Part shown: positions 1-64,000 of the stretch, one piece after another
How the letters are laid out: the number at the start of each line of letters is the position of its first letter
Numbering within the stretch: the stretch's first letter is position 1
From: Desulfosporosinus sp.
GTDB taxonomy: Bacteria; Bacillota; Desulfitobacteriia; Desulfitobacteriales; Desulfitobacteriaceae
DNA: 64,000 nt
Direction of reading: 5' to 3'
Assembly: GCA_020692355.1 (NCBI GenBank)
Contig: JAIMKP010000015.1
Location: forward strand, 1-64,000
Notes under the pieces: model-generated
The model's database searches: none
Seen by the model: the letters and a program-made list of their open reading frames with translations, nothing else
What the model was told of the DNA's origin: nothing
Translations under genes and position numbers: made by a program

Positions 1-2
1 AT

Positions 3-1343
3 TTATCGCATTTGACTTTTCAATATGAGTTTTAGTGCAACGCTACTGACAGCGAATGCTAAATATGTGCAAATTGCTTGAGCGTAAGCTAATGCCCCTT
101 TACCACCATCGCTTAAGGAGAGCTGATCGTCTTCGATGTCTGAAGTTTTGGCGTCATCAATAATTTTCTTTAACGTGTCGCTAAGTAAATCTGAAAATGT
201 TGACAAAGCAACGAGTTGTCTATTTGTAAACAACTCTGAAAAATTCTCCAATCCATAAATAGCTGTATTAAAATTACGCGGGTTGTATGGCAGTTGCGCG
301 TCTGGGTACTCTGACGGTTTTTGCACTTCAGCAGCAAATACATGTTCATCATTCGCCTCAATATAGATACGTCCCTTTCTCCCTTCTGCAACTATAGCAA
401 TGAGCTGTTTTTTCATCCTTTTGGCTTTCCCTTCATCCCTGATATATGGAAAACCAACAGGAGTGCCGCACTTAATGCAACTTGCGCCTTTGCGGTTAAC
501 AGTACCATCGTCTTTATTTTTTCCATCTTTTATTGTAAAACGAACTTTCTTATCCTCAAAAACAGGTGATAAATAAACAGTCTTACCTTTTTTCTTTGCT
601 ATTTCAAATGAATGAATTAGTGGCATCTCACAACCGCAGGCAGGATTGGGGCATTTCACCGTGCGCGCCCAAATCCACGCGATGACGGTATGTGTTTGCC
701 CGTGCTCATCCTTGACCTTCGGATACAAGTGACCTATGCGTTTGAATGCCTCGTTCTTCATCCACTCACCGTAATAACGCACATCCTCGGCAAGTCCCGT
801 TACACCAGCCCACATCCCACCAATAAGGTTTGAATTAGGATTGACAGGCGGCTGACCAGCAAATTTCGGTGGTATCTCAATCATCGCTTTATTGATCATG
901 ACTGCGACAGGATTTAGGTCGCTGGCGTGGGCTTCCAGGCCGAGTCGCTGTGCTTCCAACGGAATTGCGCCACCTCCCGCAAACGGGTCTAGCAGGGCAG
1001 GTGGATTGCCGCATGTGGACTTCATGATTTCAGCTTTCGCCTCGGCGAGTATTTCTGGATCGTTGGAGTTTTTCCACTTCACTAGTTTTTCGAGTATGGC
1101 AAATAAACGCTGACGTTCCTGGTTCTGCGCTTCCTCGGTTGGGAACTGATCGGGGTGGCTCGACGGGTCGTCCACGAGCGACGACCAGATTACAGCGCGC
1201 GCAGCCGCTAGAGGCCGCCTCGCCCACCATAAATGAATTCCTCGTGGGTGTGGTCCTATGCCCGGCATTTTCTCGTATGCACTCGCTTCATTTATTGCCT
1301 CCAATGGAAGCGCCACTTCGATGAGTTTCTTCTTATATTCCAT
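3..1343 (-). pseudogene. DUF1156 adenine-specific DNA methylase, N-terminal half, frame broken
   Basis: The protein begins MEYKKKLIEVALPLEAINEA and has the DUF1156 N-terminus (GIHLWWARRPLAAARAV, about residues 31-48) followed by SAM-binding motif I DPFAGGG (about 119) and Zn-ribbon cysteine pairs (CPNPACGC; CIKC) typical of COG1743 methylases. The start at 1343 is chosen because a GAGGT ribosome site lies just upstream and the SNF2 stop is 5 bp away. Family members are usually near twice this length, and the catalytic NPPY-type motif is not reached. Translation stops at 3-5 just after a well conserved stretch ending TYLAFAV; the -1 frame is open from about position 36 to the window edge, so a one-base frameshift is likely. 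By family knowledge it would methylate adenine in host DNA as the self-marking arm of a defence system such as DISARM class 1. Whether it is truly broken cannot be decided here. Confidence 0.75.
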
Positions 1344-1347
1344 ATCT

Positions 1348-4300
1348 TTAACCTCGCTGTAATATAATTTCTGAGCCACCAACCAGTTCCACAATGTCAT
1401 AGTTCACACTTGTCGCGGCAAAATCCGGGCGTTCACGGAATGGTTTTTTCAGGTAGACTGTTTTTGTTGCTGAACCATCCACTTCCACGACCGCCAATAT
1501 ATATTCATCTGGCTTATTGAATGCCGTGAGTATCTCATTTTTACTGACGGTCACGGTGTTCGCGCCTTTCGCTCGGCCCTTGACCTCGATAAAGCGAAGC
1601 GTAGCACCATCCATGCAGCGCATAGTTTGTGGTACCTGCGATTCCACATCGTAACCAACTTTCGCCGCACTCACGTCGCGGGGAAAGAAACCGAGGGACG
1701 CTTCGATGTCCATGACTGCTCGAATGGCAGCGAGCTCCACTTCACGCCTCGCCACAGCATCGGTAGCGAAGATGTCAGGGCTGCAAGTTAGCTGGTTTAG
1801 AAGCCCGCGCGGTATTACAATCGCCCCGCCGACAATCACGGGCGGCATTGCAGAAATGAGTTTCTCCGTATCCAGTTCGGATAGTCGCTTCTGCATACGG
1901 GCTTCCAGCTCTTCAGCACGGCGAGCCGCTATCTGAGAGTTCTGCTTGGCATTCGTTTTGCCTGCTGCTTCCTTCATTTTCAGGTCAGCGCTGCGGAAGT
2001 CCCAGTATTGTATCTCAGCGGTCAGTCGCTCTTTCACTGCCTTGGCAGTCTTGTCGATGAGCTTTGTCTTGCGATCCCGCACTTCTGCGACATGAGCTGG
2101 AATGACTTCTGAAATAGCATAGCCGACCGCGACGTCTTCTACGTTCGCCCGAAGCCACTGCTGACTATCTAGGAAGTCGCGAACTGCCGCTTGCTCTTCC
2201 GAACTAGCAGCTCGGTAGTCGAGGTACGGCGCGTATCCGGCGTTGGTTGCCGAACCATCTTCTTTTATCTCAACAAAGTGAATGTGCTTTGAAATGACGC
2301 GCTTACTCCCACTCGGTAGAATCACGCCGTCCTGCACGGAATCCTCTACGTAGAACAGCAGCCGCGCATCCATGCCAAAATCTGTATCATCGATGAACAC
2401 AGCGCCGCGTTTCAGAACGTCAATGTTTCGCTCACGGATTAAGTCGATGGTTGCCTCCAAGAGCGGATGCCCCGGCGCAATCAACGCAGCTTGCGGTAGC
2501 CCTTGCATGTTGCAGTAGGACTTGTCGAAGCAAATGCGCTCATAGCGCCCAAGCACCGGTTCACCGAATCCGATTTGCATATCGCGGTTGCGGACGGCAA
2601 ACGGCACGGTGGTTATCTCACAGCGCCCCTTTTCACGTGGTCGAATTTTACCGCCAACGCTCTGGAACGCTTCTACAAAGAACGACTCAATAAAATGTGG
2701 CTGCAGCTTGTGGGCTTCCATCCTCTCCATGTCTTCACGGATTGCCATCACCCGATGCACATCCATTGTGTCTTCAGTCAGTGCGTGTTCATCAAGAAGC
2801 CGCTCCAACGTTTCGCGGTCAAGGGAGTGGTCCACCACTTCATAGAGCCGCCGCCTTACGTCCTCCTGATTGTTGTAACGTACGGCCTCAATGAGGAGTT
2901 CCCGTAAAGACTTATTATTGAAGGTCAGTTTTCCAAGAACGTCAAACACCTTGCCTTTGAGAGCTTCGCGTTCCTGTTCCAGTTTTTCAAAGAGTCGCTG
3001 GAATACCATACCCTCACGGGTTTCTTGAGAAACAAGATTCCACAGGTGGCATACTTCGGTCTGCCCAATGCGGTGGATACGTCCGAAACGTTGTTCAAGG
3101 CGATTGGGATTCCAAGGCAGGTCGTAGTTGACCATCAGATGGGCGCGCTGCAAGTTGATACCTTCACCCGCTGCGTCGGTAGCGATGAGGATACGTACTT
3201 CCTTGTCTTGCTTGAACAGTTCCTCTACCTTGCGTCGCTCGTCGCGAAGCATACCACCATGTATGTTGACAACAGCTTCCTCTCTTCCAAGCAGAGAGCG
3301 GATTTTATCAGTCAGGTAACGAAGTGTATCGCGATGCTCAGTGAAGATAATCAGTTTTTCTCGCATACCATCTGCGCTGAACATGTTCCCGTTATCCTGC
3401 AGTAATTGGGAGAGTTCGTCCCACTTACGGTCTTCGCCGCTCTGGCGTACATCATTTGCCATGCGCTCCAGCTTTTTCAGCGTGGCAATTTCCGCTTCCA
3501 GTTCCGCTATAGTCTGGGCGGCGGTGGCTTGGTCGACGACCTTTTCCTCTGTATCTTCCAGTTCAGCTGACGGCAAATCGTCGTCGTCGTAATCATCGTA
3601 ATTGGGGACAGCGTATTCAGCCGCGCGCTTGCCGAGCCGTTCCTCTGCGAGGCGGTTCTCCAAACGCTCGCGGCGGCGCTTTAAGGATTGGTATATGGCT
3701 TCCGGCGAAGAGGCCAGCCGGCGCTGCAATATCGTCAACGCAAACCCGACTGTGGTTTTGCGTTCGTTGTTCAGTTGATCGGCGCGATTAAATTCCTCCT
3801 GCACATAATCTGTCACAGCAGAGTACAATGCCGCCTCTTTCGGTGACAGGTCATAATTTACCGTGTAAGCCATGCGTTCGGGGAACAGAGGAGTACCGTC
3901 GAACTTCAGCAAGTCCTCTTTCACGAGCCGCCGCATAACATCTGAAACATCCACAGCCTGATTACCGCTTCGAGCCACACCCTCGAAGCGGTCTTGGTCA
4001 ATGAGCGACATGAAGAGCTGGAAATCCTCTTCTTTGCCGTTGTGTGGTGTTGCGGTCAATAGCAGGAAATGCCTTGTTATCGAGGATAACAACCGCCCCA
4101 GCTGAAACCGCTTTGTATATTTTACTTCACCGCCCCAAACAGTCGCAGACATCTTGTGCGCCTCATCGCAGACAATCAAATCCCAATCCGTAACACGAAG
4201 TTTTTCCTGAATTTGATCGTTGCGGGCCAGCTTGTCCAGACGAACGATACACAGGTTCATCTCTGTGAATATATTTCCTGTAATCGCCGACTCGATACGG

Positions 4301-4854
4301 TCATTGGTTAGGATTTCAAAACGCAGGTTAAATTTGCGGTAGAGCTCGTCCTGCCACTGCTCTGCTAAATTGCCAGGCGACACAATCATACAGCGCTTCA
4401 GGTCGCCTCGAACGAGCAGCTCTTTGAGAAAGAGCCCTGTCATAATTGTCTTACCTGCACCAGGATCGTCCGCAAGAATGTAACGGAGCGGCAATCGTGA
4501 GAGCATCTCTTGATAGACAGCTGAAATCTGGTGCGGCAACGGCTCAATTGCGGACGTATGCACTGCAAGATACGGGTCAAAGATGTGAGCGAGGTTGATG
4601 CGGTAGGCTTCTGATGTGAGCCTGAGTAGATTCGCATCTGCGTCAAAACTCCATGGCAGGCTGCCAGCAGCTACGTTTAATCGTTCTTCATCTTCCCTAT
4701 ATAGTATTTGTTCCGCCACATTTCCGCCGGCATTCCGAAAAGTTACTGTCATTGCATTGGTGCCGTGCCATTTAACCGCAACTACACTTACGGGCGATCC
4801 TCCCGCTATGCCGGTTACGCTTGTGCCAATAGTAATATCTTCAAGTCGAGCCAT
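1348..4854 (-). CDS. SNF2-family helicase with C-terminal DUF3883 domain (DrmD-like)
   Basis: This 1168-aa protein has a SNF2 ATPase: Walker A ADDPGAGKT (about residue 130), DEAH box CDEAHKMSA (about 229), LLTATPHNG, and a helicase C lobe with GEGINLQRAHLM and QRFGRIHRIGQ. A charged linker with an acidic run (about 415-430) sits between the lobes. The C-terminus (RFIEVKGRAKGANTVTVSKN) matches DUF3883, often called a nuclease-like or DNA-binding domain. I chose ATG 4854 because an AAGGAGG site lies 9 bp upstream; longer readings run into the preceding Xre gene. It is the middle gene of a tight xre-SNF2-DUF1156 run (4 bp gap to the methylase). Such helicases next to adenine methylases occur in DISARM class 1 and related anti-phage loci; that assignment is inference because drmA, drmB and drmC are not in the window. 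Confidence 0.85.
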   Translation of the reverse strand: MARLEDITIGTSVTGIAGGSPVSVVAVKWHGTNAMTVTFRNAGGNVAEQILYREDEERLNVAAGSLPWSFDADANLLRLTSEAYRINLAHIFDPYLAVHTSAIEPLPHQISAVYQEMLSRLPLRYILADDPGAGKTIMTGLFLKELLVRGDLKRCMIVSPGNLAEQWQDELYRKFNLRFEILTNDRIESAITGNIFTEMNLCIVRLDKLARNDQIQEKLRVTDWDLIVCDEAHKMSATVWGGEVKYTKRFQLGRLLSSITRHFLLLTATPHNGKEEDFQLFMSLIDQDRFEGVARSGNQAVDVSDVMRRLVKEDLLKFDGTPLFPERMAYTVNYDLSPKEAALYSAVTDYVQEEFNRADQLNNERKTTVGFALTILQRRLASSPEAIYQSLKRRRERLENRLAEERLGKRAAEYAVPNYDDYDDDDLPSAELEDTEEKVVDQATAAQTIAELEAEIATLKKLERMANDVRQSGEDRKWDELSQLLQDNGNMFSADGMREKLIIFTEHRDTLRYLTDKIRSLLGREEAVVNIHGGMLRDERRKVEELFKQDKEVRILIATDAAGEGINLQRAHLMVNYDLPWNPNRLEQRFGRIHRIGQTEVCHLWNLVSQETREGMVFQRLFEKLEQEREALKGKVFDVLGKLTFNNKSLRELLIEAVRYNNQEDVRRRLYEVVDHSLDRETLERLLDEHALTEDTMDVHRVMAIREDMERMEAHKLQPHFIESFFVEAFQSVGGKIRPREKGRCEITTVPFAVRNRDMQIGFGEPVLGRYERICFDKSYCNMQGLPQAALIAPGHPLLEATIDLIRERNIDVLKRGAVFIDDTDFGMDARLLFYVEDSVQDGVILPSGSKRVISKHIHFVEIKEDGSATNAGYAPYLDYRAASSEEQAAVRDFLDSQQWLRANVEDVAVGYAISEVIPAHVAEVRDRKTKLIDKTAKAVKERLTAEIQYWDFRSADLKMKEAAGKTNAKQNSQIAARRAEELEARMQKRLSELDTEKLISAMPPVIVGGAIVIPRGLLNQLTCSPDIFATDAVARREVELAAIRAVMDIEASLGFFPRDVSAAKVGYDVESQVPQTMRCMDGATLRFIEVKGRAKGANTVTVSKNEILTAFNKPDEYILAVVEVDGSATKTVYLKKPFRERPDFAATSVNYDIVELVGGSEIILQRG

Positions 4855-4858
4855 AGGC

Positions 4859-5074
4859 TCAATCCTCCTTTTTCTCCGGCTCAATTTCCATAATATCGGC
4901 GATATCGCAATCAAGAGCCTTGCATATTTTGAGTAGGACATCTGTTGTAATATTTCCACCTTTGCCCAACTTGGCGATAGAAGCTGTGCTAATACCAGTA
5001 GCCCGTTTTAGGTCCGCCTTATTCATTTTTTTGTCAAGCATTAAGTGCCACAACTTGTTATAACTAATTCTCAC
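4859..5074 (-). CDS. Small Xre-type HTH regulator (HTH_26/YozG-like)
   Basis: A 71-aa Cro/C1-type helix-turn-helix protein: the helices run through KADLKRATGISTASIAKLGK, then ITTDVLLKICKALDCDIADI, the usual HTH_26 ending. The start is GTG at 5074, decided by GGAGG eight bases upstream; an in-frame ATG at 5131 has no comparable site. The stop lies 4 bp before the SNF2 start, so the two are co-translated. Regulators of this type commonly control restriction or defence operons, often keeping the nuclease arm low until methylation is established. Control of the helicase and methylase genes is inferred from position. Confidence 0.85.
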   Translation of the reverse strand: MRISYNKLWHLMLDKKMNKADLKRATGISTASIAKLGKGGNITTDVLLKICKALDCDIADIMEIEPEKKED

Positions 5075-5154
5075 TGAAAATCCTCCTTGAGCCCCGCTCC
5101 AGGGCAGACTCAAATTCATTTTATGCAGCAATATTACCTCGACATAAAGATGGC

Positions 5155-7050
5155 CTACTCGTATTGATATACGCCTTCCAGAAAACCATACCTGCCGTGT
5201 TTCTTATCCTGAGTAAACTCAATCACTTTGAAGTGAGGAGTATTGCCCAAAATATCGCCAAGTATCGGCAATCTGTCTTTGTGTTCGATGATTATGATCT
5301 GCTCCGCCGAAGTCTGATTTGAGGTCGAATCAGCGGTGTAGATTGAAACCAGATAGTTCAGCAGTCCCGATATTAGTGTTTCTTGTTTTGTCTTATACTC
5401 TGACTCTGATAGTTGTGTCAGCGGAGAATCGACTATCAGAAGTCCCGGTGAGTATTCACCTTGTCCTTCCAAGAACTCAATAAAGGCGAGTGCAAGGACA
5501 GTATTCAGGAAACCGCAATAACCGCCTCCGTTAGAGATGGCTTTCGACCGACCGCCGACTTCCAAGTCAAACGTTTCCATATTAAGGCGCGCCGAACTTG
5601 CGCCATCGTAGTGGCAAGCTTCCAGAACGACTATTAGTTTTTCCTGGAATGTCTGTACCGTTTCAGCATCGAAAAACTTGTTGATATCATGCTTTACCTC
5701 GGTCGGTTCTTCTTCAGTTTCTTTTTCAAATAGCTCCAAATTGAAAGTACGTTCCTCCGCTCGGATGACGTCCAGTTCTTTGTTGATTTCTGTGATGTAG
5801 CGGTATAAGCTTAATTTCTCTTTAAACGTGGTCAGTCGTGGGGTCAACTCTGATGAAACCGTCGAGTCTACAGCACGTTTCCTCTCTTCGAGTTTCTTTA
5901 GCGTCGATTCGATTGTCGCTTTCTCATTTGCGATATCCCGCTCCGCTTTTTCCAGTTCGGTCAAGTGAACACGGATGTGTTGGAGTTCAGCATAGGCGGC
6001 GTCTATATATGAATCATTGCCCTTTGCGTTAATTCTACCATCACAAAACGGGCATCGTTCACGTTTTGGCAATTGAGTGTGCGCTATGTTTCCGTCAATC
6101 ACAAACGTCAGACGTCCAATGTCTGACTGGTACTGACTGCGGAGAACCGTAAACGTGTCGGCTATTGTCTCGCATTCCGCGAGTCTGCCATTGTTGGCGT
6201 AGATTTCGTGCATCAAACGTCTGCTCTGTTCGATGTTACTGTTAATTTGTTTCTGCAAATCGTCTATCTCACTGTTTATCCCATCAACTTCCGCACGGAG
6301 GTCGTCTATTTGGTAACCCGATAGGTTAGTTTTTGCTATAAAATTACTACGGGCATCAAGCAACTCACTCTCTCGATTGGCGTATCTGCCGACAGTATCC
6401 TTGATGTACTCAATCACTGCAGTACGTTTCGCCGTGCGGATTTTTTTGTCTTCATTAGCTTCATATTCTGCGGCATCTTTGCCGGTCATCAGGAACAGCG
6501 CCGATGCTTTGGAGGGCGTTGAGGTCATATTGGGGTTTAATTCAGGATTGTACAACACAGACTGGGTCCGAGACACAAAGTCCTGTTTTATAAAGAACAT
6601 ATGTAGAAATGATCGCCAGGTTAGTTGCTGCGTTTTTCCTGCCTGAGATTGTAATATCTTGTGAGGTTCGTTAATGCCAATCATCTGAAGCCAGACGCTG
6701 CTGATGTTGCGTTTGGCCGTATGACCGAGGCTATAGTTCCCATGTTCGAAATTCGGGTCTGTACCAGATAAATTTATCTTGTTTTCGCCAAATTTACGTT
6801 CAAAGATAACAGTTCCATTCGGCGTGCGCGTGTACAGCTTGAAAGTGTCATAACCTAGGCTTGGATCAAAGCGGAATGACTTGTTTTTGCTAGGTTCAAG
6901 TCCAAACAGGTAATCGATACATTCGACAATATAACTCTTGCCGGTATTCGACGGACCCACGATGAAATTCAGACCGTCGCTAAAGTCGACCATGGACGTC
7001 TTTTTTCCTGAACCACTCACCACCAGCTTTTCAATAAAGAATTTTGCCAT
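5155..7050 (-). CDS. DUF3732 SbcC/RecN-like ATPase of an ABC three-component system
   Basis: A 631-aa SMC/Rad50-like ATPase. Walker A is GPSNTGKSY (about residue 33), a zinc-hook-like CPFC lies in the middle of coiled-coil sequence (about 335), a glycine-rich signature-like SNGGGYCGF precedes LLIVDSPLTQL (Walker B, about 538), and IIIIEHKD matches the H-loop region. This is the DUF3732 arrangement described for the ABC ATPase of ABC-3C conflict systems (Krishnan, Burroughs, Iyer and Aravind). The gene starts 5 bp after the stop of the small middle-component gene, so the three genes form one operon. The ATPase likely senses or loops foreign DNA and activates a partner; the effector mechanism is not visible here. 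Confidence 0.8.
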   Translation of the reverse strand: MAKFFIEKLVVSGSGKKTSMVDFSDGLNFIVGPSNTGKSYIVECIDYLFGLEPSKNKSFRFDPSLGYDTFKLYTRTPNGTVIFERKFGENKINLSGTDPNFEHGNYSLGHTAKRNISSVWLQMIGINEPHKILQSQAGKTQQLTWRSFLHMFFIKQDFVSRTQSVLYNPELNPNMTSTPSKASALFLMTGKDAAEYEANEDKKIRTAKRTAVIEYIKDTVGRYANRESELLDARSNFIAKTNLSGYQIDDLRAEVDGINSEIDDLQKQINSNIEQSRRLMHEIYANNGRLAECETIADTFTVLRSQYQSDIGRLTFVIDGNIAHTQLPKRERCPFCDGRINAKGNDSYIDAAYAELQHIRVHLTELEKAERDIANEKATIESTLKKLEERKRAVDSTVSSELTPRLTTFKEKLSLYRYITEINKELDVIRAEERTFNLELFEKETEEEPTEVKHDINKFFDAETVQTFQEKLIVVLEACHYDGASSARLNMETFDLEVGGRSKAISNGGGYCGFLNTVLALAFIEFLEGQGEYSPGLLIVDSPLTQLSESEYKTKQETLISGLLNYLVSIYTADSTSNQTSAEQIIIIEHKDRLPILGDILGNTPHFKVIEFTQDKKHGRYGFLEGVYQYE

Positions 7051-7055
7051 TTCCT

Positions 7056-7502
7056 CTATTCCTCCCGCATTGATGCGATTGTCCGCCGATTAATCATTTC
7101 GCCTAGTATGCGTTCGGACTTACCTACTACTGCTATTACCTGTATTGCTGTCTCGTAGTAGGCATCAGCATACTCAGTACTAAGTGCGGAAACAAACTCA
7201 AGACCTTCATCGCTTAGCTTATACTTGAAGCCACCTGCCGTCTGCGACACTTCAACCAGCCTATCCAACACAAGCTGCTTTACGGCAGATCTTACCATTG
7301 CACGACGGGAGGCGAATTCACCGAACCTATATTTGTTATCACCGTGTAGGTTCGATTTGGTTACCCCGAAATCGTGGGAGTAGGCCGTTATAAAATCGAT
7401 TTCTGCTATCACGATTTCTGAAAGTTCCTCGCCGTGCACTGCCTCAAGCAATAACAATATCCGAAGAGATGTCTCAAATTGAGAACCTAATATGGTGTTC
7501 AT
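7056..7502 (-). CDS. ABC-3C middle component-like protein
   Basis: This 148-aa protein begins MNTILGSQFETSLRILLLLE. It is predicted mostly helical with a winged-helix feel (SAVKQLVLDRLVEVSQ and YKLSDEGLEFVSAL), as in the small middle components that link the DUF3732 ATPase to its partner in ABC-3C systems. The start ATG 7502 overlaps the stop of the upstream gene as ATGA, giving translational coupling; the AGGTGG in the end of that gene serves as ribosome site. A longer reading from GTG 7514 is possible but would use the ribosome site itself. The family label rests on size, wing-like pattern and its position directly before a DUF3732 gene. Confidence 0.6.
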   Translation of the reverse strand: MNTILGSQFETSLRILLLLEAVHGEELSEIVIAEIDFITAYSHDFGVTKSNLHGDNKYRFGEFASRRAMVRSAVKQLVLDRLVEVSQTAGGFKYKLSDEGLEFVSALSTEYADAYYETAIQVIAVVGKSERILGEMINRRTIASMREE

Positions 7503-8605
7503 CGATTCACCCACCTAAGTTTTTTGTCGTTCACTAAGAAATGGCATATACCCATCTTTATCCTGTTGCTTATCCAATTAGGCGACTGGCTCAGTATGTA
7601 GCGTCTAACTTGGATGAGAGCCGCTTGTTCCATCACGCAGAGCATCTTCTCATACCCATTCGGAAATGTTCTACGAGCAGTGTTCTTAACGCCCGTAAAG
7701 GTCTCATCCTTCAGAACATCAAACTGGTTGGCATATCTGCCTGAATATAGTTCGCTTACTCCGCGCCGTATAGACTCTGCCGCAAAGTAGTCTATGCGGC
7801 GTTCTTTCATGTCCTCATCGTATTCGCTGAATTGCGGCAAGTAAGATTCACAGAAATCGGTGATACCCTCCTTGTCACCATAAGCGGCGTACAACTCGCC
7901 AATATATAGCTGCTCTTCACCTAGCGGTTCTTCCGGAGGTTCGATTTGCAAAGGTGCAGGAAGAGCGGCAATCAGTGCTTCAGCTTTTATTAATGCTTTG
8001 AATGGGTCCGCGATATTATCCGTTTCTGACGTGACTATAGTGAGCGCTCGAGCCTCGTCTTTTTTATTCGTTCCGTTACAGACGGCAAGCAGCCAAACCT
8101 CCGCTAAGTAACTGGCATCGCTTTTCCGTTGCTGGTACGCCTGCTTTAATGCGTCTCTCCTTCTTTTCTTAACATCTACCGCATCTCGCACGAGAGCATC
8201 CACATCCTCAAGGACGCTCGGGAGGACGGCCGTCGGAATGTTGGGTACGAGGTTCGCATCGAAGAAACTTGTAACCTCAGCCTTCATACCTTTGCGCTGT
8301 GCTATTTCCTTAATCTTCTGATTTATTTCCCACTCCCCGTTTTTCAGTTGCGATGTCATCGGAGCATCAATGTCAGGAATACCGTTTTCTCCGCTTTCGA
8401 CGGCAATATAGACGATTGAATCGAGGAGCAGTTTGTACAGCGGATAAACCTGCGATAAATTTACGTCTTTGTTATTTCGTTTGGCTTCGGCATCGGATTG
8501 AAACGATTTCTTTTCCGCGTCGAAGTTTTTTATTCGGGCCTTTTTGTTCATCCGCGCACGAATTACTTCCGCGAAAGTTCGAATACACAAGGATTCGTCG
8601 CTCAT
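7499..8605 (-). CDS. First gene of the ABC-3C operon, probable C-terminal-domain partner
   Basis: A 368-codon protein I do not recognise by a clear motif. The first 60 residues are basic (MNKKARIKNFDAEKK) and the rest is largely helical with charged runs (DVKKRRRDALKQAYQQRK); there is no signal peptide, membrane segment or obvious nuclease motif. It starts the minus-strand operon with GGAGG seven bases before ATG 8605 (GTG 8608 is an alternative) and overlaps the next gene by 4 bp. In ABC-3C loci the third component is a partner that carries a variable effector or DNA-recognition domain; this is the only candidate here. Function is therefore inferred from operon position. Confidence 0.5.
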   Translation of the reverse strand: MSDESLCIRTFAEVIRARMNKKARIKNFDAEKKSFQSDAEAKRNNKDVNLSQVYPLYKLLLDSIVYIAVESGENGIPDIDAPMTSQLKNGEWEINQKIKEIAQRKGMKAEVTSFFDANLVPNIPTAVLPSVLEDVDALVRDAVDVKKRRRDALKQAYQQRKSDASYLAEVWLLAVCNGTNKKDEARALTIVTSETDNIADPFKALIKAEALIAALPAPLQIEPPEEPLGEEQLYIGELYAAYGDKEGITDFCESYLPQFSEYDEDMKERRIDYFAAESIRRGVSELYSGRYANQFDVLKDETFTGVKNTARRTFPNGYEKMLCVMEQAALIQVRRYILSQSPNWISNRIKMGICHFLVNDKKLRWVNR

Positions 8606-8809
8606 CACGGTGCCTCCGTTCTAAAATTTTATATAAATTTTGTTCAAATTCCACGAAAATCCAATTTTTGAGAACCCAATGTATTATCAAGTCAACAGGT
8701 GTGTGAGATGTAAAAATTTCCACTTACTTTAATATTGTATTGTACCTTACCGAGATAGTCAATTAATGATTTGCATACGCAAACGTATATGGAAGGGAGG
8801 AGCCTAGTT
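8606..8809. other. Divergent intergenic region at the left prophage boundary
   Basis: About 200 bp of A+T-rich sequence separates the minus-strand ABC-3C operon from the plus-strand phage genes and should hold both promoters and the left attachment site. A small palindrome ATACG-CAAA-CGTAT lies at 8775-8788, 20 bp upstream of the first phage reading frame, and could be an operator. I could not assign convincing -35/-10 pairs, and I found no repeat shared with the right boundary longer than about 8 bp. Confidence 0.4.
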
Positions 8810-8948
8810 ATGAACAAAGCCGAAAGCTTGACCATAGCAGGTCTTTGATATTAGCCCAGCCAACAAGGCCGTCAAAATTCATAAAAAAGAATGCGTAACC
8901 GGAATTGCTATAAATGCGGAGGATAAACTGATCATCCCGATGACATAG
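8810..8948 (+). pseudogene. Short phage gene with an internal frameshift
   Basis: ATG 8810 has a good site (GGAAGGGAGG) and opens MNKAESLTIAGL, then hits TGA. From the same point the neighbouring frame continues FDISPANKAVKIHKKECV and on to a stop at 8946-8948, giving a 45-46 residue product if one base were restored near 8846. I do not recognise the family. It is either a real lesion or a base-call error, and it is the first phage frame after the boundary. Confidence 0.4.
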
Positions 8949-8993
8949 CTGTAGCCCAAGTAACAATTCAATAGTAGAAAGCAGTAATTGGAA

Positions 8994-9036
8994 CAGCCAA
9001 ACGGCTCCCGTTTAAAAAAAACGGCGAGTTTTTTGG
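8994..9036 (+). terminator. Hairpin followed by T-rich sequence
   Basis: The stretch starting at AGCCAAACGG and ending CGAGTTTTTTGGCT can pair at both outer (AGCCAAA with TTTGGCT) and inner (CCGTTT with AAACGG) arms, with a T run in the 3' arm. It follows the broken small gene and precedes the sigma-like gene, so it may end or attenuate readthrough. Confidence 0.35.
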
Positions 9037-9047
9037 CTGATTATCAT

Positions 9048-9072
9048 GCCCTTTTCTCGCTGAGAAAGGGGC
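9048..9072 (+). promoter_or_regulatory. Hairpin that covers the ribosome site of the sigma-like gene
   Basis: GCCCTTTTCTC (9048-9058) pairs with GAGAAAGGGGC (9062-9072), an 11-bp stem with one G-U pair and a 3-nt loop. The 3' arm contains the GAAAGGGG ribosome site of the gene starting at ATG 9079, so folding would block initiation. The role is inferred from geometry. Confidence 0.45.
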
Positions 9073-9078
9073 TTATTT

Positions 9079-9576
9079 ATGCCAATCAATGACAATCAGC
9101 AGACAACCAAACAACGCTACATCCCAATCGACGGACAGAAAATCCCAGTCACCGAAAATGTTTATCGCGCTGACAAGCGCCCTGATTGGGCAGAACGCAA
9201 GCGCAAAGAACGCGAAAAACGCTGCGCTATCAGCAATGGAAGGGGCGGCACGAAACGCTGCACTGATGACTGCAGCAAGTGCGACAAACAGCGGACTGGC
9301 AGTATCCTTTCATTGGACAAGTTTACTGAAGAAGGATTTGAAGTTGCCGACACCGTGGATATTGCTGAGCTTGTGGCGGACAGGCTGCTTTTCGAAGAAC
9401 TGTACGCCGCATTGGAGGAACTAGACCCTGACAACCGCAGGATCTTGGAACTCTTCAGCATCGGTAAGTCTGAGCGGGAAATTGCCGTAGACATTGGCCT
9501 TTCACAGAAAACGATCAACAAGAGGAAAACCAAGCTGTTTGACCAGTTGCGAGAACACCTGAAAGATTTTCAGTAA
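9079..9576 (+). CDS. Sigma-70 region 4-like DNA-binding protein
   Basis: A 165-aa protein. The last 60 residues form a sigma region 4/LuxR-like helix-turn-helix (LDPDNRRILELFSIGKSERE, then IAVDIGLSQKTINKRK). The middle has a cysteine cluster (RCTDDCSKC, about residues 54-62) and the N-terminus is basic and probably disordered. Proteins of this kind sit at the start of early operons in clostridial prophages and integrative elements and are annotated as sigma factor-like; sigma region 2 is absent, so it is more likely an activator than a free-standing sigma factor. ATG 9079 follows GAAAGGGG, which lies inside a hairpin. It heads the DUF2800-polymerase gene run and probably controls it. Confidence 0.65.
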   Translation: MPINDNQQTTKQRYIPIDGQKIPVTENVYRADKRPDWAERKRKEREKRCAISNGRGGTKRCTDDCSKCDKQRTGSILSLDKFTEEGFEVADTVDIAELVADRLLFEELYAALEELDPDNRRILELFSIGKSEREIAVDIGLSQKTINKRKTKLFDQLREHLKDFQ

Positions 9577-9578
9577 TC

Positions 9579-9620
9579 GGGTACTCAAAACACCCTCTGC
9601 TGTCCTGTGGATGGTGAGGG
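9579..9620 (+). ncRNA. Candidate structured RNA element, copy 1
   Basis: Directly after the sigma-like gene, GGGT (9579-9582) and ACCC (9592-9595) close a loop starting ACTCAAAA; TGTCCTGTGGA follows at 9601-9611. The second copy at 13860 has the same loop and the same TGTCCTGTGGA at an identical 22-nt offset but a changed stem (CGGT/ACCG), which is compensatory change. Both copies lie between a stop codon and the ribosome site of a small gene. The published DUF2800 RNA motif is a sensible model to test because a DUF2800 gene lies just downstream; I cannot confirm the match. Confidence 0.5.
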
Positions 9621-9653
9621 AAGAAAAATAGCCCTCGGAACGGAGGTTCAAAA

Positions 9654-9836
9654 ATGCAGACACAGGCCAAACCAACCGACACCGAATACCGCGACCGTGA
9701 GATGGACGAGGAACTGGCAGATGTCCTTACGGCAATCAGCGTGGTGTCAAAACGCCTCGCCCGGAAGCTGAACACGCTTTCACGGCAGGACAAGCAAGAA
9801 ACGGAAGGGGAGAAAACAGATGAGCAAGGTGAGTGA
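9654..9836 (+). CDS. Small helical phage protein
   Basis: A 60-aa charged protein (MQTQAKPTDTEYRDREMDEE) with one long helix (ELADVLTAISVVSKRLARKL) and a charged tail. It has GGAGG nine bases upstream of ATG 9654 and overlaps the next gene by 17 bp, which supports it being real. No family is recognised; comparable short frames occur upstream of DUF2800 genes in clostridial prophages. Confidence 0.6.
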   Translation: MQTQAKPTDTEYRDREMDEELADVLTAISVVSKRLARKLNTLSRQDKQETEGEKTDEQGE

Positions 9837-10152
9837 TTTGTCCCTTGCGGTAACGGAACTGAAGCGCTGTGGCGAAGCGCTGATCGGCATATCGGAGTCG
9901 CTGGCTGACCTGTTCAGCGGTAATGAGGACGCCCAGACTGCGGATCAGCCGAAAGCGGAAGCCCCTGCACCGGAGGAAAAACCTCTCACCCTTGAGGCGG
10001 TCAGGGCTGTTCTGGCGGAGAAATCACGCGCCGGTCATACCGCCGAGGTGCGGGCGCTACTTGAAAAGCACGGCGCCGGGAAATTGTCCGAAATTGATCC
10101 AGCGGAATATCCCGAATTGCTTGCAGAAGCCGAGGTATTGGGAAATGGGTAA
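9820..10152 (+). CDS. Conserved phage early protein upstream of DUF2800
   Basis: A 110-aa acidic protein. Residues 1-35 form a helix (LAVTELKRCGEALIGISESL), a proline/alanine-rich linker follows (QPKAEAPAPEEKP), and the C-terminal 50 residues (LTLEAVRAVLAEKSRAGHTA and VRALLEKHGAGKLSEI) match a small helical domain seen in many clostridial phage proteins, where misleading names such as rRNA biogenesis protein occur. It overlaps the DUF2800 gene by 8 bp, so the two are coupled. A role with the DUF2800 nuclease in recombination or replication is guesswork. Confidence 0.65.
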   Translation: MSKVSDLSLAVTELKRCGEALIGISESLADLFSGNEDAQTADQPKAEAPAPEEKPLTLEAVRAVLAEKSRAGHTAEVRALLEKHGAGKLSEIDPAEYPELLAEAEVLGNG

Positions 10153-11266
10153 ACACGCGCTTCTTTCGGCTTCCTCTTCTCACAGATGGCTGAACTGCCC
10201 GCCTTCCGCAAGGCTCTGCGAGCGTTATGAGGACAAGGGCAGCGACTATGCCGCTGAAGGAACGTCCGCCCATACACTCTGCGAGTACAAGTTAAAGGCC
10301 GCGCTCGGCATCCGCGCCAAAGACCCCACCGCCGACCTTACCTACTACAACGAGGGGATGGAGGAATGCGCCAACGGTTACGCGGCCTACATCCTCGAAC
10401 TGGTGGAAACGGCCAAGCAAAGCTGCCCCGACCCGGTTGTCCTTATTGAACAACGTCTCGACTTCTCCAGGTATGTCAAGGACGGCTTCGGCACAGACGA
10501 CTGTCTGGTTATTGCAGACGGTACGCTCCACATCGTGGACTACAAACACGGTCAGGGCGTCTTGGTCGAAGCCCAGGACAATCCGCAAATGAAGCTGTAT
10601 GCGCTAGGTGCCTTGGAAATCTTCGACGGCATCTACGACATCAATACAGTCTCCATGACCATATACCAGCCCCGGCGCGATAACGTATCCACTCACACGG
10701 TGTTCAAAGAGTCGCTGTACCAATGGGCGGAGGAAGTCCTGAAACCCGCCGCCGAACTTGCCTACGCTGGGAAGGGTGAGTTTTCTGCGGGAGAGCATTG
10801 CCAGTTCTGCAAGGTCAAGCACGCGTGTCGTGCAAGAGCCGAACGCAACCTGGAACTTGCCCGTTACGACTTCGAGATTCCCCCGCTGCTGGAGGATGAC
10901 GAGGTTGAGGATATCCTCGGGAAAATCGATGACTTGGTCTCGTGGGCTAGCGACATCAAGGACTACGCCCTGCAGGCAGCTATCCGCGGGAAGCGGTGGA
11001 AGAATTATAAGTTGGTCGAAGGCCGTTCCAGCCGCAAGTACACAGATGAAACGGCTGTCGCCGAAGCTGTCAGCGCGGCGGGTTATGACCCGTATGAACG
11101 CAAGGTTCTGGGGGTGACCGCCATGACCTCGCTGCTCGGCAAAAAACGCTTTGAGGAAATCCTCGGCGACTATGTTGAAAAACCACCGGGCAAACCAACG
11201 CTTGTGCCGGAGAGTGACAAACGTCCGGCAATCCATACGGCAAAACAAGACTTCAGTGAATTTTAA
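10145..11266 (+). CDS. DUF2800 PD-(D/E)XK nuclease-like protein
   Basis: A 373-aa protein beginning MGKHALLSASSSHRWLNCPP, the classic DUF2800 N-terminus. It has a Cas4/RecB-like nuclease core (DDCLVIADGTLHIVDYKHG, with the D and D-Y-K of the active site, about residues 116-134; Q for the following motif in DNPQMKLYALG) and a C-terminal cysteine set CQFCKVKHAC (about 220-230) together with an early cysteine, which suggests an Fe-S cluster as in Cas4/AddB. ATG 10145 overlaps the previous stop; a long upstream extension in this frame has no ribosome site and is discarded. It likely processes DNA ends during phage recombination or replication, with the downstream DUF2815 protein as single-strand binding partner. 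Confidence 0.85.
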   Translation: MGKHALLSASSSHRWLNCPPSARLCERYEDKGSDYAAEGTSAHTLCEYKLKAALGIRAKDPTADLTYYNEGMEECANGYAAYILELVETAKQSCPDPVVLIEQRLDFSRYVKDGFGTDDCLVIADGTLHIVDYKHGQGVLVEAQDNPQMKLYALGALEIFDGIYDINTVSMTIYQPRRDNVSTHTVFKESLYQWAEEVLKPAAELAYAGKGEFSAGEHCQFCKVKHACRARAERNLELARYDFEIPPLLEDDEVEDILGKIDDLVSWASDIKDYALQAAIRGKRWKNYKLVEGRSSRKYTDETAVAEAVSAAGYDPYERKVLGVTAMTSLLGKKRFEEILGDYVEKPPGKPTLVPESDKRPAIHTAKQDFSEF

Positions 11267-11279
11267 GGAGGAAAATCGC

Positions 11280-11858
11280 ATGTCGAATAACGCAAACAAA
11301 GTCAACAGCAACCCGATGAAAGTCATCACCGGTCCCGACACCCGCTGGTCTTATGCCAACGTCTGGGAACCAAAGGCAATTAATGGCGGCACACCTAAGT
11401 ACAGCGTCAGCCTCATCATCCCCAAGTCCGACACCCGCACCGTGGCCAAAATCAAGGCTGCCATAGAAGCCGCCTACCGCGAGGGCGAAGCCAAGCTGAA
11501 AGGCAACGGGAAAACCGTACCGCCTCTTTCCGCTATCAAGACACCCTTGCGTGACGGAGACACCGAACGGCCGGACGATCCCGCCTATGCCAATGCCTAC
11601 TTCATCAATGCCAACTCCGCAACCGCACCCGGCATCGTGGATGCCGATCGCCAGCCCATCCTCAATCGCTCCGAGGTTTACAGCGGGGTCTACGGCAGGG
11701 CGAGTATCAACCTCTATGCCTTTAACAGTAACGGAAACCGGGGCATTGCCTGCGGGCTGAACAACCTACAGAAAATCCGCGACGGCGAACCGCTCGGCGG
11801 CAAGTCCAGAGCTGAGGACGATTTTGCAACCGACCTTGATGAGGATTTCCTGTCGTGA
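11280..11858 (+). CDS. DUF2815 single-stranded DNA-binding protein
   Basis: A 192-aa protein starting MSNNANKVNSNPMKVITGPD, with the DUF2815 core (RWSYANVWEPKAINGGTPKY; SLIIPKSDT; GVYGRASINLYAFNSNGNRG) and an acidic C-terminal tail (EDDFATDLDEDFLS). DUF2815 proteins such as Enc34 fold like OB single-strand binding proteins, and an acidic tail is typical for recruiting partners. AAGGAGG lies 7 bp before ATG 11280, and the stop overlaps the GTG start of the polymerase (GTGA). It should coat single strands for the phage polymerase and the DUF2800 nuclease. Confidence 0.85.
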   Translation: MSNNANKVNSNPMKVITGPDTRWSYANVWEPKAINGGTPKYSVSLIIPKSDTRTVAKIKAAIEAAYREGEAKLKGNGKTVPPLSAIKTPLRDGDTERPDDPAYANAYFINANSATAPGIVDADRQPILNRSEVYSGVYGRASINLYAFNSNGNRGIACGLNNLQKIRDGEPLGGKSRAEDDFATDLDEDFLS

Positions 11859-13855
11859 GGGCAAGACAAAACATCGCAGAGGGGGCAATTACTGCTCCCC
11901 CTGCGTCAATAAAGCAATTGTCCGTGGATTTAGAAACATTCTCATCCGTGGATTTGACAAAATCAGGTATCTACCGCTACTGCGAGGCGCCGGATTTTGA
12001 AATCCTCCTGTTTGGATACAGCGTGGACGGTGCTGCTGTTCAAGTTGTGGACTTTACGGCGGGAGAACAGCTCCCGCCCGAGGTCCTTGCCGCCCTGACA
12101 GACGATACGGTTGTTAAATGGGCCTTTAACGCCGGTTTTGAACGAATCTGTTTATCCAAGTGGTTAGGGCTACCCATAGGCCAGTATCTTAGCCCTCAGT
12201 CGTGGCGCTGTTCTATGGTCTGGTCGGCGTATATGGGGCTGCCCCTCTCCCTTGAAGGGGTTGGGGCCGTCCTCGGCCTGGAAAAGCAGAAGCTGACTGA
12301 GGGGAAAGACCTCATCCGTTACTTCTGCAGGCCGTGCAATCCCACCGCCGCCAACGGCGGGCGGACACGTAACCTGCCGGTTCATGCCCCGGATAAGTGG
12401 GATGCGTTCAAGGCTTACAACCGCCGCGATGTGGAAACCGAGATGGCCATTCAGGAAAAGCTGGCGAAGTTTCCTGTGCCGGAGAGCGTTTGGACGGAAT
12501 ACCACCTCGATCAAGAGATCAACGACTTGGGCGTAGCCTTGGATAGGGAACTCGTGCACCACGCCATTGAAGCGGATCAACGCTCACGCTCCGAACTGAC
12601 ACGCCTGATGCGCGAACTTACGGAATTAGAGAATCCCAACTCAGTGGCGCAGATGAAACATTGGCTTTCCGACAACGGCTTGGAAACCGACACCCTCGGC
12701 AAGAAAGCGGTAGCGGAACTTCTGAAAATCGCGCCGAAACCACTCGACGAAGTGTTGTCGCTCCGCCAACAGCTGGCCAAATCCTCAGTCAAGAAGTATC
12801 AGGCGATGGAGAACGTGGTATGCGCAGATGGACGTGCCCGCGGGATGTTCTTTTTCTATGGTGCCAATAGAACCGGTAGATGGGCAGGTAGGCTTCTGCA
12901 GCCACAAAACTTACCACGCAACTTCATGCCTGATTTGGAGCAGGCCCGAAGCCTTGTGAAAAACGGTGACATTGCGGCATTGGAACTGCTCTACGACTCC
13001 GTGCCGGAGGTGTTGTCGGAACTGATCCGCACGGCTTTCGTATCGAAACCTGGATGCAAGTTCATCGTGGCGGACTTTTCGGCGATCGAAGCGCGGGTCA
13101 TTGCCTGGCTTGCAGGGGAAAAGTGGCGGCAAGAGGTCTTTGCATCCGGTGGCGATATCTACTGTGCCTCTGCTTCCCAGATGTTCCGGGTACCCGTGGA
13201 GAAGAACGGCGTCAACTCTCATTTGCGGCAGAAAGGCAAAATCGCGGAACTGGCTCTCGGCTACGGTGGTTCGGTCGGCGCGCTGAAAGCCATGGGCGCA
13301 TTAGAGCTGGGACTTACGGAGGACGAGCTGCAGCCGCTGGTTTCGGCCTGGCGTTCCTCCAACCCCAACATCGTGCGGCTCTGGTGGGACGTCCACCGCG
13401 CCGCGATGATGGCGGTCAGACAGCGCACCGCCACGGAAACACACGGTATCCGCTTTACTTATCAGAGCGGGATGCTCTTTATTACGCTCCCCTCCGGCAG
13501 GCGTCTTGCCTATGTGAAGCCGCGCATCGGAGAGAACCAATTCGGCTCGGAGTGTGTGACCTACGAGGGTGTCGGCGGGACGAAAAAATGGGAACGAATC
13601 GAAAGCTACGGTCCCAAGTTTGTGGAGAATATCGTCCAGGCAACGAGCCGCGACATCCTCTGCACTGCCATGCAAAGGCTAACTGCCACCGGATACCAAA
13701 TCGTTATGCACATACACGACGAAGTGGTGATTGAAGCACCGTCGAACACATCCATTGAAGACGTCCTCGCGATCATGGGTCAAACTCCACCCTGGGCCAA
13801 GGGCCTATTGCTGCGGGCCGACGGTTATGAAACAGATTTTTATCAAAAGAACTGA
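11855..13855 (+). CDS. Family A DNA polymerase with 3'-5' exonuclease domain
   Basis: A 666-aa phage replicative polymerase. The exonuclease domain opens with VDLETFSSVDL (Exo I, D and E about residues 24-26). The polymerase domain shows motif A VADFSAIEARVIAW (about 405), motif B KGKIAELALGYGG (about 462) and motif C HIHDEVVIEAP (about 620). There is no 5' nuclease domain, as expected for phage forms. Start GTG 11855 overlaps the DUF2815 stop, with GAGGATTT upstream. With the VapE primase-helicase and DUF2815 protein it makes a near-complete phage replisome. Confidence 0.93.
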   Translation: MRARQNIAEGAITAPPASIKQLSVDLETFSSVDLTKSGIYRYCEAPDFEILLFGYSVDGAAVQVVDFTAGEQLPPEVLAALTDDTVVKWAFNAGFERICLSKWLGLPIGQYLSPQSWRCSMVWSAYMGLPLSLEGVGAVLGLEKQKLTEGKDLIRYFCRPCNPTAANGGRTRNLPVHAPDKWDAFKAYNRRDVETEMAIQEKLAKFPVPESVWTEYHLDQEINDLGVALDRELVHHAIEADQRSRSELTRLMRELTELENPNSVAQMKHWLSDNGLETDTLGKKAVAELLKIAPKPLDEVLSLRQQLAKSSVKKYQAMENVVCADGRARGMFFFYGANRTGRWAGRLLQPQNLPRNFMPDLEQARSLVKNGDIAALELLYDSVPEVLSELIRTAFVSKPGCKFIVADFSAIEARVIAWLAGEKWRQEVFASGGDIYCASASQMFRVPVEKNGVNSHLRQKGKIAELALGYGGSVGALKAMGALELGLTEDELQPLVSAWRSSNPNIVRLWWDVHRAAMMAVRQRTATETHGIRFTYQSGMLFITLPSGRRLAYVKPRIGENQFGSECVTYEGVGGTKKWERIESYGPKFVENIVQATSRDILCTAMQRLTATGYQIVMHIHDEVVIEAPSNTSIEDVLAIMGQTPPWAKGLLLRADGYETDFYQKN

Positions 13856-13859
13856 CAGG

Positions 13860-13904
13860 CGGTACTCAAAACCGTGCTGCCTGTCCTGTGGAAGATAGGA
13901 GGCA
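13860..13904 (+). ncRNA. Candidate structured RNA element, copy 2
   Basis: CGGT (13860-13863) pairs with ACCG (13871-13874) around an ACTCAAA loop, then TGTCCTGTGGA at 13882-13892, the same spacing as copy 1 at 9579. TGCC (13878-13881) can also pair with GGCA (13901-13904). It starts four bases after the polymerase stop and ends upstream of the zinc-ribbon gene. Stem covariation with an invariant loop is the main support. Confidence 0.5.
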
Positions 13905-13933
13905 ACAACGCTTTCAAGATGGGAGGGTTAAAA

Positions 13934-14140
13934 GTGTTCTATGTCAAGGAAAAACTCAATGACACGGTGGAGATCACCGTGGAACTCTACGACGACAATG
14001 TGTTCTGTACCTGTCCCGGATGCGGGTGTGAGGTCAGCATTGACCTGGCGGAACTATTCAAAGATGGCGAGGGTGACCTCTACGGCACGGCAGTTTACTG
14101 CTCGGAATGCAGCAAGACAAGATGGGAGGGAAACCGATGA
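13934..14140 (+). CDS. Small zinc-ribbon protein
   Basis: A 68-aa protein with two cysteine pairs, CPGCGCEV (about residues 24-31) and CSECSKTRW near the C-terminus, spaced as in a zinc ribbon. GTG 13934 is preceded by GGGAGGG at 6 bp, which decides against the longer frame from 13874 that would overlap the RNA element. The stop overlaps the Rha start (ATGA). Function is unknown; such proteins are common in phage early operons. Confidence 0.65.
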   Translation: MFYVKEKLNDTVEITVELYDDNVFCTCPGCGCEVSIDLAELFKDGEGDLYGTAVYCSECSKTRWEGNR

Positions 14141-14805
14141 GGGAATTGATTCCTAAAGACAGATACGGCGTTTTCGTCGATACCAATGACACAGCGCGGG
14201 TAGACAGCCTGTATGTAGCACAGTTTTTTGAAAAGGAACACAAGAATGTCCTTCGTGACATTGCCAGAATTATTGACCCAACTTCTGGATTGAGTGAAGA
14301 ATTTGCTCGACTCAATTTTGAGCCGTCCTCCTACACTAATTCACAAAACAAAAAGCAACCGTGCTACATGATGACCCGCGATGGATTCACCATGCTGGTC
14401 ATGGGATACACGGGACAAAAAGCAATGAAGTTCAAGGAACTGTATATCAGGCGCTTCAACGAGATGGAACAGTTTATTAAAACACTTGTCACCGCCCGTA
14501 AGGAATTCCCGCTACTGACCGAAAACATCAAGCTGCTGCATGAAAATCCCAAACCATACCACTTCAGCAACGAGTGCGACATGATCAACCGCATTGTTAC
14601 CGGGATGTCGGCAAAGCAGTTCAGGCAGGCACACGGCCTTGAAAAAGGTACCAGTATCCGTCCTTATCTGACGGACGAGCAGGTCAAGATGATGGAAACG
14701 CTGCAAAAGGTAGATATCGGCTTGCTGGTGGCCGTTCCGGATTACGAACAACGTAAGCGTTATCTGGAATGGTATAAGACGAAGCTGCTTGAAAAAACAG
14801 CGTGA
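14137..14805 (+). CDS. Rha-family phage regulatory protein
   Basis: A 222-aa protein with the Rha domain in its first 110 residues (DSLYVAQFFEKEHKNVLRDI; YMMTRDGFTMLVMGYTGQKA; MKFKELYIRRFNEME). Rha proteins bind DNA and influence phage development in hosts lacking IHF; related antirepressors act similarly. The C-terminal ~90 residues (FSNECDMINRIVTGMSAKQF) look like the helical domain seen in phage antirepressor C-termini. GGGAGGG precedes ATG 14137, which overlaps the previous stop. It is one of few candidates for a lysis-lysogeny regulator in this prophage. Confidence 0.82.
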   Translation: MRELIPKDRYGVFVDTNDTARVDSLYVAQFFEKEHKNVLRDIARIIDPTSGLSEEFARLNFEPSSYTNSQNKKQPCYMMTRDGFTMLVMGYTGQKAMKFKELYIRRFNEMEQFIKTLVTARKEFPLLTENIKLLHENPKPYHFSNECDMINRIVTGMSAKQFRQAHGLEKGTSIRPYLTDEQVKMMETLQKVDIGLLVAVPDYEQRKRYLEWYKTKLLEKTA

Positions 14806-14821
14806 AAGCGAGGTCGGACCT

Positions 14822-15247
14822 ATGAGCATCAACAAGTTTAATGCAGAGGGCTACTACGACCCTACCGCCTATGAAGCCTTAACCGCTGTGGAAAAAGAGG
14901 AAAGAGCCGCCAAAACCCAACTTCCTCTCGTCTACATCGCCTCGCCCTTTGCCGGCGATATAGAACGCAATACGGAACGGGCGCGCGGTTACTGTCGGTT
15001 TGCAGTCAGCCAAAAAGTTATACCCCTTGCACCGCACCTGCTCTATCCACAGTTTATGGATGAGGAAGACAAACAACAGCGCGAGCAGAGTATCCGCTTT
15101 GCCTTGATTTTGCTCGATAAATGCGACGAGTTATGGGTCTTCGGCAATACGATCAGCGAAGGCATGTCGCGGGAAATCGCCAAAGCAAAGAAAAAAGGAA
15201 AACCAATCCGGTATTTTAGCAGCGCTTGCAAGGAGGTCTCCGAATGA
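14822..15247 (+). CDS. DUF4406/DUF7768-type nucleoside deoxyribosyltransferase-like protein
   Basis: A 141-aa protein with the fold signature of the nucleoside 2-deoxyribosyltransferase-like group: YIASPFAGDIERNTERARGY near residue 39, HLLYPQFMDE, and the closing LDKCDELWVFGNTISEGMSR. These proteins are frequent in phage genomes and are presumed to act on nucleotides or modified bases; no activity is established for this subgroup. GAGGT precedes ATG 14822, and the stop overlaps the VapE start. Confidence 0.75.
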   Translation: MSINKFNAEGYYDPTAYEALTAVEKEERAAKTQLPLVYIASPFAGDIERNTERARGYCRFAVSQKVIPLAPHLLYPQFMDEEDKQQREQSIRFALILLDKCDELWVFGNTISEGMSREIAKAKKKGKPIRYFSSACKEVSE

Positions 15248-17601
15248 AGATTTCTTACGGCAACAGCCGCATGGATAGGAAATGGAAGAACAGCGACATC
15301 TCCTGGGAGGATTTCTGCTCCCGCGTCAGCACGACCATCCGCACCACGGAAACTGTAGAAGAGTATCGCAAGCTAAAAAAGGGGCAGCAGGACGCCATTA
15401 AGGATGTGGGCGGTTATGTGGCCGGGCATCTGCGCGAAGGCAGACGCAAGAAAGGCTTTGTTCTCTGCCGTTCCATGATTGTGCTGGATATGGACTATGC
15501 TACGCCGGGTATTTGGGACGAGCTTATCATGCTCCATGATTTCCGGTGCTGCGCTTACTCCACGCACAAGCACACGCCAGAACATCCCCGCATCCGTCTT
15601 GCCATCCCGCTTACCCGCGAGGTCAGCGAAGCGGAATATCCGGCGGTCGCCCGGATGGTAGCAAAGGACATCGGCATCGATCTGTTCGACGATACCACTT
15701 ATGAGCCACACCGCCTGATGTACTGGCCTTCCACTTCCAGTAACGGCGAGTTTTTCTTCGAGAAACACGATGGCTACCCGCTCGATCCGGATGTGTATCT
15801 TTCCCGCTATGACGACTGGAAAGACGAATCCACCTGGCCGCGCTCCAGCCGCCAGTCTGAGGTAGTCCGTAGTGCCGCGACCGAAGCCGCCGACCCGCTC
15901 ACCAAGCCTGGCGTCATCGGCGCCTTCAACCGCGCTTATACGGTTGAGGAGGCAATCGAAACCTTCCTCTCCGACATCTATGAGCCTTCCGCGATGAACG
16001 GCAGATACGACTACATCCCCGCCGACAGCAGCGCGGGCGTGGTCATCTACGACAGCAAGTTCGCCTACAGCCATCACGCCACAGACCCGGTCTGCGGGAA
16101 GCTGCTCAGCGCCTTTGACCTCGTCAGGCTCCATAAGTTCCGGAGTCTTGACGACAAATTCCCTGAGGATACACCTGTCAATAAACTGCCCTCGTATAAG
16201 GCGATGACGGAACTTGCTGTAAGCGACGAGCGCGTCAGGCTCCTACTTGCCGAGGAACGCCGGGCGCAGGCGAGCGCTGAATTTACCGATGTGGATACAG
16301 ACTGGCAGAAACAGCTTGAACTTGATAAAACAGGTGCAATCAAGGATTGCTTTGGCAACTATCTTCTGATACTGAATCATGACATAAACCTTAAAAACAT
16401 CGTATTCAACCTGATGAGAAACGGTGTGGATGTTCGCGGGGAAGTTCCCTGGGAGCGACTAAAACCCGGCTGGAGCGAGGCAGATTGCGCAAAACTCTAT
16501 GAATATCTGCAGAACAATTACGGCATCTACTCCCCTACAAAAACAAACAACGCTGTCATGGCAGCCGCTGCCGCCCGGCAGTATCACCCGATACGGGAAT
16601 ACCTGAACACACTTCCGGTATGGGACGGTGTAGGAAGGGTTGAAACCCTGCTTATCGATTATTTCGGGGCTGAGGACACACCGTACACCAGAGCCGTCAC
16701 CCGGAAAACTTTTGCCGCTGCCGTTGCCCGTATCTACCATCCTGGCGTCAAGTTCGACTACATGCTGGTTATCAATGGCCCAACCGGACTGGGCAAATCA
16801 ACCTTCTTCGACAAGTTGGCCGGTGAATGGTTCTCCGACAGCCTGACTTTTGCCGATATGGGCAAGGGCAAGGATGCACCGGAAAAGATACAAGGATTCT
16901 GGATCATTGAGATTCCTGAACTTGCCGGTATCAGGAAAACCGATGTAAACAACGTCAAGGCGTTTTTGTCCCGTCGGGATGACAACTACCGAGCCAGTTA
17001 TGGTCATGCAACGGAAAGCCATCCGCGCCAGTGCATTATCGTAGGCAGCACGAACAGTGAAAGTGCGGGATTCCTCCGGGACGTGACAGGCAACCGTCGT
17101 TTCTGGCCTGTCAGGGTCAGCGGCAAAAACGCCCGTCGCGGCTGGGATGTTACCGATTCCGATGTACTGCAGATCTGGGCTGAAGCGAAGCTTATCTGGG
17201 AAAACGGTGAGAAGTTGTATCTTGAGGGAGATGTCGCCGAAACCGCTGCCAGCGAACAGGCAGAAGCGATGGAATCCGACGAACGCGAGGGCTTGGTTCG
17301 CGAGTATCTTGACATGCTCCTGCCGGAGAACTGGGATGAACTTGATGTCTATCAAAGGCGCGAATATTTTCGCTACCAGGATGATCCGACAAGGCCGCGG
17401 GGTGTAAAAAGGCGAGAAGTTGTCAGTAACATTGAAATCTGGTGCGAGTGTCTGAGTAAGAACCGTGAGGACATCAAGTCCCGCGACAGTTATGAGATCA
17501 CCGCCATTATGCAGAAGATGACCGACTGGCGGCGCGGCGACCGAAAAGTCCGTGTTAAAGGTTACGGCCCGCAAAACGTATGGATCAGGAAGACTGACTG
17601 A
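15244..17601 (+). CDS. VapE-type phage primase-helicase
   Basis: A 785-aa two-part protein. Residues about 60-190 resemble an archaeo-eukaryotic primase-like domain (SMIVLDMDYATPG with D-x-D; STHKHTPEHPRIRLAIPL). The C-terminal half is the virulence-associated E ATPase: INGPTGLGKSTFFDKL (Walker A, about 510), FWIIEIPELAG (Walker B region), ASYGHATESHPRQ and VGSTNSESAGFLRDVTGNRR (sensor and arginine-finger stretch). It is a replication initiator and helicase-primase for the phage. AAGGAGG precedes ATG 15244. The 300 bp downstream are packed with GTTCCAAG repeats that could be its origin. Confidence 0.9.
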   Translation: MKISYGNSRMDRKWKNSDISWEDFCSRVSTTIRTTETVEEYRKLKKGQQDAIKDVGGYVAGHLREGRRKKGFVLCRSMIVLDMDYATPGIWDELIMLHDFRCCAYSTHKHTPEHPRIRLAIPLTREVSEAEYPAVARMVAKDIGIDLFDDTTYEPHRLMYWPSTSSNGEFFFEKHDGYPLDPDVYLSRYDDWKDESTWPRSSRQSEVVRSAATEAADPLTKPGVIGAFNRAYTVEEAIETFLSDIYEPSAMNGRYDYIPADSSAGVVIYDSKFAYSHHATDPVCGKLLSAFDLVRLHKFRSLDDKFPEDTPVNKLPSYKAMTELAVSDERVRLLLAEERRAQASAEFTDVDTDWQKQLELDKTGAIKDCFGNYLLILNHDINLKNIVFNLMRNGVDVRGEVPWERLKPGWSEADCAKLYEYLQNNYGIYSPTKTNNAVMAAAAARQYHPIREYLNTLPVWDGVGRVETLLIDYFGAEDTPYTRAVTRKTFAAAVARIYHPGVKFDYMLVINGPTGLGKSTFFDKLAGEWFSDSLTFADMGKGKDAPEKIQGFWIIEIPELAGIRKTDVNNVKAFLSRRDDNYRASYGHATESHPRQCIIVGSTNSESAGFLRDVTGNRRFWPVRVSGKNARRGWDVTDSDVLQIWAEAKLIWENGEKLYLEGDVAETAASEQAEAMESDEREGLVREYLDMLLPENWDELDVYQRREYFRYQDDPTRPRGVKRREVVSNIEIWCECLSKNREDIKSRDSYEITAIMQKMTDWRRGDRKVRVKGYGPQNVWIRKTD

Positions 17602-17612
17602 TGCCGGTTTCA

Positions 17613-17880
17613 TTCCAAGCGTTCCATGTGTTCCAAGGTTGGAACCAAGCGTTAGCCCTTGAAAAATCAGTATAAATCCAGATATGTTCCAAGTGTTCCA
17701 AGATTCATTATAGAGTTATTGGATTATAGGATTACATGTAGTAATACCATACACGATACACACGCGTAAGGGTATATAGGAAATTTGAGTACACTTGGAA
17801 CACAATTTACCATAAAGCCCTGAAAATAAAGCTTTATGACCGTTCCAAAGGTTGTTTCAGGTCATGATCTGTTCCAGGTG
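17613..17880 (+). repeat. Iteron-like GTTCCAAG repeats, candidate replication origin
   Basis: The gap between VapE and the next gene holds at least eight copies of GTTCCA(A/T)G(N)G: near 17613, 17621, 17630, 17686, 17695, 17842 and 17871 on the plus strand and one inverted (CACTTGGAAC, 17792). Between clusters lies a very A+T-rich stretch (17700-17770). Short repeats next to an A+T-rich unwinding stretch beside the initiator gene is the layout of phage and plasmid origins. No other gene is visible here. Confidence 0.55.
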
Positions 17881-17914
17881 ACTGCGAGAACAAAGAATGT
17901 CAGGAGGAATTTCA

Positions 17915-18187
17915 ATGAAAATATCAAAAGCAACGACCTTATTTCATAGGCATGGGATGCCGGTCATCTTACAGGAATTAGAAGATGATCATTACGCCAA
18001 GTACTGCATTCAGTTTCGTGGCGGAGGCCAATATTTTAGGACAATTGAGGATGCCGTGCAATATATCAACTCACGGTGGCAGAAAAGAAAGGGCTTTATT
18101 CCAAAGTGTGATGATCCAACTCAAAAATGGTCATCCGATGAGTTGCTGCAATTATTACGGAGTGAAACATGCGAGAAAAACAGATAG
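17915..18187 (+). CDS. Hypothetical phage protein
   Basis: A 90-aa soluble protein, MKISKATTLFHRHGMPVILQ, with a beta-rich middle (KYCIQFRGGGQYFRTIEDAV) and a helical end. CAGGAGG lies 9 bp before ATG 17915, and the end overlaps the VRR-NUC gene by 19 bp. No family recognised. It is the first gene after the repeat region and is translated with the nuclease and helicase that follow. Confidence 0.6.
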   Translation: MKISKATTLFHRHGMPVILQELEDDHYAKYCIQFRGGGQYFRTIEDAVQYINSRWQKRKGFIPKCDDPTQKWSSDELLQLLRSETCEKNR

Positions 18188-18450
18188 AACAAAAATTTGT
18201 CAATGCAGTAAAGTCAGCAGGCGGTCTGGCACTCAAGTTCATATCACCAGGATGCGATGGAATGCCCGACCGCCTTGTGCTTTTGCCATACGGCAAACTG
18301 GCATTCGTGGAGGTAAAAGCACAGGGGCAAAAACCCCGCCCCCTGCAGGAAAAGCGAAAAAGACAACTGGAAGTGTTAGGCTTTTCGGTATTCTGCATTG
18401 ACGGCGAGGAACAGATTGGAGGGATACTCGATGAAATACAGTCCTCATGA
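18169..18450 (+). CDS. VRR-NUC domain nuclease
   Basis: A 93-aa stand-alone VRR-NUC protein: MREKQIEQKFVNAVKSAGG, the catalytic GMPDRLVLLPYGKLAFVEVK (D and E-V-K, about residues 31-50), and QKRQLEVLGF-type ending. Such phage proteins are PD-(D/E)XK nucleases that cleave branched DNA such as Holliday junctions. It overlaps the SNF2 helicase by 20 bp, a pairing seen in very many Firmicute phages, which suggests that the two work together on replication or recombination intermediates. Confidence 0.9.
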   Translation: MREKQIEQKFVNAVKSAGGLALKFISPGCDGMPDRLVLLPYGKLAFVEVKAQGQKPRPLQEKRKRQLEVLGFSVFCIDGEEQIGGILDEIQSS

Positions 18451-19789
18451 CTACCAGACCTATGCGACGAATTTCATACTGGAGCATCCCGTCTCCGCCG
18501 TCTTTCTCGATATGGGACTCGGCAAGAGCGTCATTACCCTTACCGCTATCTTCGACCTCTGCCTTGACAGCTTCCTGATCCGCAAGGTGCTGGTTATCGC
18601 CCCGCTTCGGGTAGCCAGAGATACATGGCCAGCGGAAATCGAAAAATGGGATCACCTGAAAGGGCTAACCTACTCGGTGGCAACCGGCACGGAGCAGGAA
18701 CGTAGAAATGCGTTAGTGCGGACCGCCGACGTATATCTCATCAACCGGGAAAACGTGGACTGGCTTGTAAACAAAAGCAATCTGCCGTTTGATTATGACA
18801 TGGTGGCGGTCGACGAGCTTTCTTCCTTCAAGGCATATGGCTCCAAGCGGTTTAGAGCGCTGCGCCGTGTACGTCCAAAGGTAAAACGCATCGTAGGGCT
18901 AACTGGCACGCCGTCCGGTAACGGACTGATGGATTTGTGGGCGGAAATCGGCATCCTCGATATGGGACAGAGACTGGGGCGTTTTATCACCCACTACCGC
19001 AACCGCTTTTTTACCCCGGATAAGCGCAGTCAGCAGATGGTGTTCAGCTACAAGCTGCTGCCCGGTGCAGAGGATGAGATTTACCGCCTTATCTCCGACA
19101 TCACCATCAGCATGAGGAGCGTTGACTATCTCAAAATGCCACAGTGTGTGATAAACGAAATACCTGTCCGTCTGTCGGACAGGGAGAGGAAAGCCTACGA
19201 TACCATGAAGCGGGATCTGGTACTTTCGCTGGAGGGTCGGGAAATAGACGCCGGAAGCGCCGGCAGCCTCGCGAACAAGCTGCTTCAGATGGCAAACGGC
19301 GCGGTTTATGCTGACGACGGTTCGGTAGTCAACCTTCATAACCGCAAGCTGGACGCTTTGGAGGACTTGATCGAAGCCGCAAACGGCAAACCCGTCCTTG
19401 TGGCCTACTGGTTCCGGCACGATTTAGAGCGGATCACCGGGCGGCTTCACAAACTGCAAATTCCTTTTTCCCGCCTTGATACTGCAGATAGCATCAAGCG
19501 GTGGAACAACGGCGAACTGCCCGTCGCCCTCATCCACCCCGCTTCCGCCGGACACGGCCTGAATCTGCAAAGTGGCGGGTCCACCCTCATCTGGTTCGGC
19601 CTTACCTGGAGTCTTGAACTCTTCCAGCAGACCGTAGCCAGGCTGTGGCGGCAAGGGCAGACAGAGGAAACCGTGGTCGTGCAGCACATCATCGCCAAAG
19701 ACACCATTGACGAGCGCATACTGAAAGCCCTGAAAGAAAAAGACAGCACCCAGTCCGCTTTAATCGATGCGGTCAAAGCGAGTTTGTAA
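18431..19789 (+). CDS. Phage SNF2/DEAD-type DNA helicase
   Basis: A 452-aa SF2 helicase starting MKYSPHDYQTYATNFILEHP. Motifs: FLDMGLGKSVITL (Walker A, about residue 25), VDELSSFKAYGSKR (DExx box, about 129), GLTGTPSGNGLMDLW, and a helicase C lobe with ASAGHGLNLQSGGST and QTVARLWRQGQ. It is the standard partner of the VRR-NUC gene upstream. ATG 18431 lies within the end of that gene, so the two are translationally coupled. Confidence 0.9.
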   Translation: MKYSPHDYQTYATNFILEHPVSAVFLDMGLGKSVITLTAIFDLCLDSFLIRKVLVIAPLRVARDTWPAEIEKWDHLKGLTYSVATGTEQERRNALVRTADVYLINRENVDWLVNKSNLPFDYDMVAVDELSSFKAYGSKRFRALRRVRPKVKRIVGLTGTPSGNGLMDLWAEIGILDMGQRLGRFITHYRNRFFTPDKRSQQMVFSYKLLPGAEDEIYRLISDITISMRSVDYLKMPQCVINEIPVRLSDRERKAYDTMKRDLVLSLEGREIDAGSAGSLANKLLQMANGAVYADDGSVVNLHNRKLDALEDLIEAANGKPVLVAYWFRHDLERITGRLHKLQIPFSRLDTADSIKRWNNGELPVALIHPASAGHGLNLQSGGSTLIWFGLTWSLELFQQTVARLWRQGQTEETVVVQHIIAKDTIDERILKALKEKDSTQSALIDAVKASL

Positions 19790-19859
19790 ATCAATGACAA
19801 CCTATGGAGTCAAAAGCTGCCAAACCGAGTGAAACCAAATTCTGAATCGGAGGTAGCCT

Positions 19860-20294
19860 ATGAACAAGCAGACCCTTTCAGTGAAGGATTATCTGTCCCA
19901 AGCCTATCGGATCGACCGGCGCATCCATAGTAAGATTGAGCAGGTCTCCTCGCTGCATGAACTTGCTACCAGAGCAACATCCACCCTCAGCGACGTCCCG
20001 CCGAGCGGCACCAGGAACACCCACCGTATGGAGGACATCATCTGCAAAATCATGGATCTGGAGGCGGAAATCCATACCGATATCGACAGCCTTGTTGACC
20101 TAAAGCGTGAAATCGTCGCGATCATCAAATCCGTTTCCAACCCGGAATACCAGACCATTCTGGAACTTCGCTACCTGTGCTTCAAGCCCTGGGAGCAGAT
20201 TGCGGTGGATATGTGCTACAGCATCCACCATCTTTATAAAATGCACAATGCCGCGCTGGAGGTTTGCGCCGGGCTTATGAAGCGTGATACCTAA
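19860..20294 (+). CDS. DUF1492-type phage regulator (sigma region 4-like)
   Basis: A 144-aa protein. The N-terminal half is coiled (YRIDRRIHSKIEQVSSLHEL) and the C-terminal part has the sigma-4-like pattern of DUF1492/ArpU-type proteins (YQTILELRYLCFKPWEQIAV, then MCYSIHHLYKMHNAAL). These proteins are thought to switch on late genes. GGAGG lies 8 bp before ATG 19860. Its position at the end of the early block, just before the packaging region, fits a late-gene activator. Confidence 0.8.
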   Translation: MNKQTLSVKDYLSQAYRIDRRIHSKIEQVSSLHELATRATSTLSDVPPSGTRNTHRMEDIICKIMDLEAEIHTDIDSLVDLKREIVAIIKSVSNPEYQTILELRYLCFKPWEQIAVDMCYSIHHLYKMHNAALEVCAGLMKRDT

Positions 20295-20446
20295 AAGCAT
20301 AGAATGATACCTGCGTCTTATGGTAATCTTATAATTGCCAAAGAAAATACACGAGTGCCTTCACGGGAGAAATCCAGCGAGGGTTTTTGTTTTGCGAAGA
20401 CATGAATCAATGCCTGAAACCTGTACATCTCAAGGAGAAAGCACTT

Positions 20447-20806
20447 ATGCCTAAAAGGCCCAATACCCCATGCAAGCATCCTGGCTGTGCAAAGTTAGTT
20501 CCCTATGGTTCCCAGTACTGTGAAGAGCACGCACCGATGCACCGTCACGATGTGAAAGGCACAAAGGAAAAAGGATACGATAGCCGCTGGCGCAAAGCAA
20601 GAGTTAGGTTCTTAAAGGTACATCCATTATGTGTGAAGTGTCTTGAGAAGGGACGGCTCGAGAAAGCCACGGTTGTAGACCACATTATTCCGCACAGAGG
20701 CTCCAAGGTTCTGTTTTGGGATGAAAATAACTGGCAGGCTCTCTGCAAGAGATGTCACGATCGGAAAACCAGGCTGGAGGATCAGCGCTTAGAATATAAA
20801 TACTAG
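20447..20806 (+). CDS. Phage HNH endonuclease
   Basis: A 119-aa HNH nuclease: CKHPGCAKLVPYGSQYCEEH (first zinc site), then YDSRWRKARVRFLKVHPLCV, VVDHIIPHRG (first H), WDENNWQALCKRCHDRKT (N and second H). This is the type found beside cos sites and terminases in Gram-positive cos phages, where it is needed with TerS/TerL for DNA packaging. AAGGAG precedes ATG 20447; the longer reading from 20387 has no ribosome site. The terminase genes are 4 kb further on, so intervening genes may have been inserted. Confidence 0.88.
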   Translation: MPKRPNTPCKHPGCAKLVPYGSQYCEEHAPMHRHDVKGTKEKGYDSRWRKARVRFLKVHPLCVKCLEKGRLEKATVVDHIIPHRGSKVLFWDENNWQALCKRCHDRKTRLEDQRLEYKY

Positions 20807-20819
20807 TTTCAAAAGCCTT

Positions 20820-21092
20820 TTACCAAAGTGATTGCCGGATTCTATCATCCATCAGAATTGCGTACAGATAGGAAGGGGCCTGCAAATGTTGAACAGCAGT
20901 CGTGTTTTTTAGAGGAACAAATTCTAATGCGCTCTCGATGGTCTTTTTTGTGAAAGATCTATTTGTACAGTTAAGGTGAGCTGTATTACCGGTCACTGAA
21001 TAGGTGAATGGCTTCCCTTTTATTTGTCTGAATTCTTTTCCGGCGTTTTCGGTTATCCGTTTCCAAACAATATCGATGTTCTTGCTTTGCAT
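20820..21092 (-). CDS. Hypothetical protein on the opposite strand
   Basis: A 90-aa protein, MQSKNIDIVWKRITENAGKE, with a mixed alpha/beta look and no recognised motif. GGAGGG nine bases before ATG 21092 supports it as real. It is the only minus-strand gene in the prophage and lies tail-to-tail with the HNH gene (13 bp gap), so it is probably expressed in lysogens like a moron or a control gene. A sequence TTGACG at about 21144 upstream may be part of its promoter, but spacing to a -10 is poor. Confidence 0.6.
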   Translation of the reverse strand: MQSKNIDIVWKRITENAGKEFRQIKGKPFTYSVTGNTAHLNCTNRSFTKKTIESALEFVPLKNTTAVQHLQAPSYLYAILMDDRIRQSLW

Positions 21093-21595
21093 AAAGTTTA
21101 CCCTCCTTTTTTCTTGATGGTATCATACAAAAAATAGCCGTCAAGATAAGTAAATGGTGGGTTGGTGTATTGTGACTAAGGATTGTGATAAGAAGATAGC
21201 CTTTATTTTCAAGGGTTTCAGGCTTTAAGACTAAGAAAAATATTTTTTATCCCCTAGGGGGGATAAAATCCTCACAACCCCTTGACAAAAGACCGCCGCC
21301 CCCCTTCGCGCGAAATTTCGCAGAATTAAATAAGGGGGGATACCCGAATCGGTACCCATAGGGCATCGAATCCGGTACCTGTTAAGGTTTGAGCTTATTT
21401 TTATATGCGATAAAGTTGCATTACAGAAATTGAAGAAACCCCCTGGCAAGACCAGAGGTTCTGAGAGGTTAAAGGTTTATCTCTTGAACAATAAAGGCAA
21501 CGCAAAAACGCCTGCAAACAGTATTAAAATCCGCTGTTTTAGGCGTTTTTCTATTACCTTGATCAACACCGATTACGCAGAAAGGTGTGGAGCAG
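21093..21595. other. 500-bp non-coding stretch, possible cos region
   Basis: No gene is supported. It contains a 10-bp palindrome TTTTATCCCC/GGGGATAAAA (21245-21268), then CCGCCGCCCCCC followed by GCGAAATTTCGC (a perfect 12-bp palindrome near 21319) and a run of G before ATACCCG (21342-21352). C-run, palindrome, G-run clusters near HNH and terminase genes are typical of cos regions in Gram-positive phages. The stretch ends with a terminator hairpin (21504-21550). The cos reading is inference. Confidence 0.4.
21504..21550 (+). terminator. Rho-independent-type terminator
   Basis: AAAAACGCCT (21504-21513) pairs with AGGCGTTTTT (21541-21550), and the inner AACAG/CTGTT extends the stem. T-rich sequence follows. 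It would end early transcription before the packaging-side genes; because the arms are A/T flanked it could work in both directions. Confidence 0.65.
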
Positions 21596-22036
21596 ATGAC
21601 TGACCTAGAAAAGGAGCAGATCTACGATCTAAGACTTAAAGGGGTTGGATACAAGGCGATTGCCGCAATACTTGGTCTGTCACGAGACAGTGTAAGAGGG
21701 TATTGCAAACGGAACGCTCTCGACGGTGATGCGAAGATTGTTTCTCTCAATGTCGAGGAAAAGAAAACGCAAAATCTTCTCTGCGCCTGCTGCAGCAAGC
21801 CGATCAAGCAAAGAGAACGTGGCCGAACGCGGCGTTTTTGCTCGGATGCTTGCCGCAGAAAATGGTGGAATGACCATCCGGACCAGCGAACGAAGAACGA
21901 AAATGCCATTTACAAATATACCTGTCCCGCCTGCAATAAAGAATTTAGCTGCTATGGAAATAAGCGCAGGAAGTATTGCAGCCATGGCTGCTACATCAAA
22001 TCAAGATTTTGGAATGGTGATGAAGATGGAATTTAG
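21596..22036 (+). CDS. HTH plus zinc-finger phage protein (sigma-like/resolvase-like)
   Basis: A 146-aa protein with a resolvase/sigma-type helix-turn-helix (EQIYDLRLKGVGYKAIAAIL, then GLSRDSVRGYCKRN) and two treble-clef-like cysteine sets (CACCSKPIKQ with CSDACRRKWW; CPACNKEF with CSHGCYIKSRFW). It is a family common in clostridial prophages, often mislabelled sigma-70 subunit. A diverged, frameshifted relative lies at 49118. GTG 21587 is an alternative start. It overlaps the ParB-methylase gene and may be a DNA-binding partner or regulator for it. Confidence 0.7.
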   Translation: MTDLEKEQIYDLRLKGVGYKAIAAILGLSRDSVRGYCKRNALDGDAKIVSLNVEEKKTQNLLCACCSKPIKQRERGRTRRFCSDACRRKWWNDHPDQRTKNENAIYKYTCPACNKEFSCYGNKRRKYCSHGCYIKSRFWNGDEDGI

Positions 22037-23276
22037 GAAATTACCGATCGAGAGTCTGATTCCGGCGAAATATAATCCGAGAAAGAAGCTGAAGCCGGGC
22101 GATCCAGAATTCGAGAAGATAAAGAACAGCATTAATGAGTTTGGCTATGTGGATCCGGTCATCGTCAATAAAGATTTAACAGTGATTGGCGGCCACCAAA
22201 GAATCTCGGTGTTAAAAACTTTAGGCTATACGGACATTGACTGTGTGGTTATCGACCTTGATAAAACCAAGGAAAAGGCTCTCAATGTGGCCCTCAATAA
22301 AATTGGAGGATTATGGGACGAGAACCTCTTGGCTGACTTATTAAAAGACCTGGAAGCCTCTGATTTTGATCTTAAGTTTACCGGTTTTGACCCGCCAGAA
22401 ATTGACCAGTTGTTTAGCAAAGTCCACGATAAAGATGTACAAGAGGACGATGAGTTTGATCTCTCAAAGGCCTTGGAAGAGGCATCCTTTGTCAAGCGGG
22501 GAGATATTTGGACAGTTGGCAGGCACAGACTGATGTGTGGAGATGCCACAAACCCAGAAGATGTTGCCAAACTTACAGCAGGCAGGAAGGTTAACCTTGT
22601 GGTAACAGACTTACCTTATGGGGTTTCCTATACTGGCGGCACAGGGTTGACGATAAAAAATGACAATCTTAAAGGAGAAGAGTTCTATAACTTCATTTTG
22701 GCCGCCTTCAAAAACATGGCGGCAGACAATATGGCTACCGATGCTTCGATTTACGTCTTTCATGCGGATACGGAAGGCCTTAACTTTAGGAAGGCTTTTG
22801 TTGAGGCGGGTTTCCATTTAAGTGGGGTATGCATCTGGAAGAAAAATTCTCTGGTCCTGGGAAGAAGTCCATATAACTGGATCCACGAACCGATTTTATT
22901 CGGATGGCTAAAAGGTGGTAAGCATAAATGGTACACTGGGCGCGCAGAAACGACAGTATGGAATTACGATAAGCCGAAGAAAAACGAAAGCCATCCAACG
23001 GAAAAACCGATTGGCCTATTGGCCTATCCCATCAAAAATTCTTCCCAGGTTAATGGTATCGTTATGGATACCTTCCTCGGGTCGGGGTCCACGATGATTG
23101 CCTGTGAGCAGACCGACAGAATTTGTTTCGGCATGGATCTCGATGAAAAATATGCCAGCGTTGCTTTGCGTCGGTATGTGGAGTTTATAGGGTCCGATGA
23201 AGGTGTATTCGTTGAAAGAGACGGAGAAAAAATTCCTTATGCCGAGTTAGTTAAAGAAGTAACCGCAAGAGGCTAG
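22026..23276 (+). CDS. ParB/Srx-nuclease domain fused to N6-adenine DNA methylase
   Basis: A 416-aa fusion. Residues 1-120 are a ParB/sulfiredoxin-like domain (IESLIPAKYNPRKKLKPGD; VIGGHQRISVLKTLG). Residues about 160-410 are a DNA methylase of the N4/N6 class: catalytic motif TDLPYGV (about 193; D-L-P-Y in place of the usual D-P-P-Y) and motif I DTFLGSGSTMIACEQ (about 347). Such fusions are typical of Firmicute phages and protect phage DNA from host restriction or regulate packaging. Starts at 22014 or 22020 are also possible. The gene lies upstream of the terminase operon. Confidence 0.9.
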   Translation: MEFRKLPIESLIPAKYNPRKKLKPGDPEFEKIKNSINEFGYVDPVIVNKDLTVIGGHQRISVLKTLGYTDIDCVVIDLDKTKEKALNVALNKIGGLWDENLLADLLKDLEASDFDLKFTGFDPPEIDQLFSKVHDKDVQEDDEFDLSKALEEASFVKRGDIWTVGRHRLMCGDATNPEDVAKLTAGRKVNLVVTDLPYGVSYTGGTGLTIKNDNLKGEEFYNFILAAFKNMAADNMATDASIYVFHADTEGLNFRKAFVEAGFHLSGVCIWKKNSLVLGRSPYNWIHEPILFGWLKGGKHKWYTGRAETTVWNYDKPKKNESHPTEKPIGLLAYPIKNSSQVNGIVMDTFLGSGSTMIACEQTDRICFGMDLDEKYASVALRRYVEFIGSDEGVFVERDGEKIPYAELVKEVTARG

Positions 23277-23421
23277 AGATGAAAAATACCTATCGCTTAC
23301 TTGGAGATGGGAAGACGATGGTCGGAAGCCTAGCTGGTGGACTTAAATTTTATTTTTAATCCTTGCTATTTCCTGTGTTCAGAGTGATAGATAGACTACT
23401 AAAACACAGGAGGGATAGATC

Positions 23422-24213
23422 ATGGACAAAAAGGAAATGTTAAAGCGGCTCGAGGAACACTTCGGAGAGAGACCTAAGTACATGGGCGCACCCAGTTTTG
23501 CGTATCAATTGAAAACGGAGAATGATGTGTACATCATAGACCGGGAGGGGAAAATCAAGAATTCTGAAGGCCAAGAGGTCGAATCCGAAGATCTTCTAAC
23601 AGGCGAAAGCGAAGCGGCTGCATCAGCCAATGCACAGGAAGTCATGGAAGAAACTCAGCCCCAAGCCAGTATTCCTGAAGCAGAGCCAACAATAGACCGC
23701 ATGGAAGTTGTTCTTCCGATGGGGGATCACACGGTCTATACCCTTCGCAATTTGATTAACATGATTGCGAGCAAGCAGGACCTGATTCAGCAAGCTTTTA
23801 ACCTGAAAAAGGTGATTGTCCATGAGGAGTTTACAAAGGCCATCAATGAAAATGCTATAGCTATGTTTCAGGATTTTGAGAGCATCGCGCATGAAGTTGG
23901 GGCTGATAAATGTCCGGGGATAACCTTTGATTTTGACCGCAAGACGATTACCTTTAAATTCTACGAAGGGGACTTGGACCCCGATAAACTCAAAGCGTAT
24001 ACGGATTTCGTCACGCTTATTAACGCAAACGCCCAGAACCTGAAACACGCATCGTGGAAGCCTACGGCTACCGATAACCCGAAATACTCCTTTAGAACCT
24101 GGCTTTTAAGGCTCGGCATGATCGGCCCGGAGTATAAAACCACGCGCAAGGTTTTACTGGCCAACCTTGAAGGCAACGGGGCCTTTCGGAAGGCGGGTGT
24201 CAAAGGTGAATAA
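23422..24213 (+). CDS. Conserved clostridial phage/ICE protein, virulence-related annotation
   Basis: A 263-aa protein, MDKKEMLKRLEEHFGERPKY, with an acidic low-complexity linker (about 50-90) and a C-terminal domain (VYTLRNLINMIASKQDLIQQ; GITFDFDRKTITFKFYEGDL; YSFRTWLLRLGMIGPEYKTT). The same family occurs in Tn916-like and prophage elements under the uninformative name virulence-related protein. Function unknown. CAGGAGGG precedes ATG 23422. It overlaps the next gene by 8 bp. Confidence 0.7.
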   Translation: MDKKEMLKRLEEHFGERPKYMGAPSFAYQLKTENDVYIIDREGKIKNSEGQEVESEDLLTGESEAAASANAQEVMEETQPQASIPEAEPTIDRMEVVLPMGDHTVYTLRNLINMIASKQDLIQQAFNLKKVIVHEEFTKAINENAIAMFQDFESIAHEVGADKCPGITFDFDRKTITFKFYEGDLDPDKLKAYTDFVTLINANAQNLKHASWKPTATDNPKYSFRTWLLRLGMIGPEYKTTRKVLLANLEGNGAFRKAGVKGE

Positions 24214-24634
24214 AGAAATCTACCAAACCATGATTACCGGCCTTCTCATGACCATCCTGGAAAAAGAAGTCGTCTTGGGGGAAGTGGAGGCCAAAGACGA
24301 TGTTCTCAAGATTGTGGATATGATCGAGGATTTGGATCTGTTTTGGGACAGCGATTCTCAGTATGATCCCGATGCGGAGGAGCTTGACGCTTACCTCGAG
24401 AAAATCAGAGTGAAGTACAGGCAAGGCGGAGGCAATGAAGCGGGTATTTCAAAACCGTCCTGTAAACTCAGCGGTGAAGACGGAAATATTTTCAGTCTCA
24501 TCGCTCGAGCAAGTAAAGCTCTTAAGGAAGCCGGTCAAGCTGGGGAAGCCGACGAAATGACGGCTCGGGTTTTCCAAACGGAAAGTTACAATAACGCCTT
24601 ACAAGTCATCATGGAATATGTGGAAGTTGAATAA
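24206..24634 (+). CDS. Hypothetical phage protein with a small C-terminal helical domain
   Basis: A 142-aa protein. The N-terminal 65 residues are acidic and helical (MTILEKEVVLGEVEAKDDVL). The C-terminal 50 (GEDGNIFSLIARASKALKEA; ALQVIMEYVEVE) match a small domain repeated in many clostridial phage proteins. I start it at GTG 24206, but GTG 24197 is equally possible. Function unknown; it is translated with its neighbours in a three-gene unit ending at the terminator before terS. Confidence 0.6.
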   Translation: MNKEIYQTMITGLLMTILEKEVVLGEVEAKDDVLKIVDMIEDLDLFWDSDSQYDPDAEELDAYLEKIRVKYRQGGGNEAGISKPSCKLSGEDGNIFSLIARASKALKEAGQAGEADEMTARVFQTESYNNALQVIMEYVEVE

Positions 24635-24651
24635 AGAAGGAGTGCTCGAGA

Positions 24652-24858
24652 TTGGACCGGTTTTTCACCCAAAAGTTCTGTGACCGCTGCGGCGGGAGTT
24701 TAGAACAAGGCAGGATCATGTCCATGTTCAATACGGATTGCATCTGCCTTGCTTGCAAGGAAAAAGAAATGGCCCGCAGCGACTACGCCAAAGCGGTAAA
24801 AGCGGAACGGGAAGAGCTTAAAAAGGGTAACTATAACTACAAGGGGATCAAAGGCTAA
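24652..24858 (+). CDS. Small zinc-finger protein
   Basis: A 68-aa protein with two CxxC pairs (FCDRCGGSL about residue 10; CICLACKEKE about 33) and a charged helical tail. TTG 24652 follows AAGGAG by ten bases. It is common in clostridial phages and sometimes carries transferred names such as gamma-glutamylcyclotransferase that do not describe it. Probably nucleic-acid binding. Confidence 0.6.
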   Translation: MDRFFTQKFCDRCGGSLEQGRIMSMFNTDCICLACKEKEMARSDYAKAVKAEREELKKGNYNYKGIKG

Positions 24859-24874
24859 AACGAATCCAAGAACA

Positions 24875-24905
24875 AGAGTCTATCCGGTGATAGGCTCTTT
24901 TCTTA
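24875..24905 (+). terminator. Terminator before the late operon
   Basis: AGAGTCTATC (24875-24884) pairs with GATAGGCTCT (24889-24898) around a CGGT loop, followed by TTTTCTT. It separates the middle genes from terS, so late transcription would need antitermination or a separate start. A promoter for terS in the 30 bp beyond is not evident. Confidence 0.65.
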
Positions 24906-24931
24906 TGCGCATCAGAGAGGAGGTGATACCT

Positions 24932-25417
24932 GTGGCACCCAGAGGAAGGAAACCTGTGCCGACGGCCATCAAAGTACTTGAGGGCAATCCCGGTAAACGA
25001 GAACTGAATCAACATGAGCCCAAGCCTAAATCCAAAGCCCCGCGATGCCCCGCTTGGCTTGACTCCGAGGCTAAGAAGGAGTGGCGGAGAACCGCCAAAC
25101 AACTTGAGGAACTGGGCATTCTCACCGAAGTGGATATGGCAGCTTTTGCGGGATACTGCCAAGCCTATGCCCGGTGGAAGGAAGCCGAGGAGTTTATTTC
25201 CAAGCATGGCACGATTGTTAAAACTCCATCGGGTTACTGGCAGCAGGTGCCTCAGGTATCCATCGCCCAAACTTATCTTAAGATCATGAATAAGTTTTGT
25301 GAGCAATTTGGGTTGACGCCATCAGCTAGAAGCCGGATCGTTGCGGATTCAGGGCAAAACGATGTAACGGATCCGATGGAGCTTATCCTGCTGAACGGGG
25401 GCAAGAAAAGTGTATGA
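24932..25417 (+). CDS. P27-family terminase small subunit
   Basis: A 161-aa protein matching P27-type TerS: basic N-terminus (APRGRKPVPTAIKVLEGNPG), CPAWLDSEAKKEWRRTAKQL, and LTEVDMAAFAGYCQAYARWK, closing with the conserved LTPSARSRIV. GTG 24932 is chosen for the AGGAGGTGATACCT site directly before it. It recognises phage DNA and recruits TerL. The stop overlaps the TerL start by 8 bp. Confidence 0.92.
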   Translation: MAPRGRKPVPTAIKVLEGNPGKRELNQHEPKPKSKAPRCPAWLDSEAKKEWRRTAKQLEELGILTEVDMAAFAGYCQAYARWKEAEEFISKHGTIVKTPSGYWQQVPQVSIAQTYLKIMNKFCEQFGLTPSARSRIVADSGQNDVTDPMELILLNGGKKSV

Positions 25418-26954
25418 TGAGGCAAAAGCCCAGAGAGCGGTTGATTTTATCAACTGCTTGAAACATACCAAGGGGCAGTGGCGGGGAATCCCTTTCGATT
25501 TATTCCCCTGGCAGGATAAAATCATTCGCGATATCTTTGGAACGGTCAAGGAAAATGGCTACCGTCAGTACAACACGGCTTATATCGAAATACCTAAAAA
25601 AAATGGAAAGAGTGAGCTCGCAGCCGCAGTGGCACTTTATATGACCTGCGGGGATGGCGAATGGGGAGCAGAAGTTTACGGCTGTGCTTCGGATCGGCAG
25701 CAGGCATCCATCGTATTCGATGTAGCAGTGGATATGGTTGATCAGTCCCCGGCTCTTAAGAAAAGAATCAAGCCAATCTTATCGGTCAAGCGGCTTGTCT
25801 ATAAGCCGACGAACAGTTTCTACCAGGTGCTTTCTGCTGAAGCCTATACCAAACATGGACTAAACATTCACGCGGTTGTCTTTGACGAACTACATGCGCA
25901 GCCAAACCGGGATTTATTTGACGTCATGACCAAGGGCTCAGGTGATGCTAGGCTCCAGCCTTTATTTTTCCTCATTACCACAGCCGGTACTGATCGAAAC
26001 TCCATCTGCTATGAGCAGCACCAAAAGGCCCTCGATATTCTTGAAGGCAGGAAAATCGATCCTACCTTTTATCCCGTGATTTATGGAATTGAGGATAATG
26101 GTGACTGGGGAGACGAACGGAATTGGTATAAGGCCAATCCATCCTTGGGGTATACCATTGATATCGAAAAAGTAAGAAACGCCTATTTGAGCGCAAAGGA
26201 AAATCCGGCAGAAGAGAATATCTTCCGCCAGTTACGCCTAAATCAATGGGTCAAACAGTCCACTCGCTGGATGCCGATGGAAAAGTGGGATGAGTGCGCC
26301 TTTAAGATAGATATTGACTCCCTAAGAGGTAGGGAGTGCTTCGCCGGGCTTGACCTTTCCAGTACCACGGATATCACGGCCTTGGTTTTGGTATTCCCGC
26401 CAAGAACAGAGGCTGAGAAGTATATTGTTCTTCCATATTTCTGGATTCCCGAAGATAATTTAAACCTTCGTGTCAGAAGGGATCACGTCCCTTATGATAT
26501 CTGGGAAAAGCAAGGCTTCCTTAAAACCACGGAAGGCAATGTGGTCCATTACGGATTTATCGAAACCTTTATCGAGGACCTGGGAACGCAGTACAACATG
26601 AAGGAAATCGCCTTCGACCGTTGGGGCGCAGTTCAGATGGTGCAGAACCTTGAGGGAATGGGATTTACGGTTGTCCCCTTTGGCCAGGGCTACAAGGATA
26701 TGTCCCCGTCATCCAAGGAATTAATGAAACTTACTCTGGAGAAGAAACTAGCCCATGGCGGTAATCCGGTTTTACGCTGGATGATGGATAATATCTATGT
26801 GAAAACGGATCCCGCCGGAAACATAAAACCGGACAAAGAAAAAAGCACCGAGCGTATTGACGGTGCTGTCGCTTTAATTATGGCATTAGATAGAGCGCTC
26901 CGGCATTTGGATAACGGGAGCATTTATGAAAAACGCGGGCTGTTAATTCTTTAA
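25410..26954 (+). CDS. Terminase large subunit
   Basis: A 514-aa TerL with an ATPase domain (EIPKKNGKSELAAA, Walker A-like, about residue 62; AVVFDELHAQPN, Walker B, about 155) and an RNase H-like nuclease domain (FAGLDLSSTTDITALVLVFP; EIAFDRWGAVQMV; IDGAVALIMALDRAL supplying acidic residues). It pumps DNA into the prohead and cuts it. GTG 25410 start. Normally portal follows directly; here a 1.5-kb insertion separates them. Confidence 0.95.
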   Translation: MYDEAKAQRAVDFINCLKHTKGQWRGIPFDLFPWQDKIIRDIFGTVKENGYRQYNTAYIEIPKKNGKSELAAAVALYMTCGDGEWGAEVYGCASDRQQASIVFDVAVDMVDQSPALKKRIKPILSVKRLVYKPTNSFYQVLSAEAYTKHGLNIHAVVFDELHAQPNRDLFDVMTKGSGDARLQPLFFLITTAGTDRNSICYEQHQKALDILEGRKIDPTFYPVIYGIEDNGDWGDERNWYKANPSLGYTIDIEKVRNAYLSAKENPAEENIFRQLRLNQWVKQSTRWMPMEKWDECAFKIDIDSLRGRECFAGLDLSSTTDITALVLVFPPRTEAEKYIVLPYFWIPEDNLNLRVRRDHVPYDIWEKQGFLKTTEGNVVHYGFIETFIEDLGTQYNMKEIAFDRWGAVQMVQNLEGMGFTVVPFGQGYKDMSPSSKELMKLTLEKKLAHGGNPVLRWMMDNIYVKTDPAGNIKPDKEKSTERIDGAVALIMALDRALRHLDNGSIYEKRGLLIL

Positions 26955-26963
26955 AGAAAGAGT

Positions 26964-26999
26964 ATGATAGAGACGAAGAATTAATGAACAGTCGTAGGA
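26964..26999 (+). repeat. Direct repeat left of the MNT/HEPN cassette
   Basis: ATGATAGAGACGA(A)GAATTAA-TGAACAGTCGTAGGA matches 27815-27854 with one substitution and a 4-base gap. The right copy is the 3' end of the HEPN gene; the left copy therefore looks like the leftover end of a second, deleted HEPN-type gene. Confidence 0.8.
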
Positions 27000-27074
27000 T
27001 AATGTGCGGTAAATTCAAGTTGCAGTGTATTGAGTGAGAGACAACAAGTAGGGCTTTTCTAACAAGCTAGTACA

Positions 27075-27083
27075 TGGTATAAT
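27075..27083 (+). promoter_or_regulatory. Extended -10 promoter of the MNT/HEPN pair
   Basis: TGGTATAAT is a consensus TATAAT with the TG extension; the -35 position (TTTTCT) is weak, which is usual for extended -10 promoters. It lies 35 bp before the MNT start and would express the pair in lysogens independently of late phage transcription. Confidence 0.6.
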
Positions 27084-27117
27084 TTAACAAATAGAATGAA
27101 TTAAGGGTGATCTAAAA

Positions 27118-27438
27118 ATGATTACTGAGTATATCGTTCAAGCCATGACGGAGAGAATTGTACATTCTTTCTCCCCAGAAAAAATTATTGTCTTTGGTTC
27201 TTGGGCACGTAATGAAGCCACTGAAGATAGCGATATTGATTTTTTGGTCATTACCCCTTATAACGGCTCAAAAAGAGATATCCAAGTAGCAATTCGAAGA
27301 GAACTAAAGGGATTTGGTGTTCCTAAAGACGTTATTGTCGCTACAAGAGAAGAGATCGAGCAAAAACGAGATTTACCCGGATATCTTTACGGAACCGCAA
27401 TACGAGAGGGGAAAGTCGTCTATGAGCGAATTGAGTAA
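27118..27438 (+). CDS. MNT-type minimal nucleotidyltransferase (MntA-like antitoxin)
   Basis: A 106-aa nucleotidyltransferase with the family motif GSWARNEATEDSDID, an exact GS-x10-DxD, about residues 26-40. In HEPN/MNT pairs the MNT protein modifies or neutralises its HEPN partner, for MntA by AMP transfer. It overlaps the HEPN gene by 17 bp. The pair has its own promoter and sits between terL and portal, a typical place for cargo genes. Base composition is more A+T-rich than the phage genes around it. Confidence 0.88.
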   Translation: MITEYIVQAMTERIVHSFSPEKIIVFGSWARNEATEDSDIDFLVITPYNGSKRDIQVAIRRELKGFGVPKDVIVATREEIEQKRDLPGYLYGTAIREGKVVYERIE

Positions 27439-27835
27439 TAGACAACTGGCATTACGCTGGTTGGAGTATGCGAGAAACGATTTACATGCAGCGTCAGTAA
27501 TTCTTTCACGTGATGACGTGGCTCCTCGAACCGCTTGTTTTCTGGCCCAACAAAGTGCTGAAAAAGCCTTGAAAGCTATTCTAGTATTAAAAGGATTGAA
27601 TGTAATAAAAACTCATGACCTTGATGCAATAACCGAAAAATTGCCGGAAAATGAGAGTGCAGCGTTTGAAAGTCTTGATTTAACGTGGTTAACTGAATGG
27701 AGTGTGGAATCTCGTTATCCTGGAGATTGGCCGGAAGCTTCAAGCGAGGATGCCAAAAAAGCAGTAACAATAGCGACACAAGTCCTCGATGCGAGTACAA
27801 GTTTTTTTTGGCAAATGATAGAGACGACGAATTAA
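27422..27835 (+). CDS. HEPN-domain protein, partner of the MNT gene
   Basis: A 137-aa helical protein of the HEPN group: LEYARNDLHAASVILSRDDV, CFLAQQSAEKALKAILVLKG, and KTHDLDAITEKL, then SRYPGDWPEAS. HEPN toxins cut RNA through an R-x4-6-H motif; I do not see a clear one here, so it may belong to the branch whose activity is unproven. It starts inside the MNT gene and its last codons form the right-hand copy of the flanking direct repeat. Confidence 0.85.
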   Translation: MSELSNRQLALRWLEYARNDLHAASVILSRDDVAPRTACFLAQQSAEKALKAILVLKGLNVIKTHDLDAITEKLPENESAAFESLDLTWLTEWSVESRYPGDWPEASSEDAKKAVTIATQVLDASTSFFWQMIETTN

Positions 27836-27854
27836 ATAATGAACAGTCGTAGGA
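27815..27854 (+). repeat. Direct repeat right of the MNT/HEPN cassette
   Basis: This 40-bp copy includes the last six codons and stop of the HEPN gene plus 19 bp downstream, and matches 26964-26999. Recombination between the two would remove the whole cassette and restore a shorter terL-portal interval. Confidence 0.8.
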
Positions 27855-27900
27855 AATTGCGTAGCAGATTAATCTAAACATTAGTCATATAAAGTATAAG

Positions 27901-28425
27901 ATGAAATGGAGTGGGTTGATTATCAAAAGTAGGCTTATAGTAATAAATATCGTGTTTGCTCTCCTAATATCAACCTCGGCTATAATGTTTGACAAGTCCA
28001 ATTTATTTTGGGCATTTTACACTGGTGGATGGGCAGAGGTTCCCAATAAGATCCTTGAGGGTTTACTGGTAACAGTTGTCTTTCTAATAGCTTGGCTCGT
28101 ATTTGGAACTATTATGGGTTATACAAAGAAAAAGGGTTTTATGAAATTTGTTTCATTATACTGGGGAATTGGTGGTTCGATATGTTTAACCGCTGTGCTT
28201 ATGGCACCCATTGGAAAATTTGCAATCATAGCGATTCCAGCATTTATACTTTTTTTAGCTCCGACTTATGGGCTCACTTATTTTTACGCGGCTAGCAGTA
28301 ACTCTAATAATCTATTAGTTATAATATGTATAATTTCATCATGGTCCGCAGGTGCTATTGGGTACTTGCTTGGTTATCAACTAAAGAAATTAAGGGTTAG
28401 CATGTTGTCGGATAAATATATATGA
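27901..28425 (+). CDS. Hypothetical membrane protein, cargo gene
   Basis: A 174-aa protein with about four or five membrane-spanning segments (VINIVFALLISTSAIMF; LLVTVVFLIAWLVFGTIMG; IGGSICLTAVLMAP; FAIIAIPAFILFLAPTYG; LLVIICIISSWSAGAIGYLL). The family is not recognised. No strong ribosome site precedes ATG 27901. It lies with the MNT/HEPN pair in the insertion between terL and portal and is A+T-rich, so it is probably part of the same acquired segment. A role in superinfection exclusion is possible but unsupported. Confidence 0.6.
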   Translation: MKWSGLIIKSRLIVINIVFALLISTSAIMFDKSNLFWAFYTGGWAEVPNKILEGLLVTVVFLIAWLVFGTIMGYTKKKGFMKFVSLYWGIGGSICLTAVLMAPIGKFAIIAIPAFILFLAPTYGLTYFYAASSNSNNLLVIICIISSWSAGAIGYLLGYQLKKLRVSMLSDKYI

Positions 28426-28559
28426 CGCATTGTTCTTATACTGCGTTACTTTAGTGGTATTTTGAGAAGGCTTTTGAAGGCCAATTTTAGCCTGTGCCAA
28501 ACGGTATGGGCTGTTTTTATGCCCTTTTGAGAAAGTTGAAGCTGAGGAGGTGATAATAA
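28426..28559 (+). other. Leader region before the portal gene
   Basis: The 134 bp hold a short hairpin GGGC-TGTTTTTAT-GCCC followed by TTTT (28508-28528), which could act as a weak terminator for the cargo genes, and then a strong ribosome site GAGGAGGTG for the portal gene. No promoter is obvious. Confidence 0.4.
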
Positions 28560-29822
28560 TTGAATTTTCTCCAACGCCTAAAGTTCTTCTTCGGTCAAGG
28601 CTTCGATGACTACATCCAGCGCTTCCTTGCCGGGGAAGACGTTCCCGACGTCAATCATCCAGGCCAAGTCGACTCGCAAACAGCCATGAAATACACGGCT
28701 GTTTTTGCTTGTGTCAGGGTTCTTTCCGAAACGCTCGCCGGAACTCCGGTTATGCTTTATCGGAAGAAGGAAAATGGTGACCGGGAGACGAGAAATGATT
28801 TAGCCGTCTATGACATTCTGCATAATCAGCCCAACGAAGAAATGTCCCCATTTAACTTCAAAGAAAGCTGCATGGTGGCTCTTAATCTCGGTGGAAATTC
28901 AGTCAGCCAAAAGTTAGTCAACAAATACGGCGATCTCGTGGGTCTCTACCCTTATGAGTGGCCCAAGGTGACCATCACTCGGGATCCCACCACGAGCCAA
29001 TTGGTTTATAAAATCAGGGACGGAACCAAACAACTGGATCTCCCGAGAGATCAGGTCTTTCATATTTCCGGACTCAGTATGGACGGAGTCGTCGGATTAT
29101 CTCCCATCGAATATGTTTCTTCTGCCATTAAGCTGGGTTTATCCTATGAGCGATTCGGTACAAATTTTTATAAAAACGGAGCGAACGCTTCAGGAGTGAT
29201 TGAATATCCAGGAGCTCTAGCCGATCAAGCCTATGAGCGTTTGAAGAAGGACTTCGCCAAGAGTTATCAGGGACTGGCCAATACCGGGAAACCCATCATC
29301 CTGGAAGGCGGAGCGAAGTTTACTCAACTTATGATTAAGCCCGCGGACGCGCAGCTCATCGAGAGTAAAAAGTTTCAGCTGGAAGATATTGCCCGGATTT
29401 ACCGGGTACCGCTTCACCTCATTCAAAACCTTGACCGGGCCACGAACAACAACATTGAACATCAAAGCCTGGAATTCGTGATGTATACGATGCTCCCCTG
29501 GTTTAAACGCTGGGAGGAAAATATTAATATGCAACTCTTGACCCCGCTGGAACGAAAAGCGGGGTTTTATATCGAGTTCAAAGTAGACAACCTTTTGCGC
29601 GGCGATGCCTTGAGCCGGGCCACAGCCTATGCCACCGGCAGACAGTGGGGCTGGCTCAGTGTCAACGATATCCGCAAACTCGAAAACATGCCGCCCATTC
29701 CGAATGGCGACATTTTCCTGACTCCGGCAAATATGCTGGAAGCCGGAACCCAGAAAGCTCAGGATGATGCAAAGGCTATGGCCGAGGAAATCTACAAGAT
29801 GATCAGTGAAAGGGGTGAATAG
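28560..29822 (+). CDS. HK97-type portal protein
   Basis: A 420-aa portal: AMKYTAVFACVRVLSETLAG, NQPNEEMSPFNFKESCMVAL, DQVFHISGLSMDGVVGLSPI, and YRVPLHLIQNLDRATNNNIE are hallmark segments of the phage_portal family. It forms the dodecameric DNA channel at one head vertex. TTG 28560 is set by GAGGAGGTG eight bases upstream. It overlaps the upstream edge of the protease reading frame. Confidence 0.95.
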   Translation: MNFLQRLKFFFGQGFDDYIQRFLAGEDVPDVNHPGQVDSQTAMKYTAVFACVRVLSETLAGTPVMLYRKKENGDRETRNDLAVYDILHNQPNEEMSPFNFKESCMVALNLGGNSVSQKLVNKYGDLVGLYPYEWPKVTITRDPTTSQLVYKIRDGTKQLDLPRDQVFHISGLSMDGVVGLSPIEYVSSAIKLGLSYERFGTNFYKNGANASGVIEYPGALADQAYERLKKDFAKSYQGLANTGKPIILEGGAKFTQLMIKPADAQLIESKKFQLEDIARIYRVPLHLIQNLDRATNNNIEHQSLEFVMYTMLPWFKRWEENINMQLLTPLERKAGFYIEFKVDNLLRGDALSRATAYATGRQWGWLSVNDIRKLENMPPIPNGDIFLTPANMLEAGTQKAQDDAKAMAEEIYKMISERGE

Positions 29823-29823
29823 A

Positions 29824-30759
29824 GTGCCACCTAAAAATAAAAAGTTTTGGCAGTTCCGGTCCAAGCAGGACACCGGAACCGAGGAAGGAGAGCTTCTGCT
29901 TTACGGGGATATTTCCAGTTCGACTTGGTGGGGAGATGAAGTAACCCCTAAAGCTTTTAAACAAGACCTCGATGATCTTGGAGATATCAGCACCTTAAAC
30001 ATTTACATCAATAGCGGCGGCGGGGATGTGTTTGCCGGACAAGCCATTTACTCCATGCTTAAACGCCATAAAGCTACGAAGAAAGTATACGTCGATGGGC
30101 TCGCCGCCAGCATCGCTTCGGTTATTGCGATGGCTGGCGACATTGTTTATATGCCGAAAAACGCCATGATGATGATTCACAAAGCCTGGACCTTTGGATT
30201 GGGGAATGCCAATGACTTTCGGAAACTGGCCGATGATATGGACAAAATTGACGAGAGCATCTTAGTAACCTATGAAGCAAAAACGGGGCTTGAGAAAGAG
30301 AAGATTATGGAAATGGTCAATGCCGAAACCTGGATGACCGCCGAAGAGGCTCTCGCTTATGGTTTCGCCGATGAAATTGAAGAATCAAAGCAACTGGCAG
30401 CTGCGCTGCGTCAAGGACAACTCATCATGAACGGACTGACCTTTGATCTCAGCCGGTATCGGAACCCACCCAACCTGGCAGGACAAGTGGCGAATGCCCC
30501 AGCGGTGGGTGTGCAAAACGAAGGGAGGATCCTATCTTCGGTCAACGAACAGCGGATCCGCCAGGCCAGTGATTTACTCCACGAGGTACTCGACCAGCTG
30601 GGTGATACCGGCGAAGGTCAAGATTCCACCCGCTTCCCGCCATCCCTGCAAGCTGCGGCTATGATTGACCCTCCAACGACTCAGGAGACTCGGCAAGTGC
30701 CGGTTGACTTATATCGAGCTCAAATTCAAATCAATAGGAGGCGACTCGCCCATGTTTAA
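29824..30759 (+). CDS. ClpP-like prohead protease
   Basis: A 311-aa head maturation protease of the ClpP/SppA fold: YINSGGGDVFAGQAIYSMLK, GLAASIASVIAMAGD with the nucleophile serine, NAMMMIHKAWTFG with the histidine, and the catalytic aspartate region near MDKIDESI. It trims the capsid delta domain during maturation. GTG 29824 follows AGGGGTG. The C-terminal 90 residues are variable, and the end overlaps the capsid gene by 8 bp. Confidence 0.92.
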   Translation: MPPKNKKFWQFRSKQDTGTEEGELLLYGDISSSTWWGDEVTPKAFKQDLDDLGDISTLNIYINSGGGDVFAGQAIYSMLKRHKATKKVYVDGLAASIASVIAMAGDIVYMPKNAMMMIHKAWTFGLGNANDFRKLADDMDKIDESILVTYEAKTGLEKEKIMEMVNAETWMTAEEALAYGFADEIEESKQLAAALRQGQLIMNGLTFDLSRYRNPPNLAGQVANAPAVGVQNEGRILSSVNEQRIRQASDLLHEVLDQLGDTGEGQDSTRFPPSLQAAAMIDPPTTQETRQVPVDLYRAQIQINRRRLAHV

Positions 30760-32029
30760 AGCCCTACTGAAAAAGAAAATCGATGCCCAACAAGCCCTGA
30801 TTCAGACCGCCCTGGATGCCCAAAGAGGCTTGACCGCCGAAGAGCAGGCCCAGTTTGATGCCCTGCAAACAGAAATTGACGATCTGGAAAAGACCCTCGC
30901 TGCCCAAAAGGCCGTTGAGGATCGTCAAGTTGTGATGAATACCCCGGTCAATCCTCCGGTCTATGCCCAACCCAAGTCAAAGGACGAAAGAAAGTTTGCG
31001 ACTTTCGGGGAACAATTACGAGCCGTTGTGGAAGCGGCTAAGCCGGGCGGTTCGATTGATCCCAGACTTTCCATCAAAGCGGCTTCGGGACTTAATGAAT
31101 CCGTAGGCAGTGACGGCGGTTTCTTGGTTGAGGAGGAGTTTACCAAGGAGTTACTCAAACGGACCTATGATACCGGCATTTTAGCCAGCAAGTGCAACAA
31201 AATTCCTTTAAGTACGGCCGCCAACTCCATGAAAATTAACGGCGTCGATGAAACGAGCCGCAAGAACGGGTCCCGCTGGGGTGGGATCCAGGCGTATTGG
31301 GAAGGAGAAGCGGATGCCTTAACCGGAACGAAGCCTAAGTTCCGGCAAATGGAGCTCAATTTACGCAAACTCACGGGGCTGTGCTATGCCACCGATGAAC
31401 TCCTCTCCGATGCTTCGGCTCTGGAAGCGGTGATTATGCAAGGCTTCTCTGAAGAATTCGGATTTAAAGTAGATGATGCCATCATCAACGGATCCGGAGC
31501 AGGAATGCCGCTTGGCATCTTAAACAGCAAAGCCTTGGTCACTGTACCCAAAGAAGCTGGACAAGCCTCTGGAACCATCAATGTGCAAAACGTAGTTAAC
31601 ATGTGGTCCCGTTGCTGGGGGAGGTCGCGCCAAAATGCAGCCTGGTATATCAACCAGGATATCGAACCGCAACTCTTCACCATGTCCTTAGCTGTTGGTA
31701 CCGGTGGCGTGCCGGTTTACATGCCAGCAAGCGGTGTTTCGGGATCTCCGTACAGCACTCTGTTTGGACGCCCGGTGATTCCATTAGAGCAATGTGAAAC
31801 GCTCGGAACCTTAGGGGATATAATACTTGCCGATTTCTCTCAGTATTTGCTCATTGACAAGGGAGGAATCAACGCAGCGTCCTCCATCCATGTGCGTTTC
31901 CTCTACGATGAAAACGTCTTCCGGTTTATTTACCGCGTCGATGGTCAACCGGTTTGGAATGCCCCGCTCCAACCGTTCAAAGGTTCAAATACCTTAAGCC
32001 CGTTTGTAGCCTTGGCCAACCGGTCTTAA
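30752..32029 (+). CDS. HK97-fold major capsid protein
   Basis: A 425-aa capsid protein. The first ~110 residues are a coiled-coil delta domain (AQRGLTAEEQAQFDALQTEI) that the ClpP-like protease should remove; the rest is the HK97 fold (GGFLVEEEFTKELLKRTYDT; ELNLRKLTGLCYATDELLSD; FSEEFGFKVDDAIINGSGAG; LPLGI-type GMPLGILNSKALV). ATG 30752 has AGGAGG 9 bp upstream. A hairpin lies downstream of the next gene. Confidence 0.95.
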   Translation: MFKALLKKKIDAQQALIQTALDAQRGLTAEEQAQFDALQTEIDDLEKTLAAQKAVEDRQVVMNTPVNPPVYAQPKSKDERKFATFGEQLRAVVEAAKPGGSIDPRLSIKAASGLNESVGSDGGFLVEEEFTKELLKRTYDTGILASKCNKIPLSTAANSMKINGVDETSRKNGSRWGGIQAYWEGEADALTGTKPKFRQMELNLRKLTGLCYATDELLSDASALEAVIMQGFSEEFGFKVDDAIINGSGAGMPLGILNSKALVTVPKEAGQASGTINVQNVVNMWSRCWGRSRQNAAWYINQDIEPQLFTMSLAVGTGGVPVYMPASGVSGSPYSTLFGRPVIPLEQCETLGTLGDIILADFSQYLLIDKGGINAASSIHVRFLYDENVFRFIYRVDGQPVWNAPLQPFKGSNTLSPFVALANRS

Positions 32030-32054
32030 TTTTATGAAACGGAGGTAAAAACAG

Positions 32055-32525
32055 ATGATTCCTGAAACCACCAAAATCGTCGAAGCCATTACTCCTCAAG
32101 CCGGGGGTGCCATCACCGGTCATTACGTATCTTTAAGGGATGCTGAAGTCTGCTATGTGGTTGTTCATATGGATCAAGCGAATGCTGCACCGGTAGATAT
32201 CACGCTTGAACAGGCCCAAGATGTAGCGGGAACGGGCAGCAAGCCCTTGACGGTTGCCGTGCCCATCTGGGCCAACCCAAACTGCGCGGTCTCCGATGCG
32301 CTCGTGCGGCAGGCAGATGCCGTATCCTTTACGACCTCGGTCGACATAGCGCACAAACTTGTGATCTTCCAAATCGACCCGGCACACTTGGATGTCAACA
32401 ATGGCTTTGATTGTATCACCGTCAAAACGGCCGCCTCCGACCCAACCAACATCACGGCGGCCCACTACGTCCTGGCCGATCTGCGTTATGGCGGGGCAAC
32501 GCCGCCGAGCGACACGGTGGATTAA
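32055..32525 (+). CDS. Probable head decoration or accessory structural protein
   Basis: A 156-aa beta-rich protein (VCYVVVHMDQANAAPVDITL; KLVIFQIDPAHLDVNN; AAHYVLADLRYGG) with no membrane or signal sequence. Placed directly after the capsid gene with its own GGAGG site, where many siphoviruses encode a head decoration or stabilisation protein. The family is not recognised from sequence alone; the pattern resembles several clostridial prophage proteins of unknown role. Confidence 0.6.
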   Translation: MIPETTKIVEAITPQAGGAITGHYVSLRDAEVCYVVVHMDQANAAPVDITLEQAQDVAGTGSKPLTVAVPIWANPNCAVSDALVRQADAVSFTTSVDIAHKLVIFQIDPAHLDVNNGFDCITVKTAASDPTNITAAHYVLADLRYGGATPPSDTVD

Positions 32526-32545
32526 GCCAAGCGTCCTGAGTATTC

Positions 32546-32565
32546 GAGGGCGCTTTGACGCCCTC
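32546..32565 (+). other. Intercistronic hairpin after the capsid block
   Basis: GAGGGCG (32546-32552) and CGCCCTC (32559-32565) form a perfect 7-bp stem with a CTTTGA loop; there is no T tail. It may protect or end part of the highly expressed capsid message. Confidence 0.5.
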
Positions 32566-32594
32566 CCAGCGATTGAAGGGAGCCAACCTCCACT

Positions 32595-33188
32595 ATGAAG
32601 AACTTGGTTTGTGTCACTCCTCCGGCCCTTGAACCTTTGACACTCGAGGAAGTAAAGAGTTACCTTCGATTCGATGAAGGATTAACGGCGGATGACGAGT
32701 ATATCTCAGCCCTCATCACAGTTGCCCGGGAATACTGCGAGGGTTTCCAGAACCGGGCCTATATTACGCAGACCTGGCAGGTGAGTTTTCCTTACTGGCC
32801 GGACTACACCATCGATCTTCCGCTGGGAAACTTGCAACGTATCGATTCGATCACCTATAAAGATTCACTCGGGGTGGTGACCACGCTCACGGAGAATATT
32901 CATTACGTGGTCAGTACCCGGGGAGTGCTCGGCAAAGTCGCTCCTGTTTTTGGGATGCCTTGGCCGCCGTTTGTCCCCTGGCCGCTTGATGCGGTGGTGA
33001 TTGAATTTACCTGTGGTTACGGCGATACTGCCGTAAGTGTACCGGAAAAAGTCAAGCAGGCGATGAAATTACTGATTGCTCATTGGTATGAACGGCGGAC
33101 ACCCTTGCCGGAAACCGGCCAAGCACCGGGTGAAATCGAGTTTGCGGTATCAGCGCTTCTCTGGCAGGAGCGTATGGTACCGACCTAA
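32595..33188 (+). CDS. Head-tail connector (gp6/gp15-like)
   Basis: A 197-aa connector protein: LTLEEVKSYLRFDEGLTADD, EYISALITVAREYCEGFQNR, and the long-form extension with FTCGYGDTAVSVPEKVKQAM and LIAHWYERRTP. This is the phage_connect_1/DUF-type adaptor that docks below the portal. The first segment is the domain seen in HK97 gp6; the second is typical of long versions. Confidence 0.9.
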   Translation: MKNLVCVTPPALEPLTLEEVKSYLRFDEGLTADDEYISALITVAREYCEGFQNRAYITQTWQVSFPYWPDYTIDLPLGNLQRIDSITYKDSLGVVTTLTENIHYVVSTRGVLGKVAPVFGMPWPPFVPWPLDAVVIEFTCGYGDTAVSVPEKVKQAMKLLIAHWYERRTPLPETGQAPGEIEFAVSALLWQERMVPT

Positions 33189-33199
33189 GGGAGGATAGC

Positions 33200-33535
33200 A
33201 TGGATCCAGGAAAGTTGAGGCATCGTGTGATTCTCCAGCAAAACAACCCTAGTCAAGATTCGGAAGGGGTCATGACAGAGAATTGGGTTAACCTAGCGAC
33301 CGTCTGGGCATCGATAGAACCCCTGCAAGGACGCGAACTCCTGGCCGCCCAGGCGATTGCCGCAGAGGCGAGCACACGCATCCGCATACGGTATCGGGAA
33401 GGAATAACAGCAGCTATGCGAGCGCTCTACGGAACTCGGGTCTTAGATATTCAAACTGTCCTTGACCCCGAAGAGAAACATCAAGAACTTAATCTTTTGT
33501 GCCGGGAGGTGAGGTCCGGTGGCCGCGGAGCTTAA
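33200..33535 (+). CDS. Head-closure protein
   Basis: A 111-aa protein: MDPGKLRHRVILQQNNPSQD, WVNLATVWASIEPLQGREL, TRIRIRYREGITAAMR, and ILDPEEKHQELNLLCREV-like end. This pattern is the phage head closure (SPP1 gp16-like) family. It seals the DNA-filled head before tail joining. It overlaps the next gene by 17 bp. Confidence 0.9.
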   Translation: MDPGKLRHRVILQQNNPSQDSEGVMTENWVNLATVWASIEPLQGRELLAAQAIAAEASTRIRIRYREGITAAMRALYGTRVLDIQTVLDPEEKHQELNLLCREVRSGGRGA

Positions 33536-33914
33536 GCTTGAAGGACTTGAAGAAATACTGACCCGAGTGCAAAAGCTCGGGGATCAGGCGAGTCGAATTG
33601 AAAATAAAGCGCTCAAGGCGGGTGGGGCTGTCGTACAAAAACGTGCTTCAGAGTTGGCTCCAAGAAGCCGCAAAGCGAAACGGCACATGGCCGACAACAT
33701 CAAAATCAGCGGGGTCAAAAGCAAAGAAGGAATAAAGTATGTGGAAGTTGGGCCAACTCGCGGCGATCACAGCGAGTTTTTTTATGCGAAGTTTCTGGAG
33801 TTTGGGACGAGCAAAATGACGGCCCGGCCCTTCATGGGACCGGCAGCCAAGGAGAGTGAAGGAGAAGTCATTGAGACGATGAAAGCACAGCTGAGAGCGG
33901 GGTTGGGACTGTGA
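33519..33914 (+). CDS. HK97 gp10-like tail-joining protein
   Basis: A 131-aa protein with LEGLEEILTRVQKLGDQASR, AGGAVVQKRASELAPRSRKA and the conserved FYAKFLEFGTSKMTARPFMG motif of the HK97 gp10 family, which acts in head-tail joining or tail completion. GTG 33519 has GGGAGGTGAGG directly upstream. Confidence 0.92.
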   Translation: MAAELKLEGLEEILTRVQKLGDQASRIENKALKAGGAVVQKRASELAPRSRKAKRHMADNIKISGVKSKEGIKYVEVGPTRGDHSEFFYAKFLEFGTSKMTARPFMGPAAKESEGEVIETMKAQLRAGLGL

Positions 33915-34276
33915 TCAGTATCAAATCGCAAGTGCTTAATGCCCTTAAAGCAAATTCACAACTTGCCGCTCTTCTTAGCGGCCCTCATATTTACTTCCAA
34001 GTTGCTCCGGATGCTAAGCAATTCCCGAGGATTACCTTCTTTGAAATGACCAACATCGGTTCCGTCTTTGCTGATGATACGGAAATTGCAAGCGACATTA
34101 GTCTGCAAATTGATGTTTGGAGTAAGGGAAATACAACGGACATCGCCCTTGAGGTCGATAGAACGATGAAAAGTTTGGCCTTCGCCCGAGATACAGCAGC
34201 GGACCTTTATGAAGATGATACGGGTATCTACCACAAGGCCATGCGCTTTTCGACGATTGTAGAAGTGGAGGGATGA
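33911..34276 (+). CDS. Tail terminator/completion protein (DUF3168-like)
   Basis: A 121-aa protein with VLNALKANSQLAALLSG, RITFFEMTN and ISLQIDVWSKGNTTDIALEV, the pattern of DUF3168/gpU-type tail terminators that cap the tail tube on the head side. GTG 33911 overlaps the upstream stop by 4 bp. Position between gp10-like and tail tube genes supports this. Confidence 0.82.
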   Translation: MISIKSQVLNALKANSQLAALLSGPHIYFQVAPDAKQFPRITFFEMTNIGSVFADDTEIASDISLQIDVWSKGNTTDIALEVDRTMKSLAFARDTAADLYEDDTGIYHKAMRFSTIVEVEG

Positions 34277-34278
34277 TT

Positions 34279-35160
34279 ATGGGTAAAGGCATCCAGGTAG
34301 GTCTTAATGAACTGCATTATGCGTTACTAACCAAAGATGATGACACAGGGATTAGTTATTCAGCTCCCGTGAAGGTCTCTGGTGCCATTAATGCCAAGAT
34401 TACTCCGAAATCGAACAGTGAAACTCTTTTTGCCGATGATGGCCCGGCAGAAATCGCTACGGCCCTGGGTGAAATCGATGTGGAATTAGAGACAAAGGAC
34501 TTAGACCTAAACACTCAAGCAGCACTACTTGGGCATACGGTCAACGCTGGGGTCATCATGAAAAAAGCCAGCGATAATGCCCCCTATGTTGCCCTTGGTT
34601 TTAAGAGCAAGAAATCCAACGGAAAATACCGTTACGTCTGGCTTTTTAAGGGCAAGTTTATGCCGCCGGATCAGGAATACGCGACCCAGGAGGATAAACC
34701 CAAGTTTCAGACGCCTAAGATTAAAGGCTCTTTTATTCGTCGGGATAACGATCTAGCGTGGCAGGTCGTCGGCGATGAAGATGAAGTGGGCTTTATGGCG
34801 GGGGCAACGTGGTTTAATGCGGTCTTTAACGGAGTAGTGGATACGACGGCCCCGACCGTGACAGTTTCCCCGCTGGATGGTGATATTGCCGTTGCCGTCA
34901 ATGCGAACGTCGTCTGGACGTTTAGCGAGGCGATCCAAGCCAGCTTCGTCAGTGTGGGTAACTTTTGGGTCATGCAAGCGGACGGTACGATGGTGGAAGG
35001 CAGCTTAACGCTGAATACTGACCAAACCGTGGTGACTTTTGACCCGACCTTCAATCTCACAGCGGCAACGGCCTATGTGGCGGTATGCACCCAGAACGTC
35101 AAGGATATGGCGGGCAATGCCTTAGCAACCACGAGCATCACAAACTTTACCACCGCTTAA
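34279..35160 (+). CDS. Major tail (tube) protein with C-terminal Ig-like domain
   Basis: A 293-aa tail tube protein. Residues 1-190 are the phi13-type major tail protein core (VGLNELHYALLTKDDDTGIS; AEIATALGEIDVELETKDLD; VALGFKSKKSNGKYRYVWLF; GDEDEVGFMAGATWFNAVF). Residues about 195-293 are a SbsA/Big_5 Ig-like domain (DTTAPTVTVSPLDGDIAVAV; NVVWTFSEAIQ; VKDMAGNALATTSITNFTT), which would decorate the outside of the tail and may bind cell-surface sugars. ATG 34279 is chosen over 34273 by spacing from GGAGG. Confidence 0.92.
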   Translation: MGKGIQVGLNELHYALLTKDDDTGISYSAPVKVSGAINAKITPKSNSETLFADDGPAEIATALGEIDVELETKDLDLNTQAALLGHTVNAGVIMKKASDNAPYVALGFKSKKSNGKYRYVWLFKGKFMPPDQEYATQEDKPKFQTPKIKGSFIRRDNDLAWQVVGDEDEVGFMAGATWFNAVFNGVVDTTAPTVTVSPLDGDIAVAVNANVVWTFSEAIQASFVSVGNFWVMQADGTMVEGSLTLNTDQTVVTFDPTFNLTAATAYVAVCTQNVKDMAGNALATTSITNFTTA

Positions 35161-35168
35161 TTCCGGAG

Positions 35169-35195
35169 GGAGGGCTCATGGCCCTCCTATTTTCT
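35169..35195 (+). terminator. Hairpin after the tail tube gene
   Basis: GGAGGGC (35169-35175) pairs with GCCCTCC (35181-35187) and is followed by TATTTTCT. It could be a partial terminator that lowers expression of downstream tail genes relative to the tube protein. Confidence 0.5.
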
Positions 35196-35212
35196 AATGG
35201 GGAGGAATCAGG

Positions 35213-35554
35213 ATGCCCGTCAGTAATGTCATGCCTAAAAAGGTCCCGATTACCTTAGATAAAAAACGCTATCTTGTCTATGACCTGAATGCGTTGGCTG
35301 CTTTGGAAGAAACGTATGGGGCTGTGGAGCAAGCCTTTGCAGAAGTTGAGAAAGGATCTGCGAAAGCCATTCGCGCTCTCTTATGGGCAGGTCTTATTTC
35401 TGAGGATCCAGAGCTTACCCCAACCCAAGCAGGAATGCTGGTTGGACTCAGCGGACTCACGCTCGTTTCCCAAAAGATTCTCGAAGCGGTCGAGGCAGCG
35501 TTACCCGACCCAAACCTGACAGCGCTCAGTCAACTGTCCGATCAACCGGTTTAG
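35213..35554 (+). CDS. Tail assembly chaperone gpG
   Basis: A 113-aa protein (KKVPITLDKKRYLVYDLNAL; AIRALLWAGLISEDPELTPT) of the gpG-type tail chaperone group, located just before the tape measure gene as in lambda. It would coat the tape measure protein during tail assembly. A slippery site near its end allows a -1 frameshift to make a longer product. Confidence 0.85.
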   Translation: MPVSNVMPKKVPITLDKKRYLVYDLNALAALEETYGAVEQAFAEVEKGSAKAIRALLWAGLISEDPELTPTQAGMLVGLSGLTLVSQKILEAVEAALPDPNLTALSQLSDQPV

Positions 35555-35724
35555 ACTGGGCCTGGCTGTATTATTTAGGTCGCGTTGTGTTAGGTCTCGA
35601 TGAAGCAACCTTTTGGAACGCTACGTTACGCAAACTGACGGCCCTGTGGCGTCAGCATGACCGTTTTCACGCAGCCGTACCCGATGAGGAAGCGTCACCG
35701 GGTTTTATTGATCAAGTGCTCTGA
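35213..35724 (+). CDS. Tail assembly chaperone gpGT, -1 frameshift product
   Basis: CCCAAAC at 35509-35515 is a canonical slippery heptamer in the correct phase (C CCA AAC) in codons 100-101 of gpG. After a -1 shift the frame runs open to TGA 35722-35724, adding about 69 residues (GLDWAWLYYLGRVVLGLDEA, then WNATLRKLTALWRQHDR), for about 170 in total. The T part has no start of its own and resembles the second halves of Gram-positive tail chaperones. G:GT ratio control is known for lambda-like tails; frameshifting here is inferred from the site and open frame. Confidence 0.82.
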
Positions 35725-35739
35725 GGAGGTGAGGCTTAG

Positions 35740-38508
35740 GTGGCCGGGGAACAAGAGATTGGCAAACTGCTCGTCCGGGTTGGACTGGATAGTACCGGAT
35801 TTTTAAATAATGTCAGCAATATCAATCGGCAAATGCGCGTGGTGCAGGCGGAGTTCGAAAAGGCCAAAGCCTCCTTAGGGCAATACGGTTCAGTTGAGGA
35901 GCAAGAGCGGCTGAAGGCCGAGTCGCTTTCAAAGCAAATTGAACTCCAAAAACAAAAGGTCGCTGCACTTAAAGGCGCGTATGATCACTTGGTAGCGGCG
36001 AAGGGCAAGGACAGTAAGGCAACTCAAGATGTCCAAGTCCGACTCTTAAAGGCGCAGACAGAGCTTGCCAATATGACGAATGAGCTAAAGCGTAACGAAG
36101 CTGAAGTCGAAAAGGATACATCCCTATGGGCTAAGCTTTCCAAGAGTGTGCAACAGGCAGGAGAGCAAACCAAATCGGTAGGGGAGAAACTTTCATCGTC
36201 AGGAATTGGCAAGACCGTAGCCGGATTTGCTGGCGGGATTGCCGTATTCGAAGGGGCAAAGAACGCGCTGAAGGGGATTAGTGAGGCCGGGATTGGGACG
36301 AATGCAGCGCTTGAGCAAAACCGGATTGCCTTTCAGGTGCTCACCGGTTCAGCCGAGCAAGCGAAACAAACGGTCCAGGATTTGTATGAATACTCAGCCA
36401 CTACTCCCTTTGAATTTCCGGATGTATCGGAAGCTGGGCGATCCTTACAAGTCGTCGGGCTCAACGTCAAAGACACGATTAAGTGGGTAGGGGATTTAGC
36501 GGCGGCCAATCCCCAGGCCACGATTGGCGAAGTCGCCAGTGCCATTGCTCGTTTAAAGTCGGGCGACTTCGGAGAGGCCTTTGAGCGTTTGCGAGACTTC
36601 GGGATTTCCCGGGAGATGCTGACCGGTGCCGGTTTGGAGTTTGATAAAGGCGGCTCCTACAAAGGCAGCGTTGAACAAGCCTTAACAGCGGTACAGAAAA
36701 TCGTCCAGGAAAAATACGGCGGGATGGCAGACGCTCAATCGAAAACCTTTGCCGGCATGATGAGCACCTTGAAAGACAACGTGAATATGACGATCGGCAA
36801 AGTCATGGAGCCGGTGTTTAATAAGCTGAAGGAATTGATGCCGGCGATCTTGGAAAAGGTGGGTCAATTTAGTGACACTGTGGCCAAGAGTGGACTTGGT
36901 GCCGCCCTAAACACTATCCTCCCACCCGGAGTTGTTGGGACCTTTAAGGTATTGGGAGAGATCATCGCCGATTTTGCCAAAGTCGTCTTGCCGGTGCTTA
37001 AGGAGTTTTTTCTGTTCGTCTCAGCGAACGGCGAAGTGGTAAAAGCAGCTCTTATTGGCATCGCTGCTGGGTTTGCCGCCTTTAAAACCATTACCACGGT
37101 TGTTAATACGATCAATACAGTGAAAACGGCCTTTACATCACTCAATACGGTCATGAGCGCCATCGGCTTAGCCGGCAATCCAATCGGCCTGATGGTTATA
37201 GCCGTGGGAGCTTTGGCAGTTGCCGGTTATGAGCTCTATAAGCATTGGGACCCGGTGAAAGCCTGGTTTTCTGGTTTATGGGAAGGAATAAAAAGCATCT
37301 TCTCGGGAGCAATCAAGGCGATCTCAGGGTTCTTAAAGAATTGGGGGTCGCTTCTTCTCGCGGTGGCTACCGGTCCTATGGGGCTTATAGTTTATTCTGT
37401 TGCTAAGCACTGGGATCAAATCAAATCGGCGGTGTTGAGTGCAGCTGGTTCCGTAGTGACCGGTGTGAAAAATGCCTGGAACGGTTTGACGGCAACTGCC
37501 GGTAATCTCTGGGCTGGCCTAAAGACGACAACGGCGGGTGCTTGGGAGGGCATCAAAAACGAAGTGGTCGGGGCCGCTCAGTGGATGTATAACCACAACT
37601 ACTACTTCAAGAATCTTGCGGACTCAGTATCCGGCGCTTGGTTCCAGCTTCAGCAAAAGACCTCAGAGATTTGGAATGTAGTCACTCAGTTCCTAAGTAC
37701 GACTTGGGTTTCCATCCAAACTGCCGCCAGCCAAGCATGGACTGCTTTAACCAATACACTCACATCCGTATGGAAGGGTATCTCAGATAATGCCATACAG
37801 ATCTGGCAAACGCTTTCCGGCAGTCTGCAAAGCCTCTGGCAAAATCTCGTTTCAGGGCTGGAATCCTTATTTACCCCTATCGGAGATTTTCTTGCGGGAA
37901 TCTGGAACAGTATCTCAGATGTGGCGAGCTCCGTTTGGAACAACATTGCCAGTACGATCGGAAGCCTAGCCCAAAATGCTTTTAACTCGGTCACTTATAT
38001 TTTCGGGGGCTTAAGAGCGTGGTTTTCTAACTTAGCCGACGAAGCTTGGGATTGGGGGGCAAACATTATTCGCAGCCTTATTGCCGGGATTAAGGCCTTA
38101 GCGGGTCAAGTTGCAAATGCCGCCGAGGGAATCGCCAGCAAAATTGCGGCCTACTTAGGATTTCATTCGCCGACCGAAGAAGGACCGGGATCTGATGCAG
38201 ATCAGTGGATGCCCAACCTCATGAAGATGTTGACGGCAGGGATTCAAGCCGGTGCTCCTAAACTGCAGGCGCAGCTTAATAGTGTGCTGTCACCTCAGAT
38301 ACGAGGAAGAGTAAGTTTGGATAGCCTTTCCGCTCGAACTATAACTGCAGGTAGAAGTCCAGTCAACTCGGTCAGCCATTCCTATTCCTACGGCTCCCTT
38401 TTGCATGCCGAAAAAATTGTGATCGCGAATGACATGGATATCCGGGATTTGGCGTATAAGCTGGAGTTTTACCGGGGGCAGGCGGCTGCGGCGAGGGGAG
38501 GGGCGTGA
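35740..38508 (+). CDS. Tape measure protein
   Basis: A 922-aa tape measure. The first ~135 residues are coiled coil (NRQMRVVQAEFEKAKASLGQ); residues about 185-330 contain the phage tape-measure core (QNRIAFQVLTGSAEQAKQTV; YEYSATTPFEFPDVSEAGRS); hydrophobic segments follow (ALIGIAAGFAAFKTITTVV; GNPIGLMVIAVGALAVAGYE), then tryptophan-rich imperfect repeats (about 540-760, WNxI and WxxL spacing) and a C-terminus with GFHSPTEEGPGSDADQWMPN. At roughly 0.15 nm per residue the tail would be near 138 nm. GTG 35740 start with GAGGAGGTG upstream. Confidence 0.95.
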   Translation: MAGEQEIGKLLVRVGLDSTGFLNNVSNINRQMRVVQAEFEKAKASLGQYGSVEEQERLKAESLSKQIELQKQKVAALKGAYDHLVAAKGKDSKATQDVQVRLLKAQTELANMTNELKRNEAEVEKDTSLWAKLSKSVQQAGEQTKSVGEKLSSSGIGKTVAGFAGGIAVFEGAKNALKGISEAGIGTNAALEQNRIAFQVLTGSAEQAKQTVQDLYEYSATTPFEFPDVSEAGRSLQVVGLNVKDTIKWVGDLAAANPQATIGEVASAIARLKSGDFGEAFERLRDFGISREMLTGAGLEFDKGGSYKGSVEQALTAVQKIVQEKYGGMADAQSKTFAGMMSTLKDNVNMTIGKVMEPVFNKLKELMPAILEKVGQFSDTVAKSGLGAALNTILPPGVVGTFKVLGEIIADFAKVVLPVLKEFFLFVSANGEVVKAALIGIAAGFAAFKTITTVVNTINTVKTAFTSLNTVMSAIGLAGNPIGLMVIAVGALAVAGYELYKHWDPVKAWFSGLWEGIKSIFSGAIKAISGFLKNWGSLLLAVATGPMGLIVYSVAKHWDQIKSAVLSAAGSVVTGVKNAWNGLTATAGNLWAGLKTTTAGAWEGIKNEVVGAAQWMYNHNYYFKNLADSVSGAWFQLQQKTSEIWNVVTQFLSTTWVSIQTAASQAWTALTNTLTSVWKGISDNAIQIWQTLSGSLQSLWQNLVSGLESLFTPIGDFLAGIWNSISDVASSVWNNIASTIGSLAQNAFNSVTYIFGGLRAWFSNLADEAWDWGANIIRSLIAGIKALAGQVANAAEGIASKIAAYLGFHSPTEEGPGSDADQWMPNLMKMLTAGIQAGAPKLQAQLNSVLSPQIRGRVSLDSLSARTITAGRSPVNSVSHSYSYGSLLHAEKIVIANDMDIRDLAYKLEFYRGQAAAARGGA

Positions 38509-39204
38509 GTGTTCAGTTTCAACTTTCTGGGTAAGGACAGCCATGCCGATTTTGGCATTGTCATCGAAAAAAGGCCGATTATCCCTAAGCCACAGAGGAA
38601 TATTCAATATGTTGAAGTGCCGGGGAGAAGCGGCAGCCTGAAAATCGATGATGCCACTTATAAGGATATTGTCATCCCGGTTCAATGCGGTTTTAAGGAT
38701 GATAATCTTCCCGCTAAGGCCGACCGGGTCAAGGCTTGGCTGGACAGTGGGGAAGGGCCTCTAATCTTTAGCAACCAACCGGATAAATATTATCTCGCCC
38801 ATGTTTCCGATCCGGTCGATATGAGCCAAGAGCTCAAAGTGTTTGGCAAGTTCCTCGTCAATTTCAGATGCAAGCCCTTTAAGTATGACGTGACGAACGA
38901 GGCCATTACGTTAACGTCGCCTGGGATAATTACGAATCCTGGGACGGTGGCCAGCGAGCCGATTCTCGTTGTTACAGGTAACGGGAATATAACCTTAACG
39001 ATCAATGGGGCAGACATTCAGCTGACCGGGGTCAGCGGTTCCATCACCCTAGACAGTGTGTTGAAGGATGCTTACAAGGATACCCTTCTCCAAAACAATC
39101 TCATGAACGGGGACTTTCCGGTCTTAATACCGGGAGATAACCCGATCAGTTGGACGGGAGCCGTTACATCCTTACAAATCACCACGAACTGGCGGTGGTT
39201 ATAG
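38509..39204 (+). CDS. Distal tail protein (Dit)
   Basis: A 231-aa protein: MFSFNFLGKDSHADFGIVIE, KRPIIPKPQRNIQYVEVPGR, and RCKPFKYDVTNEAITL are the Dit N-terminal (SPP1 gp19.1/YomH-like) signature. The C-terminal part is a beta galectin-like domain (ILVVTGNGNITLTINGADIQ). Dit forms the hub at the tail tip. GTG 38509 directly follows the tape measure stop; the stop overlaps the next start. Confidence 0.9.
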   Translation: MFSFNFLGKDSHADFGIVIEKRPIIPKPQRNIQYVEVPGRSGSLKIDDATYKDIVIPVQCGFKDDNLPAKADRVKAWLDSGEGPLIFSNQPDKYYLAHVSDPVDMSQELKVFGKFLVNFRCKPFKYDVTNEAITLTSPGIITNPGTVASEPILVVTGNGNITLTINGADIQLTGVSGSITLDSVLKDAYKDTLLQNNLMNGDFPVLIPGDNPISWTGAVTSLQITTNWRWL

Positions 39205-41201
39205 TGATTAACCTTTACAATTCTACTGAAACGGATTTCTCGCATAACGGTCTTGTGGTCTTAAGTGACTGCAAGGCCGCTTTTGTTGAGGAAGAACTGA
39301 ACGGTAAGTATGAGCTTGAACTGGAATACCCCATCGATGGACGCGGAAAATGGGCCTATTTAGTAGAAGGGAATATCTTAAAAAACGATGGACAGTTGTT
39401 CCGGATTTATCACAAGGAAAAGACACTAACCGGGATTAAGGTGAGCGCCCGGCATATTTTCTATGATCTCCTGGACAATTTTATTGAGCGTTGCAATATT
39501 GGCAATTTGAATGCAGCCGGTGCCCTGAATGCCATACTCTCAAGCACTCAGTATGCCCATGGCTACACTTCGCTGTCCGATATCGATATCTCGAATACCT
39601 ACAGCATCGATAAGCAAAACCCCGTCGAGGTCATCCTGGGAGATAACGGAGTCGTTGCCAGGTACGGTGGCGAATTGGTACGGGATAACTTCACTCTGCG
39701 GCTTTTACAGTCTCGCGGGATGGACCGGGGAGTACTCATATCCTACGGCAAGAACGTGGTAGGCATTGAGGAAACCCTGGACATGGGGAGTGTCGTGACA
39801 AGGCTATTGCCCGTTGGTAAAGATGGCCTAATGCTTCCGGAAAAGTATCTGGATAGTACACTTCTTGGGAATTATCCGCATCCGATCGTGAGATCTGTGG
39901 AATTTCCGGATTGTACCAGTGAGGATGTTCTTAGGTCTACAGGACAGAGCTATCTCAGCCAGAATGCCTTGCCGCTTGTCAATTATTCGGTCGACTTTAT
40001 AGAGCTTTCCAAGACGGAAGAATATAAACATTACGCTATTCTGGAGACCGTTTACATGGGCGATACCGTGACAGTACGGCATTCCAAACTCAATATTGAC
40101 CTCAAGTGTAAGGCTATCCGTATCAAGAAGAACCTGCTGACGAACCGGATTGAAGAGGTGGAGCTGGGTAGTTTTAAACCGAATCTGGCATCAAGTCTAA
40201 ATACCTCAATCGCTGCGTTAAGCAGTCAGCAGGCTCAGGATAAATCTGACTTACAAGCTGCGATAGATAATGCCACGTTGCAAATTAATTCTGCGCTTGG
40301 CGGATACGTGGTGAAACGCAATGGCGAGTTACTCATCATGGATACTGAGGATATTAATACCGCCACCAAAGTCTGGCGGTGGAATGAAGGAGGGCTTGGG
40401 TATTCGGGTACTGGGTACAACGGCCCCTTTCGGACGGCGATTACGGCGGATGGGCATATCGTTGCAGACTTCGTGAATACCGGGTTACTCACAGCCGGAA
40501 TTGTTAAAACGGGGACGCTCACCAGCAAAACAGGCAAATTGAGTATTGGACTTGATGATGAAGTTCTGAATATCGGCGGGAAAATCATCTATGACGGGTC
40601 AACGGGTCAGGTTACTTTTGCGCCAACCGTTGTTTTATCCTGGGCCAATTTGCCAACGGATGTAGCCAATGTGAATGAGTTACCCAATCCAGTCACCGAT
40701 GAACATATCACGACGATTGCTAGAACGGAGATTTCAACATCAACGATTCGCGTGGATCAGCTCACCTCAAACGAGGTACAAAATCCGATTATACGGTTGT
40801 TTAACAGTGGCTCAATCGGGGCTGACGGAATTCCGAGTGATGGTAACCCTGCCATCGACGCAACGTTTAATAACCTTCAAGGGATTGGCCATGCCGTTCG
40901 CTTCAAATGGAATGATAGTAACTACCTATATATTTCTACAAATGAGGTAACGTTCTACTTTAAGGATAACGAAGGACCAGATGGAGCTCACCCGTATGTT
41001 TTGCCTGATGGATTTTATGTCGGTAGTCAGAAGGTAGGTTGTCCTCCCAAAAATACCGTTGTAACCTTTAGGGCTGACGGGACTGGGTTTGATACGAATT
41101 TGGATGGATTACCCGATAGTTGGACTTGGGTTAAAGACGGTTCGGGAAGAATCACAACCTTATCAAGTGTATCGGGCAGAATTATTACCGTTAACTATTA
41201 G
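39204..41201 (+). CDS. Phage tail endopeptidase/tail spike (Tal)
   Basis: A 665-aa protein with the prophage endopeptidase tail N-terminus (CKAAFVEEELNGKYELELEY; QLFRIYHKEKTLTGIKVSAR; HIFYDLLDNFIER; RYGGELVRDNFTLRLLQSRG). After about residue 340 the sequence changes to an IAALSSQQAQDKSDLQAAID coiled stretch and a repetitive beta-rich fibre part that probably contacts the cell wall. GTG 39204 overlaps the Dit stop. Conserved first half and fibre-like second half are the usual Tal layout. Confidence 0.88.
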   Translation: MINLYNSTETDFSHNGLVVLSDCKAAFVEEELNGKYELELEYPIDGRGKWAYLVEGNILKNDGQLFRIYHKEKTLTGIKVSARHIFYDLLDNFIERCNIGNLNAAGALNAILSSTQYAHGYTSLSDIDISNTYSIDKQNPVEVILGDNGVVARYGGELVRDNFTLRLLQSRGMDRGVLISYGKNVVGIEETLDMGSVVTRLLPVGKDGLMLPEKYLDSTLLGNYPHPIVRSVEFPDCTSEDVLRSTGQSYLSQNALPLVNYSVDFIELSKTEEYKHYAILETVYMGDTVTVRHSKLNIDLKCKAIRIKKNLLTNRIEEVELGSFKPNLASSLNTSIAALSSQQAQDKSDLQAAIDNATLQINSALGGYVVKRNGELLIMDTEDINTATKVWRWNEGGLGYSGTGYNGPFRTAITADGHIVADFVNTGLLTAGIVKTGTLTSKTGKLSIGLDDEVLNIGGKIIYDGSTGQVTFAPTVVLSWANLPTDVANVNELPNPVTDEHITTIARTEISTSTIRVDQLTSNEVQNPIIRLFNSGSIGADGIPSDGNPAIDATFNNLQGIGHAVRFKWNDSNYLYISTNEVTFYFKDNEGPDGAHPYVLPDGFYVGSQKVGCPPKNTVVTFRADGTGFDTNLDGLPDSWTWVKDGSGRITTLSSVSGRIITVNY

Positions 41202-41216
41202 GGAAGGGGTGCCTAG

Positions 41217-41582
41217 TTGAATCAGAACGATTGGAATCAGGGTTTTATTATGGGGGTCATTGCGGGTAATGGAGCGAGTTCTCCGAGAGGAGCGAGATCT
41301 TTGTTGGACGGGCTAATGAGCGTTTCGTTAACCAGAATTTATCCTTTATTTAAAATGAACTTTACTCCGCTTCCTTACTATCCCTTGATGACTAAGCTGC
41401 TAAATCCATTAAAGGCAAACCTGACTATCTTTAAGAACGCTCCATCCCTTAATAATAGTTTGCCGAATATGCTTACCCCATCTTATGTTGACTTCGTGTC
41501 TGTACTTCCGGATAAGGATAAACCTATTAGGTATTGGTCCGAACTCCTGCCGCTTGTCGTTACATTTACAAAGGTATCCTAG
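41217..41582 (+). CDS. Hypothetical tail-tip protein
   Basis: A 121-aa protein, MNQNDWNQGFIMGVIAGNGA, without recognised family; the middle is rich in proline and leucine (FTPLPYYPLMTKLLNPLKAN). TTG 41217 follows GGAAGGGG. Position between tail endopeptidase and a fibre-like gene suggests a baseplate or fibre accessory. Confidence 0.55.
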   Translation: MNQNDWNQGFIMGVIAGNGASSPRGARSLLDGLMSVSLTRIYPLFKMNFTPLPYYPLMTKLLNPLKANLTIFKNAPSLNNSLPNMLTPSYVDFVSVLPDKDKPIRYWSELLPLVVTFTKVS

Positions 41583-41596
41583 AAGAGGTGAATCAA

Positions 41597-42334
41597 ATGG
41601 CGTTAGAAAGTATAAGCATGACGACATTACAATCAACAGCTAACTGGTCTGCAGCCAACGATTTGGTTGGAAAGATAGCTGCAGCAATGCAAAATGTCCC
41701 TGAAGCGACTCTTATCAGTGACAATAATCCAAGTTCAACTACGGCAAGAGTTATCATTTATAAAATTGGGACTGCAAACCATTACATCAAGATATATTCA
41801 AAATATCAAAATCCAACTATCGGCTGCCATGTCTTGAAATTAGATGGGATCAACCCTTGCTATTCCGATGGATCATATTTTTATCAGTATCAAAACCCCT
41901 TGAATCAAGTAACGTATATTTTGCATAGTCAAAACATGTTCCTGCTGTATATGAATGGCACGATGAAAATGAGTTCGAACAATGGGTACATGGCGGTTCC
42001 TATGTATTTAAAGTTATCTGACGGTACTTGGGTTGCTCATACTGAATGCCCCTCATACTCAGATAACTATGTATACTTCAATGTTAATGATACCAGTGGT
42101 GGAGATCTCGGCGTCAGTAGGGTAGGAACTTATTTGGGTTACTATGATTATCAAGGGAACTATTTCCCGATCAAAGGTAAATACAAAATAGGTTCACAGA
42201 TCCAAGCGTTTGAACCCTTAGCTTGGTTCCAGGTTGGAGGAGCGGGTTTGTTTGATGAAACACTTTATCAGGATGCAAGCGGCAACTATTGGTTTTATTA
42301 CTACAACAGGGTTGTAACAGACAAAATCGTCTAG
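41597..42334 (+). CDS. Probable receptor-binding or tail-fibre protein
   Basis: A 245-aa beta-rich, aromatic-rich protein (YKIGTANHYIKIYSKYQNPT; GYMAVPMYLKLSDGTWVAHT; GLFDETLYQDASGNYWFYYY). No family recognised. Tyrosine-rich beta sheet next to the tail hub genes fits an adsorption protein. AGAGGTG precedes ATG 41597. It is more A+T-rich than the structural genes upstream, as is common for exchanged host-range genes. Confidence 0.55.
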   Translation: MALESISMTTLQSTANWSAANDLVGKIAAAMQNVPEATLISDNNPSSTTARVIIYKIGTANHYIKIYSKYQNPTIGCHVLKLDGINPCYSDGSYFYQYQNPLNQVTYILHSQNMFLLYMNGTMKMSSNNGYMAVPMYLKLSDGTWVAHTECPSYSDNYVYFNVNDTSGGDLGVSRVGTYLGYYDYQGNYFPIKGKYKIGSQIQAFEPLAWFQVGGAGLFDETLYQDASGNYWFYYYNRVVTDKIV

Positions 42335-42352
42335 GATTAAGGAGGGAAATCA

Positions 42353-42610
42353 ATGCTAAGTAATCTAACAAGCTATCTTGCATCAAATATTCCTGAGCTG
42401 CCTGAAGACACTGAATACAAGATTGTAGAGGGGGATGGTAACTTCCAGATAATCTTGAGTGGGCCTAGCATTGATGAACTGATGCGAATTATTTTAGATC
42501 AGGTCGATAGAGACGCCGAACATGTTGTGGTTATGGATAAGATCAGAGTTATATCGACGGTCATATCCCAAGATGACACCAGTGTAATTGTTGAACTTAA
42601 AGAGCTCTAG
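42353..42610 (+). CDS. Hypothetical small phage protein
   Basis: An 85-aa acidic protein, MLSNLTSYLASNIPELPEDT, ending in beta strands (IRVISTVISQDDTSVIVELK). AAGGAGGG lies before ATG 42353. Not recognised; its place between the fibre gene and the lysis genes is shared by many small variable proteins. Confidence 0.55.
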   Translation: MLSNLTSYLASNIPELPEDTEYKIVEGDGNFQIILSGPSIDELMRIILDQVDRDAEHVVVMDKIRVISTVISQDDTSVIVELKEL

Positions 42611-42649
42611 AAGGGATATATTTTTATTTTAAGGGAAGAGGTGGGGCAG

Positions 42650-42898
42650 TTGACCGAACTAGAAATGGCCGATTTAAAGACCCGGATTGCCGTTCTGGAG
42701 ACCAAGGGTGATGCAGCGGAAGCGAGGCTGAACTCACTGGAAATTGACGTCGGAAAAAAGTTCGACCGCCTTGAAGCAAAGCTCGATGAAGTTTTGCAGG
42801 CAGCCCGGGGGCGGCCTACTTGGACAGTCGCCTTAACCATATCCGGGCTCATGACGGTGGTTACAGGGCTTGCTGTTTATGTGGTTACGCATTATTAA
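42650..42898 (+). CDS. XhlA-like membrane-anchored lysis protein
   Basis: An 82-aa protein with a coiled-coil N-terminus (LEMADLKTRIAVLETKGDAA; VGKKFDRLEAKLDEVL) and one C-terminal membrane segment (TVALTISGLMTVVTGLAVYV). This is the layout of XhlA (haemolysin) proteins that assist holin and endolysin. TTG 42650 is preferred because GAGGTGG directly upstream is a ribosome site and includes the earlier GTG 42641. Confidence 0.78.
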   Translation: MTELEMADLKTRIAVLETKGDAAEARLNSLEIDVGKKFDRLEAKLDEVLQAARGRPTWTVALTISGLMTVVTGLAVYVVTHY

Positions 42899-42908
42899 GG
42901 AGGAAGCG

Positions 42909-43619
42909 ATGGAACTTAGACCTTGCGTGATTCAATATATCGACCTTCACCATACAGCCGGACATGAGGCAAATACGGCTCAAGTCCGGCAGGAACATCT
43001 TAATCAAGGTTGGGGCGACATCGGCTATAACGCGGTGATTGAAATGGATGGTACCGTTGGCATGGGGCGGGATATTAAATATTCAGGAGCCCATGATCCC
43101 GGAATGTCCCCGGATGGTGTTCATACCATGAATCAGGCAGCCTATGCCATTTCCCATATCGGCAATTTCATGCAGGACATTATGAGTGATGCTCAGTTTT
43201 GGCCATCTGTCCGGCTTTGCGCCCAAAAGTGTAAGGAGTTTGGCATAGTCCCCTCAAAAACAACGATCAGGCGGCATAAGGATCAATATCCGACCGATTG
43301 CCCGGGAAACAACTTTCCCTATGAACGTTATGTTAATGAGGTTATTCATTTAATGAAGGGAGATGTAATGGTGGACGAAGGAATCTTAATTTATGGCCCA
43401 GATGATTTTGTGCCAGCACGACGCTTGGCGGCAACCTTAAATAATGAGGTTGCTATTTTTATGCGCAATGAGCAGGGTATGCCTCCGGCGGCCATCAAGA
43501 CAGCTAAGCACTTGTTTGTCATCGGCGGGGGTGAGGTGAATCACCCGAACCAAACCATATTAGCTGGAGCGAATTGGTTTGCGACCGTGGCGGCGGTAGG
43601 CAAGAAACTTGGGTATTAA
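42909..43619 (+). CDS. N-acetylmuramoyl-L-alanine amidase endolysin
   Basis: A 236-aa endolysin. Residues 1-150 are an Amidase_2/PGRP zinc amidase (YIDLHHTAGHEANTAQVRQE; DIGYNAVIEMDGTVGMGRDI; zinc ligands from HHTAG, and H and D-C in RRHKDQYPTDCPG). Residues about 158-236 form a cell-wall-binding-2-like domain (LIYGPDDFVPARRLAATLNN; KHLFVIGGGEVNHPN). It cuts host peptidoglycan at lysis. AAGGAGG precedes ATG 42909. Confidence 0.92.
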   Translation: MELRPCVIQYIDLHHTAGHEANTAQVRQEHLNQGWGDIGYNAVIEMDGTVGMGRDIKYSGAHDPGMSPDGVHTMNQAAYAISHIGNFMQDIMSDAQFWPSVRLCAQKCKEFGIVPSKTTIRRHKDQYPTDCPGNNFPYERYVNEVIHLMKGDVMVDEGILIYGPDDFVPARRLAATLNNEVAIFMRNEQGMPPAAIKTAKHLFVIGGGEVNHPNQTILAGANWFATVAAVGKKLGY

Positions 43620-43650
43620 AGTAACGACGATATGATGGGAGGAATGAGTT

Positions 43651-43848
43651 ATGGCTCAAAATCGTTTCAAAAGTCCGGTTGCCTGGGCATCGTTAGCCGC
43701 ATTAGTCCTTTTCATTCTAAAGACCTATGGGTTACTTGCGCCGATTGGCCTGACCGAGGACAGCTTTAAAGAACTTACCACCCTTATCTTTGGTGCAGCC
43801 ACAGCTTTTGGCATTCTAAACAACCCTACCAGCAAAGATACTTTCTAA
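43651..43848 (+). CDS. Phage holin, phi LC3-like
   Basis: A 65-aa protein with two membrane stretches (PVAWASLAALVLFILKTYGL; LTTLIFGAATAFGILNNPT) joined by an acidic turn, and the conserved ILNNPT end of the phi LC3 holin family. It makes the membrane lesion that releases the amidase. GGGAGG precedes ATG 43651. Confidence 0.9.
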   Translation: MAQNRFKSPVAWASLAALVLFILKTYGLLAPIGLTEDSFKELTTLIFGAATAFGILNNPTSKDTF

Positions 43849-43878
43849 ACGCGGTTAGGCGGAGTCGCATGGCTTAAG

Positions 43879-43932
43879 CAACTTGACTTCTATCAAGTTG
43901 AGAGTGATGAATAGAATGCTAATTTGATAGAA
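43879..43932. promoter_or_regulatory. Nested inverted repeats upstream of the recombinase genes
   Basis: CAACTTGA (43879-43886) pairs with TCAAGTTG (43893-43900), and TTCTATCAA (43888-43896) is the inverse of TTGATAGAA (43924-43932). The overlapping arms form alternative structures directly before the first recombinase start. They could be a recombinase binding site, an operator, or part of attP. Confidence 0.4.
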
Positions 43933-43944
43933 AGGAGTAAAGCC

Positions 43945-45231
43945 ATGCGAGTGAGGATCATTGAGCCGACGGCCAAAAAGCAAATCCAAAAGAAAAGGGT
44001 CTGCGCTTATGCTAGGGTATCCACCGACCAGGACAAACAGGGCGAATCTTTGGAAAACCAGATGACCTATTACGAGAACCTCATCTCCTCAAATCCTGAG
44101 TACGAATATGTAGGGGTTTTTGCGGATCGGGGAATCACCGGAACGAAGGATAACCGCCCTGAGTTTCAGAGAATGCTTAACCTTTGCCGAGAAGGGAAAA
44201 TAGACCTCATCATTACGAAATCGATCTCACGGTTTGCAAGAAATACCGTGGTTGTGCTACAGACGGTCCGAGAACTTAAGGATATCGGGGTTGAGGTGAG
44301 ATTTGAAAAAGAGAATATCCAAACTCTCTCGGGGGACGGTGAGTTAATGCTTACCGTCCTTTCTTCTTTTGCCCAAGAGGAGAGCAAAAGTGTGAGCGAC
44401 AATATGAAGTGGCGGTACCGGAAGAAGTTTGAAAACGGAGAACTCGTTTTAAACACCCAGCGCTTTCTTGGCTATGACAAGGATGCCGATGAAAACTTGG
44501 TGATCAATCCTAAGGAAGCCGAGATCGTCAAACGGATTTATACGGAGTATTTAGCAGGAGACGGGTCCTTTAAAATTGCGAAACGGTTAGAGTCAGAAGG
44601 AGTCCCCACGGTTACTGGGTCCCGATGGAATGAATCGAGCATCCTCGATATTCTTAAGAACGAAAAGTACAAAGGGGATGTTAAACTCCAAAAGACCTAC
44701 AGAGACAACCACATCAACAAGCGAAAGAAAAGAAACCACGGCGAAGTGGATAGCTTCTATATTGAAAATAACCACTCGCCCATTGTGACCAAGGAAGTAT
44801 GGGAGCAAGTCCAGCTGGAGATGAAAAAACGGGCTGAGGCAAAAGGAAACTTTCAGGGCTCTACGAAAGGCCAGAACCGCTACCCGTTAACCGGGAAATT
44901 ATTCTGCGCGAAATGCGGATCCCCCTTAAGGCGGAGAACCTGGAACAGTAAACACGCCTGCCGCAAGATTGTCTGGCAATGCAGCAACTACATTGAAAAC
45001 GGCAAAGAGGCTTGCCCGGGTACGACCATTGAAGATAGCGTAATTGCAAGCGTTAACATACAGGGACCAACCGTTGTGGAGGAGGTTATGAAGAATGGCA
45101 AGAAACATTACCGTTATTCCAGCCAAGGGCAACCGGACAAGCCTCGCCGAGCACAGAAAGCCCCAGAAAAAGCGGATGGCCGCGTATTGCCGCGTGTCAA
45201 CCGACCAATTAGAACAGTTATCAAGCTATGA
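43945..45231 (+). CDS. Serine site-specific recombinase, first of a tandem pair
   Basis: A 428-aa large serine recombinase. Resolvase domain: CAYARVSTDQDKQGESLENQ with the nucleophile serine (about residue 24) and RFARN; recombinase domain (FLGYDKDADENLVINPKEAE; SSILDILKNEKYKGDVKLQK); zinc ribbon with CAKCGSPLRR. Large serine integrases usually have a longer coiled-coil end; here the last ~46 residues are arginine- and proline-rich and are read through the start of the next gene in another frame. AAGGAG precedes ATG 43945. It likely excises or integrates the prophage together with its partner. Confidence 0.9.
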   Translation: MRVRIIEPTAKKQIQKKRVCAYARVSTDQDKQGESLENQMTYYENLISSNPEYEYVGVFADRGITGTKDNRPEFQRMLNLCREGKIDLIITKSISRFARNTVVVLQTVRELKDIGVEVRFEKENIQTLSGDGELMLTVLSSFAQEESKSVSDNMKWRYRKKFENGELVLNTQRFLGYDKDADENLVINPKEAEIVKRIYTEYLAGDGSFKIAKRLESEGVPTVTGSRWNESSILDILKNEKYKGDVKLQKTYRDNHINKRKKRNHGEVDSFYIENNHSPIVTKEVWEQVQLEMKKRAEAKGNFQGSTKGQNRYPLTGKLFCAKCGSPLRRRTWNSKHACRKIVWQCSNYIENGKEACPGTTIEDSVIASVNIQGPTVVEEVMKNGKKHYRYSSQGQPDKPRRAQKAPEKADGRVLPRVNRPIRTVIKL

Positions 45232-46504
45232 TGCTCAGGTCAGTTACTACACCAACTTTATAACCAATCACCCGGATTATGAGATGGCGGGGATCTACGC
45301 GGATGAGGGCATTTCCGGCACTAACACCAAAAAGCGGGAGCAGTTTAACAAGATGATTGAGGATTGCAAAGCGGGAAAAATTGATATGGTCATTACCAAA
45401 TCCATTTCAAGGTTTGCAAGGAATACCCTGGACTGTTTGAACTTTGTAAGACTCCTCAAGGATTTAGGAATTGGAGTGATATTCGAAAAGGAAAACATTA
45501 ATTCCTTAGACAGTAAAGGAGAAGTCCTGCTTACGATTCTCAGCTCACTCGCCCAGGACGAGAGCCGGTCGATCTCGGAAAACTCAACCTGGGGTATCCG
45601 GAGACGATTTGAACAAGGAAAGGTTCAGGTCAACCAAACGAAGTTTCTGGGTTACGACAAAGATGAGAACGGAGACTTGGTGATTAATGAGAAGCAAGCT
45701 AAGATTGTACGAAGGATTTTTTCTGATTATCTGGATGGGAAAGGGCCCAATAGGATAGCCAAGGACCTGGAAAAAGAAAAGGTTCCGAAATGGGACGGTA
45801 CCTACAAATGGTACGAAAGCAGCATTCGGAAAATGCTCAGCAATGAAAAATACAAGGGTGACGCTCTTCTTCAAAAGACTTACACCGTCGATTTTCTTTC
45901 GAAGAAGCGGGCCGAAAATGATGGAGATGTTCCTCAATACTATGTTGAGAATAGCCACCCCGCCATTATTGATAAGGACACTTGGGAAGCGGTCCAGCTT
46001 GAAATGGAGAGACGGCGAGCTTATGCTGAGAAGCACGGGATCCACAAGGTTGATTACGCAACCCATGATAATCCCTTCGCCGGACGGATCATTTGCGGTA
46101 ACTGCGGTGGGGCATACGGAAGGAAGGTTTGGAATTCGACCGATGAAAGGCTCCGGAGGATTATCTGGCGGTGTAACAATAAATATTTAGCCAAAGGAGA
46201 AAAGGGGTGCGGGAGCGGGCATATTGATGATGGGGTTTTGTATCAGGCGTTTATAAGTGTGTTCAACGCGGTGGTTGAAAACAAGGATTACTTCATGGAA
46301 AAGTGGGCAGAACAGATTAACGGACAAGACATCCTTAAACGAGTCATGGCGAAGCGATTTATAGCTATATTCAAAATGTCAAAGCCGATTGACCGCTTTG
46401 ACGTAGACCTGTACTTTAAATTGACAGAAAAGATAACGGTTTTTGATGGTAAGCTAGTTGTCAGTCTGCTTGACGGGTCTGAAGTGGAATGCGAGATTGA
46501 ATAG
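45095..46504 (+). CDS. Serine site-specific recombinase, second of a tandem pair
   Basis: A 469-aa large serine recombinase: AAYCRVSTDQLEQLSSYDAQ (catalytic serine about residue 35), ISRFARNTLDCLNFVRLLKD, FLGYDKDENGDLVINEKQAK, SSIRKMLSNEKYKGDALLQK, and zinc ribbon CGNCGGAYGR with CNNKYLAKGEKGCG. About half of its residues are shared with the upstream recombinase in the conserved blocks, so the pair looks like an old duplication. GGAGGAGG sits 10 bp before ATG 45095, inside the upstream gene; the two genes overlap by 137 bp. In many clostridial prophages both partners are needed for integration or excision. Confidence 0.9.
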   Translation: MARNITVIPAKGNRTSLAEHRKPQKKRMAAYCRVSTDQLEQLSSYDAQVSYYTNFITNHPDYEMAGIYADEGISGTNTKKREQFNKMIEDCKAGKIDMVITKSISRFARNTLDCLNFVRLLKDLGIGVIFEKENINSLDSKGEVLLTILSSLAQDESRSISENSTWGIRRRFEQGKVQVNQTKFLGYDKDENGDLVINEKQAKIVRRIFSDYLDGKGPNRIAKDLEKEKVPKWDGTYKWYESSIRKMLSNEKYKGDALLQKTYTVDFLSKKRAENDGDVPQYYVENSHPAIIDKDTWEAVQLEMERRRAYAEKHGIHKVDYATHDNPFAGRIICGNCGGAYGRKVWNSTDERLRRIIWRCNNKYLAKGEKGCGSGHIDDGVLYQAFISVFNAVVENKDYFMEKWAEQINGQDILKRVMAKRFIAIFKMSKPIDRFDVDLYFKLTEKITVFDGKLVVSLLDGSEVECEIE

Positions 46505-46513
46505 GGGTATAAT

Positions 46514-46553
46514 CCGGCTAAGGTTACTTTTTGTAACTTTGGCCGGTTTTTTT
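46514..46553 (+). terminator. Strong terminator closing the recombinase operon
   Basis: CCGGCTAAGGTTAC (46514-46527) pairs with GTAACTTTGGCCGG (46533-46546) over all 14 bases with two G-U pairs and a TTTTT loop, followed by seven T. It marks the right-hand limit of prophage transcription. Confidence 0.92.
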
Positions 46554-46733
46554 ATTTTCATGACCAAATCGATATTGTTATCAGATTTTTGTCCCAATAA
46601 TGTGGTAATATGGGATTAATAAAATGAGATATGTGGTAGACAAATGGATTATAGGAACACGGAACCCTAAATCTAGGAATATAGGCCTAATATTAATCTG
46701 GGTTTTATTTTGGTTAGATAGGAGGGGAAAAAG
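46554..46733. other. Right prophage boundary region
   Basis: About 180 bp of A+T-rich sequence without a gene. It should contain attR and the promoter for the TIM-barrel gene. I see the ribosome site AGGAGGGG at 46720-46727 but no confident promoter, and no clear repeat shared with 8606-8809. Confidence 0.4.
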
Positions 46734-46742
46734 ATAGCCTAC

Positions 46743-47606
46743 TTGATTCCGATACAATACCACAAATGCATGTATCCTCAAGATATTAAACCAAAGATAC
46801 AAGAAGTAACTGGGCATTTCGACATCTCCATGGTATCAGTAACCAGAGACTATTCGTTACATACAGAGTATTGCTTCACCAGAAGAAAATTTGATTCAGT
46901 AGTTGTTAGAAGATACAGTTCTATCTGTGAAGCCAATAAGAGAGGAATACCAATGTTATGGTATTCGAAAGAGTGGGCGTTGGACTTTGCAGATTTTATA
47001 AGGGACCTAGCCCAAGACGCTCCGGGGCCAAGAGTAATCGAAATTCACCCGCCTTTTTCGGATTACAGTGATATTGGGAGCTTCCTCGATATCTACTCTA
47101 CATTTGAAAATAGAATAACGGAATACTTCCCTGATGTAACAATCCTGATTGAAAATAGAAGCGGTACTAGATACTCGGGTGGGGATTTTGTTGTTTCAAG
47201 AATCAATCAGCTTATAGAACTTTCCAACGAAATTGAGCAGCGTGGCTTTGCCTTGAGGGTTACCCTAGACATCCCCCAGCTTTTTACTGCTCACCAAATT
47301 ACCAAGTCAAGGATGAAGTCAATGGAAAATCTATTTACAGATATTAAAGACATTAGGCATAACATCTTAGGTATTCATTTGTGGGGAAAGCGGGACAGCG
47401 GGAATGGCCGGAGAGTCGCACACGTTGGTGATTTAAATGATTATTTTATGGAAGACATGAGTTACAAGAGTCGCTTCTTAACCAGCATGTTAGATGTATT
47501 TGATGATGATGTTTGCCGTTACTTTGTTCCGGAGGTCAATAGTGGTAGGGAAGACCTTGTTTCCATAGTTAATGATTTAAAGGAAGTTGGGTTTAAGTTT
47601 GTTTAG
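46743..47606 (+). CDS. TIM-barrel protein, endonuclease IV/xylose isomerase-like
   Basis: A 287-aa protein with beta-strand ends that carry likely metal ligands in barrel order: VIEIHPPFSD (about 99), ILIENRSGTRYSGGDF (about 137), LRVTLDIPQLFTAHQ (about 175), ILGIHLWGKRDSG (about 206), VAHVGDLNDYF (about 224) and VPEVNSGREDL (about 263). This order of E, E, D/H, H, D/H and E is that of the AP-endonuclease/sugar isomerase superfamily. The ribosome site AGGAGGGG is 15 bases from TTG 46743 but six from ATA 46734, so a start at ATA or a mutated ATG is possible. The next gene begins at its stop; the pair is a two-gene unit. Role in nucleic acid or base metabolism is inference. Confidence 0.6.
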   Translation: MIPIQYHKCMYPQDIKPKIQEVTGHFDISMVSVTRDYSLHTEYCFTRRKFDSVVVRRYSSICEANKRGIPMLWYSKEWALDFADFIRDLAQDAPGPRVIEIHPPFSDYSDIGSFLDIYSTFENRITEYFPDVTILIENRSGTRYSGGDFVVSRINQLIELSNEIEQRGFALRVTLDIPQLFTAHQITKSRMKSMENLFTDIKDIRHNILGIHLWGKRDSGNGRRVAHVGDLNDYFMEDMSYKSRFLTSMLDVFDDDVCRYFVPEVNSGREDLVSIVNDLKEVGFKFV

Positions 47607-47632
47607 TGAGTGTACTGCAAAGGAATGATGTT

Positions 47633-49036
47633 ATGGCAAGAGTAGCATTACTTTCATGTACGAGCCGCAAAAAACCATATCGATGCGAAGCGCGGGAATT
47701 GTATTCAGAGAGCCCACGTTTTCGCCGCGCTTATATGTATGCAAAGCTTGTTGCTGATAAAGTTTACATTTTATCAGCGAAATACGGTTTGGTTGCAGAG
47801 GACACAAGGATTGAACCATACAACGAAACTATTAAAGAAAAAGGTGTTCAGGAACGGCGAAAATGGGTAGAATCAGTAATTGATGGTTTAAAGAAAGTTG
47901 CAGATCTCGAACAGGACGAGTACATCATAATAGCAGGAGAGGCCTATAATGAATATCTTCTTCCACATCTAAAATCTTATTGGCTACCCCTCAAAGGAAG
48001 GGCTTTAGGCGAATGGATTCCGGAATTAGATAGGTTGATTCAGTCCGAAAATATGCCAGTTTCTGCAGATGCCCTACATAAACTGTTTAATGGGCTTCCG
48101 CGGCTAGATTGGACTATGATCAATAATATTCCATACCAAAACGGTATTTACATTATGTTTGAAAAAGGGCAAAGCTATCATGGTATAGATAGAATTGTAC
48201 GGGTGGGTACACATAGGGGTCAGGACAGGCTTAAGGCAAGATTGAAGGATCACTTTGTCAAGGAAAACGCTAATGGCAGTATTTTTAGAAAGAACATCGG
48301 AAGAGCATTTTTGAAAATGGCTGGAGATTCCTATCTGAAAATATGGGAACTCAAAATATGGGAACTCGATACATCGAAAGCCGATATTGTTAGGGATAAC
48401 GCCAATTTAATAGATGAACAAAAGGAAGCTAGTCTTGAAACAAGAATCAGCGATTACCTGAGGGCAAATATAACCTTTGTATGTTTTCCAGTGAAAACAG
48501 AAGCAGAAAGGCTTCGATTGGAAGAAGGTATTATTTCGACGTTAAACAAGCAACCAGATTTTGGGTCTAGTAATGACTGGTTGGGCTTACAGAGTCCAAT
48601 ATCAGAAATAAGAGATAGCGCTCTTTGGAATCGGCAGGGCCTAGACGGTCAGACTTTAAGTGAGGATGACTTTGAACGTATTAAGTGGCTTTCAAGGTTC
48701 GGTGATCATGGTAACGGAGCTTTACCTGCTATAAAACGAAAGGCTGAACGACCAACAAGTCAGGCTATTGTAGATGGAAAATCCTCAATGACAGGTAAAA
48801 AAACGGCTGGTGATGTCCGTCAATATATAGAGCACTTATTCAATGAAGCAAAGCTGCGCGGCGAAAAGTATTTAGACTTGGTTTCAGGGCAAATACATAA
48901 AGAGCTTGGTATGCAAAACAGAATGCCGCAGGTTTGCAGGATCATGTATGAAAAGATGGGTGCAAATGATCAAATTTTGCACACCACACCTAGCGGCAAT
49001 AGTTCTACTATAAAAATAAGATTCTATATCACATAA
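47633..49036 (+). CDS. DUF6884 domain plus GIY-YIG nuclease-like protein
   Basis: A 467-aa protein. Residues 1-135 match DUF6884 (ARVALLSCTSRKKPYRCEAR; YILSAKYGLVAEDTRIEPYN; YIIIAGEAYNEYLLPHL), a YaaA-like group. Residues about 165-300 have a GIY-YIG core (NGIYIMFEKGQSYHGIDRIV, RVGTHRGQDRLKARLKDHFV, where G-I-Y, R-V-G-T and R are in place; a late E is EEGIISTLN). The C-terminal 90 residues (TAGDVRQYIEHLFNEAKLRG) look like a DNA-binding helical domain seen fused to nucleases. ATG 47633 follows AAGGAATG; GTG 47606 is an alternative. It is coupled to the TIM-barrel gene. A nuclease or DNA-modification role is inferred. Confidence 0.7.
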   Translation: MARVALLSCTSRKKPYRCEARELYSESPRFRRAYMYAKLVADKVYILSAKYGLVAEDTRIEPYNETIKEKGVQERRKWVESVIDGLKKVADLEQDEYIIIAGEAYNEYLLPHLKSYWLPLKGRALGEWIPELDRLIQSENMPVSADALHKLFNGLPRLDWTMINNIPYQNGIYIMFEKGQSYHGIDRIVRVGTHRGQDRLKARLKDHFVKENANGSIFRKNIGRAFLKMAGDSYLKIWELKIWELDTSKADIVRDNANLIDEQKEASLETRISDYLRANITFVCFPVKTEAERLRLEEGIISTLNKQPDFGSSNDWLGLQSPISEIRDSALWNRQGLDGQTLSEDDFERIKWLSRFGDHGNGALPAIKRKAERPTSQAIVDGKSSMTGKKTAGDVRQYIEHLFNEAKLRGEKYLDLVSGQIHKELGMQNRMPQVCRIMYEKMGANDQILHTTPSGNSSTIKIRFYIT

Positions 49037-49055
49037 AACTTGGTTTTTAAAACGT

Positions 49056-49112
49056 AATCCCTCCTTGACAAGTGTTGCTCTTTGAGCGATGAATCCTTGT
49101 CAAGGAGGGATT
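49056..49112 (+). promoter_or_regulatory. Perfect 17-bp inverted repeat containing a ribosome site
   Basis: AATCCCTCCTTGACAAG (49056-49072) is the exact inverse of CTTGTCAAGGAGGGATT (49096-49112), with a 23-nt loop. The 3' arm contains AAGGAGGG, the ribosome site of the HTH/zinc gene starting at 49118. As RNA it would hide the site; as DNA it could be an operator or an element end. No T run follows, so a terminator is less likely. Confidence 0.7.
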
Positions 49113-49117
49113 CAGAA

Positions 49118-49620
49118 ATGACAGATGAACAAAGGCAAAAGATTAAAATGCTACGATACCAAGGTTTTGGCTACAAAAAATAGCAAATGAAGTAGGGGTA
49201 TCAAGAGACTCGGTTAGGTGCTATTGCCGGAGGAATGGTTTAGGCGGATGTGGGGCGGAGTTAATTTCGGAATATCAAACCGTTATGAAAGAAGAATTTA
49301 AGTATATCCTATGTCTTAATTGTGGTTCGGAAATTAAACAAAAGAAGCTTGGACGGAAGAAAAAATACTGCTCGATGAGCTGCAAAAGTGAGTGGGAGAA
49401 GGTTCATAAAAAATCATACACTGTTACATGTGAGTATTGCGGAAAAGAGTTTAAATCCTTAGGAGTTAAAGGACGAAAGTTTTGCAGCCAGGAGTGTTAT
49501 CAGCGGGATCGATTTTGGCGGGAGGAAGATGCTGCGGAAGTTGCGAAGAAGATTCTAGAGTTTAAAAAAGTAAACCACTTGCCGAAATGGCTTAAGGATT
49601 TACTCCTGTCAAACACATGA
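49118..49620 (+). pseudogene. HTH/zinc-finger phage-type protein with an A-run frameshift
   Basis: The gene opens MTDEQRQKIKMLRYQGFGYK and stops at TAG after an A-run near 49176; one extra A restores IANEVGVSRDSVRCYCRRNG and an open frame to 49620 with two cysteine sets (CLNCGSEIKQ with CSMSCKSEW; CEYCGKEF with CSQECYQRDRFW). The order and spacing match the intact relative at 21596. It is either phase-variable in the A-run, a lesion or a base-call error. A start at ATG 49285 would make only the zinc-finger half. Its presence outside the prophage suggests an older phage remnant. Confidence 0.65.
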
Positions 49621-50402
49621 GAATTATTATCACGTAGGGGGTATATGTTCTTTAGTTTCGCGCAGAGCTCAGTTGCAGTGGGTATGCGCGAATTGAATTA
49701 TGGGGATACAGTGTTTTATACCATCCTGCTAAAGCCCAGCAAAATCGGCATTTCCCAAAACCAAGAAATGTAAATCATTTTGCGTATTGGGTAGAACTCA
49801 CGCCCCCCGAACCCCCTAAAAAGACCCCCTGGGTATTAGCGTTAAGAGTTTGAGAATCAGTATCAATAGCTAGTCCAAACACACGTTGAGACAGTAGTAA
49901 GTCTAGAAAAATAGACATCTTGAAAGCTGCTTGTAGAAAGGGTTTCAGGGTTTATGGGTAAAATGTATAACGATTAAATAGGCCCAGCTAGGCACTTGGG
50001 AACATGTTATTAGGGGTCGGTTTTGACGATTTTAGGGTAGGGTGCGCACACGGGAACATATTAAATATGTAAATGGTTCCAATGTAGATGGTAGGTTTTG
50101 CCGTCCGGGCAAAAGGGGGCCACTGAAAAAGTTTATGATCTGTCAGATCGTTTTGAACGGTCTGATTTTTTTCTTGGATTATATCTGCTATCATAGCAGG
50201 AAATGCAGGAAAGATGTGGAATCCTTAGAGGGAAATTATGCGGGGGCAAAAAAAAACACCTCTCACAGTAGAGTGATGTGGAACTACATGTGCGAATTCT
50301 TCAAAGGGGTTATTGAAGAGTAAAATTTGTGACATTGGCTTGGTAATACCGATATTTTAGGGGGGATTTGCAGTGTAATAAAAAGGGAAGGGGAATTAGA
50401 TT
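49621..50402. other. Non-coding stretch between the HTH remnant and the SF2 helicase
   Basis: No gene is supported. A C-rich patch CGCCCCCCGAACCCCCT followed by GACCCCCTGGG lies at about 49801-49833 and recalls the C-rich patch near 21300 in the prophage. A terminator-like hairpin sits at 50143-50171. A 93-residue open frame at 50042-50323 has no ribosome site, runs through the hairpin and looks random. Confidence 0.4.
50143..50171 (+). terminator. Terminator hairpin
   Basis: CAGATCG and CGGTCTG pair around TTTTGAA (with one G-U pair), followed by ATTTTTTT. It would isolate the SF2 helicase gene from upstream transcription. Confidence 0.6.
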
Positions 50403-52136
50403 GTGAAGATTAGTCCGAGTATGACTGAGATTGAACAGGCCGCAGATCTATTGGTAAACCGGTATAACATTTCGACTCAATTGCTAGGGCAATTGTTTGG
50501 CGTAGAATCAAGAGATCAGGCCAATGAAGTTTTAAGGGATTTGGGACATACAATGTTGGGTAGAGTTGAACTTACGAAACTACTAATCTTTCGTAAAGGG
50601 TCAACCCTTTTTGGCGGCAGTCATGAAGAAGTAAAGAAGTTAAGGAGGCATCTCTTGTCTCAGTTAGACCAAGATGAACTTCGGCAAATATTTGAAAAGC
50701 ATATCGGTACGGATAATTCCATAAAATCTACATCCTATATGGTTACACCGCTCGTTAACAAGAAGTGGCATGCTAGTGGTAGGTGGCCAATGGACTTCGT
50801 AGAATCCCTGGATTTCCCGGCTATTTTTGCTGGTGTCAAACAAACCCAAACATCTCCTACAATTACTAATGTTGAGCCATTTTCACCCATTCCTAGATTG
50901 GTAGAATTTCAGGAAAGTTTGAAAGAAAAGATGCTAGAAGTTCTCAATCGTGATGGTGATAGGACTCGTTGCATAGTTACCTTACCTACTGGAGGTGGAA
51001 AAACCAGAGTAGCAGTAGAGGCATTTATAGATTGGATGCAACCCCACTTTTCCGAGGGAAAATATTTGGTTTGGATAGCACAGAGCGAAGAGCTGTGTGA
51101 ACAGGTAATAAGCTGTGTTCAACAGATGTGGGGAAGTCGCGAATTCGTAAGTTCTTTAAGAATCTACAGATACTTTGGTGGACGTGATATTCCCGAAGGG
51201 GAACTATGCGGAGGAGTAGTTGTTTCTAGTATTCAGCAATTGCACAGTAGAATTAAAGCAAATGATGAAGATTTGAACACATTCTTATCAAATACCGGGG
51301 CAATGATAATTGACGAGGCACACCGTGCGGTCTCATTGATGTATGATGGGTTATTGGAAAAGGCTGTCGAATTGAACGGAAATGAGCTGTTTCCCATTTG
51401 TGGATTGTCTGCTACCCCAGGGAGAACTGGATTGAAGAAACAAGGTGAAATTGCAAAGCTGGTTGAGAGATTCCAGATGTACCTTATTGAGCCGGATCTG
51501 GGTGATGAATATAATAACGACCCATTAAGATATTTCAGAGAAAGTGGATATTTAGCATACGTAAAACATGTTATATACCCCTCTGGGAAGGAGTATACAC
51601 TTACTGAACAAGAGATCAGTCAGATTGCTGTAGATTTCGATGAGTATCTCGGCCCAACATTTTTGAAAAGATTATCCAAGGATCCTGAACGCAACCTACA
51701 GATTATAAAAAAACTATTAGATATACCTAAAGGTAAACCGGTATTGGTTTATGCATGTACAGTTGAACATGCCCACTTCCTATCGGTTATTTTAACAGCA
51801 GAGGGTCGACCAGCGGGCGTGATCTCCTCTGAGACGCCTCTTACGATTCGACGGGGATTAATTCAGGATTTCAAAGACGGAAAACTTGATTTTCTTTGTA
51901 ACTATGGGGTGTTAACCACTGGATTTGATGCCCCTAAAACTGAGTATGTTGTTATTTGTAGGCCGATGACTAGTGTCATTCTTTATGAACAAATTATTGG
52001 TCGTGGCGTGCGTGGACCCAAATTTGGTGGAACCGATGAGTGTACCATAATTGACTTTGCTGATAATATACATCGACTTGGACCTTCTTTGGCGTATTCA
52101 CGGTTTTCTGACTACTGGAGTAGTGAGGAGTTTTAG
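50403..52136 (+). CDS. SF2 DEAH-type helicase
   Basis: A 577-aa SF2 helicase. Residues 1-160 are unassigned; LPTGGGKTRVAVEAFIDWM (Walker A, about 196), MIIDEAHRAVSLMYD (DEAH, about 303), CGLSATPGRTG (motif III, about 335) and a helicase C lobe with TTGFDAPKTEYVVICRP and EQIIGRGVRGPKFGG (motif VI, about 535) are clear. It resembles the helicases of type III restriction and other defence loci. GTG 50403 has GGGAAGGGGA upstream. It stands alone between a terminator and mobile-element debris; a link with the giant helicase 1 kb downstream is possible. Confidence 0.85.
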   Translation: MKISPSMTEIEQAADLLVNRYNISTQLLGQLFGVESRDQANEVLRDLGHTMLGRVELTKLLIFRKGSTLFGGSHEEVKKLRRHLLSQLDQDELRQIFEKHIGTDNSIKSTSYMVTPLVNKKWHASGRWPMDFVESLDFPAIFAGVKQTQTSPTITNVEPFSPIPRLVEFQESLKEKMLEVLNRDGDRTRCIVTLPTGGGKTRVAVEAFIDWMQPHFSEGKYLVWIAQSEELCEQVISCVQQMWGSREFVSSLRIYRYFGGRDIPEGELCGGVVVSSIQQLHSRIKANDEDLNTFLSNTGAMIIDEAHRAVSLMYDGLLEKAVELNGNELFPICGLSATPGRTGLKKQGEIAKLVERFQMYLIEPDLGDEYNNDPLRYFRESGYLAYVKHVIYPSGKEYTLTEQEISQIAVDFDEYLGPTFLKRLSKDPERNLQIIKKLLDIPKGKPVLVYACTVEHAHFLSVILTAEGRPAGVISSETPLTIRRGLIQDFKDGKLDFLCNYGVLTTGFDAPKTEYVVICRPMTSVILYEQIIGRGVRGPKFGGTDECTIIDFADNIHRLGPSLAYSRFSDYWSSEEF

Positions 52137-52340
52137 TAAAGTTTTTACGACTTGATTGCAATAGCGTATTTCTAAAACTTTGCTAATATGCATGTGGTTG
52201 GGACGCGTCGGCAATATGTAATATTGTAAGTGAGAAATTGTATGTTGAGGGCGGTTTAATGTTTAACAGAATAATAGCTGTGGAGTGTTGAATGGAGTAG
52301 AATTCCAATAGGAGCAAAGTGATTGCTGTCTATGGCGTAG

Positions 52341-52441
52341 CCACCCGCCTGGGTTGCTTTCTTGCGTAACTGGGGCGTATGGGTATATGCTGGGTTAGGG
52401 GTATCTCTACCATGGGAACATAGCGTATACAATCCATGGCG
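52341..52441 (+). repeat. Interspersed repeat, type 2 unit
   Basis: Contains GGGCGTATGGGTATATG, then TACCATGGGAA, ATAG and TCCATGGCG in that order. The same blocks occur in the same order at 58390-58479. Confidence 0.65.
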
Positions 52442-52443
52442 AA

Positions 52444-52535
52444 CCCCGCCGGGGTGGCTGTCTGTTAAACATTTGCGTTGGGAATTTTGCTGGGTTGGCG
52501 GATACCCCTCTCACGCTAATTTGGATGGCCAGGTG
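52444..52535 (+). repeat. Interspersed repeat, type 1 unit
   Basis: Starts CCCCGCCGGGGTGGCTGTCT and ends GGATACCCCTC, CACGCTAATTTGGA, GGCCAGGTG. It matches 58191-58280 closely, including the whole 33-bp end with two changes. Confidence 0.7.
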
Positions 52536-52723
52536 AATATCAGTTACTTGCGATTTTAGGTGTTTCATAGTGCTACAAGGTACTTTTTTGCCATGACAAA
52601 AAATATGAGCGGTTTGTTAGCCTGTGCCGCCCAAGTAATAATATTCCTTATGGAGATCTATTTATTTAAGAGATCTTGAAATATTGACCATAAACTGCTT
52701 AGTGTTTTTGATCCAATCGTGAG

Positions 52724-52818
52724 ACTCTCACTTCTACAAGTGGGAGTGGTACCTCGTACTTTGCTTCGGTGGGGGTAGACTCCCCCACCGAAGTCCCGAT
52801 GTTCAACTTTAGTTGAAC
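52724..52818 (+). mobile_element. IS200/IS605-like end remnant (three consecutive hairpins)
   Basis: ACTCTCACTT/AAGTGGGAGT (52724-52746), CTTCGGTGGGGG/CCCCCACCGAAG (52764-52793, 12-bp perfect stem) and GTTCAACT/AGTTGAAC (52801-52818) follow in a row, the last joined by the GAAGTCCCGATGTTCAA text often seen at right ends of clostridial IS605 elements. No tnpA or tnpB is present. It is either a decayed copy or a short non-autonomous derivative. Confidence 0.6.
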
Positions 52819-52901
52819 GAGTTCACGCTTTGTCTAAGAAGAAGTTGTTGAGCAACAAATATTGGATTATCTTTTTAAAAGAAGAAAAGAGGTTGATATT
52901 A

Positions 52902-53120
52902 GTGGCCGATCTTAAATATGAAATTGTTGAAAGAATTGCCATCCTTTCGGAAAAAGGGGGTTGGACAAAGGAACTGAACAAAGTTAGTTGGAACGATAGA
53001 CCGGCCAAATTTGACCTTCGTGATTGGAATCACGATAAAGGGAATATGGGAAAGGGGTCAACATTGACTGACGAAGAGTTGCGGAATCTTAGAGAAGTAT
53101 TAAATGCAATTGATTTATAA
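52902..53120 (+). CDS. PC4/YdbC-family single-strand DNA-binding-like protein
   Basis: A 72-aa protein matching the YdbC/PC4 family nearly end to end: ADLKYEIVERIAILSEKGGW, TKELNKVSWNDRPAKFDLRD, and MGKGSTLTDEELRNLREVL. YdbC-type proteins are dimeric and bind single-stranded DNA. GTG 52902 is chosen by homology and an AGAGGT site; the frame extends upstream to 52830 into the IS-like end but has no ribosome site there. It ends 18 bp before the giant helicase, so the two are co-expressed. This suggests it loads on DNA strands opened by the helicase. Confidence 0.85.
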   Translation: MADLKYEIVERIAILSEKGGWTKELNKVSWNDRPAKFDLRDWNHDKGNMGKGSTLTDEELRNLREVLNAIDL

Positions 53121-53138
53121 GGCAAGGGGAAGTGGATA

Positions 53139-56100
53139 ATGGCCCAAGTCATCAGTATTTTCAATTTTCTAAAGGAATATAACGAATTATCCAATCCGGT
53201 TATTACCGAATTAGCCAATCAGAAATGGAGCTTGAATATCTCTGATTTGCCTAGAATTAAGGAAATTAAGTCAATGTTTTCAGGTGAAGACGTAGATAAT
53301 TTAGCTATTTTAGAAGTTACAAAACCAATTCTTGAGCCATGTCCCCCTCCAGAGGATTTTCTTCTCGAATGGTTGGAAAAAGACTGGAGAAAATTATCGG
53401 TTGAACAAGTTTCCAGAAAGGAAATGATAATACGAGAAATTCTGGATGAAGAGGGTAATAAATCTTATGACGAAGAACATTTTAATGCCAGCGATGAGCG
53501 TGTAGAGGCCTATGAAAAGTGGATTCTTCAGCGGGAACAATGGAGAGAGACCGAGGTACCAAAGGAACAGGGACTAGCCCTTTATAATAATTTATTTAAA
53601 TTGTATTCCGACATGAGAAAAGAAGCAGAAAGTGTTGAGCTTATTTTAGGGGATGGCTTCCTTTTTTGGCGAAAGGAAGCAATATATATCAATCATCCTA
53701 TCTTATTGCAGAAGGTTTACTTAGAATTTGATCCTCTTACCCCAGCCTTTACCATTAAGTGTGAGGAAATCAAGACGGGTGTCTATACATCTGTACTGAG
53801 AATAATACCCTCAATCAACCAAAAGATGCTCTCGGATCTTATACAAGATGTTGAGATGAATAATTACAGTATCGCCGACTTTAATAATACCTTTTCCCTT
53901 TATAAACGAATGGTTCACGTCATTGATACGAATGGAAGTTTTACGGAAAAAATCGAATCCGTTTCTTCAGAGGCGCGGATGTTCTCTAGCCCAGTTATCT
54001 TTCTGAGAAAGAGAACGTTGGGCTATTCAACGTTTATCGAGAGTATTATAAATGAAATCAGCGAGAAGGGTGAGGGTATTCTGTCGGAATTTTTTGAGAT
54101 CATGGCTGGTAACCATAAAAAATCTCAGCATACTAATGTGATTGAGGACAACTGGAATCACAGTGGTATCGACCAGGATATATTGTTAACATTACCCGCG
54201 AATAATGAGCAATTAAAAATTATTAAATATTTAGATCAATATGGAGCAGTACTTGTTCAAGGACCCCCTGGAACGGGTAAAACCCATACGATAGCCAACC
54301 TTATTGGCCATCTATTGAGCCAGGGCAACAGTGTGTTAGTCACCAGTCATACAGAAAAGGCACTAACCGTCCTAAAGGATAAGGTGTACAAAGACCCGTA
54401 CAACAAAGACCTAAACTTACAAAGTCTGTGTATCAGCTTATTGAGTTCCAAATCTCAGAAGAAAGAAATGGACGAAGCCATTAATGAGATTGCTGAAAAA
54501 GGAACATCAATAAACTTGCATGATGCCAAAAGCAGAATAGCACGCTTAGAAACGCAAAGAGAAAATCTGATTCAGGCCGCGAAAGAAAAGAGCAACGAGC
54601 TCCTTAAGATTAGATCCTTAGAATACAAAGATATTGTCTATGATAACCAGACCCTCAAACCGATAGAGGCAGCCCAATTTATTAAGAGCGGGGTGGGGAG
54701 CTTTGATTATATTAAAAGCATAACGAGCGACGACACGATTGGGTTGCCACTGAACTTGGCTGATTTGGAACTTTTATATCAAACCAATGAGACGATTACT
54801 GCCGCTGATGAAGCGGTATTAGATCATAAAGTACCAGACTTAATGAACATTTGGAAACCACAAGATTTTGATGATAAGAAGAGCCAGTTACAGCGGTTAG
54901 AAAAAGACTTGCAGCAATATACACACTCCAGTGTGTTTCAAGAAAATGTCACCGAATTGGCAATCAATGACTTAATGACACAGTGTTTGCAAATAAGTTC
55001 GGAAATACGAGGCTTTGAATCTTTGCAACATACGATAATTAATAAATCCATTGCCGATTCGATATACCCCAAGTTATGGCAGGATGTAATTCGGGAATTT
55101 GACCAATTGATGGAATCTTATGAGAAAGTTTGTCAGATTAGATTAGAAGAAGAATTCGATATATCAAAAGCATTAATGGATGAGGATACCTTATCGACCT
55201 TACAGGAAATTATTGATTCCGGAAAAGAAGTACCTGTTAAATTCCTGACTACAGTTTCGAAGCCCAGATGGAAAAAAGCCAAAGACAGTATCAAAAATAA
55301 TGGAAGGGTTATTGAAAGTAGAAAGGACTTTATCCTGGCGTATGACCTTATTTCGTATGAACTGAGTAAGAACAAGGTGCTAAAAAAGGTAAATAAACTG
55401 ATACCTGAAGAAATTACCCGTTCTTTCGTCACAGAAGATAATTTTGAAGTCATCTTGAAAAACTTAAGTAAGGAGATTATTTCAGCACTTTCATGGTATG
55501 ACGATCAATGGATGCCAGTATTCAGACAATATAATATTCAACTCCACAATACAATTCTGTTTGAAAAACATATAGACCTAAATGCACCCTTGTCTTCCAT
55601 TTTGCAATTCGTTAATAGCGTCATGGTGCCTAATCTTATGCGAGAAATTACCAAATTTAACTATTGTAAACGTAACGCTGAATGGCACTCATTTTTTAAA
55701 TATCTCTCCGTGTATCAAGGCTCGAGCACTTTAGTTGATGAGCTTATTTTTGCTGTTGAAAGAAAAGACAGCAGTTTATATAAGTCGTCCTACACGACTT
55801 TATGTACTATCCTTTCTAAAAGAGAGACTTATGCCAAGAGAAAAACTTTATTAACAAAACAGAAAAATGTAGCACCCGACTGGGCGAAAGCAATTGAAGG
55901 GAGAAATGGTATTCACGGTCTTGGAGTATTACCTGAGAACATTGAACAAGCATGGAAGTGGTGCCAATTAAGTAACCAGATTGCAAGAATAGACGCCTAT
56001 GTTCCTAACAAAATCCAGAAGGAGTTAGGGAATATTAGTTATCAGTTAACGGTCAACGCCAGAAAGTTGGCGTATGAAAAAGCGTGGTTTGAAATTATAA

Positions 56101-57989
56101 ACAATAGAACAACTGCCCAAGCCCAAGCCATTGAAGGATGGAGAACAACGATCCGGCAGATCGGAAAAGCAACTGGAAAAAATGCGCCGATGCTTATGAA
56201 AAAAGCAAGAGAGCTAATGCCGCTTTGTCAATCCGCCATTCCGGTTTGGATTATGCCATTGAATAGAGTTGTCGAGAATTTTGATCCACGCAACAACAAA
56301 TTTGATGTTGTAATCATTGACGAGGCGAGCCAATCGGATATTCTTGCCCTATCGGCACTATATTTAGGGAAAAGGATTATCATTGTTGGTGATGATGAGC
56401 AAGTTAGTCCAGATTCTGTGGGCATTAAGAAAGATGAAATTGAGGCTCTGATTCAGCAATACCTTCAAGGAGTTCCTAATAATCACCTCTTTAATGCTCA
56501 AACTTCACTCTATGATATGGCGAAGTCATCTGGCTTCAAACCGTTGATGCTTACTGAGCACTTTCGGTGTCTTCCGGAAATTATCGAGTTTAGTAATCAG
56601 TTATCCTACAACGGAAGAATAAAACCGTTAAGAGAAGCGTCAAAAGTCAAGACAAAGCCCCCAGTTATCGAATACAGGGTTCCCGATGGTTTTAAGAATT
56701 ATAATAAAGTCAATGAAGTCGAAGCAGAACACATTGCTTCTTTAGTTTGTGCCTGTGCAGAAATGGATGAATACAAAGGGAAAAGTATAGGTGTTATTTC
56801 TTTGCTGGGAGTAGAGCAGGGCTATGTAATTGATCGATATTTACAAACGTATCTTGATCCGGTTGAATATGAATCCAGAAAAATTCAATGTGGTATTCCC
56901 CCTCAATTTCAAGGCGATGAGCGGGATGTTATTTTCTTAAGCGTCGTCGAAGGGCCAAGTGAAAAAGGTGGGCCGGTCAGGTTGCTCAGCGAGGATGGAA
57001 GAAATGATATGACCCGTAAGCGGTATAATGTTGCTGCCAGTCGGGCCAAAGATCAAATGTGGGTAGTCCATTCTCTGAATCCGGAAATTGATTTGAAACC
57101 GGATGATATTCGCTTGAGGCTTATCAAGCACTCGATTAATCCTAACTCTCGGGAAGACGAGCAAATATTAAGCGCTGCGGAGTCGCCTTTCGAGACAGAA
57201 GTAATGACGATTCTACTTAACAAAGGATACCGGGTTATCCCACAAATGAAAGTTGGAGCATATCGAATCGATATGCTCATTGAAGATGGGGACAAACGTA
57301 TTGCCTTAGAGTGTGACGGTGAAAAATGGCATACACAGGACGACTTACCCAACGATTTAAAACGACAAGCGATCCTTGAGAGGCTGGGTTGGAATTTCAT
57401 AAGAATACGGGGAAGTGCTTTTTATAGAGAACCAGAGATCACTATGAATGAGGTTGTTTCAAAACTTGAGGGTTATGGCATTAATCCTAATTATGCTCAT
57501 TATTGTGAGACTGAGAACAATAAAGATCACGAATTGATTGATAGAGTGAAAAAACGCGCTAATGAAATTCGTCAAAGTTGGCACCTAGTTGAAGGTGAAG
57601 GCGTAGCAGAAGTAGATGGCGAAGACGAAGGGGATGGCGAGGAGTTAAAAGGCGAAGAACCTACGGGTAAAACCGCAGGCCATTCAGAACGTAAAGGGCA
57701 TCCAATTAAGGACCACGAAAAAACGGTTACGACGCCAGTTAAGGATAATCCAAGTAATAATCCTCAAACGGAAGGTATTGCAAGTCCCAAAGTGAACAGG
57801 GAAAAAGCTGACAGGTCGCTATATGATTTCAGAAATCATAAAGTTAAAGGTAGTTCACCGGCAATTAAGGGTAACAAAGATGATAATAGAGTTAAAAGTA
57901 AGATTACCGGACAAAGCAAACTTGAAGAGCCAAGCAGCGATAAAAAGCCGTTATTCGATTTTAGACAGAAAAAAAACGAAAATAGATAG
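53139..57989 (+). CDS. Giant SF1 helicase with C-terminal REase_MTES_1575-like nuclease
   Basis: A 1616-aa protein. Residues 1-360 are unassigned. The SF1 (Upf1-like) helicase has VQGPPGTGKTHTIANLIGHL (about 373) and, after a ~680-residue coiled insertion, VVIIDEASQSDILALSALYL (motif II, about 1060), IIIVGDDEQVSP, LTEHFRCLPEIIEFSNQL, GDERDVIFLSVV and NVAASRAKDQMWVVHS. A Vsr/DUF559-like nuclease follows (about 1350-1450): YRIDMLIEDGDKRIALECDG, EKWHTQDDLPNDLKRQAILE, GWNFIRIRGSAF. The last 130 residues are disordered and carry two similar motifs, SLYDFRNHK and PLFDFRQKK. Helicases of this layout occur in predicted anti-phage systems. Co-expression with a PC4-like protein is unusual. Confidence 0.88.
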   Translation: MAQVISIFNFLKEYNELSNPVITELANQKWSLNISDLPRIKEIKSMFSGEDVDNLAILEVTKPILEPCPPPEDFLLEWLEKDWRKLSVEQVSRKEMIIREILDEEGNKSYDEEHFNASDERVEAYEKWILQREQWRETEVPKEQGLALYNNLFKLYSDMRKEAESVELILGDGFLFWRKEAIYINHPILLQKVYLEFDPLTPAFTIKCEEIKTGVYTSVLRIIPSINQKMLSDLIQDVEMNNYSIADFNNTFSLYKRMVHVIDTNGSFTEKIESVSSEARMFSSPVIFLRKRTLGYSTFIESIINEISEKGEGILSEFFEIMAGNHKKSQHTNVIEDNWNHSGIDQDILLTLPANNEQLKIIKYLDQYGAVLVQGPPGTGKTHTIANLIGHLLSQGNSVLVTSHTEKALTVLKDKVYKDPYNKDLNLQSLCISLLSSKSQKKEMDEAINEIAEKGTSINLHDAKSRIARLETQRENLIQAAKEKSNELLKIRSLEYKDIVYDNQTLKPIEAAQFIKSGVGSFDYIKSITSDDTIGLPLNLADLELLYQTNETITAADEAVLDHKVPDLMNIWKPQDFDDKKSQLQRLEKDLQQYTHSSVFQENVTELAINDLMTQCLQISSEIRGFESLQHTIINKSIADSIYPKLWQDVIREFDQLMESYEKVCQIRLEEEFDISKALMDEDTLSTLQEIIDSGKEVPVKFLTTVSKPRWKKAKDSIKNNGRVIESRKDFILAYDLISYELSKNKVLKKVNKLIPEEITRSFVTEDNFEVILKNLSKEIISALSWYDDQWMPVFRQYNIQLHNTILFEKHIDLNAPLSSILQFVNSVMVPNLMREITKFNYCKRNAEWHSFFKYLSVYQGSSTLVDELIFAVERKDSSLYKSSYTTLCTILSKRETYAKRKTLLTKQKNVAPDWAKAIEGRNGIHGLGVLPENIEQAWKWCQLSNQIARIDAYVPNKIQKELGNISYQLTVNARKLAYEKAWFEIINNRTTAQAQAIEGWRTTIRQIGKATGKNAPMLMKKARELMPLCQSAIPVWIMPLNRVVENFDPRNNKFDVVIIDEASQSDILALSALYLGKRIIIVGDDEQVSPDSVGIKKDEIEALIQQYLQGVPNNHLFNAQTSLYDMAKSSGFKPLMLTEHFRCLPEIIEFSNQLSYNGRIKPLREASKVKTKPPVIEYRVPDGFKNYNKVNEVEAEHIASLVCACAEMDEYKGKSIGVISLLGVEQGYVIDRYLQTYLDPVEYESRKIQCGIPPQFQGDERDVIFLSVVEGPSEKGGPVRLLSEDGRNDMTRKRYNVAASRAKDQMWVVHSLNPEIDLKPDDIRLRLIKHSINPNSREDEQILSAAESPFETEVMTILLNKGYRVIPQMKVGAYRIDMLIEDGDKRIALECDGEKWHTQDDLPNDLKRQAILERLGWNFIRIRGSAFYREPEITMNEVVSKLEGYGINPNYAHYCETENNKDHELIDRVKKRANEIRQSWHLVEGEGVAEVDGEDEGDGEELKGEEPTGKTAGHSERKGHPIKDHEKTVTTPVKDNPSNNPQTEGIASPKVNREKADRSLYDFRNHKVKGSSPAIKGNKDDNRVKSKITGQSKLEEPSSDKKPLFDFRQKKNENR

Positions 57990-58190
57990 TTCACAAAGGC
58001 AGAATGTCTTTAATGAATTAACTGATTTACTTAATATTGATGGAACGGGCGTTCAATACTTTAGAGGTTTTGTGCTAAGTGTAATTGGGACGAGATGGTC
58101 CAAATAGTTTACTGGTTTGGGACATTGTTCCAAGCCCCTCACCCACTCACATCCGAACCGTGCTTGGTTTACATATCTGGGCGTGCCCTA

Positions 58191-58280
58191 CGCTGGGGGT
58201 GGCTGTCTGTCGTAACAAGAACGTATGGGTATATGAGGCTTGCCGGATACCCCTCCCACGCTAATTTGGAGGGCCAGGTG
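58191..58280 (+). repeat. Interspersed repeat, type 1 unit
   Basis: Shares GGGGTGGCTGTCTG, CGTATGGGTATATG and the end GGATACCCCTC, CACGCTAATTTGGA, GGCCAGGTG with 52444-52535. Confidence 0.7.
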
Positions 58281-58389
58281 TGACGACTTTTTTAGGGAGG
58301 AATATTCGGGAAACGTGAAGAATTCTTCAGTAGAAATATCTTTTCTCAACGTATACAGTGGCAAAGTGGTCGTCGTGCGTTCATGGCTT

Positions 58390-58479
58390 CCCCCCGCCGG
58401 GGTGGGTGTCTGCTTAACAGGTGCGTATGAGTATGTGTTGGTTACTACCATGGGAAGATAGTACATTCAGTCCATGGCG
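58390..58479 (+). repeat. Interspersed repeat, type 2 unit
   Basis: Shares CCCCGCCGGGGTGG with the type 1 units and TACCATGGGAA, ATAG, TCCATGGCG with 52341-52441. Confidence 0.65.
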
Positions 58480-58548
58480 CAGCTCGCCTGGGGGGGATAA
58501 TGTCTAGGAAAACTGCTTGCGTTTCAACAATTTGTCCGGACGACATAG

Positions 58549-58601
58549 TATAATCAAACTCGGGGTTGATTTGTATTAAAAAACCAAATCCCACCCCGAG
58601 T
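58549..58601 (+). promoter_or_regulatory. hsd operon -10 element and leader hairpin
   Basis: TATAAT at 58549-58554 is a consensus -10; a matching -35 is not clear. Seven bases later a stem opens: ACTCGGGG (58558-58565) pairs with CCCCGAGT (58594-58601), with an inner GATTTG/CAAATC. The transcript would therefore begin with a stable hairpin, or the palindrome is an operator. The GGAG site for hsdM follows. Confidence 0.5.
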
Positions 58602-58626
58602 ATAAAATAAGATAGGAGCTAAAGCA

Positions 58627-60096
58627 GTGCTGACAGGAGAAATTCGCAACAAGGTTGATAGAATATGGTCAGATATCTGGGCTGGTGGTATTTCCAACCC
58701 TATAACCGTTATAGAACAACTTACCTATCTGATGTTTATCCGTTCGCTGGATGAAAAGGAACTGGAAAACGAGAGTTTCGAAGCCCTAACTGGTGAAGCA
58801 ACGTCTAAAATCTTCCCGCAGGATGAAGAGGGACAGGCGATGCGTTGGAGCAAGTTTAAAACCAAAGACTCCCGCTTAATTTATGATATTGTCGGTACAA
58901 AGGTATTTCCGTTTATCAAAGCAATGAATGGAGAAAATGCCTCCGCTTTTTCTCGCTATATGCAGGATGCCATGTTTTTAATCCCAACCCCTCAGGTGTT
59001 GCAAAAGATGATTACTGGCTTAGACGAGCTGTATGAACACGATATTAAAGACCTTGATATGCAAGGCGACCTTTATGAATATATGCTGGGAAAGCTGGCA
59101 ACTGCAGGGCAAAACGGGCAGTTTAGAACGCCAAAGCATATTCGTGATATGATGGTGCGGTTGCTTGCCCCAACCCCCAACGATAAAATTTGTGACCCTG
59201 CGTGCGGGACAGCGGGCTTTCTCGTTTCTTCTGCAGAATATATCAGAGAAAATTTTGAATCGGATATGACTAGTGAGCAGTGGGATCATTTTGCCGGTGA
59301 GATGTTCACAGGCTTTGACACCGACAGAACCATGTTGCGTCTTTCCGCCATGAACCTGATGCTCCATTCTATTAATCAACCCCATATCAACTATGTGGAC
59401 AGCGTTTCCAAGCAGAACAATATTTCTTCAGCTTATGATATTGTTCTTGCCAATCCACCCTTTACCGGTACAGTGGACGCTGAGAGTATTAACGATAATT
59501 TGAAGGCAGTCTGCAATACCAAAAAAACCGAGCTTTTATTTGTGACACTTTTCTTGAGAATGCTACGCAAGGGTGGACGTTGTTCTTGTATTGTGCCAGA
59601 TGGCGTTTTGTTTGGTGGAAGCAGCGCACACAAAGCTCTACGCAAAGAGTTGGTAGAAAATCATCAGCTACAGGCGGTTATCTCCATGCCCAGCGGGGTG
59701 TTTAAGCCGTACGCAGGGGTTAGCACTGCCGTTCTTGTATTTACCAAAACAGGCGCGGGCGGTACTGGTAAGGTATGGTTTTACGATATGAAAGCCGATG
59801 GCTTTTCATTGGACGATAAACGTTCTGCCATTGAGGCCAATGATATTCCCAATATTCTTGCTCGTTTTCATAATCTTGAAGGTGAAGCTAACCGCAAGCC
59901 TACTGAGCAAAGTTTTTTGGTGGACAAGTCTGCCATTGAAGCCAAAGACTATGATTTATCAATCAACCGTTATAAAGAGGTTGTTTATGAGAAGGTGGAA
60001 TATGATGCGCCAAAGGTGATTATGACCCGCCTTGATGAGCTGAGCCTTAAGATTGCTTCTAAAATGGAGGAATTGAGGGGGCTTATTGGTGGGTAG
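58627..60096 (+). CDS. hsdM: Type I restriction-modification methylase subunit HsdM
   Basis: A 489-aa HsdM. HsdM_N helices (VDRIWSDIWAGGISNPITVI; LTYLMFIRSLDEKE) are followed by the N6-adenine methylase: CDPACGTAGFLVSSAEYI (motif I, about 195) and VLANPPFTGTVD (NPPF, about 277). It works as the M2S modification complex with HsdS and as R2M2S for restriction. GTG 58627 follows TAGGAG. It overlaps hsdS by 11 bp. Confidence 0.95.
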   Translation: MLTGEIRNKVDRIWSDIWAGGISNPITVIEQLTYLMFIRSLDEKELENESFEALTGEATSKIFPQDEEGQAMRWSKFKTKDSRLIYDIVGTKVFPFIKAMNGENASAFSRYMQDAMFLIPTPQVLQKMITGLDELYEHDIKDLDMQGDLYEYMLGKLATAGQNGQFRTPKHIRDMMVRLLAPTPNDKICDPACGTAGFLVSSAEYIRENFESDMTSEQWDHFAGEMFTGFDTDRTMLRLSAMNLMLHSINQPHINYVDSVSKQNNISSAYDIVLANPPFTGTVDAESINDNLKAVCNTKKTELLFVTLFLRMLRKGGRCSCIVPDGVLFGGSSAHKALRKELVENHQLQAVISMPSGVFKPYAGVSTAVLVFTKTGAGGTGKVWFYDMKADGFSLDDKRSAIEANDIPNILARFHNLEGEANRKPTEQSFLVDKSAIEAKDYDLSINRYKEVVYEKVEYDAPKVIMTRLDELSLKIASKMEELRGLIGG

Positions 60097-61255
60097 GTGG
60101 AGTGTAAAGACATTAAGTGAAGTTGCAAATATTGTCGCTGGTTCTACTCCAAAAACGGCAGTAGATGAATATTGGAACGGTGAGCATAATTGGGTTACAC
60201 CAGCAGAACTAAATGATACGACTTTTGTTATCTATGAAACAGAGCGAAAAATTACGGAAAGAGCAATCAAAGATACAAGTTTGAAGTTACTACCTATAGG
60301 AACGGTTTTGCTTTCTTCGAGAGCTCCGATTGGCAAGGTAGCCATTGCAGGAGTGGAAATGTATTGCAATCAAGGATTTAAGAATTTAGTTTGTTCAGAT
60401 GAAATATACAACAAATATTTATTCTGGTTTCTGAAAGGAAAAACTGAGTTTCTAAATTCTCTTGGCAGAGGTGCAACTTTCAAAGAAATTTCTAAAACTA
60501 TTGTGGAAAAAATTGAAATTCCTCTTCCACCCCTCGAAACCCAAAAACAAATTGCCAAAACCTTAGACACCGCCGCAGACCTTCTTGCCATGCGCAAACA
60601 GCAACTTGCAGAGCTCGACAACCTTATCAAATCCACCTTTTACGATATGTTCGGCGACCCTGGAACGAATGAAAAGGGGTGGGAAACTGGAATAATCAAA
60701 GATTTAGCCCTAAAAATTCAATATGGCACAAGCGAGAAAGCTTCATTAGAGAACTTGCCGTATCCAATTTTGAGGATGGGCAACATAACATATCAAGGCG
60801 ATATGGATTTTTCAGATATGAAGTATATTGATCTAAGCGAAAAGGACAAGGAAAAGTATCTTGTTCATAAAGGCGAGATGTTGTTTAATCGAACAAATAG
60901 CAAAGAGCTTGTGGGGAAAACAGCTGTTTATAGAGAAGAGAAGCCCATGGCCTATGCAGGGTATCTGGTTCGATTGGTGCCAAAAGAAATGGCAAATAGC
61001 GAATTAATATCTGCATATCTTAATTCATTGCATGGTAAGAAATTGCTTTTAAAAATGGCCAAAAATATTGTTGGTATGGCAAATATAAATGCTCAAGAAT
61101 TAAGCAGAATCGAAATTTTTATTCCTCCGATCTCCCTCCAAAATCAATTCGCCGAAATCGTCACGAAAATCGAAGAGCAAAAAGCCCTTGTAAAAAGGGC
61201 AATCGACGAAACACAGTACCTGTTTGACAGCTTAATGAGCGAGTATTTCGAATGA
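60086..61255 (+). CDS. hsdS: Type I specificity subunit HsdS
   Basis: A 389-aa HsdS with two target recognition domains. TRD1 covers about 1-150 (LSEVANIVAGSTPKTAVDEY) and ends in the first conserved helix (IPLPPLETQKQIAKTLDTAA, then LAELDNLIKSTFYDMFGDP). TRD2 covers about 200-345 and ends in the second helix (IPPISLQNQFAEIVTKIEEQ). It sets the two-part DNA target of the complex. TTG 60086 or GTG 60089 is the start. Confidence 0.93.
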   Translation: MVGRWSVKTLSEVANIVAGSTPKTAVDEYWNGEHNWVTPAELNDTTFVIYETERKITERAIKDTSLKLLPIGTVLLSSRAPIGKVAIAGVEMYCNQGFKNLVCSDEIYNKYLFWFLKGKTEFLNSLGRGATFKEISKTIVEKIEIPLPPLETQKQIAKTLDTAADLLAMRKQQLAELDNLIKSTFYDMFGDPGTNEKGWETGIIKDLALKIQYGTSEKASLENLPYPILRMGNITYQGDMDFSDMKYIDLSEKDKEKYLVHKGEMLFNRTNSKELVGKTAVYREEKPMAYAGYLVRLVPKEMANSELISAYLNSLHGKKLLLKMAKNIVGMANINAQELSRIEIFIPPISLQNQFAEIVTKIEEQKALVKRAIDETQYLFDSLMSEYFE

Positions 61256-61275
61256 CTTGAGATGAGGTGAACTAA

Positions 61276-64000
61276 ATGCCTGCAAATTTTGATTTCCTAC
61301 AGGGGCAAACGGAATATACCTTGTTTTCCACTGCCTGTATCGAAGCCGAACGCGTACTTACCACTTCTCCTGCAATGGCGGCGGTGGGGAGTCGCAGGGC
61401 TTTCGAGCTTGCAGTGAAATGGGTATATTCTGCCGATAACACTATCTTTGTGCCCTATAAGGACAATTTGCAGGCCTTAATTCACGAACCCTCTTTCAAA
61501 TTCGCCATGGAAAACCAGACGTGGAACAAGCTACCCTATATAATCAATCTGGGTAACCTTGCGGTACACACCGGAAAAGCTATCAGCCGCAGTGATGCAG
61601 TTTTGGCCCTTTCTTCTTTATTCGAATTTGTGCAGTGGCTAGATTATTGCTACGGTGCAAATTACATAGAACGACGTTTTAATGAAGGTAATATCCCTGC
61701 TGAAAAGGTGCTCCTTGATGCAGCAAAGATCAAGGAAAAAGACAGTCTGATCGAGCAAAGGGATTCCGAAATTGAGGCTCTGCGTGCTGAAATTGCGGCT
61801 ATGAGTGAACAATTTACCTCAGGTAAAGAGCAGCGTAAGGAAGAACGGCATTTCACCCCAGGGGATATCTCTGAATTTCTTACCCGCAAAAAATACATTG
61901 ATGTGGACTTGAAGCTCCTCGGCTGGGAATTTGGTGATGATGTTAAGGAAGAAGTACCGCTTTACGGGATGCCGAATCCTGATGGAAAAGGTTATGCCGA
62001 TTATGTACTATATGGCAAAGACGGACTGCCCCTTGCCCTAATAGAAGCAAAGCGCACCTCCAAAGACCCAAAGATTGGCACCCAGCAGGCCAAGCTTTAT
62101 GCCGACTGTTTGGAGAAGATGACTGGCAGGCGGCCAATGATGTTTACCACCAACGGCTTTGAAACCAATCTGTGGGATGATATCACCTCTCCACAACGCA
62201 AGGTAAGCGGTGTTTTTTCCAAAGACGACCTAGAAAAGCTAATGAACCGCCGCAGTGAGCGCAAAGCTTTGGATGAGATTCTGATTGACGATAGAATCAC
62301 CGATCGTTACTACCAAAAAGAAGCCATCCGCGCAGTCTGTGGGAATATCACAACCGGGCACAGAAAATCCCTGCTCGTTATGGCGACAGGTACAGGCAAA
62401 ACAAGGACGGCCTCCAGTTTAACCGATGTACTGTCCCGTGGAGGATACATAACAAATATCTTGTTCTTAGCTGACAGAACTGCCTTGGTAAAACAGGCCA
62501 AAGACGACTTTAAGAACTATTTGCCGGATATGTCTCTGTGCAATCTGCTTAGCAACAAGGACGAAAAAAACGCTCGTATTGTCTTTTCAACCTATCCTAC
62601 GATGCTTAACTCAATTGACACGGTCAAGAGCGAAGACGGTCGGAGACTGTTTACGCCCGCCCATTTTGATTTGATCGTGGTGGATGAAGCCCACAGAAGC
62701 ATTTTTAAAAAATACAGTGCGATTTTTGAATACTTTGATGGCCTGCTGGTTGGTTTGACAGCAACTCCCCGGATCGAGGTTGATCATAATACCTATCGAT
62801 TTTTCGAGATGCAAAGCGGTGTGCCAACGTATGCCTACGATTATGAAACCGCTGTGGATATAGACCACGTCTTAGTTCCCTACCATAACATTGAGATCAA
62901 AACGAACTTCCTGACGCAGGGCATTACCTACGATGAGCTTCCCGACGAAGATAAGGCACGCTATGAAGAAGATTTCACTGACGAAGACGGCGAGATGCCT
63001 GATTTTATTCCACCCCCTGAAATAAACAAATTTATATTCAACCAAGCAACTGTCGACACGGTGTTAGAAGACCTAATGACAAAAGGCATCAGAGTTGCCG
63101 GAGGGGACCGGCTGGGGAAAACCATTATCTTCGCCCAAAATAAAAAGCATGCTCAGTATATTATTGAGCGCTTTGATAAACTGTATCCGCAGTATCACGG
63201 CAGTTTTACCAAGCGGGTCGTTTGTGACGACAGCTATGCGCAAACGATTATTACTGACTTTAAGATCGCCAAAAAAGATCCCCACATCGCCGTATCAGTG
63301 GATATGCTGGATACAGGCATTGATGTACCTGAAATTGTCAATTTGGTGTTCTTTAAACGGGTTCGCTCCAAAATAAAATTTTGGCAGATGGTCGGTCGTG
63401 GTACAAGGCTTTGCAAAAATCTATTGGGTGATGGACAGGATAAAACTCATTTTGTAATCTTCGATTATCTCGGGAACTTCGATTTCTTTCGTGTCAACAA
63501 AGATGGCTTACAAAGTAGTGAAGCACAGAGCCTAACTGAGGCGATCTTTGCCAAAAGAGTACGCTTGATTCATCATACACAACAGTCTGCTTTTAGCGAT
63601 GAGCCCTATCAGGCCTTTCGTACAGGGCTGATTGAAATGGTATTACAGCAGATAAACAAGCTGAATACTGAACTGGTATCCGTCAAACTGCAGTTGCAAT
63701 ACCTTGAAAAGTATAAACATGCGGATGCTTTTGTCTGTCTCTCTGATTTGGATCAACACAACCTAATCGCTTTCCTGGCACCGATTGTCTATATAGATGA
63801 TACGGACGAGTATGCCAAACGATTTGACAATTTTATGTACGGTATGATGATTGCACAGATCGAGGGACTGCCACAGTTCAAGAAAAGCAAAAAGCAGCTT
63901 ATAAACGTCTGTATCAGTCTTTCACAGCGTGGTACTATTCCGCAGATTAAAGAAAAACTGGAACTTATCCATACTATCGGTACAGATGAATTTTGGCAGA
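61276..64000 (+). CDS. hsdR: Type I restriction subunit HsdR, cut by the window edge
   Basis: The first 908 residues of HsdR are visible and the frame is open to the edge. A DUF4145-like N-terminal domain (MPANFDFLQGQTEYTLFSTA; SRRAFELAVKWVYS) and a coiled stretch (about 155-185) precede the HSDR_N nuclease (GYADYVLYGKDGLPLALIEA then K, about 240-258: D and E-A-K). The helicase motor has VMATGTGKTRTASSLTDVL (about 370), VVDEAHRSIFKK (about 470), LTATPR, and the C lobe LDTGIDVPEIVNLVFFKRV and QMVGRGTRL. GAGGTG precedes ATG 61276, 20 bp after hsdS. It translocates and cuts unmethylated DNA with HsdM and HsdS. Confidence 0.94.
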   Translation, partial: MPANFDFLQGQTEYTLFSTACIEAERVLTTSPAMAAVGSRRAFELAVKWVYSADNTIFVPYKDNLQALIHEPSFKFAMENQTWNKLPYIINLGNLAVHTGKAISRSDAVLALSSLFEFVQWLDYCYGANYIERRFNEGNIPAEKVLLDAAKIKEKDSLIEQRDSEIEALRAEIAAMSEQFTSGKEQRKEERHFTPGDISEFLTRKKYIDVDLKLLGWEFGDDVKEEVPLYGMPNPDGKGYADYVLYGKDGLPLALIEAKRTSKDPKIGTQQAKLYADCLEKMTGRRPMMFTTNGFETNLWDDITSPQRKVSGVFSKDDLEKLMNRRSERKALDEILIDDRITDRYYQKEAIRAVCGNITTGHRKSLLVMATGTGKTRTASSLTDVLSRGGYITNILFLADRTALVKQAKDDFKNYLPDMSLCNLLSNKDEKNARIVFSTYPTMLNSIDTVKSEDGRRLFTPAHFDLIVVDEAHRSIFKKYSAIFEYFDGLLVGLTATPRIEVDHNTYRFFEMQSGVPTYAYDYETAVDIDHVLVPYHNIEIKTNFLTQGITYDELPDEDKARYEEDFTDEDGEMPDFIPPPEINKFIFNQATVDTVLEDLMTKGIRVAGGDRLGKTIIFAQNKKHAQYIIERFDKLYPQYHGSFTKRVVCDDSYAQTIITDFKIAKKDPHIAVSVDMLDTGIDVPEIVNLVFFKRVRSKIKFWQMVGRGTRLCKNLLGDGQDKTHFVIFDYLGNFDFFRVNKDGLQSSEAQSLTEAIFAKRVRLIHHTQQSAFSDEPYQAFRTGLIEMVLQQINKLNTELVSVKLQLQYLEKYKHADAFVCLSDLDQHNLIAFLAPIVYIDDTDEYAKRFDNFMYGMMIAQIEGLPQFKKSKKQLINVCISLSQRGTIPQIKEKLELIHTIGTDEFWQ

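Follow-up and report, generated by a model that had tools for sequence, protein, structure and literature searches.

The window, a stretch of 64,000 nucleotides from a Desulfosporosinus sp. contig, carries a large defence island (flanks 1–8608 and 50403–64000) that is split by a prophage at approximately 9–46.5 kb. On the left side of the prophage are ABC-3C, SNF2/NOV_C helicase and DUF1156 genes; its right side has a RadD-like helicase, an Hhe/PDC-S37-like helicase-nuclease (1616 aa) and a type I restriction-modification (R-M) set. This gene content agrees with the first-pass annotation, which had placed the two genes studied here in a defence neighbourhood at a prophage junction. The right end of the prophage is marked by tandem large serine recombinases. 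The attachment site was not located, as the short direct repeats shared by the two flanks did not exceed 11-mers, which is chance level. The recombinases are directly followed by gene 1 and then gene 2, two intact and closely spaced open reading frames (ORFs) on the forward strand (Table 1). The HTH/zinc-finger gene after gene 2 (49118–49620) shows an apparent frameshift near 49178 when read from ATG 49119, and an ORF from 49285.

Table 1. Coordinates of the features discussed in the text. Positions refer to the window unless a locus number (L) is given; barrel residues are counted from the TTG start at 46743.
Feature	Position	Strand	Basis or remark
Tandem large serine recombinases, right prophage end	43924..46504	+	ORFs
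AGGAGG	46720-46725		before gene 1
Gene 1, predicted endonuclease IV-fold TIM barrel, 287-290 aa	46734/46743..47606	+	ORF, fold, relatives
H40, in SLHTEY, end of strand 36-40	46860..46862	+	endonuclease IV H69 position
H102, in EIHPPF	47046..47048	+	endonuclease IV H109 position
E137, in IENR	47151..47153	+	endonuclease IV E145 position
D176, in LDIPQ	47268..47270	+	endonuclease IV D179 position
H212, in IHLWGK	47376..47378	+	endonuclease IV H216 position
H227, in AHVGDL	47421..47423	+	endonuclease IV H231 position
E264, in VPEVNS	47532..47534	+	endonuclease IV E261 position
Gene 2, DUF6884 + GIY-YIG-like + C-terminal domain, 476 aa from GTG	47606..49036	+	ORF, 12-homologue alignment
DUF6884 (PF21818), residues 13-139, CxxxK + LSAxxG	47642..48022	+	Pfam 1e-33
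GIY-YIG-like domain, residues 153-360	48062..48685	+	PADLOC PDC-M57B 4e-68; hhalign
Fused-barrel units	L003:6152-8859; L004:6152-9174; L008:177-3129; also L010, L011

The start of gene 1 in the window would be either ATA 46734 or TTG 46743. The former is the start supported by the alignment, and the related gene on the viral contig L020 has a GTG at this position, behind an AGGAGG; the latter is distant from the ribosome-binding site. ATA is a listed but rare start codon in bacteria, and the window copy of gene 1 may be weakly expressed. For gene 2, most of the 12 aligned homologues start at the position of an internal ATG (47633), which is thus the likelier start and gives a protein of 467 aa. 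The overlap between the stop of gene 1 and the GTG start of gene 2 is therefore probably an artefact. With the ATG start the two genes are separated by 26 bp, and we rejected the overlap as evidence for the direct coupling that had been proposed for them. The short spacing and the same orientation leave co-transcription possible.

Searches of Pfam, NCBIfam, PADLOC and PDB sequences with gene 1 found no match. A profile search of PDB sequences returned nothing for either protein; weak matches to uS2 and pentatricopeptide proteins were judged to be due to chance. The structure of gene 1 was modelled with AlphaFold2 using ten natural relatives as input, which resulted in a confident model (pLDDT 90.9, pTM 0.90). 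When this model was compared with the PDB by Foldseek, endonuclease IV ranked at the top (4hno, 7.4e-7; 5zhz, 8.3e-7), with sugar isomerases and epimerases next, and in an independent library of viral models AP endonucleases made up most of the best named matches. As judged from the model, gene 1 is a TIM barrel of the endonuclease IV/xylose isomerase type. Foldseek TM-scores were only about 0.5, and hhalign produced no alignment between the barrel profile and the endonuclease IV and AP_endonuc_2 groups. The assignment of ligands therefore rests on motif order and strand position. A proof of endonuclease IV ancestry at the sequence level was sought and dropped, as there is no Pfam match and hhalign fails.

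Seven residues (H40, H102, E137, D176, H212, H227 and E264) are identical in all ten aligned relatives and in the copy from Thermococcus barophilus. They are located at or just after the C-terminal ends of the core strands, which span residues 36–40, 98–101, 133–137, 172–176, 208–213, 224–226 and 260–263 of the model. The motifs of the barrel occur in the order HTEY, IHPPF, IENR, LDxPQ, IHLWGK, AHxG and VPEVN, parallel to HAPY, FHPG, LLET, LDTCH, IHLND, DRHxxIG and FLETP in a true endonuclease IV (L066). We take the metal ligands of endonuclease IV to be H69, H109, E145, D179, H182, H216, D229, H231 and E261. By motif order, seven of these nine positions are kept in the barrel and two are lost: H182 is replaced by Q179, three residues after D176, and the D229 position is variable. 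Since the ligands of the third metal are partly missing, the barrel may work with a mono- or dinuclear site, in the manner of the isomerases. The confident model, the Foldseek matches and the seven invariant residues bear out the earlier description of a barrel with its ligands in endonuclease IV-type order. The relation to endonuclease IV (Nfo; AP_endonuc_2, PF01261) is one of fold and motif order only, as neither Pfam nor hhalign finds sequence similarity. Moreover, endonuclease IV is a housekeeping repair gene, whereas the barrel is mobile and associated with defence.

Six viral contigs carry relatives of the barrel at 42–59% identity, as do Carboxydothermus, Traorella, a nanoarchaeon, a Thermococcus barophilus plasmid and two MAGs, one from Clostridia and one from WOR-3. 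In the viral scans, alignment queries detected relatives and single-sequence queries did not. The family thus occurs in bacteria and archaea and is carried by prophages, plasmids and defence islands. It is an endonuclease IV-like, mobile, defence-associated family without a name in Pfam, NCBIfam or PADLOC. On L020, the recombinases upstream of the barrel are 67 and 70% identical to the window pair; the barrels of L020, L022 and L023 are beside integrases and that of L024 lies between tail genes. As for defence genes, L002 has AAA and DUF2357/PDDEXK_7 (PDC-M26-like) genes next to the barrel, and L021 has two m5C methyltransferases together with a McrB-like ATPase and McrC. The neighbours in L018 are a type IV REase and JetD, those in L014 are DUF499 and DUF1156, and the barrel is next to AbiH in L022 and to PDC-S26 in L020. 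In L061, degraded pieces of the barrel gene adjoin GmrSD, Mrr and DUF2357/PDDEXK_7; in L062 they adjoin McrB/McrC. No recognised defence neighbour was seen in L015, L016 and L023. The barrel genes of L020 (3652–4520) and L018 (3677–4500) are frameshifted, which together with the short degraded pieces of L061 and L062 indicates frequent gene loss.

The modification-dependent restriction systems McrBC and DUF2357/PDDEXK_7 (PDC-M26) are recurrent neighbours of the barrel. Such McrBC-type systems are found beside barrel genes or remnants at four of 14 loci (L002, L021, L061 and L062), against an expectation of 0.0023 per 16-kb locus (binomial 2.5e-8), bearing in mind that the loci are not a random sample. 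The expectation comes from about 76 occurrences of McrC-type families in 200 genomes of the phylum, a control that ignores the general clustering of defence genes, differences between phyla and the choice of loci. The association is one of neighbourhood, as the barrel has no AAA or PD-(D/E)XK domain. Unlike in these four loci, no McrBC system adjoins the barrel in the window.

In a more distant branch (20–30% identity), the barrel makes up the C-terminal portion of a protein of about 550 aa. This gene is followed, with overlapping ends, by a conserved partner gene of 350–460 aa (Table 1), so that, unlike the window pair, the fused barrel and its partner are a conserved two-gene unit. The fused barrel has lost H40, H102 and E137, and the unit has no match in PADLOC or Pfam. 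By eye, a gene directly downstream of a gene 2 homologue (L050:9155–10387) resembles the N-terminus of one of these partners (L004:7789–9174).

In gene 2, the DUF6884 domain scores 116.8 bits against a Pfam gathering score of 30, and PADLOC PDC-M57A matches residues 10–143 (4e-40). C18, K22, L56 and S57 of this domain are invariant in the 12 homologues. The PDC-M57B profile, which matches the following segment, carries no domain name. This segment aligns with GIY_YIG_2 in hhalign (70%, E=4e-5), and the Pfam GIY model matched only one member of the family, weakly (0.022). NGIY (N179–Y182), R199 and G201 of RVG, R212, H216 and E306 are invariant in the 12 homologues and N314 nearly so; the second GIY-YIG motif reads RVG rather than YIG. 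In GIY-YIG nucleases the two motifs are followed by a catalytic Arg and Glu, for which R212 and E306 are candidates. The structure model of gene 2 was too poor to use (pLDDT 53). The profile matches support a DUF6884 domain joined to a GIY-YIG-like core in one protein, as the first-pass annotation had described. This half of the proposed system is not undescribed, as PADLOC already lists PDC-M57A (DUF6884) and PDC-M57B (GIY-YIG-like), both of which match gene 2 strongly. Gene 2 is thus a fused form of the candidate system PDC-M57, with A and B in one protein and an added C-terminal domain. PDC-M57 itself is unvalidated, and the barrel is not part of it. Our literature search found nothing on PDC-M57, including no experimental antiphage record, and nothing on GIY-YIG together with YaaA or on endonuclease IV in antiphage work.

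The first domain of gene 2 points to a class of substrate. DUF6884 is related to YaaA and has a putative base-flipping pocket according to Pfam's authors (PMC11701544), and the DpdC domain is DUF6884 in the GATOR-GC listing (PMC11888242). DpdC, of the Dpd 7-deazaguanine system, hydrolyses dPreQ0 in DNA (PMC12839542). The gene 2 domain scores to DpdC with 3e-6 and weakly to YaaA; gene 2 differs from both by its extra, putative nuclease domain, and neither DpdA nor DpdB lies close to it in the window. In the Fusobacterium phage phiFN37 (L097:3197–5024), a stand-alone DUF6884 gene abuts a DpdA-like queuine transglycosylase-like gene and a queuosine precursor transporter. A stand-alone DUF6884 gene overlaps dpdA in the haloarchaeal virus HRTV-29 (L101:4013–5138), and in Mx4 (L099:4199–5605) DUF6884 is fused to DndB. 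These arrangements suggest that DUF6884 takes part in 7-deazaguanine DNA modification. Together with the chemistry of DpdC, they make the reading of a 7-deazaguanine-type base our best guess for the first domain of gene 2. A separate GIY-YIG gene beside DUF6884 in a cyanobacterium (L096) was discarded, as it does not align to the GIY segment of gene 2.

Among the homologues of gene 2, that of L050 adjoins type III R-M genes and that of L049 a GmrSD-type protein, both neighbours being read from the sequences. The L060 homologue is next to Mrr and the L054 homologue next to an SNF2/NOV_C-like helicase; that of L064 lies between phage tail genes, after one of them. Directly upstream of three homologues is a DUF4268 protein (L050:6411–7553, L054:6336–7478 and L057:6612–7526). 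The three proteins are 86–96% identical, with a shorter ORF in L057, and the DUF4268 protein is possibly the real partner of gene 2.

Each gene was thus found, separately, among defence genes or prophages. To ask whether they belong together, we compared their occurrence in both directions. None of the barrel relatives has a gene 2 relative nearby, and DUF6884 is absent from all 12 other barrel-bearing genomes or records, the MAGs and virus records among which may not be complete. In the other direction, the 12 homologues of gene 2 in the phylum (41–65% identity) have no barrel neighbour. No intact barrel was found in 12 genomes and two viral contigs with gene 2; one of these genomes has a degraded barrel piece, on another contig. 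Among 83 genomes of the class, the window genome alone has both genes. It is also the only one with an intact single-domain barrel, while gene 2-type proteins occur in several. Relatives of the fused barrel and of gene 2 are found in different genomes of the class. In everything searched, the pair is therefore unique to the window genome. Neighbours are not conserved across homologues from either side, and with neither adjacency nor co-occurrence in either direction, we rejected the first-pass reading of the two genes as one system.

We consider it probable that the two genes are independent accessory defence genes, a phosphodiesterase and a modification-dependent nuclease, that became neighbours by chance in an island split by a prophage. 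The activity, substrates and antiphage effect that we infer for the two proteins would then be as follows. Gene 1 is predicted to act as an endonuclease IV-type, metal-dependent phosphodiesterase, which would cut phage DNA where it is modified, damaged or abasic and might support any modification-dependent restriction system in its neighbourhood. For gene 2 we predict a modification-dependent nuclease in a single protein: DUF6884, with its YaaA/DpdC-like pocket, would read an altered base, probably of the 7-deazaguanine type, and the GIY-YIG domain would then cut. The location of the genes on the same strand, 26 bp apart and in a defence context, is also what one would expect of a genuine two-component unit assembled recently in this lineage, in which DUF6884 finds or excises the altered base, the barrel cuts at the abasic site so produced and the GIY-YIG domain cuts the other strand. 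The chemistries are plausibly complementary, combining base reading with AP-type cleavage. Such a unit is nonetheless very improbable, given that the genes co-occur in no other genome searched, in either direction, and that gene 2 homologues of 62–65% identity are spread over many genera without a barrel.

The role of the barrel can be read in two further ways. It could be an enzyme resembling sugar or nucleotide-sugar isomerases and epimerases, or else a multinuclear iron oxidase with this fold. Its task would then be to make or remove a modification, on a small molecule or a DNA base, and not to cut DNA. Sugar isomerases and epimerases are close behind in the Foldseek list, they share a four-ligand Glu-Asp-His-Glu core with the barrel, the barrel lacks two of the nine ligands of endonuclease IV, and base-modification genes do occur in prophages. 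We regard this as unlikely, because H40 and H102, which match the extra histidines of endonuclease IV, are invariant, the independent viral library gives mainly AP endonucleases, and the neighbours are restriction systems rather than genes of sugar metabolism. Alternatively, the barrel could be a prophage gene that shields the prophage or phage from host restriction, for counter-defence or superinfection exclusion, with gene 2 belonging to host defence. The position of the window copy directly after the recombinases would fit, as would the copies beside integrases or in phage late modules (L020, L022, L023 and L024). Barrels are also found away from prophages in defence islands of plasmids and chromosomes (L002, L014 and L018), and degraded remnants stay in such islands (L061 and L062), which makes a counter-defence role rather improbable. 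Returning to the barrel as an accessory defence gene, we tentatively suggest, as a possibility that we still hold to be doubtful, that it founds a new single-gene defence. The enzyme, endonuclease IV-like but lacking part of the three-metal site, would attack modified or base-stripped phage DNA, with restriction of the McrBC class as an opportunistic partner, in bacteria and archaea. A related branch would be that of the fused barrel, in which H40, H102 and E137 are lost, the N-terminal domain is new and a partner gene with overlapping ends is conserved.

Taken together, the pair is probably a coincidence of gene order, and one false candidate system is removed. What remains is an unnamed barrel family of bacteria and archaea that resembles a repair endonuclease and accompanies modification-dependent restriction. 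The link of DUF6884 to DpdA and DndB in phages provides a concrete candidate substrate class for PDC-M57, namely 7-deazaguanine-modified DNA. Gene 1 is the part worth an experiment. Should the barrel act on modified or abasic phage DNA, the chemistry of base-excision repair would be linked to antiphage defence, through a gene that can be tested directly.
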